From the NCBI GenBank assembly GCA_017635565.1, contig JAGBLE010000022.1, forward strand, positions 1 to 38,096: 38,096 bases of DNA. The letters run 5' to 3'. Shown here one piece after another: positions 1 through 38,096 of this stretch. How positions within the stretch are numbered: the first letter of the stretch is position 1; the number at the start of each line of letters is the position of its first letter. The stretch comes from Bacilli bacterium. GTDB lineage: Bacteria; Bacillota_I; Bacilli_A; RFN20; CAG-826. The position numbers and the translations under genes are program-made. The notes below the pieces were generated by a model. It saw only the letters and a list, made by a program, of their open reading frames with translations. It did no database searches and was not told the origin of the DNA.

Positions 1-50
1 CAGTTCTCAAAAACAAAAAATACATCGAACCAACAATGTAATTATTCAAC

Positions 51-422
51 TCAAAAATAAAAAGCCAATTTTGATGGCTGTTTTCGACGTGGTTTGAAAG
101 AAAAGATTAAATTGCTCTTGAAATCGGAATAGTTTGCTTTCACGTTGTACCCTTTTTTTGTGCGGGCAATTTCTATGTCTTTTTTCATTAGCTCAGTAAT
201 TAATTCGTTTTTAGTCATTTCCTGATAATTAGGAATCTCAACACCTTTGGTGTTCATCACTTCAGGAATGGCTGGAATGTTGTGAGCTTTAAGATAAAGT
301 TTGACATAGTTAACAACAGTAGTAATTGAGATGCCATATTCCTTGCAAGCCTGTTCTTTACTGATCTCGTGTGTATAGACTCTTCTTCCTATGTCTAACT
401 TTTCATCATCTGTGAACCACAT
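51..422 (-). CDS. Transposase OrfA-like helix-turn-helix protein, possibly truncated IS remnant
   Basis: A 123-aa protein. Its first half reads as a helix-turn-helix DNA-binding domain (a KEQACKEYGIS segment followed by a second helix, about residues 20-50). The later EMTKNELITELMKKDIEIA and KKGYNV segments resemble the linker of IS3-type OrfA proteins. The start is well supported: a strong GGAGG ribosome-binding site lies just upstream on the minus strand. The tail after KKGYNV is Phe- and Lys-rich and unlike the usual family end, so the gene may be truncated or frameshifted. No OrfB (rve integrase) follows within the 50 bases left in the window. It may mark the edge of an insertion sequence beside the glycan locus. 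A free-standing HTH regulator is the alternative. Confidence 0.55.
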   Translation of the reverse strand: MWFTDDEKLDIGRRVYTHEISKEQACKEYGISITTVVNYVKLYLKAHNIPAIPEVMNTKGVEIPNYQEMTKNELITELMKKDIEIARTKKGYNVKANYSDFKSNLIFSFKPRRKQPSKLAFYF

Positions 423-476
423 ATATTTCCTCCTTTTGTTTCTATTTTACTATAGTGGTGTATGTAAATATTGATT

Positions 477-508
477 CGTGTGTCTAAAGAAAGAAACACG
501 TGTGTCTA
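477..508. repeat. Direct repeat CGTGTGTCTA, possible IS end
   Basis: The 10-mer CGTGTGTCTA occurs at 477-486 and again at 499-508, upstream of the transposase-like gene, with CGTGT/ACACG also forming a short inverted pair between them. Repeated short sites at this distance from a transposase start could be the element terminus or transposase-binding sites. The other end of the element lies outside the window, so this cannot be confirmed. Confidence 0.3.
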
Positions 509-560
509 CTTTAAGGTTACCAGTACACTCTACATCATTTTTCAGTCCTGTTTTTAATCA

Positions 561-647
561 AGTTCGCTTGGAAAACCCCATAATATAGTTGAAAGTTCGC
601 TTGGAAAATCCCATAATATAGTTGAAAGTTCGCTTGGAAAATCCCAA
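561..647. repeat. 33-bp tandem repeat, about 2.6 copies
   Basis: Three copies of a unit beginning AGTTCGCTTGGAAAA start at 561, 594 and 627, exactly 33 bp apart. Copies one and two differ at one base (CCCC versus TCCC), and the third is cut short at the ribosome-binding site of the downstream ATPase gene. The unit is a multiple of three, which makes misleading repetitive open frames on both strands, but nothing else suggests it is translated. Each full unit carries CATAAT and ends with a TTGAAA hexamer that runs into the next unit. Confidence 0.9.
589..617 (+). promoter_or_regulatory. Sigma-A-type promoter formed by two adjacent repeat units
   Basis: TTGAAA (589-594), a 17-nt spacer and CATAAT (612-617) make a near-consensus housekeeping promoter. 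The -35 comes from the end of repeat unit one and the -10 from unit two. It would start transcription near 624, about 37 nt before the ATPase start codon. The first unit has a -10 but no TTGAAA in front, so a promoter exists only where two units abut. Confidence 0.5.
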
Positions 648-660
648 AAGGAGACTGATT

Positions 661-2010
661 ATGGAGTTCAAAAGAAAAATTGTTAACGAGTTTGAATTGT
701 GGAAACAAAGTTTAAAAATAAAAAGAAAGGCGCTTGTTGTAAAAGGATTAAGACAGGTTGGGAAATCATACATTGTTGATATTTTTGCGAGAAATAACTA
801 CAAGAACGTCATTAAAATAGATTTTAAAAAAGAACGCTATATGAAAGCGTGTTTTGATACAAATTTAAACGTTGATTCTTTAATAACAAATATATCGGCC
901 AATAAACCAGGCACATTATTTGTGCCCTATAAAACAGTTTTGGTATTGGATGAGATACAAGAGTGCTCTGCAGCAAGAGCATCGATTAAATCCTTTATGG
1001 AGGATGGCAGGTTTGATGTCATTGCTACTGGATCATTGCTTGGGTTAAAAGGCTATAATTCAAAATATTCCGGTGGAGTATCGGTTGGATTTGAACATAC
1101 TATCTATATGAAGGCAATGGATTTTGAAGAATTTCTATGGGCAATAGGAATAAATGAATCAACCATTGAATATGTAAAACAATGTTTTAAGAACAACGAA
1201 CAGATTAATGAAGCTGTTCATCAAGCTTTTACTAATTATTTTAGAGAATATCTTTGTGTTGGTGGCCTTCCTGATGTGGTTAAGAAATTTATTTCAACGA
1301 GAGACATGAATCAAGTTAGAAGCGAACAAAGAGATTTGATTGAGGAATACAAAGACGATTTTGCCAAACACTTGGATGATAACGAGCAAGAAAAAGTAGA
1401 TTTAACTTTGCTAGCTCAAATTAATAGAGTTTTTGATTCTTTGCCTTCTCAGTTAGCAAAGGAAAACAAGAAATTTATGATATCAAAAATCGATAAAAAA
1501 GGTTCGCTGGAAAAGTATTCATCGGCCATTCAATGGCTTGTTGATTATGGTTTAGTTGAACGCTGTTACAATTTAACAATTCCAGAATTTCCATTGGAAG
1601 GTAATAAGGTCCAAGGAGTGTTTAAATTGTTTTTTACTGATACTGGATTATTAGTTTCTCAATTAGACGAAGGAACATCTGGTCGCATTTTAATTGGCGA
1701 TTTGGGCATCTACAATGGTGCCATTTACGAAGAATCATTTGCAGATGCATATTTAAAAAACAACAAAAAACTTTACTATTTTTCAAAGGAAAGCGGCTTG
1801 GAAATAGATTTTATTAGCCAACATCACGATGAAGTTGTGCTTATTGAGGTTAAGGCTAAAGATGGACGAACTAAGGCAGCTAATGAAATATTAAATAACG
1901 AAAAAAAATATAAAGATGTTAAGAAATTGATTAGACTAAAAGACTGTAATATTGGCATTTCGAAAAATATAGAAACTTACCCATCATATATGTCTTTTCT
2001 AATATCTTAA
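661..2010 (+). CDS. AAA ATPase with DUF4143 C-terminal domain
   Basis: A 449-aa protein of the widespread ATP-binding/DUF4143 family. A Walker A motif lies at residues 29-36 (GLRQVGKS), a Walker B motif (VLVLDEIQ) has Asp97-Glu98, and a sensor-like IATGSLLG follows. The C-terminal half carries LEIDFI...LIEVKAK, which resembles a PD-(D/E)XK nuclease-like core. The family's role is poorly defined; its members are common in mobile or accessory DNA of gut bacteria. I chose ATG 661 because AAAGGAG precedes it at proper spacing. An in-frame ATG at 622 lies inside the tandem repeat and lacks such a site. The gene stands alone with its own promoter and appears unrelated to the glycan genes downstream. 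Confidence 0.88.
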   Translation: MEFKRKIVNEFELWKQSLKIKRKALVVKGLRQVGKSYIVDIFARNNYKNVIKIDFKKERYMKACFDTNLNVDSLITNISANKPGTLFVPYKTVLVLDEIQECSAARASIKSFMEDGRFDVIATGSLLGLKGYNSKYSGGVSVGFEHTIYMKAMDFEEFLWAIGINESTIEYVKQCFKNNEQINEAVHQAFTNYFREYLCVGGLPDVVKKFISTRDMNQVRSEQRDLIEEYKDDFAKHLDDNEQEKVDLTLLAQINRVFDSLPSQLAKENKKFMISKIDKKGSLEKYSSAIQWLVDYGLVERCYNLTIPEFPLEGNKVQGVFKLFFTDTGLLVSQLDEGTSGRILIGDLGIYNGAIYEESFADAYLKNNKKLYYFSKESGLEIDFISQHHDEVVLIEVKAKDGRTKAANEILNNEKKYKDVKKLIRLKDCNIGISKNIETYPSYMSFLIS

Positions 2011-2193
2011 TTAAAATTTATTCATAAAAATACAAAGTATCAAAACTAATTAAAACTTTTAAATGTGCCTTTCTATACCATTAAATCGATATATTTGATG
2101 TCTGATACATACATAATAATTTGTAATTTATAATTCAAAAGAAGTAATAATTTGAGCAAGTTTTTTAGACATATAACAAGGTTATATGAATTA

Positions 2194-2235
2194 GCACTCA
2201 CTATTCCTGAGTGCTTGCTTCTTCTTCTTCTTCTT
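2194..2235 (+). terminator. Probable Rho-independent terminator after the ATPase
   Basis: GCACTCA (2194-2200) and TGAGTGC (2208-2214) form a perfect 7-bp stem with a 7-nt loop, followed by a pyrimidine tract that includes (CTT)6 at 2218-2235. The U-tract is interrupted by C, so termination may be only partial. It lies 184 bp after the ATPase stop. Confidence 0.4.
2218..2235. repeat. (CTT)6 microsatellite
   Basis: Six perfect CTT triplets immediately after the hairpin at 2194-2214. A triplet run like this can vary in length by slippage and would change the terminator tract or leader rather than a protein. Confidence 0.8.
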
Positions 2236-2333
2236 AAAATGGAAATAATAAAGGAGAGGCTCCGATAATTTAAGTTTTTAGCGTATCGTTTGTATCGCTT
2301 ATTATTAACTTTTTATCGAAGTGAAAAAGATTT

Positions 2334-4211
2334 ATGAAAAGAAAAATTTTTGCTTATACTTCAGTGATTGTATCGGTTTTTGCTATTGGTCTTGCCTCTT
2401 TTCAAATGTTAAAAGATGATAGTAATAATCTCTTACAATTAAGATCTGACAACACTCTTGTTAATCAAGTTTCAATTACAAGAACTGCTACTTGGACTGG
2501 CAATTATGCAAGCAGTGTAACTGCTGCTAGAACCGAAAAAGGAAATACACTTGAATTTGGTGCTACTTGTTTTGATATTCGAAATTCCGGAGATTATCCG
2601 TGTATATTTTTTGATGGCGGATACGCCAAAAATAATGGCGGAAAATCACGATTTTGGAACAAAACCGAATTATATGGCATAACTTCAATTAAACTTTATG
2701 CTTATAATCATGGTAGTCCTGATTCGTACACAAGTTTAAGTAGCGCTTCATTTACATTTTTCTATGGTTATGAATTAATTGATTTTGATGATGCAAATTA
2801 TGTTGCAAAGCAAACAACAACTTCAGGAAAAATTGAATTCGCCGCCGGTTATGAACCATCATTTTTTGGCATTCAAGGTGAATTCACGACTGACACCGCA
2901 ATATCAAAAATTGAAATTACTTATCTATGCGAAAAAGTTGAAGGCGAATTAGTCACTAATGAAGAAGCTGCCGGTTATGAATCACATCATACATCTTTTG
3001 AATATGTTAACGGCAATTCTGTTGTTGTTAGAGAATTAGAAGCTGCTCCTCTTGCTCATGAAAATGCACCTCTTGATAATGGGACTCCTGTTTATATTAC
3101 TGTAGATGGCTCCTCATATGATGCAAGTTCACATTCGTGGACAACAGGTCAAGGAGATGGTGGGCATTTTGTACTTCTTGGTAGATCTGATGGCAAATCA
3201 TTCCCTGCTAGAAGTGGAAGAAGCACTATTATATTCACGTTCATGATCTCTAAGGCGAACGGCTTTACTGGTTGGAATGGTGCTAGTGACGTCTATTTAT
3301 ACATTAACAATGATGCTCTTGGTGCAAGAATTTATACTGAAAATCCATATAGTTGGGCCGCTGCTGTATTGCCTACTAATTTTGAAGCTTACGAAACAGA
3401 AACAGGCATTAAACTCGCTAGTTCGATTTGGAATAAGAAGGTCACTGTAGAATATGATGTTAGTTCAATTGATAGTATTACAAACGTCCGTTTTGGTACG
3501 ACACATGGTTGTGTGACATTTAAACTATATGATGTTTCGTTTAGAGATAGTTGTGCCGAACACGATTATTCTGATTCTTTTTCGGGCGGATTTGCTTCGT
3601 CACTTAAATGCCACAAATGTCATAAACCAGCTTTCTTGGTTAATTCAATCCAATATAATAATGTGAGCGGAAAACCTTCCAGCAATTTCGTTTATGAAAA
3701 AGATGTCACGTTCGATGGTGTTGATAACTGTATTCATACTACAACTGCTGTAAAGACAAATTCTTCAGAAGGTGGTTGGACACAAAATTATCAAGTCCGT
3801 CTTAATGGTTTAATCGATAATGCACGTGAGTTAAATAGAACAACCATTAGATTTAAGCTCTATATTACTACAGCTACTAGCAGATATTGGAGTTTGCGTT
3901 TCTGCTTTGGCGTTGCAACCGGTAATAGCATTACTTCGTTTGCCAGAGCTAGTCATTGGCAATTAGTCACAGAAGCAGGAAATGATTTGGCAAAAAACAT
4001 GGTCACTAGTATTACTGATGAAAATGGAAATCCAGCCTTTAGTAATACTGCAAATTCTGTTTGCGGAAACAAATGGTTGGTTGTCACATTAGATGTTAGT
4101 AGTGATAGTTATGCAGGTACTGATTTATTCTTCTCTCCAGTTGTTGATGAAGAAGATGGCTCCGTATATCCAATTAATTGTTACTTTGCAAATTTAGAGG
4201 TATTACCCTAA
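2334..4211 (+). CDS. Secreted protein with carbohydrate-binding-like modules; N-terminal part of a frameshifted DUF4838 protein
   Basis: A 625-aa reading frame beginning with a signal peptide (MKRKIFAYTSVIVSVFAIG, about residues 1-22). The rest is beta-rich, with two regions (about 40-210 and 210-400) that look like jelly-roll or lectin-type modules. A EHDYSD...CHKCHK segment near 405-430 matches the His-Tyr/Cys-x-x-Cys pattern common in Firmicutes surface proteins, and a further beta module follows. No membrane anchor is present and there is no clear ribosome-binding site. The frame ends LEVLP-TAA, and the DUF4838 frame continues one base over, so the two frames probably make one secreted protein of about 1219 aa. 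Individual module assignments are inference from composition. Confidence 0.75.
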   Translation: MKRKIFAYTSVIVSVFAIGLASFQMLKDDSNNLLQLRSDNTLVNQVSITRTATWTGNYASSVTAARTEKGNTLEFGATCFDIRNSGDYPCIFFDGGYAKNNGGKSRFWNKTELYGITSIKLYAYNHGSPDSYTSLSSASFTFFYGYELIDFDDANYVAKQTTTSGKIEFAAGYEPSFFGIQGEFTTDTAISKIEITYLCEKVEGELVTNEEAAGYESHHTSFEYVNGNSVVVRELEAAPLAHENAPLDNGTPVYITVDGSSYDASSHSWTTGQGDGGHFVLLGRSDGKSFPARSGRSTIIFTFMISKANGFTGWNGASDVYLYINNDALGARIYTENPYSWAAAVLPTNFEAYETETGIKLASSIWNKKVTVEYDVSSIDSITNVRFGTTHGCVTFKLYDVSFRDSCAEHDYSDSFSGGFASSLKCHKCHKPAFLVNSIQYNNVSGKPSSNFVYEKDVTFDGVDNCIHTTTAVKTNSSEGGWTQNYQVRLNGLIDNARELNRTTIRFKLYITTATSRYWSLRFCFGVATGNSITSFARASHWQLVTEAGNDLAKNMVTSITDENGNPAFSNTANSVCGNKWLVVTLDVSSDSYAGTDLFFSPVVDEEDGSVYPINCYFANLEVLP

Positions 4212-4212
4212 C
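4196..4212 (+). promoter_or_regulatory. Candidate +1 frameshift site (GAGGT...CCC-TAA-C)
   Basis: The upstream frame reads GAG GTA TTA CCC TAA. Sliding +1 on CCC-T gives CCT AAC TCG CAT AAT TTG ATT GAA, that is, P-NSHNLIENNE, which is a natural start for a DUF4838 domain. A Shine-Dalgarno-like GAGGT (4197-4201) ends 4 nt before CCC. This parallels prfB, where AGGGGG, three bases, CUU and then UGA drive a +1 shift. The sequence shows the arrangement; whether it is programmed, a real inactivating indel or an assembly error is open. Confidence 0.5.
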
Positions 4213-4221
4213 TCGCATAAT

Positions 4222-5994
4222 TTGATTGAAAATAATGAATTAAAATATTCAATTAAAGCAAAAAACGACGCAGCTTCTTTAAATGCTGCTAATCATATTA
4301 GAGATCATATTTTTGAAGCAACTGGAAAAAATATTGCAGTTGCCACTGTTAATGATGATGAAGTTGTCAATTCAGATGAGTACACAATATTTGTTGGTTG
4401 TATAAATATTGCTAGTAGAGCTGGAGTTACTTTAACTGCTGATACATCTAAGGGTACATATTTATTAAAGAGTCATATTAATAATGTATTTCTTCTTGCG
4501 AATAACGAAGATGGATATTTGCTAGGAGCACATAAATTTTTAGAAAAGACTTTAGGATATGACCATTATGGGAGAGATACATATTCCTATGATTTAATAG
4601 CGGATAATGTCGATATTCCTTATTTAAATGAAGAGCATACAACTGCTTTTGAACATAGAAGGTGCGATGATACAGATTTCACTTGGCATGATGGGGATGA
4701 ATTGAACTACAATTCCGGTAACTGGAATAATAAAAATCCTCTTGTTCCAGTTGATAATGGCCAAAGATATCACAATTCAACATTAATCATTAAGCCATCC
4801 GAATATAAAAATAGCCATCCATCATGGTTTTCATTGAATTCTTCTGGGAATTTAGCTACAGATCCTTATATCCAACTTTGTTATACCGCTAGAGGAAATG
4901 CTTCTGAATATAACGCATTGGTAAATTTAACTGCTAATAAAATCATTGATATTTTTGCTAACACTTCTGATTTATCAAAGAATACGTTATGTTTTGGTAT
5001 GGGTGATAGCGCATCTCATTGTTACTGTAGTGCATGTACATCTGCAAGCAATAGTTATGGTGGAAGTATTGCGGGTACAGTCGTTAAGTTTTTAAATGAT
5101 GTTTATTCAATAATTAATGGACGAATTACTGAAACAAATCGAGATGAAATATTCCTAAATTTCTTGGCATATTACGATTATGAAAAAGCACCAGTTGGAA
5201 TCAATTGCTCTGATCACGTTGGCGTTATTATTGCACCAATTCAAGCAAATTACACTGAAGCAATTAATAGCGATAGTAATTATGAGCAATATGGTTCGTT
5301 ATTTTCTAGCTGGGCGACAGTGTGTTCAAGAATTGATACATGGTTATATGAAACAAATTTTCAATATTATTTATATCCATTAAATTCATTCAAAGCGACC
5401 ACCGAATCAATTAGATATTTGGCTAGCCTTGGGAGTGTTAATACAATTTATACTCAAGGACAGCATAATATTAATGCACCAAGAACTGGCTTCACTTCAC
5501 TAAAAAAATATTTGAATTCTAAATTTATGGATGATCCAACTTCTAACTATGATGAATTAGTGAACAAATTCTTTGCTAATTATTATGGGGAGGGCGGAAG
5601 CGAAATGAAAACCTTCTTTAATGAGATGGTAAGTAGACTTGAATATGATGAAGCAAATTATGTTTCGGTTTTATATGCGAATAATAGAAAAACCGTTGGC
5701 CAAAAGATTGATGATGCTCGATTATGGGATTTTAATCAGTTGAAATCGTGGGTCAATTTATGTGAAGTAGCAATCAATAAAACAAGTAACGAAACATTAA
5801 AAAAACATATCTTAGCAGAATCAATATTCCCAAGATTTGCTTTGTGCACTTTATTTAGTAATAAATATAGTAGTTCTGATTTATTAGCGTTACGTTCTGC
5901 CTTTAAATCCGATTGTGAGCTATTAGGAATCGATAAATATAAGGAAGCGGATTGTTCCCTAAAAACTGATTATTTCGATATTTGGGGACTATAA
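4222..5994 (+). CDS. DUF4838 family protein (GH67/GH20-like fold), C-terminal part of split gene
   Basis: A 590-aa frame starting only at TTG, with no ribosome-binding site. Its open frame actually reaches back to 4198, inside the end of the preceding gene. It is a paralogue of the lipoprotein at 21823-23805: both share the N-terminal alpha-glucuronidase-like subdomain (GYLLGAHKFLEKTLGY), a Cys cluster (HCYCSAC here), YETNF, YLYPLNS and GQH blocks and a helical C-terminus. It has no signal peptide of its own although its paralogue is secreted, which supports fusion to the upstream frame. DUF4838 proteins are carbohydrate-locus proteins of undefined specificity, so a hydrolase role is inferred. 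It ends 4 bp from the convergent DUF4434 gene. Confidence 0.8.
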   Translation: MIENNELKYSIKAKNDAASLNAANHIRDHIFEATGKNIAVATVNDDEVVNSDEYTIFVGCINIASRAGVTLTADTSKGTYLLKSHINNVFLLANNEDGYLLGAHKFLEKTLGYDHYGRDTYSYDLIADNVDIPYLNEEHTTAFEHRRCDDTDFTWHDGDELNYNSGNWNNKNPLVPVDNGQRYHNSTLIIKPSEYKNSHPSWFSLNSSGNLATDPYIQLCYTARGNASEYNALVNLTANKIIDIFANTSDLSKNTLCFGMGDSASHCYCSACTSASNSYGGSIAGTVVKFLNDVYSIINGRITETNRDEIFLNFLAYYDYEKAPVGINCSDHVGVIIAPIQANYTEAINSDSNYEQYGSLFSSWATVCSRIDTWLYETNFQYYLYPLNSFKATTESIRYLASLGSVNTIYTQGQHNINAPRTGFTSLKKYLNSKFMDDPTSNYDELVNKFFANYYGEGGSEMKTFFNEMVSRLEYDEANYVSVLYANNRKTVGQKIDDARLWDFNQLKSWVNLCEVAINKTSNETLKKHILAESIFPRFALCTLFSNKYSSSDLLALRSAFKSDCELLGIDKYKEADCSLKTDYFDIWGL

Positions 5995-5998
5995 TCAC

Positions 5999-6892
5999 TT
6001 ACTTATAATATTCAAGATATTGCGCGTTTAATTGACGCGCTTTTTCATACATTGATTGAGGTGATAAGAAGTGTGAGAATTCAAAAGTAATGAGTTTCTT
6101 ACAATATTTCTTTGCAATTTCTATTTTTGCTTTTAATGTTTCTAAATCTTGTGGAGGGAATCCATCTAACCTTTTAAAAGTTTCAATATTACTCCACATT
6201 TCAATGTTATATTTGTCACATAAAAGCTTAGTTTGATACATATACTTATCTAAATTTTGAAGAGAACAAGTTCCATCTTGGAAAGCACAACAATCGATGT
6301 CTTTTCCAAATACTTTGAACATTTCATCCCATTCTTTATATGTTTCTTCTGGTGATAAGGTTGGTTCTGGATAATCGATATCCTTATCGCGATAAAAAGG
6401 AGAAATGAAAATTTTCTTTTCTGGTGATTTTCTCTTCAATATTTCAATTAATCCAGTTGTAACAGGAACAAAATTATAATTGTTATGACCAACTTCGTGA
6501 GGCAAATACCATCCGATGAACGATTTATGATGATTATATTTTTCTAAAATCTCACTTACATAAAACTCGTTTTCTTTTAATTCAGTGACATAATCTCCAT
6601 CATTCCAAGTGAGATTAGAAATATATAGTCCTATATATACGTCCATATTTCTCTTATCTGCCTCGTTTAATATGAGTTCAATGAAATCTTTGTAATCTGA
6701 TTTTTTATCTTTGAAATGTTTTGAAGGATATAGGATTTTGTCATAAAAAACGCCCCTCATGATTACTAAGGTATCAATTCCAGCGTTTTGCATGTTTTCA
6801 ATATCTTTTATCCATTCTTTTTCACCCCAATTTTGTGGAGTGATATCATAAGTGATTTCATCGATAAAAGTTGCAGTAATTGGATAAGGCAT
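5999..6892 (-). CDS. DUF4434 domain TIM-barrel protein, putative glycoside hydrolase
   Basis: A 297-aa cytoplasmic protein with no signal peptide. The opening ITATFIDEITYDI...NWGEKEW and the GIDTLVIMRG strand match the DUF4434 family, a TIM-barrel group related to glycoside hydrolases. WYLPHEV (about residue 125) and SNIETF (about 230) are barrel strand ends bearing Glu residues that could be catalytic. GGGAG sits about 8 nt before the ATG. It is the second gene of a minus-strand pair behind the GH127-like gene (121-bp gap) and is probably co-transcribed with it. The substrate is unknown; the family turns up repeatedly in glycan loci. Confidence 0.75.
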   Translation of the reverse strand: MPYPITATFIDEITYDITPQNWGEKEWIKDIENMQNAGIDTLVIMRGVFYDKILYPSKHFKDKKSDYKDFIELILNEADKRNMDVYIGLYISNLTWNDGDYVTELKENEFYVSEILEKYNHHKSFIGWYLPHEVGHNNYNFVPVTTGLIEILKRKSPEKKIFISPFYRDKDIDYPEPTLSPEETYKEWDEMFKVFGKDIDCCAFQDGTCSLQNLDKYMYQTKLLCDKYNIEMWSNIETFKRLDGFPPQDLETLKAKIEIAKKYCKKLITFEFSHFLSPQSMYEKARQLNAQYLEYYK

Positions 6893-6908
6893 ATTTTTTC
6901 TCCCACCA

Positions 6909-6962
6909 TTAGGATTGAACCTTATTTGATTTTATTATTTTAACATAATAATTAAATCCTAA
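6909..6962. repeat. 8-bp inverted repeat TTAGGATT/AATCCTAA between the minus-strand genes
   Basis: TTAGGATT (6909-6916) and AATCCTAA (6955-6962) are perfect inverted copies 38 bp apart, in the leader of the DUF4434 gene. They could pair in the transcript or bind a dimeric regulator. In such AT-rich DNA a chance occurrence is possible. Confidence 0.35.
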
Positions 6963-7013
6963 AAATTTTATTTTTAATTCATTAAGTTTTAACTTATGAA
7001 AGTTTTAAAATCG

Positions 7014-8759
7014 TTATTCTTTAATCCAAGCAGTCAATATTAAAGAATGATCTTCCCAGTGCTTTCCACAGGAAGCATAATCTTTGATGATAACTTTTTG
7101 ATTATTGAAGTTCCCTATCAAAGTAACGAAATCCCCTAATTTTGTTTCACATAATTTTAGATCTCTTATTTGAGAATAACTAAGTTCTTTTAAATCGATG
7201 TTTGGATTAGACTCACTATCGATTCCTAAAGTGATGTCGCCATAAGTTAAAGCGACATATTCTTTTAAGTGGTGGACTTCAATATGTAAATCAAATTTGA
7301 TTATTGCTTTTCCAACTTTGCCTAGAGATATATATCCAGTTTCTTTATGTTCATGTTCTTCATTATCAATTTTAATTAAGGTCTTTTTTGACCATTGAGG
7401 AATTCTTATTTTGATTGGTTTATTTGATTTATATTCAATTTCAACTTCACCTAAAGAGAAATAATCTCCAGATATCTTGATTTCAAAATCTTTTCCCTTA
7501 ACTTCAGAATTAAAATATTCATTAATGTAAATATTATTTTCATCTTCTGCATAATTTAAATTTGCAAGTAAACCAGCAGAAGCCGCTCCAATACAAGCAC
7601 AACAACCATAACTTGTTCCATCTTTGAAGAAATTATGTCCACCAGTAGAAATGCCTCTTCTGTTTAAATAAAGAGGAGAATAACTATCAAATGGTAGTGG
7701 TTCGACATCTTTCTTAGCAAAATAGGCCCAACCTTTTTCTTTATTAAAATTAATGCTTCCGTAGAATGAATTTAATCCGGCTTTAATAAATCTTTCGTAA
7801 TATTTGATATCACCAGTGTGGAAATATAATTTCGCTAAGATTCTCATCCAAGTAACAACCACGCAAGTTTCTTGCATGAATCTTGTTTCTTTCGTTAATT
7901 GATTAATGACTGTGTCAGAAAAACATTCTTCATTAGTGCCAGCGTTACCAATGATGCTGATTTCGTATTTATTTACATCTTCAAAGAAACGAAGAGATAT
8001 TTTCATTAATTCATCATTGTTTGTTAGCTTCGCGTATTCAAATATTCCTTCGAAAAATGACATTGTTTCGTACGCTTTTTGTTCTGGGTATTCAACAGGT
8101 CGATGGATTCCATTTTTTACTTCTTCAATTAAGCTTCCATCCCTAATACCGCCTTCGGAAACAATATAAGAGGCAAAATCAAAATAACGGGCTTCTTTGC
8201 TTTTTTTATATAAATCAATAATGGCCTCTAATATTGAACTTGAATTAACTCCAAGCCACCATTCACTCGTATCCGTTATTCTTATTTGGCCTGGTTTATT
8301 ACCGATTTTTGATATCAAATAATCAACGTGCCTCATACACGCATTTAATACCACTTTTTTGAGATCTTCTTCGTGACAAATATCGTAAAAATGTAATAGA
8401 CCAGTTAAAACATATTTTCGGCACCAAATATCCCAAGACTTAAATTCATTATCAACTTTATAGGTTGAGAATCTTCCTAATTCATCCTGGGTTTTTAATA
8501 ATTTAATAACTGCTTCTTTTAAGACTTCATATAATTCTTTTGATTTATTGAATTGATAAACAAGACAGCCACCTCTCATGCACTTGCCCCAATATTCGCC
8601 TCTCCAATATTCATCTTCGTTATCGGCTTTATCGGTGAAGACACTGACAAATCTTGACCACATTTCTCTGTTTAATAATTGTTCTTGAGATATGAAATCA
8701 ATCATTTTTGATATCTGGTTATTTTGCTTAATGTTTTGAAAAGTTAAATACTGCATCAT
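7014..8759 (-). CDS. GH127-like glycosidase (beta-L-arabinofuranosidase/DUF1680 family)
   Basis: A 581-aa cytoplasmic enzyme of the (alpha/alpha)6-barrel GH127 type. The zinc/catalytic set known from HypBA1 (Glu338, Cys340, Cys417, Cys418) has clear counterparts: Glu297 and Cys299 in QETCVV, and Cys386-Cys387 in YGCCAC, so it should be active. The C-terminal beta domain (NIYINEYFNSEV onward) is present. I start at ATG 8759 because GGAG ends 6 nt upstream; the frame extends 22 codons further (to 8825) without such support. Known GH127 activities are beta-L-arabinofuranoside and aceric-acid hydrolysis, and I cannot tell which applies here. It is transcribed divergently from the phosphatase-GH2 gene and forms an operon with the DUF4434 gene. 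Confidence 0.85.
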   Translation of the reverse strand: MMQYLTFQNIKQNNQISKMIDFISQEQLLNREMWSRFVSVFTDKADNEDEYWRGEYWGKCMRGGCLVYQFNKSKELYEVLKEAVIKLLKTQDELGRFSTYKVDNEFKSWDIWCRKYVLTGLLHFYDICHEEDLKKVVLNACMRHVDYLISKIGNKPGQIRITDTSEWWLGVNSSSILEAIIDLYKKSKEARYFDFASYIVSEGGIRDGSLIEEVKNGIHRPVEYPEQKAYETMSFFEGIFEYAKLTNNDELMKISLRFFEDVNKYEISIIGNAGTNEECFSDTVINQLTKETRFMQETCVVVTWMRILAKLYFHTGDIKYYERFIKAGLNSFYGSINFNKEKGWAYFAKKDVEPLPFDSYSPLYLNRRGISTGGHNFFKDGTSYGCCACIGAASAGLLANLNYAEDENNIYINEYFNSEVKGKDFEIKISGDYFSLGEVEIEYKSNKPIKIRIPQWSKKTLIKIDNEEHEHKETGYISLGKVGKAIIKFDLHIEVHHLKEYVALTYGDITLGIDSESNPNIDLKELSYSQIRDLKLCETKLGDFVTLIGNFNNQKVIIKDYASCGKHWEDHSLILTAWIKE

Positions 8760-8785
8760 GACATTCTCCAATAATATATTAATAT

Positions 8786-8815
8786 TTATTATTCGCATTT
8801 CGAAATTACTTTCAA
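8786..8815 (-). promoter_or_regulatory. Weak candidate promoter for the GH127-DUF4434 operon
   Basis: On the minus strand, TTGAAA (8815-8810), an 18-nt spacer and TAATAA (8791-8786) lie upstream of the GH127 ribosome-binding site. The -10 is imperfect, so this is a tentative assignment. Confidence 0.3.
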
Positions 8816-8835
8816 AAATCGACAATATTTAGCAT

Positions 8836-8850
8836 AAAATCACAAATAAT
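8836..8850 (-). promoter_or_regulatory. Candidate regulator-binding element (ATTATTTGTGATTTT)
   Basis: Read on the minus strand this is ATTATTTGTGATTTT. It shares the 12-mer ATTTGTGATTTT with 15150-15161 and the 11-mer ATTATTTGTGA with 35439-35449. It lies 5 bp before the -35 of the phosphatase-GH2 promoter, inside the divergent intergenic region. It is a candidate site for the AraC regulator encoded at 34528-35358. Confidence 0.4.
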
Positions 8851-8855
8851 GATAT

Positions 8856-8883
8856 TTGTAAATTAACTAATTAAGAGTAAAAT
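8856..8883 (+). promoter_or_regulatory. Promoter of the phosphatase-GH2/GH130 operon
   Basis: TTGTAA (8856-8861), a 16-nt spacer and TAAAAT (8878-8883). Initiation near 8890 would leave only about 11 nt before the ATG at 8901, with no ribosome-binding site. TATAGA at 8890-8895 could instead give a leaderless start. Confidence 0.4.
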
Positions 8884-8900
8884 TTTATGTATAGAAATAT

Positions 8901-11864
8901 ATGGATATATATTATATTCGCCATGGTGAGCCTGATTACCAAGCTCAAAATCAACCGTTAACAAAGATTGGTCACAAGCAAGCAAGAGCAGTGTCCAAAT
9001 TTTTATCGAAGATTGATTTTGATCTCATTTTTTCTTCTCCCCTTTTAAGAGCGAGACAAACTGCTTCCTATACATGTAAAAAACTAAATAAGGATTATAT
9101 TGTTCAGGATTGGTGTAGCGAAAAAAAAGCGATTGAAGATGTTGGCTATCGAGATGAAAACGGCAGAGTTCTTAATTGGATTATGTTTCATCAAGAAATT
9201 CAAGATGATATTAATAGACTAATAGATGATTCAAATTGGTATAACGATCCTGTTTTCAAAAATCGTTGTTTTTATGAAAGAGGAAGGGACCGTGTCCTTT
9301 CTTCAATGAAAGAATGGATGAAAGAATATCTTAATGTTGAATTTGATGGAGAGCATTTCAAAGCTTTAGGAGAAACCCCAAAAAATATTGCGATATTCGC
9401 TCACGGGGGCTTTGCAACATTATTTTTCAGCACAATTCTTCACTCTCATTACTTGAAGTTTATTAAAAATTTTAATTGTTTAGAGCTCGCAGGAGTCGCT
9501 CATTTAAGAATTGATTTTGATTCTGAAAATCCAAAAGTTGAAGTCCTATCTTATAACGATATTTATTATGATTCCGAGATGAGATATAAGGATATTCAGT
9601 TAGAGCCAAAATGGAAATTATATTACGCTGATGATAAAGATTATCACGGAAAAATAAATTTGATTTATCACTTTGATCACTTTGATAACGTTAAAATCCC
9701 AACCTTATTTGAATGGGAACTATTTAAAAACGGAAAAGAAAAAGATCCATATTATTCCACTTATATTTGGGATTATCAAAAATATGAATCTTATCATCAG
9801 TTTTATGTTTTGAATTTTTCTTCTACTAGAAAACATAAAATATTAAAACTAAATGGAATAGATACGATAAGTGAAGTTTTTGTTAATGGAAAACTTATTG
9901 GAAAAACAGACAATATGTTTATTCCTTATCTATTTGAATTAGATAATTTAAAAAAAGAAAATAATGAATTAATTATTCATATTCTTCCTAGTGTTTTAGA
10001 AGGAAAGAAATATGGATATGACCCTGATAAAGTTTATGCGATGAAATATAATCATGAAGGCTTATATATTCGTAAAAGCGCGCATAGTTTTGGCTGGGAT
10101 ATATTACCAAGAACGCCTCTAGGTGGAATATATAAAAATGTTGAATTTATTAATAAACTTCCTCTTATAAAAGACGTCCATATTTCTAGTTACGATATCT
10201 CAAAAGAATCTGCGACATTAAAATTTGACATCCTTTTAAATAATGATGATATTAAAAATTATGAATATACGATTGAAGGAAAATGCAAAACACATAGTTT
10301 CTTTAGAAGAAGTAACAAAATAAAACTTCATAAACCAAAATTATGGGATATCAAATATTACGGTGAACCCAACCTTTATAAAATAATCATTAAAATATAT
10401 AAGGATAATAAGGTTATCGCTACTAAGAAGATAAATTATGGAATTAGAAAAGTTGAATTATTCAGAACTTCAAATGTTGAAGAAAATGGAAAATTTGAAT
10501 TCCATATTAACGGAGAAAAAGTGTTCTTAATTGGCGCAAACTGGACTCCAGTTGATGCGATTAGTCATTTAAATAAGCGAAGAATGCTGAAAGCGGTAGA
10601 TCTTCTCGATGATTTAGGATGTAATGTCGCTCGTATTTGGGGCGGTGGAAGTTACGAACTTGATGAATTTTATGATGAATGTGATAAACGCGGCATCTTT
10701 GTTTGGCACGATTTCATGATGGGGTGTGCAATATATCCAAACGATTTAGAATTCCAAAAGAAAATCAAAAAAGAAGTTGAATATATCGTCCCTCATTTAA
10801 GAAATCATCCTTCGATTTGCTTATGGAGTGGTGATAATGAATGCGATATTGCTGCGGCAAGATGGATTGGTGGGAATAAGTTTAACCCTGGCAATAATGT
10901 TTTAACTCGTAAAGTTATTCCAAATTTACTTAAAAAACTTGATGACCAAAGACCATATTTACCTTCATCACCATATTTTGATGAATACGCTTACGCTCAC
11001 GTTGATGAACAGACTTCAGAAGATCATGTCTGGGGACCAAGAGATTATTTTAAAGGCGAATATTATGCGAATTCTCAATGTTATTTTGTTAGTGAAACCG
11101 GTTATCATAGCCTAAACGATTATGAATCATTAACCACTTATTTGAAAAATCCTTGGCCATTATTTGAAGGCAAAATGAAGATTAATGAAAAAACAAGATT
11201 AATTGAAGAAGCAACTCCGACAAAAGAATATTTAGCCCACGCGACTAGTGTGGTTGATGATATTAATTCTCCATATGCTTATCGAATTATGTTAATGGCG
11301 AATCAAGTTCGAACGTTATTTGTGGATGAATTAAAAGATCCAGATGATTTTATATTTGCTAGCCAAGCTTCTCAAGGAGAAGCGATGAAATATTTCATCG
11401 AAAGAATGAGAAAGAATTATTCTCGTAATGGCGGCATCATTTGGTGGAATCTTTTAGATGGGTGGCCTCAACCATCTGATGCGGTTGTTGATTATTACTT
11501 CCGTAAGAAAAATGCTTATTATTACATTAAACGCAGTCAGCAAAAGAATTTATTTATGCTTGAAGAAGAAAACAATAAACTCAATTTATATTGGTCTTCT
11601 TTGGATAGCACATCACACACTTTCAAATATCAAATAATCGATGCTTACAATAATGAGAAAATAATTGATGAAGGAGTGGTAACCACTCAAGGACATTCTT
11701 CTCAATTAGTCAAAGCAATAAAAGCGGATTATCGTACTCTCTTAATTATTAAATATGTCGATGAAACTGGAAAAGAATATATCAATCATTTCCACACTCA
11801 TATTCGAGATCTTGATTTTAAAAAATACAAGGATGCTATTAATAAATATGATCTTTTGAAGTAG
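8901..11864 (+). CDS. Fusion of histidine phosphatase and GH2 beta-mannosidase
   Basis: A 987-aa protein joining two enzymes in one uninterrupted frame. Residues 1 to about 215 are a complete histidine phosphatase (phosphoglycerate-mutase superfamily): RHGEP with His8, SSPLLRARQTA, and AHGG with His168. From about 225 to the end it is a GH2 beta-mannosidase: a jelly-roll (EVFVNGKLIG), an Ig-like domain and a TIM barrel with acid/base Glu647 (WSGDNE) and nucleophile Glu732 (FVSETG). There is no signal peptide, so it acts in the cytoplasm. The phosphatase could remove phosphate from imported phospho-mannosides or from mannose-1-phosphate made by GH130 45 bp downstream; both are inference. No Shine-Dalgarno sequence precedes the ATG. 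I know of no standard family with this architecture. Confidence 0.9.
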   Translation: MDIYYIRHGEPDYQAQNQPLTKIGHKQARAVSKFLSKIDFDLIFSSPLLRARQTASYTCKKLNKDYIVQDWCSEKKAIEDVGYRDENGRVLNWIMFHQEIQDDINRLIDDSNWYNDPVFKNRCFYERGRDRVLSSMKEWMKEYLNVEFDGEHFKALGETPKNIAIFAHGGFATLFFSTILHSHYLKFIKNFNCLELAGVAHLRIDFDSENPKVEVLSYNDIYYDSEMRYKDIQLEPKWKLYYADDKDYHGKINLIYHFDHFDNVKIPTLFEWELFKNGKEKDPYYSTYIWDYQKYESYHQFYVLNFSSTRKHKILKLNGIDTISEVFVNGKLIGKTDNMFIPYLFELDNLKKENNELIIHILPSVLEGKKYGYDPDKVYAMKYNHEGLYIRKSAHSFGWDILPRTPLGGIYKNVEFINKLPLIKDVHISSYDISKESATLKFDILLNNDDIKNYEYTIEGKCKTHSFFRRSNKIKLHKPKLWDIKYYGEPNLYKIIIKIYKDNKVIATKKINYGIRKVELFRTSNVEENGKFEFHINGEKVFLIGANWTPVDAISHLNKRRMLKAVDLLDDLGCNVARIWGGGSYELDEFYDECDKRGIFVWHDFMMGCAIYPNDLEFQKKIKKEVEYIVPHLRNHPSICLWSGDNECDIAAARWIGGNKFNPGNNVLTRKVIPNLLKKLDDQRPYLPSSPYFDEYAYAHVDEQTSEDHVWGPRDYFKGEYYANSQCYFVSETGYHSLNDYESLTTYLKNPWPLFEGKMKINEKTRLIEEATPTKEYLAHATSVVDDINSPYAYRIMLMANQVRTLFVDELKDPDDFIFASQASQGEAMKYFIERMRKNYSRNGGIIWWNLLDGWPQPSDAVVDYYFRKKNAYYYIKRSQQKNLFMLEEENNKLNLYWSSLDSTSHTFKYQIIDAYNNEKIIDEGVVTTQGHSSQLVKAIKADYRTLLIIKYVDETGKEYINHFHTHIRDLDFKKYKDAINKYDLLK

Positions 11865-11909
11865 TATCGTTTTTAATTCAAATTTAATAGACTGAAAGGA
11901 AAGAAAATT

Positions 11910-12905
11910 ATGGCAAAAGTACTCAATGCAAAAATTGTACAAAATTTACCTTGGGAAGAACGTCCAGAAGGATATTTTTTACCGGTATGGAGGTATTCTA
12001 AAAACCCAATTATCAATCGTAATGTCAATCGTGTGATTGAAAGAACATTCAATAGTGGTTTTGTTCCATTTAATGGAGAATTTGTTGGCGTTTTTAGAGG
12101 CGATAATTACGCGGCACAATTTAATTTATATGTTGGTCGTAGTAAAGATGCACTTCATTTTGAATTAGATGAAACACCAATTCAATTTGTTGATAAAGAT
12201 GGAAAGCCTGCTAGTAAAAATAGATATTCATATGACCCACGTGTTGTTGAATTAGAAGGCAGTTATTATATTATTTTCGCTGATGAATTTGATGAAGTCA
12301 CAATTGGCATTGCTAAAACCGATGACTTCAAAACATTTACAAAATTAGAATACCCATTCTTACCGAACTGCCGTAATGGCGCTTTATTTCCTAGAAAAAT
12401 AAATGGAAAATACATGATGCTCTCTAGACCAAGTGATAACGCTTCTAGTTTCTTTGGCAACATTTTCATCTCTGAATCTAAAGACATGGAATATTGGGGA
12501 CATCACCGATTATTGACCAGAAACTGTTGGGCAAATTGGAATAATGTCAAATGTGGCGGAGGACCAATCCCAATTGAAACTGATGAAGGGTGGTTAGTCA
12601 TAATTCATGGAGTGTTTTATAACGTCAATACTTATGTTTATTCAATGGGCGCGATGATTTTAGATAGAGATGATCCAACTAAAATCTTATATAAATGCAA
12701 AAATTTCATTTTAACCCCACAGGAACCTTATGAAATTAATGGTCACACTCCAAATGTTGTTTTCCCAACAAATGTTTTAGTTGGTGAAAATGGCAAATTA
12801 GCAATTTATTATGGCGCAGCGGACGATTGTACTTGTGTAGCTTTTACCACAGTTGATACATTAATTGACTATATCAAGGAACACGATTGTCAAAATCAAA
12901 AATAA
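11910..12905 (+). CDS. GH130 beta-mannoside phosphorylase
   Basis: A 331-aa cytoplasmic five-bladed beta-propeller of family GH130. Family hallmarks include the early NPIINRNVNR segment, NGEFVGVFRGD, YDPRVVELEGSYYI with the probable catalytic Asp109, CGGGPIPIETDEGWLVIIHG, and the C-terminal YYGAADDCTCVA. Most GH130 enzymes phosphorolyse beta-mannosides (Man-beta-1,4-Glc, Man-beta-1,4-GlcNAc or beta-mannan oligosaccharides) to mannose-1-phosphate, conserving bond energy. The subfamily cannot be settled from sequence alone. AAAGGAAAG precedes the ATG. The 45-bp gap after the phosphatase-GH2 gene indicates one operon and a shared beta-mannoside pathway. Confidence 0.92.
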   Translation: MAKVLNAKIVQNLPWEERPEGYFLPVWRYSKNPIINRNVNRVIERTFNSGFVPFNGEFVGVFRGDNYAAQFNLYVGRSKDALHFELDETPIQFVDKDGKPASKNRYSYDPRVVELEGSYYIIFADEFDEVTIGIAKTDDFKTFTKLEYPFLPNCRNGALFPRKINGKYMMLSRPSDNASSFFGNIFISESKDMEYWGHHRLLTRNCWANWNNVKCGGGPIPIETDEGWLVIIHGVFYNVNTYVYSMGAMILDRDDPTKILYKCKNFILTPQEPYEINGHTPNVVFPTNVLVGENGKLAIYYGAADDCTCVAFTTVDTLIDYIKEHDCQNQK

Positions 12906-12914
12906 ATAATATTT

Positions 12915-12942
12915 CCAAGCGTAATTATTCGCTTGGCTTTAA
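12915..12942 (+). terminator. Intercistronic hairpin, partial terminator or processing stem
   Basis: CCAAGCG (12915-12921) pairs perfectly with CGCTTGG (12930-12936) across an 8-nt loop, followed by CTTTAAATATT. The U-tract is weak, and the next gene begins 26 nt later with its own AAAGGAGAG site. Partial termination or transcript stabilisation between the GH130 and GHL6 genes is more likely than a full stop. Confidence 0.45.
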
Positions 12943-12961
12943 ATATTAAAAGGAGAGAAAG

Positions 12962-14977
12962 ATGGATAAATGGTATAAAGGTGTATATCGTCGAAATCTA
13001 GTTGATATGCATATTAATGATGATAATGATTTATATTTATCAAGGTTTTCTCCTGTTGATTATTTTAATTATTTAAAAAACGCTAAAATACAAAGTCCAA
13101 TGATTTATTTACAAGCACATACTGGACTATGTTATTTTCCAAGCAAAGTTTGTAAGACTCATAAATATTTTCAAAAGCATCCTCATGCGATAAAAGAATT
13201 AATTGATTTGTGTAAAAAAGACGACATGAAAGTCGTTGGTTATTATTCTTTAATTTACAATAACGAAGCAGTCATTTCTCATCCAGAATGGGAATGCAAA
13301 TACGAAAATGGCGATACTTATCGCTCTCGAGGACAGCGATATGGTTTAGCGTGTCCAAACAATAGTGAATATCGTCAATTTGTTCAAGAACAAATCAAAG
13401 AAATGGCGGAGGAATATAATAACTTAGATGGATTATTCTTCGATATGCCATTTTGGAGTTTTCCTTGCTATTGCGAATCTTGCCAAAAAAGATATCAAAA
13501 AGAATATGGCGTTAATCCTCCAACCATCGTTGATTTTAGTAATCCAGAATATTTAAGATTTACAAAAGCTCGACAATTATGGATGGGGGAATTCACTCAA
13601 TTTGTTAAAAAAGAGACAAATAAATATTTTCCAAACACAACTGTTGAATTTAATTTTGCGGCAGTTATTGGCTGCGATTATACAGCGGGCTCCACTGAAC
13701 TAATTAATGAAACCTGTGAATTTGCGGGTGGAGATTTATATGGAGATTTATATAACCATTCTTTTGTTTGTAAATATTATTATCAAATTTCCAATAATCA
13801 ACCATTTGAATATATGACATGCCGCTGTAATGATTTACTAAGGGAACACACAATCAATAAACCGCTTATCCAACTCGAAAACGAGATCATGTTAAGCGCG
13901 ATGCATCATGCGGCAAGCTTAATTATTGATGCGATTGATCCTGATGGAAGTCTTGATTATCGAGTAAGCGATACTTTATCAAAAGCATTCTCTTATCAAA
14001 TCCCATACGAACCATTTATGGATAAAGGCGAATTATTTGGAGAAATCGCAATATATTTCGATAGCGGAGTCCAATTTGATTATTTGGGACATAAATCAAA
14101 TAAAGAAGTCGCGATAAATTTGTCGAAAACGCTTATTGAAAATCATATTCCATATCACATTATCGCAAATGGACACCTAAACAATTTAAATAGATATAAG
14201 ATGATATTTGCTCCTTCATTATTCAATTTTGATAATAATGAAAGATTGAAACTTATTGATTATGTGAATAATGGAGGTCTTCTTTATTTGTCAAGTTACG
14301 CTGATAAGCGTTTATTAAAAGAATTTTTTGATGGAGAAATTATTGGCCAAATCAATCGAGAAAGCCCATACCCAATTATCGACAGGGGTTTTCCTGAAGT
14401 ATTTAGTTATATTTATCCAGTAAGTGAAAAATATCAAAAATATTTTGAAGAATTTAATGAGAAATATCCTCTTCCTTTAAGATATTATTTACCGGAATTT
14501 AAATTTAATGTTGGAGAGGTAACTGCAAAAATAATCGTTCCTTTTACTGACCCAAATGACTCGAATAAATATGCTTCCATCCATTCAAATCCACCGGGAA
14601 TTAAAACTGAATACCCCGCTATAGTGGAAGCAAAATATGGCAAAGGGAAAGTTATTTATTCTGTTGCTCCGCTCGAAGGAGAAGGACGTATTAACTATAA
14701 AGAAATTATTAAACGCATCATTTTTGATAATTATGATCCTTTAATCAAAGTTAAAACATCAAAATATGTCGAATCTATTATTTTCAAAGATAACGAAGAC
14801 TATTATATCAATCTTGTGGATCTTAATTTCTTTAACGAAGTAGTGACAAGAAATTACGAAATTAATCTACCAAATATTGATGAATATGAATTCGTCGAAA
14901 CGATTTCTAATAAAAAGATTTCCCCAAGAGGAACATTTGAAAAATATGTTTCTATTCACCTAAAACGCAAAAAATAA
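12962..14977 (+). CDS. GHL6-type glycoside hydrolase with beta-galactosidase trimerisation domain (possible alpha-L-fucosidase)
   Basis: A 671-aa cytoplasmic protein. Residues 1 to about 340 form a TIM barrel of the hypothetical glycosyl hydrolase 6 type, with the signature LDGLFFDMPFW (Asp161, candidate nucleophile) followed at once by the Cys cluster CYCESC. Residues about 350-460 (EIAIYFDSG..., IIANGHLNNL, NNGGLLYLSSYA) are a flavodoxin-like beta-galactosidase trimerisation domain, and a small beta domain ends the protein. This architecture recalls GH29-related and GH151-like alpha-L-fucosidases, but substrate is not established. AAAGGAGAG lies just before the ATG. It is the third gene of the mannoside operon, so a side-chain-trimming role (for example fucose) is plausible. 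Confidence 0.75.
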   Translation: MDKWYKGVYRRNLVDMHINDDNDLYLSRFSPVDYFNYLKNAKIQSPMIYLQAHTGLCYFPSKVCKTHKYFQKHPHAIKELIDLCKKDDMKVVGYYSLIYNNEAVISHPEWECKYENGDTYRSRGQRYGLACPNNSEYRQFVQEQIKEMAEEYNNLDGLFFDMPFWSFPCYCESCQKRYQKEYGVNPPTIVDFSNPEYLRFTKARQLWMGEFTQFVKKETNKYFPNTTVEFNFAAVIGCDYTAGSTELINETCEFAGGDLYGDLYNHSFVCKYYYQISNNQPFEYMTCRCNDLLREHTINKPLIQLENEIMLSAMHHAASLIIDAIDPDGSLDYRVSDTLSKAFSYQIPYEPFMDKGELFGEIAIYFDSGVQFDYLGHKSNKEVAINLSKTLIENHIPYHIIANGHLNNLNRYKMIFAPSLFNFDNNERLKLIDYVNNGGLLYLSSYADKRLLKEFFDGEIIGQINRESPYPIIDRGFPEVFSYIYPVSEKYQKYFEEFNEKYPLPLRYYLPEFKFNVGEVTAKIIVPFTDPNDSNKYASIHSNPPGIKTEYPAIVEAKYGKGKVIYSVAPLEGEGRINYKEIIKRIIFDNYDPLIKVKTSKYVESIIFKDNEDYYINLVDLNFFNEVVTRNYEINLPNIDEYEFVETISNKKISPRGTFEKYVSIHLKRKK

Positions 14978-15045
14978 CAATAATTGTGTTGATGATTAAA
15001 AAGAAGAAAAACGACTTTTTGTCTTTTAAGTCACTTTTTATATCT

Positions 15046-15073
15046 ATAAGCAAAGCTTATTTACTTATTTTTT
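15046..15073 (+). terminator. Probable terminator of the enzyme operon
   Basis: ATAAGC (15046-15051), loop AAA and GCTTAT (15055-15060) form a 6-bp stem followed by TTACTTATTTTTT. The stem is short and AT-rich but the T-run is good. It sits 68 bp after the GHL6 gene. Confidence 0.45.
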
Positions 15074-15149
15074 CAAATTAATAAGAAGAAAAACAAAATT
15101 CTTTAATTACTATTTTTAACAAATTTTGAGTTGCTAAATTTAATCATTG

Positions 15150-15169
15150 ATTTGTGATTTTTATTTAAT
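15150..15169 (+). promoter_or_regulatory. Candidate regulator-binding element upstream of the transporter promoter
   Basis: Begins ATTTGTGATTTTTAT and matches 17 of 20 positions of 35502-35521, before the second beta-mannosidase gene. It also shares 12 of 12 bases with the inverted copy at 8836-8847. It ends 11 bp before the -35 hexamer, a usual place for an AraC-type activator. Confidence 0.45.
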
Positions 15170-15180
15170 TGTGCGTCAAA

Positions 15181-15210
15181 TTGTCATTTTTACAAATGTA
15201 ATGGTAAAAT
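15181..15210 (+). promoter_or_regulatory. Promoter of the ABC sugar-importer operon
   Basis: TTGTCA (15181-15186), an 18-nt spacer and TAAAAT (15205-15210). Initiation near 15217 gives a leader of about 66 nt that contains the GGAGG ribosome-binding site of the binding-protein gene. Confidence 0.55.
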
Positions 15211-15282
15211 ATTATCACTTAAATTATTGGTTGTTTAAATTTATTTAAAGATTGATTCAATAGTTTTGGAGGTTTTGAATAT

Positions 15283-16995
15283 ATGAAAAAAAGATTTTTA
15301 ATCGGTATGGTCTTACCTTTAACCGCGGCTAGTTTTGTTGTGGGCTGCCGTCCTACCTCTTCTGGAGACAAAATTGACGTCACAAAAACGCAAATTTATA
15401 TCAATAACTTCAAGAGAGGATTTGGTAGCAAATGGCTTGATGATTTAAAAACACGTTTTGAATCTTTGCACGCTGAAGATAGCTACGAAGAAGGCAAAAA
15501 GGGAGTTGAAATCATTATCCACAGTATCGGTTCCACAGCTGATTCAAGAAAGGCCAACATCTTAAGTGGTGTCGATGAAATCTATTTCACCGAACAATCC
15601 TATTATTACGATTTAATTAAATATGAAAAAGACGGGGTTCTTTATGATATCACGGATGCAGTTAAGAATCCTTTAACTGAATATGGTGAAACAAAATCCA
15701 TCGAAGATAAATTAACTGAAGAACAAAAAGATTATTTCTATTATCAAAATGAAGGAGGAGAAAAGAAATATTACGCTCTTCCTCACTATGCTGGATATTT
15801 TGGACTTCAATATGACATTGATGTTTTTGATAACTACATGTTCTATTTTGCCAAAAATCCTATTTCACCAGAATATCCATTTATTCGAGATTTGACTGAT
15901 GAAAAAACAGCAGGTCCAGATGGAGTTGAAGGAACTTTTGATGATGGGCTGCCAAGAACATATGATGAATTCTTTAAATTATGTGATTATATGGTTGAAA
16001 ATGATGTCATTCCATTTATTTCAACCGGTGCTAATGCCAACGACTATTTGAACTTATTAGTTAATGCTTTTGCAGCGGATTATGCTGGAAAAGATAATAC
16101 GGTTGCTAAATTCAAAGCCTCTGGCACAGTTTCTCGCCTTGGAAATGTTGATTCAAACGGAAATGTTACTCCTATTCCAGATGAAACATTGACCATTGAT
16201 ACTGGATATAGAGCATATAAGAGTTTAGGTTTTTATTACGGATTAGAGTTCTTAAAGAAATTAACATCTAACAAGAATTATTATTTCCGTGGCGCTAACG
16301 GAAGTGGCGGTCTTGATTCAAGTGCTTATTCTGCTAAATCTGCACAAGATGAATTCTTGATTTCTTATCGAGATAGCAAAAGAGGAAAATCTAAAGATAT
16401 TGCCATGATATCCGAAGGTATTTGGTGGGAAGCTGAATCAGAAACAACTTCTGAAACTCTTTCAGGTGGAAATCCAAATTCTCCATACGCAAAAATGAAT
16501 CGTCACTTTGGCTTTATGCCTTTCCCAAAAGCCACAATGGAAAGATATGAAGAAAGTAATAAAAATACTTTATTTGATCATTTGTTCTCCTTGATGTTTG
16601 TCAAACGTAATGTTGCTTCTTGGAAAGCACCTTTACTTCTTGATTTCATGAGATTTGCTAATACTGATGAATCTTTAAGAGCGTTCACAAGAATTACAAA
16701 CACTCCTAAATCACTCAATTACACAATGACTGATGAGGATAAAGCGCAAATGACTGCTTATGGTAGAAACTTAATTGAATTAAAAGAAAATTCCGATATC
16801 GTCTACCCAGGTAATAGTTCAACAATTTATCAACTCAATTCCGGCTGGTTCCATCATAATTCTCAATATTCCGCTTTAATTGATGGTGTGAGAAATGATT
16901 ATGTCTGGCAAGCCTTACCTAAAGTGAGCGCAGCTACATATTATAATGGCATGTATGCCTACTATAGTGATTATTGGAAAAATTTAGCTAAATAA
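15283..16995 (+). CDS. ABC transporter extracellular sugar-binding lipoprotein
   Basis: A 570-aa lipoprotein. The signal MKKRFLIGMVLPLTAASFVVGC ends in a lipobox with the lipidated Cys22. The mature protein has the layout of family 1 solute-binding proteins, including NILSGVDEIYFTEQSYYYDL near the N-terminus, the hinge-region ALPHYAGYFGLQYDIDVF and YDEFFKLCDYM. At 570 aa it is longer than common MalE-type proteins (about 400-450 aa), fitting binding of larger oligosaccharides. GGAGG precedes the ATG. It heads an operon with two permeases 20 and 25 bp downstream, each beginning at or near the previous stop. The promoter carries the shared regulatory element, so expression is probably induced by the target glycan. 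Confidence 0.92.
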   Translation: MKKRFLIGMVLPLTAASFVVGCRPTSSGDKIDVTKTQIYINNFKRGFGSKWLDDLKTRFESLHAEDSYEEGKKGVEIIIHSIGSTADSRKANILSGVDEIYFTEQSYYYDLIKYEKDGVLYDITDAVKNPLTEYGETKSIEDKLTEEQKDYFYYQNEGGEKKYYALPHYAGYFGLQYDIDVFDNYMFYFAKNPISPEYPFIRDLTDEKTAGPDGVEGTFDDGLPRTYDEFFKLCDYMVENDVIPFISTGANANDYLNLLVNAFAADYAGKDNTVAKFKASGTVSRLGNVDSNGNVTPIPDETLTIDTGYRAYKSLGFYYGLEFLKKLTSNKNYYFRGANGSGGLDSSAYSAKSAQDEFLISYRDSKRGKSKDIAMISEGIWWEAESETTSETLSGGNPNSPYAKMNRHFGFMPFPKATMERYEESNKNTLFDHLFSLMFVKRNVASWKAPLLLDFMRFANTDESLRAFTRITNTPKSLNYTMTDEDKAQMTAYGRNLIELKENSDIVYPGNSSTIYQLNSGWFHHNSQYSALIDGVRNDYVWQALPKVSAATYYNGMYAYYSDYWKNLAK

Positions 16996-17015
16996 AAATA
17001 GTTTGAAATTGGAAT

Positions 17016-17915
17016 ATGAGTAGGAAGAAGTTTTTCAGTAAGGATTTAATCTTCTACGTTGTAATGCTGGCGTTCCCAGTATTACAATTTTGCATATTCT
17101 ATATCGGGGTTAATGGAAGGTCATTACTCTTTGCTTTTCAAACCGTTGATCAATATAATAACGCGACATTTGATATTACTGCTTTAAGTAATGCATTTCA
17201 TCAACTCTTTACCAAAACAATGTTAATTAAGATTGGTAATTCGTTTCTTGCTTTCTTATTAACATATTCAATCGGTACAACTTTAGCGTTATTCTTCTCT
17301 TACTTCATTTACAAAAAACTAGCAGGAAGCGCCCTATTTAAGGTATTTCTCTTCTTGCCTTCAATTATCTCTTCAATTATCTTAGCAACAATATTCCATT
17401 TCTTTATGGAAGAGGCTGTTCCTACTATTTCTAACCAGTGGTTCCACAATACGATAAGCGGATTGATGAGTAATCCAGACACTCGATTTGGTGTTGTTAT
17501 TTTCTACAATGTTTTAATGAGCTTTGGTACTTCTGTTCTCATGTATTCAAATGCGATGAGCGGATTATCTAATGAAATAGTGGAGGCCGCTAAAATTGAT
17601 GGTTGCAACCAATTTAGGGAGTTCTTCCATATTGTTTTACCAGGAATTTTCCCAACTATAACAACTTTTGCAATCACTAGTGTTGCAGCGATATTTGTTA
17701 ACCAATTAGCGTTATATTCGTTATATCCAGGTGGCGCGGATGCTTCTATTCAAACAATTGGATACTTCTTATATATCGAAACCTTAAGAGCGGGAGATAA
17801 CCAAGCTCAATATCCTCTTTTATGTGCGTTTGGCACTCTTATTTCTTTAGTTGCTATTCCTTTAACAATATTAACTAAATTCTTGTTAGAAAGATTTGGA
17901 CCATCAGATAAATAA
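17016..17915 (+). CDS. ABC sugar transporter permease (MalF/UgpA-like)
   Basis: A 299-aa integral membrane protein with about six hydrophobic segments, beginning at about residue 11 (IFYVVMLAFPVLQFCIFYIG). The EAA loop that docks the ATPase is present as EAAKIDG with Glu190, followed by the usual hydrophobic stretch and a final Pro-rich segment. It pairs with the next permease to form the channel for the binding protein encoded upstream. The ribosome-binding site is weak (TTGGAA), and the gene starts 20 nt after the binding-protein stop. The family imports oligosaccharides; specificity lies mainly in the binding protein. Confidence 0.92.
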   Translation: MSRKKFFSKDLIFYVVMLAFPVLQFCIFYIGVNGRSLLFAFQTVDQYNNATFDITALSNAFHQLFTKTMLIKIGNSFLAFLLTYSIGTTLALFFSYFIYKKLAGSALFKVFLFLPSIISSIILATIFHFFMEEAVPTISNQWFHNTISGLMSNPDTRFGVVIFYNVLMSFGTSVLMYSNAMSGLSNEIVEAAKIDGCNQFREFFHIVLPGIFPTITTFAITSVAAIFVNQLALYSLYPGGADASIQTIGYFLYIETLRAGDNQAQYPLLCAFGTLISLVAIPLTILTKFLLERFGPSDK

Positions 17916-17920
17916 TTATT

Positions 17921-18841
17921 ATGAAAAGTAGAGATCGTATTTTAGACAAATTTGCTCCAAAAAAGAAAAGTAGTGTTTCTATCTTTTCTATTGTCATTAT
18001 TGTGTTCTTAGCCTTATATTGCTTAACATTAATTACTTTATTTATTTGGGCGATTTTAGCCTCATTTAAAGAACCAGTTATGGAATGGAGAGAAAATGTT
18101 ATTGGCTTACCATATTCTTTCTACACTGATAATTATGAATTTTCTTTGGGAAGATTTTACGTTGATGTTACTGACCCTGTGACAAGTGAATCGATTCAAG
18201 TTACTCTTCCATATATGTTCTTATATGGCTTCTTATATGCGATTGGTTGTGCTTTTGCAGCGACAATTGTTCCAATGATTGTTGGTTATGTAACAAGTAA
18301 ATATCGCTATAAATTCTCAAAGGTCATATATTTTGTCGTTGTCATTGTCATGATTATTCCTATTGTCGGAAGTTTACCTGCCGAAATTAGAATGGCAAGA
18401 CGCTTTAACTTATATGACCAAATTTGGGGTATGTGGATTTTAAAGGCTAATTTCTTGGGCTTATATTTCCTAGTGTTTTATAACTTCTTCAGAAATTTAC
18501 CTGATGCATATAACGAAGCTGCTAAAATTGATGGAGCTGGCAATTTTAGAACGATGGTTCAAGTTATCATTCCTCTTGCGGCCCCATTGTTCTTTACTGT
18601 TTTATTAATTAACTTCATCCAATTCTGGAACGATTATTCAGTTCCACTTATCTATTTACCAACATATCCAACCGCTGCTGTTGGTATGCATCAAATGGCA
18701 GCCGGAAATGATAAAGAATTACAATATATTCCAATTAAATTAGCGGCAGCAATTATTATGCTTGTTCCTATTTTAATTGTGTTTCTTGCGACCCATCGAA
18801 AATTATTGGGTAATTTAACAATGGGTGGAATTAAAGGTTAA
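17921..18841 (+). CDS. ABC sugar transporter permease (MalG/UgpE-like)
   Basis: A 306-aa membrane protein and the partner of the permease just upstream. It begins 5 nt after that gene's stop with no ribosome-binding site of its own, so it is probably translated by coupling. A first membrane span lies at about 20-48, an extracellular loop follows (about 50-100), then further spans. The EAA loop reads NEAAKIDGAG with Glu199. No ATPase lies directly beside the pair; the nearest is at 24522-25241, after three exported-protein genes. Confidence 0.92.
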   Translation: MKSRDRILDKFAPKKKSSVSIFSIVIIVFLALYCLTLITLFIWAILASFKEPVMEWRENVIGLPYSFYTDNYEFSLGRFYVDVTDPVTSESIQVTLPYMFLYGFLYAIGCAFAATIVPMIVGYVTSKYRYKFSKVIYFVVVIVMIIPIVGSLPAEIRMARRFNLYDQIWGMWILKANFLGLYFLVFYNFFRNLPDAYNEAAKIDGAGNFRTMVQVIIPLAAPLFFTVLLINFIQFWNDYSVPLIYLPTYPTAAVGMHQMAAGNDKELQYIPIKLAAAIIMLVPILIVFLATHRKLLGNLTMGGIKG

Positions 18842-18853
18842 GGAGGAAGAAAG

Positions 18854-21808
18854 ATGTTTAAGCGATTTCATTTACCGTTTTTATTAGCTGTTGGGGTTGC
18901 CCCTTTACTTGTTGGTTCAACATTTGATGAAATAAAAGCACAGTATGTTAGTCAAAATAGTGTTAGCGCAATCGAATTTCATGAATTTTATGATTTAAAC
19001 GAAGTTATTGAAATTCCTACTTTGGTCAAAAGCGGATTAGCGTATTCTTCTTCTGTCGAATTTCCTGATGGAAGCGCCACAAAAGAAACAAGCGTTAAAT
19101 TAAATATGGTGGGTAAATATATTGTTCACTACACTGCTAGAAGCGGTGAAAGATATTTATCTGAAGATTATTCGTTTATTGTTAAAAATCAGTCGTTTGT
19201 TTTTTCTGGAACAAACTCATTTGCGTCCTATGAAAAGAGTGAACAAAATTATAATAAAGAAGGCTTATTTGTCGCTTTAGCGCAAGGTGAAACTTTTACT
19301 TACTTGCGTACACTTAACTTAAAAAATATCACCGAAACATCTAAAATCATTCAACTTTATGTTTGCCCTGCGATGGTGGCAAATATTGATTTCAGTACAT
19401 TAATTTTTACTTTTACTGATGTTAATGATCCTCACTGCCAATTAAAGGTCAAAGTGGTTGCTTCTCCTGATGGATTGCAATATCCTTGGTCTTATTGGTC
19501 TGTTAAAGGTCAAAACCAAGATGTTTTCGTTGGATTAGAAGGAAGTAACAACATCCACGCTGGAGATCCTTATGGATGCCCAACTTTGCATAGTTTTTAT
19601 GGATATTACAGTAATTACGCTTCTGGAAATTGTGGCGATTACATGTTGAGTTTTTCCTATAATTCAAGTTCAAAAATTGCTTATGCTAATAATAGTTTAA
19701 TCGCTGACTTAGACAGTAAGAGATTCTTCAATTATTTGTGGGATGGATTTACCACTGGAGAAGTATCTTTATCAATTGAAGCAGATAATTATGGATCTGA
19801 TTATGCTAGATTTAATATTTTACAGATTTTAGATACAGATTTAAGCCAAACAAATATTGAAGACGATATCGCTCCAATAATGAATGTTGAATTACCTGAA
19901 GGAACACTTCCGAAAGGAAGAGTGGGTTATTCTTATCCTATTTTTGATGTAACCGCTGAAGACAATTTCTCTGGTGTCGTTCCAGTTAAAAAATCTGTTT
20001 ATTACCTAAAAGACACCAATCGATATTCAGTAACCATTAAAGACAATGCTTTTGTTCCTACTAAGGCTGGAACTTATATCATTAAATATGAAGCAAGTGA
20101 TAGGGTTGGAAATGTTACTACACGTGAACTTGAAATTGAAGTTGTTGATCGTAATATTCCAATCAGCATTTTCTTAGATGGAGAAATTCCTACAACAGTA
20201 AAACGTGGCGAAGTTATTTATTTCCCAGAAATCAGTGTCATTGGTGGAAGTGGTGCTTTAAGAACCACCTATAATGTGACGCATAATGGGGCTCCTGTTG
20301 AAAATGATGGTAAGTGTTTCATTCCACGTGAAACTGGTAGTTATATTTTTGGTGTCAGTGTCATTGATTATATTGGTCAAACTGCATATAAATCATTTAC
20401 ATATAATATCGTTGATAATTCAGATGTAGTCTTCTATTCAAATCCTGAATTACCAAAATATTTCATCTCTGGATATAAGTATGATTTACCTGCTCTATAC
20501 GGAGTTGATTACGGAAATAACGCTTCCACTGTTTTGGCGGATGTTGAAATTACGATGAATGGAAAAACGACCACTCAAAAAAGTGGAACTGATTTCGTTC
20601 CAACCGTAAATAATAACGGAGACATAATCACTGTTAAATATATGTCTCGTTCACAAACATTCATCAATGAAATTCCAACAATTATTAACAAGGCTGACAA
20701 TATTTTACAAATTGACCGCTATTTTGATTCCAAAGGTTTAAATATTGATGTTAATCATGAAGATCGTTCCATTTTATCAGCAGATCAAAGCGGAGAAGTC
20801 TCAGCGACATTTATTAATCCTTTAGTGGCAAATTTATTGTCATTACAATTAACTCCAACCGCTAATTCGAATTTTGAAGAATTACAATTAACTTTGACTG
20901 ATGAATTCAATAGTGAAGAAAGAGTAGTGATTCGATTAACAAGATCTCCTGATAACAAAATCATTATGGTTATTGGTAATAATTCCACAAAATTTGATTT
21001 CTCGTTCTCTAATCAAGAAGAGATGTTTGAAATTTCTTATTCTGATGGAGTGGTTCATCTTGGGAATGGTTCATTAGCTTTTGACAAATTTGATAATGGC
21101 GAAGAATTTACTGGATTCTCGAGTCACTATGTTTATCTCACCATTACATTAGTTGGTGCAAATATTGGTTCCTCTATCTCGTTAAATAGAATTTGTAATC
21201 AACCGATTTATAGCATTCCGTTTGATTTCTCTAAACCACTTGTTTATTTCACTGGTGAAACTGGTGGATATTATCATTTAGATTATCAATATGATGTTGT
21301 TATTGCTCTATTCTTTGATGTTTTAATCCCTAATGTTTCTTCTACTATTTCAGTCTTTGCGCCTAACGGAGAATACGCTAAAGATGTTGATGGAGTGGTG
21401 ATTGAAGAATTGAGAAGCGATAGACATTATTCATTCATTTTAGAAGAATATGGAGTTTATACCGTTTCTTATATGGCTAACGACGGAAGAAATAGACTTA
21501 ATACTGGCTATGATGTTGGTATTTCCATTGAATATGAATTAAGCATTTCCGTTACTTCTTCTTATAAGACCAGTATTCAATTAGGAGAAAAGATTGTTGT
21601 TCCTGATTATGAAATCAAATATAACGGCAATATTGAAGAAGTTTCTACATATGTCACCATTAGATCTCCAGAAGGATCCATTACCATCCTTTCCGATGGA
21701 AATAATGCTTATGTACCGAAATATAAAGGTGAATATTACGTAAATATTAACGCGTTTGACGCTGCTGGTAATGTCGCTTTATTTAGTTACATTGTCACTG
21801 TGAAATAA
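18854..21808 (+). CDS. Large secreted Ig-like/lectin-like protein of the transporter operon
   Basis: A 984-aa exported protein with a signal peptide (about residues 1-29, ending near GSTFDEIKA). It alternates bacterial Ig-like modules with larger beta modules. Ig-like modules lie near 32-110, 340-430 (KAGTYIIKYEASDRVGNVT), 435-520 and at the C-terminus (KYKGEYYVNINAFDAAGN). Regions of about 110-330 and 610-790 resemble lectin or concanavalin-type sandwiches. No LPXTG or transmembrane anchor is visible. AAGGAGG precedes the ATG 12 nt after the permease, so it is an integral part of the importer operon. A glycan-capturing partner of the binding lipoprotein is a reasonable inference; no enzyme motif was recognised. 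Confidence 0.75.
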   Translation: MFKRFHLPFLLAVGVAPLLVGSTFDEIKAQYVSQNSVSAIEFHEFYDLNEVIEIPTLVKSGLAYSSSVEFPDGSATKETSVKLNMVGKYIVHYTARSGERYLSEDYSFIVKNQSFVFSGTNSFASYEKSEQNYNKEGLFVALAQGETFTYLRTLNLKNITETSKIIQLYVCPAMVANIDFSTLIFTFTDVNDPHCQLKVKVVASPDGLQYPWSYWSVKGQNQDVFVGLEGSNNIHAGDPYGCPTLHSFYGYYSNYASGNCGDYMLSFSYNSSSKIAYANNSLIADLDSKRFFNYLWDGFTTGEVSLSIEADNYGSDYARFNILQILDTDLSQTNIEDDIAPIMNVELPEGTLPKGRVGYSYPIFDVTAEDNFSGVVPVKKSVYYLKDTNRYSVTIKDNAFVPTKAGTYIIKYEASDRVGNVTTRELEIEVVDRNIPISIFLDGEIPTTVKRGEVIYFPEISVIGGSGALRTTYNVTHNGAPVENDGKCFIPRETGSYIFGVSVIDYIGQTAYKSFTYNIVDNSDVVFYSNPELPKYFISGYKYDLPALYGVDYGNNASTVLADVEITMNGKTTTQKSGTDFVPTVNNNGDIITVKYMSRSQTFINEIPTIINKADNILQIDRYFDSKGLNIDVNHEDRSILSADQSGEVSATFINPLVANLLSLQLTPTANSNFEELQLTLTDEFNSEERVVIRLTRSPDNKIIMVIGNNSTKFDFSFSNQEEMFEISYSDGVVHLGNGSLAFDKFDNGEEFTGFSSHYVYLTITLVGANIGSSISLNRICNQPIYSIPFDFSKPLVYFTGETGGYYHLDYQYDVVIALFFDVLIPNVSSTISVFAPNGEYAKDVDGVVIEELRSDRHYSFILEEYGVYTVSYMANDGRNRLNTGYDVGISIEYELSISVTSSYKTSIQLGEKIVVPDYEIKYNGNIEEVSTYVTIRSPEGSITILSDGNNAYVPKYKGEYYVNINAFDAAGNVALFSYIVTVK

Positions 21809-21822
21809 GGGAGGGTAGAAAA

Positions 21823-23805
21823 ATGAAAAAACAAAAATTGTTATTTGCTACATTATTAACTTTAGTAGCGACAACTACATTACTTTCTTGTAATAGCAAA
21901 GATACCGGCCCAAATATTAAAGGGGAACCAGTTGAAGAACCTGAAGCTCATTATGTTGATGGAATGCTCCATGAATTCAATGTTTCTGAATCTTCTACTC
22001 CTTTTATCACTAACGGACAATGCGAATACTCAATCATTTATGAAAAAGAATCTGAATGGGGAGATAAGGCCGCTTTGTTCTTACAAAGACATTTCAAAAA
22101 AGCAGTAGATGTCGCTATTAGTATTATCGAATATGATGGAACTAATTTTACTTATGATGCGAACAAAAAGATTATTTGTATCGATGTAAAAGATGTTTTA
22201 ACTGCCGCTAACATCACTAGCACTGATAAACCGATTGGCAATGCCGGATATCATTTACTCACTAAAGACAATTCTGTTTTTATTCAATGCAATTCAGGAT
22301 ATGGATATGTCAATGCATGCCGAACATTTTTAAATCAAGTTTTTGGATATGAAATCTACGCTGCTGATGTCATCATTTATAAAAAAGATGGTGCCACTCT
22401 TCCAAATATGGATATTTACGAAGCTCCAGATATGACTTATAAATTCCAATCAAATAAAGCTGACGATCAAGCTAGATATGAAATGGGTTTCTTAAATTGG
22501 GGGGAAGCATTTTATAACAAACAAAATGTTCCAACACAGCATAACGTTCTTACTTGGCTTCCTAAATCAGTTTATTTAGATTCGTCTAAACCAGAAACAT
22601 ATCATCCAAAATGGTATAACAAAACTCAAACTCAAATTTGTTGGACTGCTCATGGAGACAAGGATGAATATAATATTTTAGTTGATACATTATTTGAAAA
22701 ATTTAAAGAAGCATTAACTATCGATCCCGATGTTGGTACAATTCAATTCTCTCAAGAAGATCGCCCAGAATTATGTTCATGCGAAGGATGCTTAGAGTGT
22801 ATTCAAAAATATGGCGCTGACAGTGCTACCATGGTTCTTCTTTTAAACGATGTAGATGTTAAATTACAAGCGTGGCTTGAAGAACAAGCAGAAATCAACC
22901 ATACGAACAAAAGAGAAGTTAATCTCGCTTTCTTCGCTTATCAAAATTCTGAAAGACCATGTGCTCATAAAGATGAAAATGGAACTTGGGTTCCAAATCA
23001 TGAAGATGTTATTTGTCGAGACCATGTCGTCCCTTATATCGCTCCTATTTTTGCTAAATATGAAGAATCTTTCTATAGCAAAGGAAATGACACTGTTAGA
23101 GATACGATTAATGGGTGGAAAGCATTAAGTAAATATGCTTATTTCTGGATTTACGAAACTAACTTTAGTAATTACATTTATCCATTTAATTCATATACAA
23201 CAATGATTGATACATATCGATACATTATCGATAATGGTGCACAGTTCCTCTTTAACGAAGGACAACACGATAATGATGCTGTTCCTTGCTTTGGAAAATT
23301 TAAAGAATATTTCAATTATGTTACCTTAAATGATGTTAATGCTAAATATAGTGATATCGTTGAATCTTTCTTCACTAATTATTTCAATTTGGCCAAAGAA
23401 CCAATGCTTAAGATGTTCTATGAAATTCAAGAATATATGCTTTATTTAAGACAAACTTATCCAACTGAATTAGATGGCACAATTTATGAAGATGTTTCTC
23501 AAACTCAATTCTGGCCTTTAAATATCTTGCAAAGATGGCAAGGATATTGTGATGAAGCCTTTAAAGCAATTGAAAAAATTAAAACTTCTAATTTAGCTTT
23601 ATATACCATTTTATATCGACATATCGTTCTTGAATCGATTTTCCCTCAATTTGCGATATTAGACAATCATCGTGGAAAATTCTCTAATAGCCAAGTTAAC
23701 GAAATGGTTAAAAAGCTTTTATCTGATTGCCAATTAGCGAAAGTTACAAAAGCTGCAGAAGGTCGATCAATTATCCCAGTTATTTCAGCTTGGAGTGCAA
23801 TGTAG
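21823..23805 (+). CDS. DUF4838 lipoprotein, putative glycan hydrolase
   Basis: A 660-aa lipoprotein with lipobox LLSC and Cys23. After a linker comes a GH67/GH20-like N-terminal alpha/beta subdomain (to about residue 190: GYGYVNACRTFLNQVFGYEIY), then the DUF4838 barrel. That barrel has a Cys cluster CSCEGCLEC (about 325-335), a IYETNFSNYIYPFNS block and GQHDNDA, and is followed by a helical C-terminus. It is a full-length, intact paralogue of the split gene at 2334-5994. GGGAGGG precedes the ATG. Located right after the transporter and the Ig-like exoprotein, it probably acts on the cell surface on the same glycan. The catalytic residues of DUF4838 are not known to me, so activity is inferred. 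Confidence 0.82.
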   Translation: MKKQKLLFATLLTLVATTTLLSCNSKDTGPNIKGEPVEEPEAHYVDGMLHEFNVSESSTPFITNGQCEYSIIYEKESEWGDKAALFLQRHFKKAVDVAISIIEYDGTNFTYDANKKIICIDVKDVLTAANITSTDKPIGNAGYHLLTKDNSVFIQCNSGYGYVNACRTFLNQVFGYEIYAADVIIYKKDGATLPNMDIYEAPDMTYKFQSNKADDQARYEMGFLNWGEAFYNKQNVPTQHNVLTWLPKSVYLDSSKPETYHPKWYNKTQTQICWTAHGDKDEYNILVDTLFEKFKEALTIDPDVGTIQFSQEDRPELCSCEGCLECIQKYGADSATMVLLLNDVDVKLQAWLEEQAEINHTNKREVNLAFFAYQNSERPCAHKDENGTWVPNHEDVICRDHVVPYIAPIFAKYEESFYSKGNDTVRDTINGWKALSKYAYFWIYETNFSNYIYPFNSYTTMIDTYRYIIDNGAQFLFNEGQHDNDAVPCFGKFKEYFNYVTLNDVNAKYSDIVESFFTNYFNLAKEPMLKMFYEIQEYMLYLRQTYPTELDGTIYEDVSQTQFWPLNILQRWQGYCDEAFKAIEKIKTSNLALYTILYRHIVLESIFPQFAILDNHRGKFSNSQVNEMVKKLLSDCQLAKVTKAAEGRSIIPVISAWSAM

Positions 23806-23816
23806 GAGAGATGAAG

Positions 23817-24446
23817 ATGAAAAATATATTTACTAAAACATTATTCTTATTATCTGCTTTACCTATTTTAATCACAGGCTGTAATAAGTCTGAAAATAGT
23901 AGTGATAAACCAGATGATAAAAAAGAACCTTCTTTAACAATTGATGTTGAAACTTTAACAATTGAAAAATTTGAATCCGCTCAATTGACATATACATTAT
24001 TAAATTCAGATGCGACTGTTTCTTGGGCAAGCAGCAATTCTTCTATTGCCACGATTGATCAAGATGGAAATCTATACGCTTGTGGAGTTGGTAGTGCTTA
24101 TATCAGTGCCACTGCTGGAGATTTGGTAAGTAGTTGTACAGTTACCGTTACTCCTTCAACTATTGCTCCTACATTAGTTTACGATACTGATGAAATAACA
24201 ATGTCTACCGAAGATAATTTTGAGCAAGACTTATATGTTTCTTTTAAAGGAGAATTTGTTCTTGCTGATATCTCTTTAGCCTTAGATAAAGACGCAACAA
24301 CTGGATTAATTGAATATTCTTATGACGCTGAAAATGGAAGACTATCAATTAGTTCTAAACAAGTGACAGGTTCAACTGTTTTAGTTGCAGGAATTGAAAT
24401 ATATGACACTGTTTTGTCACATAAATTTGTTGTCACTATTTTATAA
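23817..24446 (+). CDS. Small lipoprotein with bacterial Ig-like (Big_2) domain
   Basis: A 209-aa lipoprotein, with signal MKNIFTKTLFLLSALPILITGC and lipidated Cys22. Residues about 45-115 form a Big_2-type Ig domain with the characteristic VSWASSNSSIATIDQDGNL and TAGDLVSSCTVTV. The remaining about 90 residues form an uncharacterised beta domain. I chose ATG 23817 because GGAG at 23805-23808 is 8 nt upstream; the in-frame ATG at 23811 is too close, and an upstream extension overlaps the DUF4838 gene. It is the last gene of the importer operon and probably a surface-located structural or binding accessory. Confidence 0.82.
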   Translation: MKNIFTKTLFLLSALPILITGCNKSENSSDKPDDKKEPSLTIDVETLTIEKFESAQLTYTLLNSDATVSWASSNSSIATIDQDGNLYACGVGSAYISATAGDLVSSCTVTVTPSTIAPTLVYDTDEITMSTEDNFEQDLYVSFKGEFVLADISLALDKDATTGLIEYSYDAENGRLSISSKQVTGSTVLVAGIEIYDTVLSHKFVVTIL

Positions 24447-24482
24447 ATAAATTAATTAAAACTTGTTTCAATTTATATCATC

Positions 24483-24516
24483 GTAGCAAAATAAAAAAGT
24501 AACGCTACAATTTTTA
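24483..24516 (+). terminator. Weak hairpin between the lipoprotein and ATPase genes
   Basis: GTAGC (24483-24487) and GCTAC (24504-24508) enclose a 16-nt loop, followed by AATTTTT. The 5-bp stem is marginal, so it may be a weak terminator or attenuator. TACAAT at 24506-24511 could also be a -10 for the ATPase gene, but no -35 is evident. Confidence 0.25.
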
Positions 24517-24521
24517 AATTT

Positions 24522-25241
24522 ATGATTGAGATTAAACATTTATCAGTAATATATGAAAAAACAAGATCTAATCCATCTGTCGTTGCGATAGATGATTTAT
24601 CTTTAGAAATGGAAACTGGTAAATTTAATGTCATTGTCGGCCCTTCTGGTAGTGGGAAGAGCACTTTATTAAGAGCGATAGCTGGACTTCAGCCGTATAA
24701 AGGAGATATTATTGTCGATAAAAATGATTATCGAAATATTCATCCTAGTGATAGGAATATCGCTTTTGTTTACCAAGAATATAATTTATATCCACATTTT
24801 ACAATTTTTGATAATATCGCTTTTCCACTTAAGTCTCGTGGAGCATCAAAACAAGAAATCATTAAAATTGTTGATGAGGTTTCTGAAGAACTCGATATCA
24901 AATATTTATATACAAGAAAAGTTAAGGAACTTTCTGGCGGTCAACTTCAAAGAGTCGCTCTCGCTAGAGCGATGGTAAAAAGGCCAGATATCTATTTGTT
25001 TGATGAACCATTAAGTAATATATCGAGCGAATTTAGAGAAAAAGAAAGATTAATAATCAAACAAACGATTTCTAAATATCAATCAACAGCGATATATGTT
25101 ACTCATAATATTAAAGAAGCAACCGCTTTAGCAGATAAAATCTTTGTCCTTGATAAAGGCCAATTAGTGTTTTCTGGTTCTCCTATGGAAGTTCTTAAAA
25201 GCGAAGATTCATTTGTTCAAGAATTATTTAAGGAAGTCTAA
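24522..25241 (+). CDS. ABC transporter ATP-binding protein, short MsmK/UgpC-like
   Basis: A 239-aa nucleotide-binding protein with Walker A at residues 40-48 (GPSGSGKST), a Q-loop in VYQEYNLYPH, signature LSGGQ at 137-141, Walker B LFDEP (Asp161-Glu162) and an H-loop in YVTHN. It resembles sugar-importer ATPases (MsmK/UgpC/MalK) but lacks the C-terminal TOBE/regulatory domain that brings them to about 360-370 aa. The D-loop, normally SNLD, reads SNIS, so the conserved Asp is replaced by Ser168. It may energise the permeases at 17016-18841 or a different complex with the three membrane proteins downstream. There is no clear Shine-Dalgarno sequence. The gene after it starts 1 nt beyond its stop. 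Confidence 0.88.
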   Translation: MIEIKHLSVIYEKTRSNPSVVAIDDLSLEMETGKFNVIVGPSGSGKSTLLRAIAGLQPYKGDIIVDKNDYRNIHPSDRNIAFVYQEYNLYPHFTIFDNIAFPLKSRGASKQEIIKIVDEVSEELDIKYLYTRKVKELSGGQLQRVALARAMVKRPDIYLFDEPLSNISSEFREKERLIIKQTISKYQSTAIYVTHNIKEATALADKIFVLDKGQLVFSGSPMEVLKSEDSFVQELFKEV

Positions 25242-25242
25242 T

Positions 25243-25719
25243 ATGTCTTTTTCGAATAAAGAAATTAAGTCTGCAAAAAGAAAAATTACCATCGATAGTG
25301 TAATTATTACTTTTTGTTGGATTATATTTTTATCTTTCTTTATTCCAACTGCGATTTTAGTTAATGATCAAAACATTGTTATTTTCAAAATAATATCCTC
25401 ACTTATTGCGGTTATATCTTCTTGGATAACAATTTATATTATTAGTAATGACCTATATCCCACTATAAGTAGAAAAAACGTTATTAAAAGAATATTAGGA
25501 TATGAAGAAAAAACTTATGTTGGAGTGGTTAATAATTTTTCGAATATTCGAACTGTTGATAAAAAAATTGAAGCCAAAGAATTAGAAATAACTTTAGAAG
25601 ATGATTCTACATTTATCTTTTATGTTGATATATTAGATGATTATTCTTTTATTAACATCGGCGATAAAGTAGAAATTAAAGCGAGATATCACTATTTAAC
25701 GGAGATTCATAAGTTATGA
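25243..25719 (+). CDS. Membrane protein of unknown function, ATPase-linked
   Basis: A 158-aa protein not assigned to a known family. A short basic N-terminus leads into two membrane spans (about residues 18-40 and 46-68) and then a soluble domain of about 85 residues rich in beta strands (YVGVVNNFSNIR..., ending IGDKVEIKARYHYL), which could be an OB-like fold. I chose ATG 25243, preceded by AAGGAAG and 1 nt after the ATPase stop; the frame extends upstream only inside the ATPase gene. Its TGA stop overlaps the next ATG (ATGA), so the three membrane genes are translationally coupled. Confidence 0.7.
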   Translation: MSFSNKEIKSAKRKITIDSVIITFCWIIFLSFFIPTAILVNDQNIVIFKIISSLIAVISSWITIYIISNDLYPTISRKNVIKRILGYEEKTYVGVVNNFSNIRTVDKKIEAKELEITLEDDSTFIFYVDILDDYSFINIGDKVEIKARYHYLTEIHKL

Positions 25720-26318
25720 AAAAGATTTTCCGTTTATTCTTCAAAGAATGGTATTTATATCTCATAAGTGGTTTCGCTTTAATTTTTATTATTGATTACG
25801 CTTACACCTTGATTAATCGGCCAATTAATGAAGAAACAATAACGTTATTTGTTGCTTCTGAATCAAATAATTCAAAAAAATTAAGGGAGGCGCTTGAAAA
25901 AGAAAAGCCATCTTATTTAAGAGAATTAAATATTATTTCTGTTAAATCACAAACGACTTCCTATGATGACCGCTTTAAAGTATACGGCACCGACAATAGT
26001 GATATTGTTGTTCTTCCAAAAAGCAAAATAAACGATTTAACAGTAATGAGATATTACGCTTCATTCAGCAGTGAATATATTTCTAATCACATTACTAATC
26101 CTTCCTTTTATCAAGTTAGTGAAGATAATAGGTTATATGGAATATTAGTCCATCAAAAAGGCGAAGAAAATTATTTAATCGATTATAAAAGTGAGGAATA
26201 TGACGACGATTATTACGCTTTTTTCATCAAAAACTCGGTTCATATAGGTGAGCTTAACTATTCAAGTTATCTAACCGCCTTTAATTTTGTTAATATAATT
26301 GCAAATGAAGAACAATAA
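25716..26318 (+). CDS. Membrane-anchored exported protein of unknown function
   Basis: A 200-aa protein with one N-terminal membrane span (about residues 10-30, YLYLISGFALIFIIDYAYTL) and an external domain. The order of that domain (ITLFVASESN, a helix LREALEKEKPSYL, then NSDIVVLPKSKI) recalls half of a periplasmic-binding-protein fold. This is only an impression. It overlaps the upstream gene by ATGA and the DUF624 gene by 14 nt. Being locked between an ATPase and a DUF624 protein, it is probably a subunit or regulator of a transport complex. Confidence 0.65.
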   Translation: MKKIFRLFFKEWYLYLISGFALIFIIDYAYTLINRPINEETITLFVASESNNSKKLREALEKEKPSYLRELNIISVKSQTTSYDDRFKVYGTDNSDIVVLPKSKINDLTVMRYYASFSSEYISNHITNPSFYQVSEDNRLYGILVHQKGEENYLIDYKSEEYDDDYYAFFIKNSVHIGELNYSSYLTAFNFVNIIANEEQ

Positions 26319-27144
26319 CTCTCAAAACAAAAGTGACTTCTTAGAATCAAATCTTCCATCTACGAGAAGGAAGCAATTTTTCGATAATTTAGCGCATCGA
26401 TATAAATTGCTTTTATTGATTGGTATTGTTTTAATTGTTTTCTTTATTCCTCTTTTGGCCGCTTTAGTTTATCGCGATTCTTCTATCACAATCATAGTGG
26501 CTCAAAATTTTGAAGATGAATATCAAAAAATATTTTCGATTGAAATCATATACTCGTTATTAACCATTCCTTGTTTCGTTATTTTCTTTGTTGGCTTATC
26601 TGGGATTATGAAAATCATCAAAGAATTAGTGTATTCAGAGCCAATATTTTTTAAGGAAGATTTTATTGCTGGAATTAAAGAAAATTGGAAATCTTTTATC
26701 ATGATTGCTATCTTTATATCCTTATTTAATATTATGGATACTTTATTATCTTATTCTTTTAATAATATATATATTAAGACGATTCCAGTTTCATTTAATT
26801 TTGCTTTAATATTCCCTTTATCTTTTGTTGGTTTATTAATAAGCGCGACATATTCAAATAGATTTTTTATGACCTTAAAAAATTCGATAGTAATTTATTT
26901 CAGATTTTTTCCAACAATTTTATTAAGTTATATTTTAACTTTTGGAGTTTTAACTTTTAGATATATACCTATTATTTTTATTAAGTACAGTGTCATCATT
27001 ATTTATTTGTTATTCGTTCTTCCAATCACCATTTTAGGCTCTTATGAGAACATAACTTATATCTTTGATGAGACCGTTAACAAAACACAATATCCCAATT
27101 ATTACAAAAAAGGGTTATTTTTTCACAAAATTGACAATAACTAA
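26305..27144 (+). CDS. DUF624 (YesL-like) membrane protein
   Basis: A 279-aa multi-span membrane protein. The segment ELVYSEPIFFKEDFIAGIKENWK (about residues 110-132) matches the YesL/DUF624 family, whose members sit in sugar ABC transporter operons of Firmicutes and are of unresolved function. Spans lie near 35-58, 75-100, 130-150, 170-190, 200-220 and 228-250. I place the start at ATG 26305; a TTG two codons earlier is possible. No Shine-Dalgarno sequence was seen, and the start lies within the end of the previous gene, so translation is probably coupled. The family supports a tie between the 24522-27144 group and carbohydrate uptake. Confidence 0.75.
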   Translation: MKNNNSQNKSDFLESNLPSTRRKQFFDNLAHRYKLLLLIGIVLIVFFIPLLAALVYRDSSITIIVAQNFEDEYQKIFSIEIIYSLLTIPCFVIFFVGLSGIMKIIKELVYSEPIFFKEDFIAGIKENWKSFIMIAIFISLFNIMDTLLSYSFNNIYIKTIPVSFNFALIFPLSFVGLLISATYSNRFFMTLKNSIVIYFRFFPTILLSYILTFGVLTFRYIPIIFIKYSVIIIYLLFVLPITILGSYENITYIFDETVNKTQYPNYYKKGLFFHKIDNN

Positions 27145-27154
27145 TTATTGTTAA
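27131..27154. repeat. Inverted repeat overlapping the -35 of the surface-protein gene
   Basis: ACAATAA (27134-27140), CTAA and TTATTGT (27145-27151) form a perfect 7-bp palindromic arm pair, extendable to 10 bp with one G-T pair. It spans the stop codon of the DUF624 gene and the -35 of the next promoter. There is no T-run, so an operator is more likely than a terminator. Confidence 0.4.
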
Positions 27155-27176
27155 GCAATATTTCAAAAAGTAAAAT
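27148..27176 (+). promoter_or_regulatory. Promoter of the large surface-protein gene
   Basis: TTGTTA (27148-27153), a 17-nt spacer and TAAAAT (27171-27176). Initiation near 27183 leaves a leader of about 20 nt that just includes the GAAAGGAAA ribosome-binding site. Confidence 0.5.
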
Positions 27177-27203
27177 TATTATATAAGAAAGGAAATATAC
27201 TAT

Positions 27204-30200
27204 ATGAAAAAGAAACTATTTTTTGGTTTACTTGGTTTCGGTGCGCTTTTATGTGGATCGTTGGTATCACTAGTCTCTTTAGCGCCTCAAAACGTTAATG
27301 TAAGAGAAGTACGCGCCGAAGAAGAAGTCCCAACAATCACAATTACTCAAGATGATTTCATTCCTGATAATGTTGATCCAAGTAGGGACCGAACTAAATT
27401 CATTTATTTCTATTTGATTGAAGGAACTGAAGGCACAAAATGCAAAGACATCATTCCCTATGTCTCTGGCTCAACAAATAGATTCATGGGAACTAATGAT
27501 GTCACAATCTATGACTCAGAAGGCAATATAAAACAAACAACCAATACAAACATTTTAAAAACTGGCACCATTGCAGGAGCAGGACAACAAGGTGTTGTTG
27601 GTACTAAGGGTATGTCATACTATAGCCCTTATTATTTCCAAATTCATGGTTGGGGAGATGTCAATGTTGAAGATGGTGATAAAATTGTTTTAAATGGCAC
27701 ATCTGAAAGAAAAGTTGATGGTGTTGTTGATGCTAGAATTATTTTTGATAACGTGAGCTTTACTAGACAAGGTGATAATTATTTCGTTAATACTGAAGTC
27801 GAAAAGCACACAATCGATAAAGATGATATTAGTTATATTAAAGCCGATAGTCTTAGTGGTGATATTGCTATTAGATTTAATACCAAAACCACAGATCATT
27901 CTTTGGTAAATATGGCGTGGGATTTAAACCATCATAGAGGATATGATTTCATTAATGGAGTTACCATTACTCCAAAAGATGGAGAACCAATTACTAAAGA
28001 CTTAAATCTTATTAAAGAGAAGGATAATCAATATTTAATTCTTTCAACTTCATGGGCTGATAATTCTTATTGGGGAGATGGCTTTGTTCTTACTGAAGGA
28101 ACTAAAATTAATCTTCAAGGTGCCCAAACATATAAAGAAAGCTATCAAACCGAAGTTACATTAGATTTAGAATTCACAATTATTGATAATACTGGAAATA
28201 TTGATATTACTGGAAAAGAGCCATTCTCCGTTGATCTTTCTAACGCAAATATTAGTAGTGTTAGTACAGCTCATAATAATGTAGGAACTGCAACCGAGTA
28301 TTTCTTTGTCGATGTTTTTGTTATAGAAGATGATGCTGTTATTCCAGTTAACAGTTGGGCAACAAATTACACGATTGCTAATGGTGTTAAAATCACAACA
28401 AAAGATGGTAATGAAACTGTTGTTAAAGCATTATTTACAAAACCACAAGCTGGAAAATATTCATTCATTTTCTCAGTAGAAAGTTGGATTGGTAATTTCT
28501 ATGATTTCAAATCAGGAGACACTCTTGAAATCAAAGGTACTGCATTAGGAAATTCTGATGGAAGACAAGTAACATTTAATGTCGATTTCACTTATAAATT
28601 CCCTGAACCAGTTGAAATAACTTTTGATGAAGAAACAGTTGCTGATATGAATTTAGAAAAGGTTCCTAACGCTGACGAACCACTTGGTTATTATTATTCA
28701 TTAAGTTTGTTTGCTAGTTTTGAAAATGAATTAGTGGTATCAAACGATTGGACTGTTCGTTATACATTAGCGGATGGAGTAAAAGTTACTTCTAAAGATG
28801 GCACTGTTACTACATTAGATGCTGTCTTATTAAAACCAGAAGCAACTAGATATTTCTTATTATTCTATGATGGAGTAGGTCATTGGCTTAATAACGCTTA
28901 TGATTTTAAACCTGGTGATTTAGTTGAGGTCAAAGGTGATTTAGTCACTTCTGCTGCTGGTGTTGATTTAACAGTCCATTATGACATTACATACAGAGTA
29001 TTTGATGAAGAAACTGTTGATTTACATTATGAAACTGGCTGGACGCTTAATAACAGAAGGACGATTCAATTTGATGATCCAAGCAATCCAAAAACAAAAG
29101 GTATTTATTTCTCTGTTAATGTTGAATTTGCAGATAACGATAAAGCTCCTAAAGGAGTAGAAGGATGGGATGGAAGTTTTGCTGGTAATAACGATGTTAC
29201 AATTACTCGTAGAAATGGTGAATCATTTAAAGTTAATTCTTTAATTACTGAATTCGCCAATCCTAGCAGATTACAATTTGGTTTCTCTTATTGGTCAAAT
29301 GGTTTATCTTCGACTTGGGATTTTGAAAATGGTGACAAAATTGAATTTGACACCAACGCGACATTTAGTGTTATTGATAATACCAGTAGAGTTACTTATA
29401 AATATATCCTCCATTTCCAAGGAACATTCTATTATGCAAAAGATTATGAAACCATTAATCCTGGTCCAATCGTTTTAGCGGAAGAATATGCTGAAGTTGT
29501 TGAAGTTGAAAATTTAATTAACGCAATTGGAGAAGTTACTTATCCAGATAGTAAAACCAAGATTGATGAAGCCGATGCTGCTTATCAAGCTCTTGAAGCA
29601 GCACAAAAGAGCTTAGTTAGAAATGTTGAAACTTTAGAAGCGGCAAAAGCAAGTTATAAGAATGCTGAAAATTCATATAAAGTTAATGATACCATTTCTA
29701 AAATTGACGCAATTGGAGAAGTTACTTTAGACAGTGAAAGCGCTATTAATGCAGCAAGAACTGCTTATGATGCATTAGGCGAGGAATTAAAAGAACAAAT
29801 CACTAATTATAACGTTTTAGTAGCGGCTGAGGCCTCTCTTAAAGATTTACAAGATCGTGATGCTGCTAGTAAAGTCGATGCTTTAATTGACGCTATCGGA
29901 ACTGTTGATTCAAGTGATTCATGTGCAAGAAGAATTGCGGAAGCGAGAGCGGCGTATGAAAACTTAACTTCAACTCAGGCAAGTTATGTTACTAAACTTT
30001 CAGTCTTAGAAGCCGCTGAAGCGCAAATTGAAGTTGAAATAAATAAAGCTTCTGCCCAACACGCGATTGATGCGATTAATGAGATTGGAACGGTTGACGG
30101 ATCTCAAGCATCTTTACAAAGAATTAATAACGCTTTAAACATTTATAATTCCATTGGCAGGGAAGCACAAGCTTATGTTACTAATTACGAAACATTAACT

Positions 30201-30545
30201 GCTGCTCAAAACCAATTCAATACCGCTTTAAATAATGCTAAAGCAGATGCTATTAGTCAGATTGATGAATATGTCAATAAATTGAATATGAACAATTATA
30301 CAGAAGAAAATCAAAAAGTTATTAATGATTTGGTTAGTGAATGCAAATCCACAATTAATGGTCAAACATACACTGATAACTTACAACAAATCGTTGATTC
30401 TTATATTGAACAAATTTCTGCTGTTAAAGTAAAACCAGCTCCAAGTGGATGCGGTGGTAGTATTGCTGCAACAAGCATTATCTTATCTACACTTGCTTTA
30501 GCGGGAATTGGATTATTATCCATCAAAAAGAGAAAAGAAGACTAA
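27204..30545 (+). CDS. Large repeat-containing surface protein with Cys-type C-terminal sorting tail
   Basis: A 1113-aa exported protein with a long signal peptide (residues 1 to about 38, ending VRA-E). Residues about 45-740 are four or five related beta-sandwich repeats of about 110-140 aa, recognisable by the recurring pattern of a KDG turn, a hydrophobic strand and W..YDFK.GD. Residues 768 to about 1020 are four helical repeats of about 62 aa beginning INAIGEVT, IDAIGEVT, IDAIGTVD and INEIGTVD, a stalk type seen in Firmicutes adhesins (FIVAR-like). The tail has SGCGGS (Cys1083), a membrane span (about 1087-1106) and KKRKED. There is no LPXTG. It has its own promoter and a downstream terminator. 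A glycan-binding surface role is inferred. Confidence 0.82.
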   Translation: MKKKLFFGLLGFGALLCGSLVSLVSLAPQNVNVREVRAEEEVPTITITQDDFIPDNVDPSRDRTKFIYFYLIEGTEGTKCKDIIPYVSGSTNRFMGTNDVTIYDSEGNIKQTTNTNILKTGTIAGAGQQGVVGTKGMSYYSPYYFQIHGWGDVNVEDGDKIVLNGTSERKVDGVVDARIIFDNVSFTRQGDNYFVNTEVEKHTIDKDDISYIKADSLSGDIAIRFNTKTTDHSLVNMAWDLNHHRGYDFINGVTITPKDGEPITKDLNLIKEKDNQYLILSTSWADNSYWGDGFVLTEGTKINLQGAQTYKESYQTEVTLDLEFTIIDNTGNIDITGKEPFSVDLSNANISSVSTAHNNVGTATEYFFVDVFVIEDDAVIPVNSWATNYTIANGVKITTKDGNETVVKALFTKPQAGKYSFIFSVESWIGNFYDFKSGDTLEIKGTALGNSDGRQVTFNVDFTYKFPEPVEITFDEETVADMNLEKVPNADEPLGYYYSLSLFASFENELVVSNDWTVRYTLADGVKVTSKDGTVTTLDAVLLKPEATRYFLLFYDGVGHWLNNAYDFKPGDLVEVKGDLVTSAAGVDLTVHYDITYRVFDEETVDLHYETGWTLNNRRTIQFDDPSNPKTKGIYFSVNVEFADNDKAPKGVEGWDGSFAGNNDVTITRRNGESFKVNSLITEFANPSRLQFGFSYWSNGLSSTWDFENGDKIEFDTNATFSVIDNTSRVTYKYILHFQGTFYYAKDYETINPGPIVLAEEYAEVVEVENLINAIGEVTYPDSKTKIDEADAAYQALEAAQKSLVRNVETLEAAKASYKNAENSYKVNDTISKIDAIGEVTLDSESAINAARTAYDALGEELKEQITNYNVLVAAEASLKDLQDRDAASKVDALIDAIGTVDSSDSCARRIAEARAAYENLTSTQASYVTKLSVLEAAEAQIEVEINKASAQHAIDAINEIGTVDGSQASLQRINNALNIYNSIGREAQAYVTNYETLTAAQNQFNTALNNAKADAISQIDEYVNKLNMNNYTEENQKVINDLVSECKSTINGQTYTDNLQQIVDSYIEQISAVKVKPAPSGCGGSIAATSIILSTLALAGIGLLSIKKRKED

Positions 30546-30566
30546 TCTTCTTATATCAAACTAATT

Positions 30567-30588
30567 AAGGAGCCCTTTGGGTTCCTTT
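30567..30588 (+). terminator. Terminator-like hairpin after the surface-protein gene
   Basis: AAGGAGCCC (30567-30575), loop TTT and GGGTTCCTT (30579-30587) make a 9-bp stem with one G-T pair. It is the strongest hairpin I found in the window. The T-run after it is very short (TTTAATGAAT), so termination may be partial and some read-through could feed the GH43-like gene 27 nt later. Confidence 0.55.
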
Positions 30589-30614
30589 AATGAATATTAA
30601 TATTGAGGTACGAC

Positions 30615-31664
30615 ATGAGAGTTGAAAGCGAATTCCGACAAGGAAAAGCAAATATAGCCTTAAAATTTGATGGCTATTATGTTTGGGATACTTCCGTTAT
30701 AAGAGTTAAAAACAAATATTATATGTTTGTTTCCAGATGGAAAAAAGAACTTGGTTTTGGATGGAATTGGCTTTTTCATTCTCAAATTGTTTTGGCGGTA
30801 AGCGATTATCCAGAAGGTCCATATAAATTTGAAAAAGTTATCTTTGAAAGAAGAGGAAAAAAGTTCTTTGATGGAATGAACACTCATAACCCATCCATTA
30901 AATATTTTAATGGTAAGTTTTATCTTTATTATATGGGTTGTACATATGACTTTGATCCGCCAAAGCACGAATATGAAATTACTCCTGAAATGGTTTATCC
31001 AACTTGGTATAGCAAGCGTATTGGTTTAGCAATATCAGATAAAATTGATGGAGAATATATTAGAAAAGACGAGCCAATATTACTTCCAAGAAAAGGTAAT
31101 TATTGGGATAGTGGAATTACCACTAATCCGGCTCCTGTTATTTTTGATAATGGAGAGACTTTCTTGCTTTATAAATCAAAAATATTTGATACCAAAATGG
31201 ATGCTAGTAATCCTCTTAAGGTTGGTGTCGCACACGCTAATCACCCAGAAGGACCATATGAACGTTATTATGATGAACCAATATTAGATGAACCTGGAAG
31301 TGCATATGAAGATCCATATATTTGGTTTGATAAGAATAAGAAACGTTTTTGTGTTTTATTGAAGGACTGCACTGGTTCTGTTGGTGGAGAATATGGTGAT
31401 TTATTATATGCAGAAAGCGAAGACTGTAAGCATTTCTATTTTGGAGAATCTCCTCGGTTAATTTCTCGTCATATTACATGGGTTGATGGCCATAAATCGC
31501 ATCAGTGTAATTTAGAAAGACCATGTCTTTTATTTGATGAAAGTGGTGTTCCTACTCATTTATTCTGTGCGAGTGGAAGCGGGGATGAGCCATATTTCTT
31601 TAAAGAAGAAACATATATTTTATGTATTAAATTAGAAAGAAAAAATAATCATGAAAACGAATAG
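30615..31664 (+). CDS. GH43-like five-bladed propeller glycoside hydrolase
   Basis: A 349-aa cytoplasmic protein with a GH43/GH117-type beta-propeller pattern. Blades open with YYVWDTSVIRVKNKYYMF, HNPSIKYFNGKFYLYYMG, TNPAPVIFDNGETFLLYKS and YEDPYIWFDKNKKRFCVLL, and a final Glu lies in NLERPCLLFD. The Asp of WDTS and a later Glu are plausible catalytic acids. I start at ATG 30615, 5 nt after GAGGT, rather than at an upstream TTG. Closest CAZy subfamily and substrate (arabinofuranoside, xyloside or galactoside) cannot be told. Its last 14 bases overlap the PTP-like lipoprotein gene, so the two are co-translated. Confidence 0.75.
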   Translation: MRVESEFRQGKANIALKFDGYYVWDTSVIRVKNKYYMFVSRWKKELGFGWNWLFHSQIVLAVSDYPEGPYKFEKVIFERRGKKFFDGMNTHNPSIKYFNGKFYLYYMGCTYDFDPPKHEYEITPEMVYPTWYSKRIGLAISDKIDGEYIRKDEPILLPRKGNYWDSGITTNPAPVIFDNGETFLLYKSKIFDTKMDASNPLKVGVAHANHPEGPYERYYDEPILDEPGSAYEDPYIWFDKNKKRFCVLLKDCTGSVGGEYGDLLYAESEDCKHFYFGESPRLISRHITWVDGHKSHQCNLERPCLLFDESGVPTHLFCASGSGDEPYFFKEETYILCIKLERKNNHENE

Positions 31665-33276
31665 GAAGATTATTTCATCGCTTTTTATCACATTATGTTG
31701 TGCTTTTACTAGTTGCTCTAATGGGGGAAGCGAATCGAAAAGAACATATTTAGTAAAATTCCAAAATTATGATAAGTTCCTTTTGTATAGTGTGAATGTC
31801 AAAAGCGGAGATTCAGTTAATTATAAAGGCCCAACTCCAACTAGAAATAGTGGGGATGACACGATATTTTATCGTTGGACTGGATGGGATAAAGAATTAA
31901 CAAATATTATATCTGACACAACTTTTACTGCGACTTATTATCAAGGCAATCGATATAAAGCAACATTTATTAATGATGATTTAATTCTTCAAGATAAACG
32001 TTTTAATGAAAATGTTATTCCTACTTATAATGGTCCAACCCCAACCAAAGAAAGCGAAAGCGAAGATGAATTATATGTTTTTTCCGGTTGGAGTCCTGAA
32101 CTTACCCCAATTACAAAAGATACGACCTATTACGCCCAATATAACGTGATTGGTAAAGATGACATGATTGTCATCAATAACAAAGATCACGATGAATTTA
32201 ATGCGAATATCGATATGGTGAAAAATTATTTTGAATTAGAAGATAATCCAAATACTGAAAATAATGAAATCGCTCAGTTCCTGACTCAATATGGTCACCA
32301 AGGTGGCTATAACGGGGCAAAAGGGTATGAAATTAGTTGGGGAAAATTAGGCTCCCCATCTAATTCTTATACGGTTGAAATATCTTCAAAATCTTCATTA
32401 GATCCAGTTGAAATGAGAATTGATACTGATAATGATTCTTGTTATGTATATAATCTAGTTCCTGGAACATATTATTATCGAATTAAAGATAATAATAGCT
32501 CCGGTCGAAGCCAAATTCAGTCTTTCTCTTTCACTAATAGGCTTAGAACAATTGAAACCAAAGGTGAACTTAGCAATATGAGAGATATCGGTGGATATCG
32601 CACTAATGATAATAAACAAATTAAGTATGGTCTTATTTATCGTAACGCTCATATGGGAGATGCAGGTAAATATATTGATTATTTATTTAAGGATTTATTA
32701 AAAATAAAAACTGAATTAGATGTCAGATTCCCAAAAGGTGATGATTCTCCTACTCGATATTCTAGTTCAGAACATCCGGTTGATGGAGTTAGCTTCTATA
32801 ATTACGGATTAACCGATGCTTATCCTTACATGATTAGTGATAATAACACGATTGCCAGTATAAAAAGTATTTTTACGTTATTAACTAATGGTTCTTCTTT
32901 ACCACTTAGTTTTCACTGCACAAATGGAGCAGATCGCACTGGTTTACTTGCTTTACTAATTGAAGGAGCATTAAACGTTTGCGATGAAGACATTTATCGC
33001 GATTATGAGTTAACGAGTTTCTGCGCGAAATCATCTTATTGGCAACCACGTTGTGATATTGTTAGCGAAGGTAGTGCTTATAAATTTAGAGAAGATGGAT
33101 ATCGAAGTGATACATGGAGAAATGGAAGCTTTGAAAAAGTAATTATTGATATGAAAAAAACATATTCAAATTCTACCGCCTCAATTGCAGAAACTGTTTA
33201 TAATTTCTTAACAAAAAAATGTGGAGTAACTCCAACTCAAATTCAAACATTAAGACAAACTTTAGTAAGTGAATAA
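31651..33276 (+). CDS. Secreted lipoprotein with InlB-type repeats and a tyrosine-phosphatase-like domain
   Basis: A 541-aa lipoprotein, with lipobox FTSC and Cys22. Residues about 30-170 hold two InlB B-repeat (Flg_new) modules, each ending in W.....I..DT...A.Y (FYRWTGWDKEL, YVFSGWSPEL). About 170-300 is a fibronectin-like domain (GYEISWGKLG...GTYYYRI). About 305-541 is a PTP-fold phosphatase: LSNMRDIGGYRT, YRNAH, and the active-site loop HCTNGADRTG, a complete C-x5-R with Cys423 and Arg429. This resembles the Tyr_phosphatase3 group, some members of which act on non-protein phosphates. It is exported, so the target is outside the cell. It overlaps the GH43-like gene by 14 bp and converges with the FAD gene 2 bp away. 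Confidence 0.85.
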   Translation: MKTNRKIISSLFITLCCAFTSCSNGGSESKRTYLVKFQNYDKFLLYSVNVKSGDSVNYKGPTPTRNSGDDTIFYRWTGWDKELTNIISDTTFTATYYQGNRYKATFINDDLILQDKRFNENVIPTYNGPTPTKESESEDELYVFSGWSPELTPITKDTTYYAQYNVIGKDDMIVINNKDHDEFNANIDMVKNYFELEDNPNTENNEIAQFLTQYGHQGGYNGAKGYEISWGKLGSPSNSYTVEISSKSSLDPVEMRIDTDNDSCYVYNLVPGTYYYRIKDNNSSGRSQIQSFSFTNRLRTIETKGELSNMRDIGGYRTNDNKQIKYGLIYRNAHMGDAGKYIDYLFKDLLKIKTELDVRFPKGDDSPTRYSSSEHPVDGVSFYNYGLTDAYPYMISDNNTIASIKSIFTLLTNGSSLPLSFHCTNGADRTGLLALLIEGALNVCDEDIYRDYELTSFCAKSSYWQPRCDIVSEGSAYKFREDGYRSDTWRNGSFEKVIIDMKKTYSNSTASIAETVYNFLTKKCGVTPTQIQTLRQTLVSE

Positions 33277-33278
33277 TA

Positions 33279-34505
33279 CTAATTTTCAAAAAGTTTAATA
33301 TCCAGTGATATATCATGGATATCTTTGTTTTGCTTAAGTGCTTCAGCGACATAATATCCAGCGTTTTCACCCATTTGAGCACAGTTTCCCGTCACTCGAT
33401 AAGACGCCATTGCTTCTTGACTTCCCGAAATACATCTTCCAGCCACAATTAATCCTTTATATCCATTTGGAATAAGTGAACGTAGAGGAATTTCGTATGG
33501 TTTAACAGAAAAACATTTTTGTCCATTATTTGTTTTTGCATGGATATCAACATTAAATGTTACATACGCAACTGCATCAAAAAAAGTTGATCCATTTAAA
33601 ATATCATCAATATTTAATGTGTATTCACCGATGATTCGCCTTGATTCCCGGACTCCTAAAACACTTGAAGAAGTAATTAATTCTAAATCCTTAAATTCTT
33701 CATCGTATTTCTTTAAATATGTAAAAGCGTCAATTAATTGTTGCCTTCCTTCAATAGTGGCTTTTGTCAAATCGGATGTATTTAATGGATTATATTCATA
33801 CATATGTGTGAATTGAATAACTCCGAAATGAGAGTTTGGAACAGGAATTAGATATGGGACTTTAAATGGGATTTGTTTATTTGCTCTGCGATATGCCTCA
33901 TTGAGTTTGTCATAAATCATTAGGCCATCTTTATATTTTTCAGGAATATTTCCAACTAAAAACATTAAAGTCATTGCTTGACAGTCTTTGTAGTCTCCAT
34001 TATTTCCTATTTCAAAAGGACATCCAGCACTTGAAGCAACATTTCCGTCTCCTGTACAATCAAAGACATATTTTGATAAGACAGCAAATCGACCTTCAAT
34101 ATTTTCAAAAACGATTCCATATATTGTTTTATCTTTTACTAATGTTTTAGAAAAAGTAGTGTTATATAATATCTCGACATTAGCTTCTAACATTTTCTTT
34201 TCAAGAATATGTTTCATAAATTCATAGTTGAAACTCATATCCCAGAAGCCACCGAATTGTTTTTCTTTTTTTAGTTCGGTTACCGATTCTTTAACAAATC
34301 CTGTTTTATTTGCAAAATCAAAAAATGGATTCATAAACCCAGTGGTCCACGCTCCACCTAGACAATTAAATTTTTCAATAAGTAATGTCTTTAATCCTGA
34401 CCTACCTAAAGCAATTGCGGCTCCACATCCTGCCGGACCAGCACCGACAACAATAGCGTCATATTTTCCATATATTGGAGTGATCAATTTTTCTTCGATA
34501 TTCAT
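33279..34505 (-). CDS. FAD-dependent oxidoreductase (FAD_oxidored family)
   Basis: A 408-aa cytoplasmic flavoprotein. The dinucleotide-binding motif GAGPAGCGAA lies near residue 22, followed by an acidic strand end (LLIEKF) and GGAWTTG. FDCTGDGNVASSAGCPF forms the second FAD contact, and LIVAGRCISGSQEAMASYR with GENAGYYVAEAL closes the fold. This is the FAD_oxidored family, often found among glycoside hydrolases in gut bacteria with undefined substrates. It may oxidise a sugar unit before or after cleavage, in the manner of redox-assisted glycoside breakdown; this is inference. It lies 22 nt behind the AraC gene on the same strand without a Shine-Dalgarno sequence, so it is probably co-transcribed with the regulator. 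Confidence 0.85.
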   Translation of the reverse strand: MNIEEKLITPIYGKYDAIVVGAGPAGCGAAIALGRSGLKTLLIEKFNCLGGAWTTGFMNPFFDFANKTGFVKESVTELKKEKQFGGFWDMSFNYEFMKHILEKKMLEANVEILYNTTFSKTLVKDKTIYGIVFENIEGRFAVLSKYVFDCTGDGNVASSAGCPFEIGNNGDYKDCQAMTLMFLVGNIPEKYKDGLMIYDKLNEAYRRANKQIPFKVPYLIPVPNSHFGVIQFTHMYEYNPLNTSDLTKATIEGRQQLIDAFTYLKKYDEEFKDLELITSSSVLGVRESRRIIGEYTLNIDDILNGSTFFDAVAYVTFNVDIHAKTNNGQKCFSVKPYEIPLRSLIPNGYKGLIVAGRCISGSQEAMASYRVTGNCAQMGENAGYYVAEALKQNKDIHDISLDIKLFEN

Positions 34506-34527
34506 GATTTATATTAAAAAGCGTTTT

Positions 34528-35358
34528 TTATTTTCTTTGATTACGATATTTTTTTCTAAATTGTAATGGGCTTATTCCATTTTTTTCTTTAAAGATGTGA
34601 TTTAAATGTGAAACGCTGTCATATCCAAGCATATACGAAATTTCCGAAATGGTTTTATCACTGTGGATAAGGTAATCAATCGCGTTAGACATTTTTACTT
34701 TTGTTAGATATTCAACAATCGTACACCCTAATATCTTTTTAAATTCTCTTGTTAAGTGAGAGTGAGAATAACTAGCTTCGTTTATAACATCTTTAACTGT
34801 CCAAGACATGTTTTCTTGTAAATTAATCTTATTAATTAATTCAATAAGCCATCTTGGTTTATCGTTAACAACAATCGCATGATTTTCAACAACAATATTA
34901 AGAATGATAGAAATTAATGTGTTCGCCACTAATTCTTTATCGCTAACAATGGAATCATCTTGTTTTAAAAGAGTAGTGTATTCAAGGATTTTATCCATTT
35001 GAATATCATTGAGATCAAACTCAATATATTTCTTATGGTATAAGGTTGATAAAAGATTTGGAGATAAGGCGTTAATAAAGTTATTCATCAATTCATTATC
35101 AAAAGAAATATTTAAATGCGAAGCGACTTTTGAATTTTGAATGGTGTTATGAACATCTTCTGGCCTAATTAAATAAGCATTACCTCGTTTAACAATTTTC
35201 TTTTCCCCATTAATTGTTTGGATATAAGATCCTTCGTAAACGATAAAACATTCCCAGAAATTATGATTATGCATTTCAGGATAATCATGATAGATGAAGT
35301 GTGATTTAACTTTTGATTTCTCTTCAATAATGTAATCTTCAAATCTTAAAGTTCGCAT
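34528..35358 (-). CDS. AraC-family transcriptional regulator
   Basis: A 276-aa regulator. The N-terminal half is a cupin effector-binding domain (YPEMHNHNFWECFIVYEGS, IRPEDVH). The C-terminal third has the two AraC helix-turn-helix units, the second with the family signature ISEISYMLGYDSVSHLNHIF followed by KEKNGISPLQFRKKYR. ATG 35358 is chosen; the frame could begin two codons earlier at TTG. A consensus promoter puts the transcript start exactly on this ATG, so the mRNA is probably leaderless. It is divergent from the second GH2 gene. It is the only recognisable sugar-type regulator in the window and the natural candidate to bind the shared ATTTGTGATT elements and activate the locus on sensing a released sugar. 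Confidence 0.92.
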   Translation of the reverse strand: MRTLRFEDYIIEEKSKVKSHFIYHDYPEMHNHNFWECFIVYEGSYIQTINGEKKIVKRGNAYLIRPEDVHNTIQNSKVASHLNISFDNELMNNFINALSPNLLSTLYHKKYIEFDLNDIQMDKILEYTTLLKQDDSIVSDKELVANTLISIILNIVVENHAIVVNDKPRWLIELINKINLQENMSWTVKDVINEASYSHSHLTREFKKILGCTIVEYLTKVKMSNAIDYLIHSDKTISEISYMLGYDSVSHLNHIFKEKNGISPLQFRKKYRNQRK

Positions 35359-35364
35359 ATACAA

Positions 35365-35393
35365 ATTATATATGTAATGCTGAATAATTACAA
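35365..35393 (-). promoter_or_regulatory. Promoter of the AraC-FAD operon, leaderless
   Basis: On the minus strand: TTGTAA (35393-35388), a 17-nt spacer and a perfect TATAAT (35370-35365). Standard spacing places +1 at 35358, the A of the regulator's ATG. No ribosome-binding site is present. Confidence 0.6.
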
Positions 35394-35438
35394 AAAATTG
35401 TTTGATAAACTAATTTGTTATTTTTTGCTATATAAGAA

Positions 35439-35521
35439 ATTATTTGTGAAGAATACTTGTTATATTTTGACTATGTTAATGTAAATATTAACCTTATTTA
35501 AATTTGTGATTGTTATAAAAT
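35439..35521 (+). promoter_or_regulatory. Two candidate regulator sites between AraC and GH2 genes
   Basis: ATTATTTGTGA at 35439-35449 is identical to the 8840-8850 site read on the minus strand. ATTTGTGATTGTTATAAAAT at 35502-35521 matches 15150-15169 at 17 of 20 bases. The second site overlaps the -35 of the GH2 promoter. The first lies midway in the 204-bp divergent region, where it could serve autoregulation. Confidence 0.42.
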
Positions 35522-35536
35522 CGCCATTTTTATAAT
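35510..35536 (+). promoter_or_regulatory. Promoter of the second beta-mannosidase gene
   Basis: A perfect TATAAT (35531-35536) is preceded by TTGTTA (35510-35515) at a short 15-nt spacing, which suggests dependence on an activator. Initiation near 35543 leaves about 20 nt before the ATG and no Shine-Dalgarno sequence. Confidence 0.45.
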
Positions 35537-35562
35537 ATAAAAACAGTTATTCAAACAATATT

Positions 35563-38016
35563 ATGACCACCCTTTTAAAAAATAATTGGTATTTAACCAT
35601 TAACGATAAAAAAATCCCAGCTTCTGTTCCTGGAGATATTACTATTGACGCTTTTAAGGCCAATTTGATTGATAACCCGTATTTCGCGAAAAATTACAAA
35701 AAAGCAGAATGGATTCAAAGAAGTGATTTTGTTTATGAAAACGAAATTGATATCACAGAAGCAATGCTTAGTTTTGATGTCATAGATTTAGTGTTTAAAG
35801 GAATTGATTTATACTCAGATATTTATATTAATGGACATTTATTAGGTTCCACTAAAAACATGTTCTTAAAATATGGTTTTGATATTAAACCATTTGTGAA
35901 ACTCGGAAAAAATCTTCTCGAAGTAAAAATGAAGTCCACATTAAATATGATGGACACATTTGACTGCAAAGATTATTTTTCAATATTCAATATTCCACGT
36001 ATCTTTGTTAGAAAAGCTCAATGTCATTTCGGATGGGACTGGGCTCCGAGAATCTGTGGCTATGGAATTTGGGATATTGTTTATATTAATTGTCATGATC
36101 GTCATCAAATTAGTGATATCAAAGTCATCACCCATAATTCTGGAGACATTACATTTCACTTAGAAATTAATTACAACGTTCGACTTTTAATTAAACAAGA
36201 TGGCTCTCCTTATATTGAAGCCGAAGAGAAAAAAGATGATAAATTTCGTATTTCTTTATCAAATAAACCAAACGGGGAATATGACATTGTTAAAGAATTT
36301 TCCATTAATGAAAGAAAAAGCTTCTTTAATTTAAAAATAGAAAATCCGCATTTATGGTGGCCTCTTGGATATGGGGATCATCCATTATACAAATATAAAG
36401 TTGAACTTATTAGAGATAATAAGGTTGTCGATATTAAAGAAAATAAATTTGCCTTTAGGGAAGTAAAATTGTTAGAAGAACCAACAAGCGAGGACCGCTT
36501 AGGATTTAGATTTTATATCAATAATACCCCAATATTTATCAAAGGTTCTAACTGGGTTCCAGCAGAATGCTTCACTGGTGTTATTGAAGATGAGAAATAT
36601 GTTGAGTTAATTAATCTTGCTAAAGAAGGAAATTTCAACACCTTACGAGTGTGGGGTGGAGGAATATATGAAAAAGATATTTTCTATGACCTTTGTGATG
36701 AAAATGGTTTGTTGGTGTGGCAAGATTTATGTTTAGCTTGTGCGGATATTCCAGAGGAAGATCAAGATTTTGTTTCTAATTTACTTGAAGAAGTTACTTA
36801 TCAAGTTAAAAGATTAAGAAATCATCCTTCCTTGATTTATTGGTGTGGTGGAAATGAAAAAACTGGATCATATGGCTTATCAATCACTCATGGAGATTTC
36901 TTAATCGATGTTATTTTACCTGGCTTAATTAGTAGTTTAGACACCACTAGACCATATCGAAGACAATCTCCATATTCATATACTGATATTGGAAACGAAA
37001 AAAGTAGTGGTGAGACTCATCATAATTGTTTTGAACAATCATTATCTTCTGGCATGGATTCATATCGAACCCGCATTGCTTCTTTTACTCCTTCTTTCGT
37101 TTCTGAATGCGCGATTATGGGACCAAGTTCTCTTGAAACATTAAGAAAAATTTTTCCAGAAGAACATATGTGGCCAATGGATGAAATGTGGAAAGACCGA
37201 CTAATGGAAAACCCATACGCGGCAATTTTAATGGATTTCCCACATCGAGAATTACATTACGCAGAAGAATTATATGGAAAAGTGAATGGTGTTGAAGATT
37301 TTGTTAAAAAAGCAATGATTGTTCACTCTGAATGCATAAGAGCAGAATTAGAATATGCGCGTAGTAGAAAATGGGATATCTCTGGATATTTAAATTGGAT
37401 GTTTGATGATATTTGGCCAAGTGCGACTTGGGCAACAATTGATTATTTCTTAGAACCAAAAGAAGTATATTATCAAATGAAGCGAAGTTATGAACCAGTT
37501 TATGCTTCCTTTGTCGAAGATGAATTTGGTGACACTTATTTCTTCGTTTCTAATGATACGAATGAAACGATTAAAACCGATGTTGAAATAAGTGAAAAAA
37601 CTTATGATGGAAAAGTTATTTTTACTGAACGATATAAAGATATCAAGGTCAATAATAACCATAATTTCAAAATGAAAATTGGTCATAATGTTAGTAAAGA
37701 CAACTATCTGGTCATTAAATATTTTGTTTCTGGAAAAGAAAGAAAAACTATTTATTCAAAAGACTTATTTAAGCTCAAAAAGTTTAGTGGAGATTTCGAA
37801 TATTCAGTAAAACAAATCGATAAGAAACATATCAAAATCAAAATTACCGCTCATTCATTTGTTAAATCTTTATTTATTCATTTTGAAAATAACTACTTAT
37901 ATAGATTTAGTGATAATTACTTAAATTTAGAGAAAGATGATGAAGTGACAGTGGATGTTTATTCTTCAAAAGATGTTAATATATCTTCTCTTAAGTTAGA
38001 TTCTTACAAAGGATAA
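35563..38016 (+). CDS. GH2 beta-mannosidase
   Basis: An 817-aa cytoplasmic enzyme with the full beta-mannosidase GH2 layout. The N-terminal jelly-roll contains ASVPGDI, DIYINGHLLGSTKNM and HFGWDWAPR. An Ig-like domain ends at LWWPLGYGDHPLY, and the TIM barrel has acid/base Glu432 (WCGGNE) and nucleophile Glu515 (FVSEC). A C-terminal beta domain closes it. It removes terminal beta-mannose residues; the exact aglycone is unknown. It is distinct from the phosphatase-fused paralogue at 8901, so the locus has one plain and one fused enzyme of the family. It is divergent from the AraC gene. The next gene starts 1 nt after its stop. Confidence 0.93.
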   Translation: MTTLLKNNWYLTINDKKIPASVPGDITIDAFKANLIDNPYFAKNYKKAEWIQRSDFVYENEIDITEAMLSFDVIDLVFKGIDLYSDIYINGHLLGSTKNMFLKYGFDIKPFVKLGKNLLEVKMKSTLNMMDTFDCKDYFSIFNIPRIFVRKAQCHFGWDWAPRICGYGIWDIVYINCHDRHQISDIKVITHNSGDITFHLEINYNVRLLIKQDGSPYIEAEEKKDDKFRISLSNKPNGEYDIVKEFSINERKSFFNLKIENPHLWWPLGYGDHPLYKYKVELIRDNKVVDIKENKFAFREVKLLEEPTSEDRLGFRFYINNTPIFIKGSNWVPAECFTGVIEDEKYVELINLAKEGNFNTLRVWGGGIYEKDIFYDLCDENGLLVWQDLCLACADIPEEDQDFVSNLLEEVTYQVKRLRNHPSLIYWCGGNEKTGSYGLSITHGDFLIDVILPGLISSLDTTRPYRRQSPYSYTDIGNEKSSGETHHNCFEQSLSSGMDSYRTRIASFTPSFVSECAIMGPSSLETLRKIFPEEHMWPMDEMWKDRLMENPYAAILMDFPHRELHYAEELYGKVNGVEDFVKKAMIVHSECIRAELEYARSRKWDISGYLNWMFDDIWPSATWATIDYFLEPKEVYYQMKRSYEPVYASFVEDEFGDTYFFVSNDTNETIKTDVEISEKTYDGKVIFTERYKDIKVNNNHNFKMKIGHNVSKDNYLVIKYFVSGKERKTIYSKDLFKLKKFSGDFEYSVKQIDKKHIKIKITAHSFVKSLFIHFENNYLYRFSDNYLNLEKDDEVTVDVYSSKDVNISSLKLDSYKG

Positions 38017-38017
38017 T

Positions 38018-38096
38018 ATGAAAAAATATAAAGTTAATGGTGTCAATTTTATTGATAAATACAATCACCTATATGTTGAAATCAATCAAGGTGGAG
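38018..38096 (+). CDS. Start of a further gene, cut by the window end
   Basis: An ATG 1 nt after the GH2 stop opens a frame beginning MKKYKVNGVNFIDKYNHLY that runs to the window edge (26 residues). The TAATATG junction is typical of coupled operon genes. Too little is present to name a family, but it probably belongs to the same glycan pathway. Confidence 0.55.
   Translation, partial: MKKYKVNGVNFIDKYNHLYVEINQGG

What the first reader, a model, noticed from the sequence alone, without database searches (positions are those of the whole stretch)
8901..11864. Histidine phosphatase fused to a GH2 beta-mannosidase
One uninterrupted 987-aa frame joins a complete phosphoglycerate-mutase-type phosphatase (His8 in RHG, Arg-rich SSPLLRARQTA, His168 in AHGG) to a complete beta-mannosidase with both catalytic Glu residues (647, 732). 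This suggests dephosphorylation and mannosidic cleavage are coupled. Possible substrates are imported phospho-mannosides, or mannose-1-phosphate from the GH130 encoded next in the operon. I do not know this architecture from described families.
Basis: partly seen in the sequence, partly recalled or inferred. Interest (0 to 1): 0.72.

Follow-up and report, generated by a model that had tools for sequence, protein, structure and literature searches.

The report
Phosphatase fused to a mannosidase
In one uncultured bacterium a complete phosphate-removing enzyme and a complete sugar-cutting enzyme are joined in a single protein; no other such protein turned up in about 2,000 genome searches, but free-standing relatives of the phosphatase sometimes sit beside sugar-cutting genes, so it may be a local twist on a recurring partnership whose purpose is unproven.

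Summary
The frame is real in the assembly. Window 8901-11864 (+) encodes 987 aa: an intact histidine-phosphatase domain (about 1-222; R7, H8, R50, E74, H168) joined by a short linker to an intact GH2 enzyme of beta-mannosidase type (about 230-987; E647, E732). A GH130 predicted to be a true phosphorylase and an ABC sugar importer lie downstream. I found no other fusion of this kind. The same GH2 is a separate gene in a same-genus genome (60% identical) and in about 35 Clostridia genomes; in 18 of those loci read in full it often adjoins a ROK kinase and SIS isomerase, never this phosphatase. The nearest phosphatase (44% identical, same family) is a separate gene beside a GH106-like gene; more distant ones adjoin GH38 or GH127. 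One GH2 relative carries an SGNH esterase at the same N-terminal position. So the architecture is apparently new, but derived and seen in one MAG. Most likely it is a cytosolic bifunctional enzyme whose phosphatase serves sugar-phosphate or glycan processing. The Man-1-P link to GH130 is weakened: no GH130 lies near any phosphatase relative examined. The domain calls hold; functional coupling is unproven.

The parts
8901..9566 (+). Histidine-phosphatase (branch 1) module, residues 1-222; R7, H8, R50, E74, H168
   Evidence: Pfam His_Phos_1 3.3e-16; five catalytic positions invariant in 27 sequences; AF2 pLDDT 94.7; Foldseek PDB matches to histidine phosphatases, best E 2.4e-12
9567..9590 (+). 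Junction/linker, residues 223-230 (DSEMRYKD); contains Met227 without SD
   Evidence: Comparison with the stand-alone phosphatase of G105 (ends SYNRTFY) and stand-alone GH2 of G217 (starts MKTTLTNNWKLY); pLDDT below 50 at 216-232
9591..11861 (+). GH2 module of beta-mannosidase type, residues 231-987; acid/base E647, nucleophile E732
   Evidence: Pfam; PDB 9nfe 8.6e-107, beta-mannosidases 5n6u 2.8e-77 and 2je8 5.3e-59; alignment to 2je8 puts E647 and E732 opposite its NNE and SE glutamates
11910..12905 (+). GH130, 331 aa, predicted beta-mannoside phosphorylase
   Evidence: PF04041 1.1e-62; best PDB 1vkd, then RaMP2 5ayd and UhgbMP 4udg; candidate phosphate-binding basic residues (R of RNG, R of SRPSD, H of IIHGV) are kept
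12962..14977 (+). GHL6/fucosidase-like glycoside hydrolase, same direction
   Evidence: PF14871 2.5e-20, PF01120 1.7e-9
15283..18841 (+). Sugar ABC importer: lipoprotein binding protein and two permeases
   Evidence: TIGR03850 4.1e-6 (weak, below cut-off), BPD_transp_1 2.5e-13 and 7.5e-16
7014..8825 (-). GH127-like gene, divergent neighbour
   Evidence: PF07944 1.5e-25

Best explanation
A cytosolic bifunctional enzyme made by joining a complete histidine phosphatase gene of a subfamily that recurs beside glycosidase genes to a complete GH2 exo-beta-mannosidase gene. Inferred sequence of events: the ABC importer brings in a beta-mannose-containing oligosaccharide; the GH2 half cleaves the terminal beta-mannose by the retaining mechanism (E647 acid/base, E732 nucleophile); the phosphatase half, through a phospho-His8 intermediate, removes phosphate from a sugar phosphate of the same pathway, either a phosphomonoester on the glycan or a phosphosugar intermediate. 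The fusion mainly fixes 1:1 production and proximity of two activities. Shown: intact frame, intact active sites, predicted folds, neighbours. Inferred: activity of each half, substrate, location, and any coupling.
For: Intact domains and catalytic residues. No signal peptide is visible and the frame starts on the first strand of the phosphatase fold. The nearest phosphatase in the tree (G105, 44% identical, sister with 100/96 support) is a separate gene read into a GH106-like gene with a 35-bp gap. Further relatives adjoin GH38 in L097 (23 bp), L109 (4-nt overlap) and L113 (14 bp), and GH127 in L098 (120 bp). GH38 adjacency in 3 of about 20 loci against about 0.05 expected from 52 GH38 matches in 19 genomes (rough, one gene per kb assumed, L109 and L113 being one lineage). 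The same GH2 clade carries other accessory hydrolases: SGNH esterase fused N-terminally in G057, and SGNH esterase plus a secreted Y_phosphatase3 in one gene run in G226.
Against: The fusion is a singleton; none of 18 further GH2-clade loci in Clostridia has a histidine phosphatase near it, whereas many have a ROK kinase and a SIS isomerase, which implies phosphorylation, not dephosphorylation, of the released sugar. Several phosphatase relatives have neighbours with no link to glycans (MFS, AMP-binding, FMN reductase). A type I mannose-6-phosphate isomerase match is missing from the incomplete genome, so mannose use is not confirmed. No activity data.
Confidence: 0.45

Rival explanations
1. 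The phosphatase half dephosphorylates mannose-1-phosphate made by the neighbouring GH130 phosphorylase, so the free mannose from both enzymes enters one route (ROK kinase). A specific form of the best explanation.
For: GH130 directly downstream and predicted to be a phosphorylase, since the basic residues are kept (rule separating GH130 hydrolases from phosphorylases from PMC4599007). Three ROK family members in the genome.
Against: It wastes the energy saved by phosphorolysis (general knowledge). No GH130 homologue near any of 21 phosphatase relatives. G217 keeps GH130 and the GH2 without the phosphatase.
Confidence: 0.15
2. The phosphatase half removes a phosphomonoester cap from an imported glycan (for example Man-6-P on yeast mannan or N-glycan fragments), so that the exo-mannosidase can act. 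Also a specific form of the best explanation.
For: Some relatives adjoin GH38 alpha-mannosidase genes. In Bacteroides breakdown of yeast mannan, phosphatases act together with GH38 and GH76 (PMC10154615). A secreted Y_phosphatase3 lipoprotein lies in this window (31651-33276), and one lies in the gene run of the same GH2 in G226.
Against: Import of phosphorylated oligosaccharides is not shown; beta-mannosides with a terminal phosphate are not known to me to be common; neighbours include GH106 and GH127, which are not mannosidases.
Confidence: 0.15
3. Chance gene fusion: a generic sugar-phosphate or housekeeping phosphatase became joined to GH2 with no functional link, tolerated by both halves.
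For: Found in one genome only; near-seamless joining of two complete genes with a linker of about 8 residues; no conserved pairing of this phosphatase with this GH2.
Against: Both active sites fully conserved despite a long end branch (1.28); the closest relative is also beside a glycosidase gene.
Confidence: 0.3
4. Assembly or binning artefact: two adjacent genes fused by an error in the MAG.
For: One MAG contig, no reads available; same-genus G217 has a separate GH2 gene.
Against: No leftover SD at Met227, stops in the other frames, no homopolymer longer than 5 at the join, same GC3 on both sides; the GH130 downstream matches the genus (80% identical to G217).
Confidence: 0.07

Closest known systems
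GH2 exo-beta-mannosidases (BtMan2A 2je8; 5n6u) and the GH2 structure 9nfe
   Same: GH2 domain order, both catalytic Glu, WGGGxYE motif, Asp of GWD kept
   Different: No phosphatase part in those matches; the clade is nearer to 9nfe, whose deposited name gives no specificity
Stand-alone histidine phosphatase next to a GH106-like gene in G105 (L038:3180-3836)
   Same: 44% identical over the whole module, same five catalytic residues
   Different: Separate gene; partner GH family differs
SGNH esterase-GH2 fusion in G057 (L037:9035-11905)
   Same: Same GH2 clade (46% identical) with an accessory hydrolase fused at the same N-terminal position
   Different: Esterase of the SGNH/GDSL family in place of the phosphatase
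Branch-1 histidine phosphatases of known structure (9mmh riboflavin pathway, 4ij6 phosphoserine, 4pz9 glucosyl-3-phosphoglycerate)
   Same: Fold and catalytic set
   Different: 17-21% identity, TM-score to query about 0.6; the substrate cannot be transferred

Membership tests
Histidine phosphatase superfamily, branch 1 | RHG motif, second Arg, second His, acidic donor | tested here: met
   R7, H8, R50, E74, H168 invariant in 27 sequences
Histidine phosphatase superfamily, branch 1 | Fold | tested here: met
   AF2 pLDDT 94.7 and Foldseek E 2.4e-12 to histidine phosphatases
Histidine phosphatase superfamily, branch 1 | Phosphatase rather than mutase activity | not testable with these tools
   No assay; no NCBIfam equivalog cut-off for a named phosphatase or mutase is reached
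GH2 beta-mannosidase | GH2 domains and two catalytic Glu | tested here: met
GH2 beta-mannosidase | Mannosidase-type active-site motifs (WGGG, GWD) | tested here: met
   W580, G581, G582 and D400 invariant in ten sequences, G583 at least 90%; aligned to 2je8
GH2 beta-mannosidase | Hydrolysis of beta-mannosides | not testable with these tools
   Closest structure 9nfe bears no specificity in its name
GH130 mannoside phosphorylase (neighbour) | Three basic phosphate-binding residues | tested here: met
   R, R, H aligned with RaMP2 and UhgbMP; the rule is from PMC4599007, which residues they are is from own knowledge
Known histidine phosphatase-GH2 architecture | Other proteins with both domains in one frame | tested here: not met
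   None in nine protein searches of whole genomes (overlapping sets), one genome-contig scan, plasmids, viral contigs; no paper found. InterPro and metagenomes were not available

The most novel reading that the evidence does not exclude
A single-chain enzyme that first removes a phosphate cap from an imported mannoside and then cuts off the uncovered mannose, i.e. a dedicated phosphomannoside-degrading enzyme pointing to an unrecognised phosphorylated glycan diet.
Probability: 0.15. Interest if true: 0.65.

Novelty: new variant of a known kind. Interest (0 to 1): 0.38.

Why it matters
If the two activities serve one substrate, the fusion is a pointer to what the histidine phosphatases lying beside GH38, GH106 and GH127 genes in uncultured bacteria are for; I found no assigned substrate for them. 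The fused protein gives one expressible object with two separately mutable active sites to test that.

Tried and rejected
Internal start at Met227 giving a separate GH2 product: no SD, so unlikely but not excluded. The GH2 gene at 35563-38016 as a paralogue with a similar fusion: it begins at the GH2 domain, no phosphatase. Searches for the fusion in plasmids and viral contigs: GH2-only or phosphatase-only hits, or nothing. Literature searches for histidine phosphatase with GH2, with mannan loci, for the 9nfe paper, and for phosphatase/GH bifunctional enzymes gave nothing on point. The 378-aa phosphatase frame in L138 was not followed further; its extra N-terminal stretch may be only a start-codon choice.

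Full report
Observation. The frame 8901-11864 (+) is open from ATG to TAG and encodes 987 aa. Pfam places a histidine phosphatase (branch 1) at the start and three GH2 families from residue 263. The five catalytic positions of the phosphatase (R7, H8, R50, E74, H168) are invariant in 27 relatives. The GH2 glutamates E647 and E732 align with the catalytic glutamates of BtMan2A, E462 and E555 in that protein's numbering (alignment; numbering from own knowledge of Tailford 2007). The phosphatase module alone folds with mean pLDDT 94.7. In the full-length model both modules are folded, the join 216-232 is of low confidence, and parts of the GH2 active-site region are weak, probably because the alignment was shallow.

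Is the join real? The stand-alone phosphatase of G105 ends at the residue matching Tyr222, and the stand-alone GH2 of G217 begins at the residues matching about 230. So two complete genes are joined with some eight residues between. There is no ribosome-binding site at Met227, no long homopolymer, the other frames hold stops, and composition is even across the join. It is one contig of one 73%-complete MAG; no reads were available.

How widespread? In 279 genomes of the order no other fusion was found. One same-genus genome (G217) has the GH2 as a separate gene (60% identical), with an 80%-identical GH130 6 kb upstream. G226 has it as a separate gene followed by an SGNH esterase and a secreted Y_phosphatase3. 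G057 has an SGNH esterase fused to the same GH2 at the same end. In Clostridia about 35 of 113 genomes of one family hold the GH2 clade at 36-47% identity, none in a frame longer than 851 aa. In 18 such loci read in full there was no histidine phosphatase beside it, but a ROK kinase within three genes in eight and a SIS isomerase in five. The fusion is therefore derived and, on present sampling, unique. The genome searches overlap, so the total of 1,996 counts genome searches (family searches included), not distinct genomes.

The phosphatase. Its sister is the G105 gene, 44% identical, which is a separate gene and runs into a GH106-like gene. More distant relatives in Clostridia adjoin GH38 (three loci, two lineages), GH127, an FGGY kinase, and also genes unrelated to glycans. 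GH38 adjacency exceeds a rough chance expectation of 0.05. No GH130 gene lies in these loci. The fold search gives many histidine phosphatases with similar scores (riboflavin pathway, phosphoserine, glucosyl-3-phosphoglycerate), so the substrate cannot be read from the fold.

The neighbourhood. GH130 (45 bp downstream) keeps the basic residues expected of a phosphorylase (PMC4599007; the identity of the residues in UhgbMP is from own knowledge). A GHL6 protein and an ABC importer follow in the same direction. An ABC importer, unlike a PTS, does not phosphorylate its cargo (general knowledge); whether phosphate-decorated glycans arrive is unknown.

Mechanism. The safest statement is a bifunctional cytosolic enzyme: a retaining exo-beta-mannosidase with a histidine-phosphatase module whose substrate is a sugar phosphate or a phosphorylated glycan of the same pathway. 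I give this general reading 0.45. The Man-1-P reading and the phosphate-cap reading are specific forms of it (0.15 each, inside the 0.45); chance fusion without functional link (0.3) and artefact (0.07) stand against it. The evidence does not decide between them.

Verdict. The architecture appears undescribed in what could be searched, but it is one derived protein of two ordinary families, so I rate it a new variant of a known kind with moderate interest.

Noticed in passing
L037:9035-11905 (-), G057: 956-aa fusion of an SGNH/GDSL esterase to the same GH2 clade, at the same N-terminal position as the phosphatase here.
   Followed up: partly
window 31651-33276 (+): Secreted lipoprotein with a C-terminal Y_phosphatase3 domain carrying HCTNGADRTG; a related secreted phosphatase lies in the gene run of the same GH2 in G226 (L036:6996-8069).
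   Followed up: partly
L141, L144, L146, L151, L153, L155, L094, L037: The GH2 clade repeatedly adjoins a ROK kinase and, in several loci, a GmhA-like SIS isomerase: a possible mannose route (hydrolase, kinase, isomerase) in which the SIS protein may act as mannose-6-phosphate isomerase.
   Followed up: partly
L097, L109, L113: Histidine phosphatase genes directly adjoining GH38 alpha-mannosidase genes, overlapping by 4 nt in L109.
   Followed up: partly
window 21823-24446 (+): A DUF4838 frame (21823-23805) overlaps a frame with a Big_2 domain (23727-24446); possibly one gene split by a frameshift.
   Followed up: no
window 35563-38016 (+): A second GH2 of mannosidase type with an Ig_mannosidase domain, 26% identical to the fused one.
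   Followed up: partly
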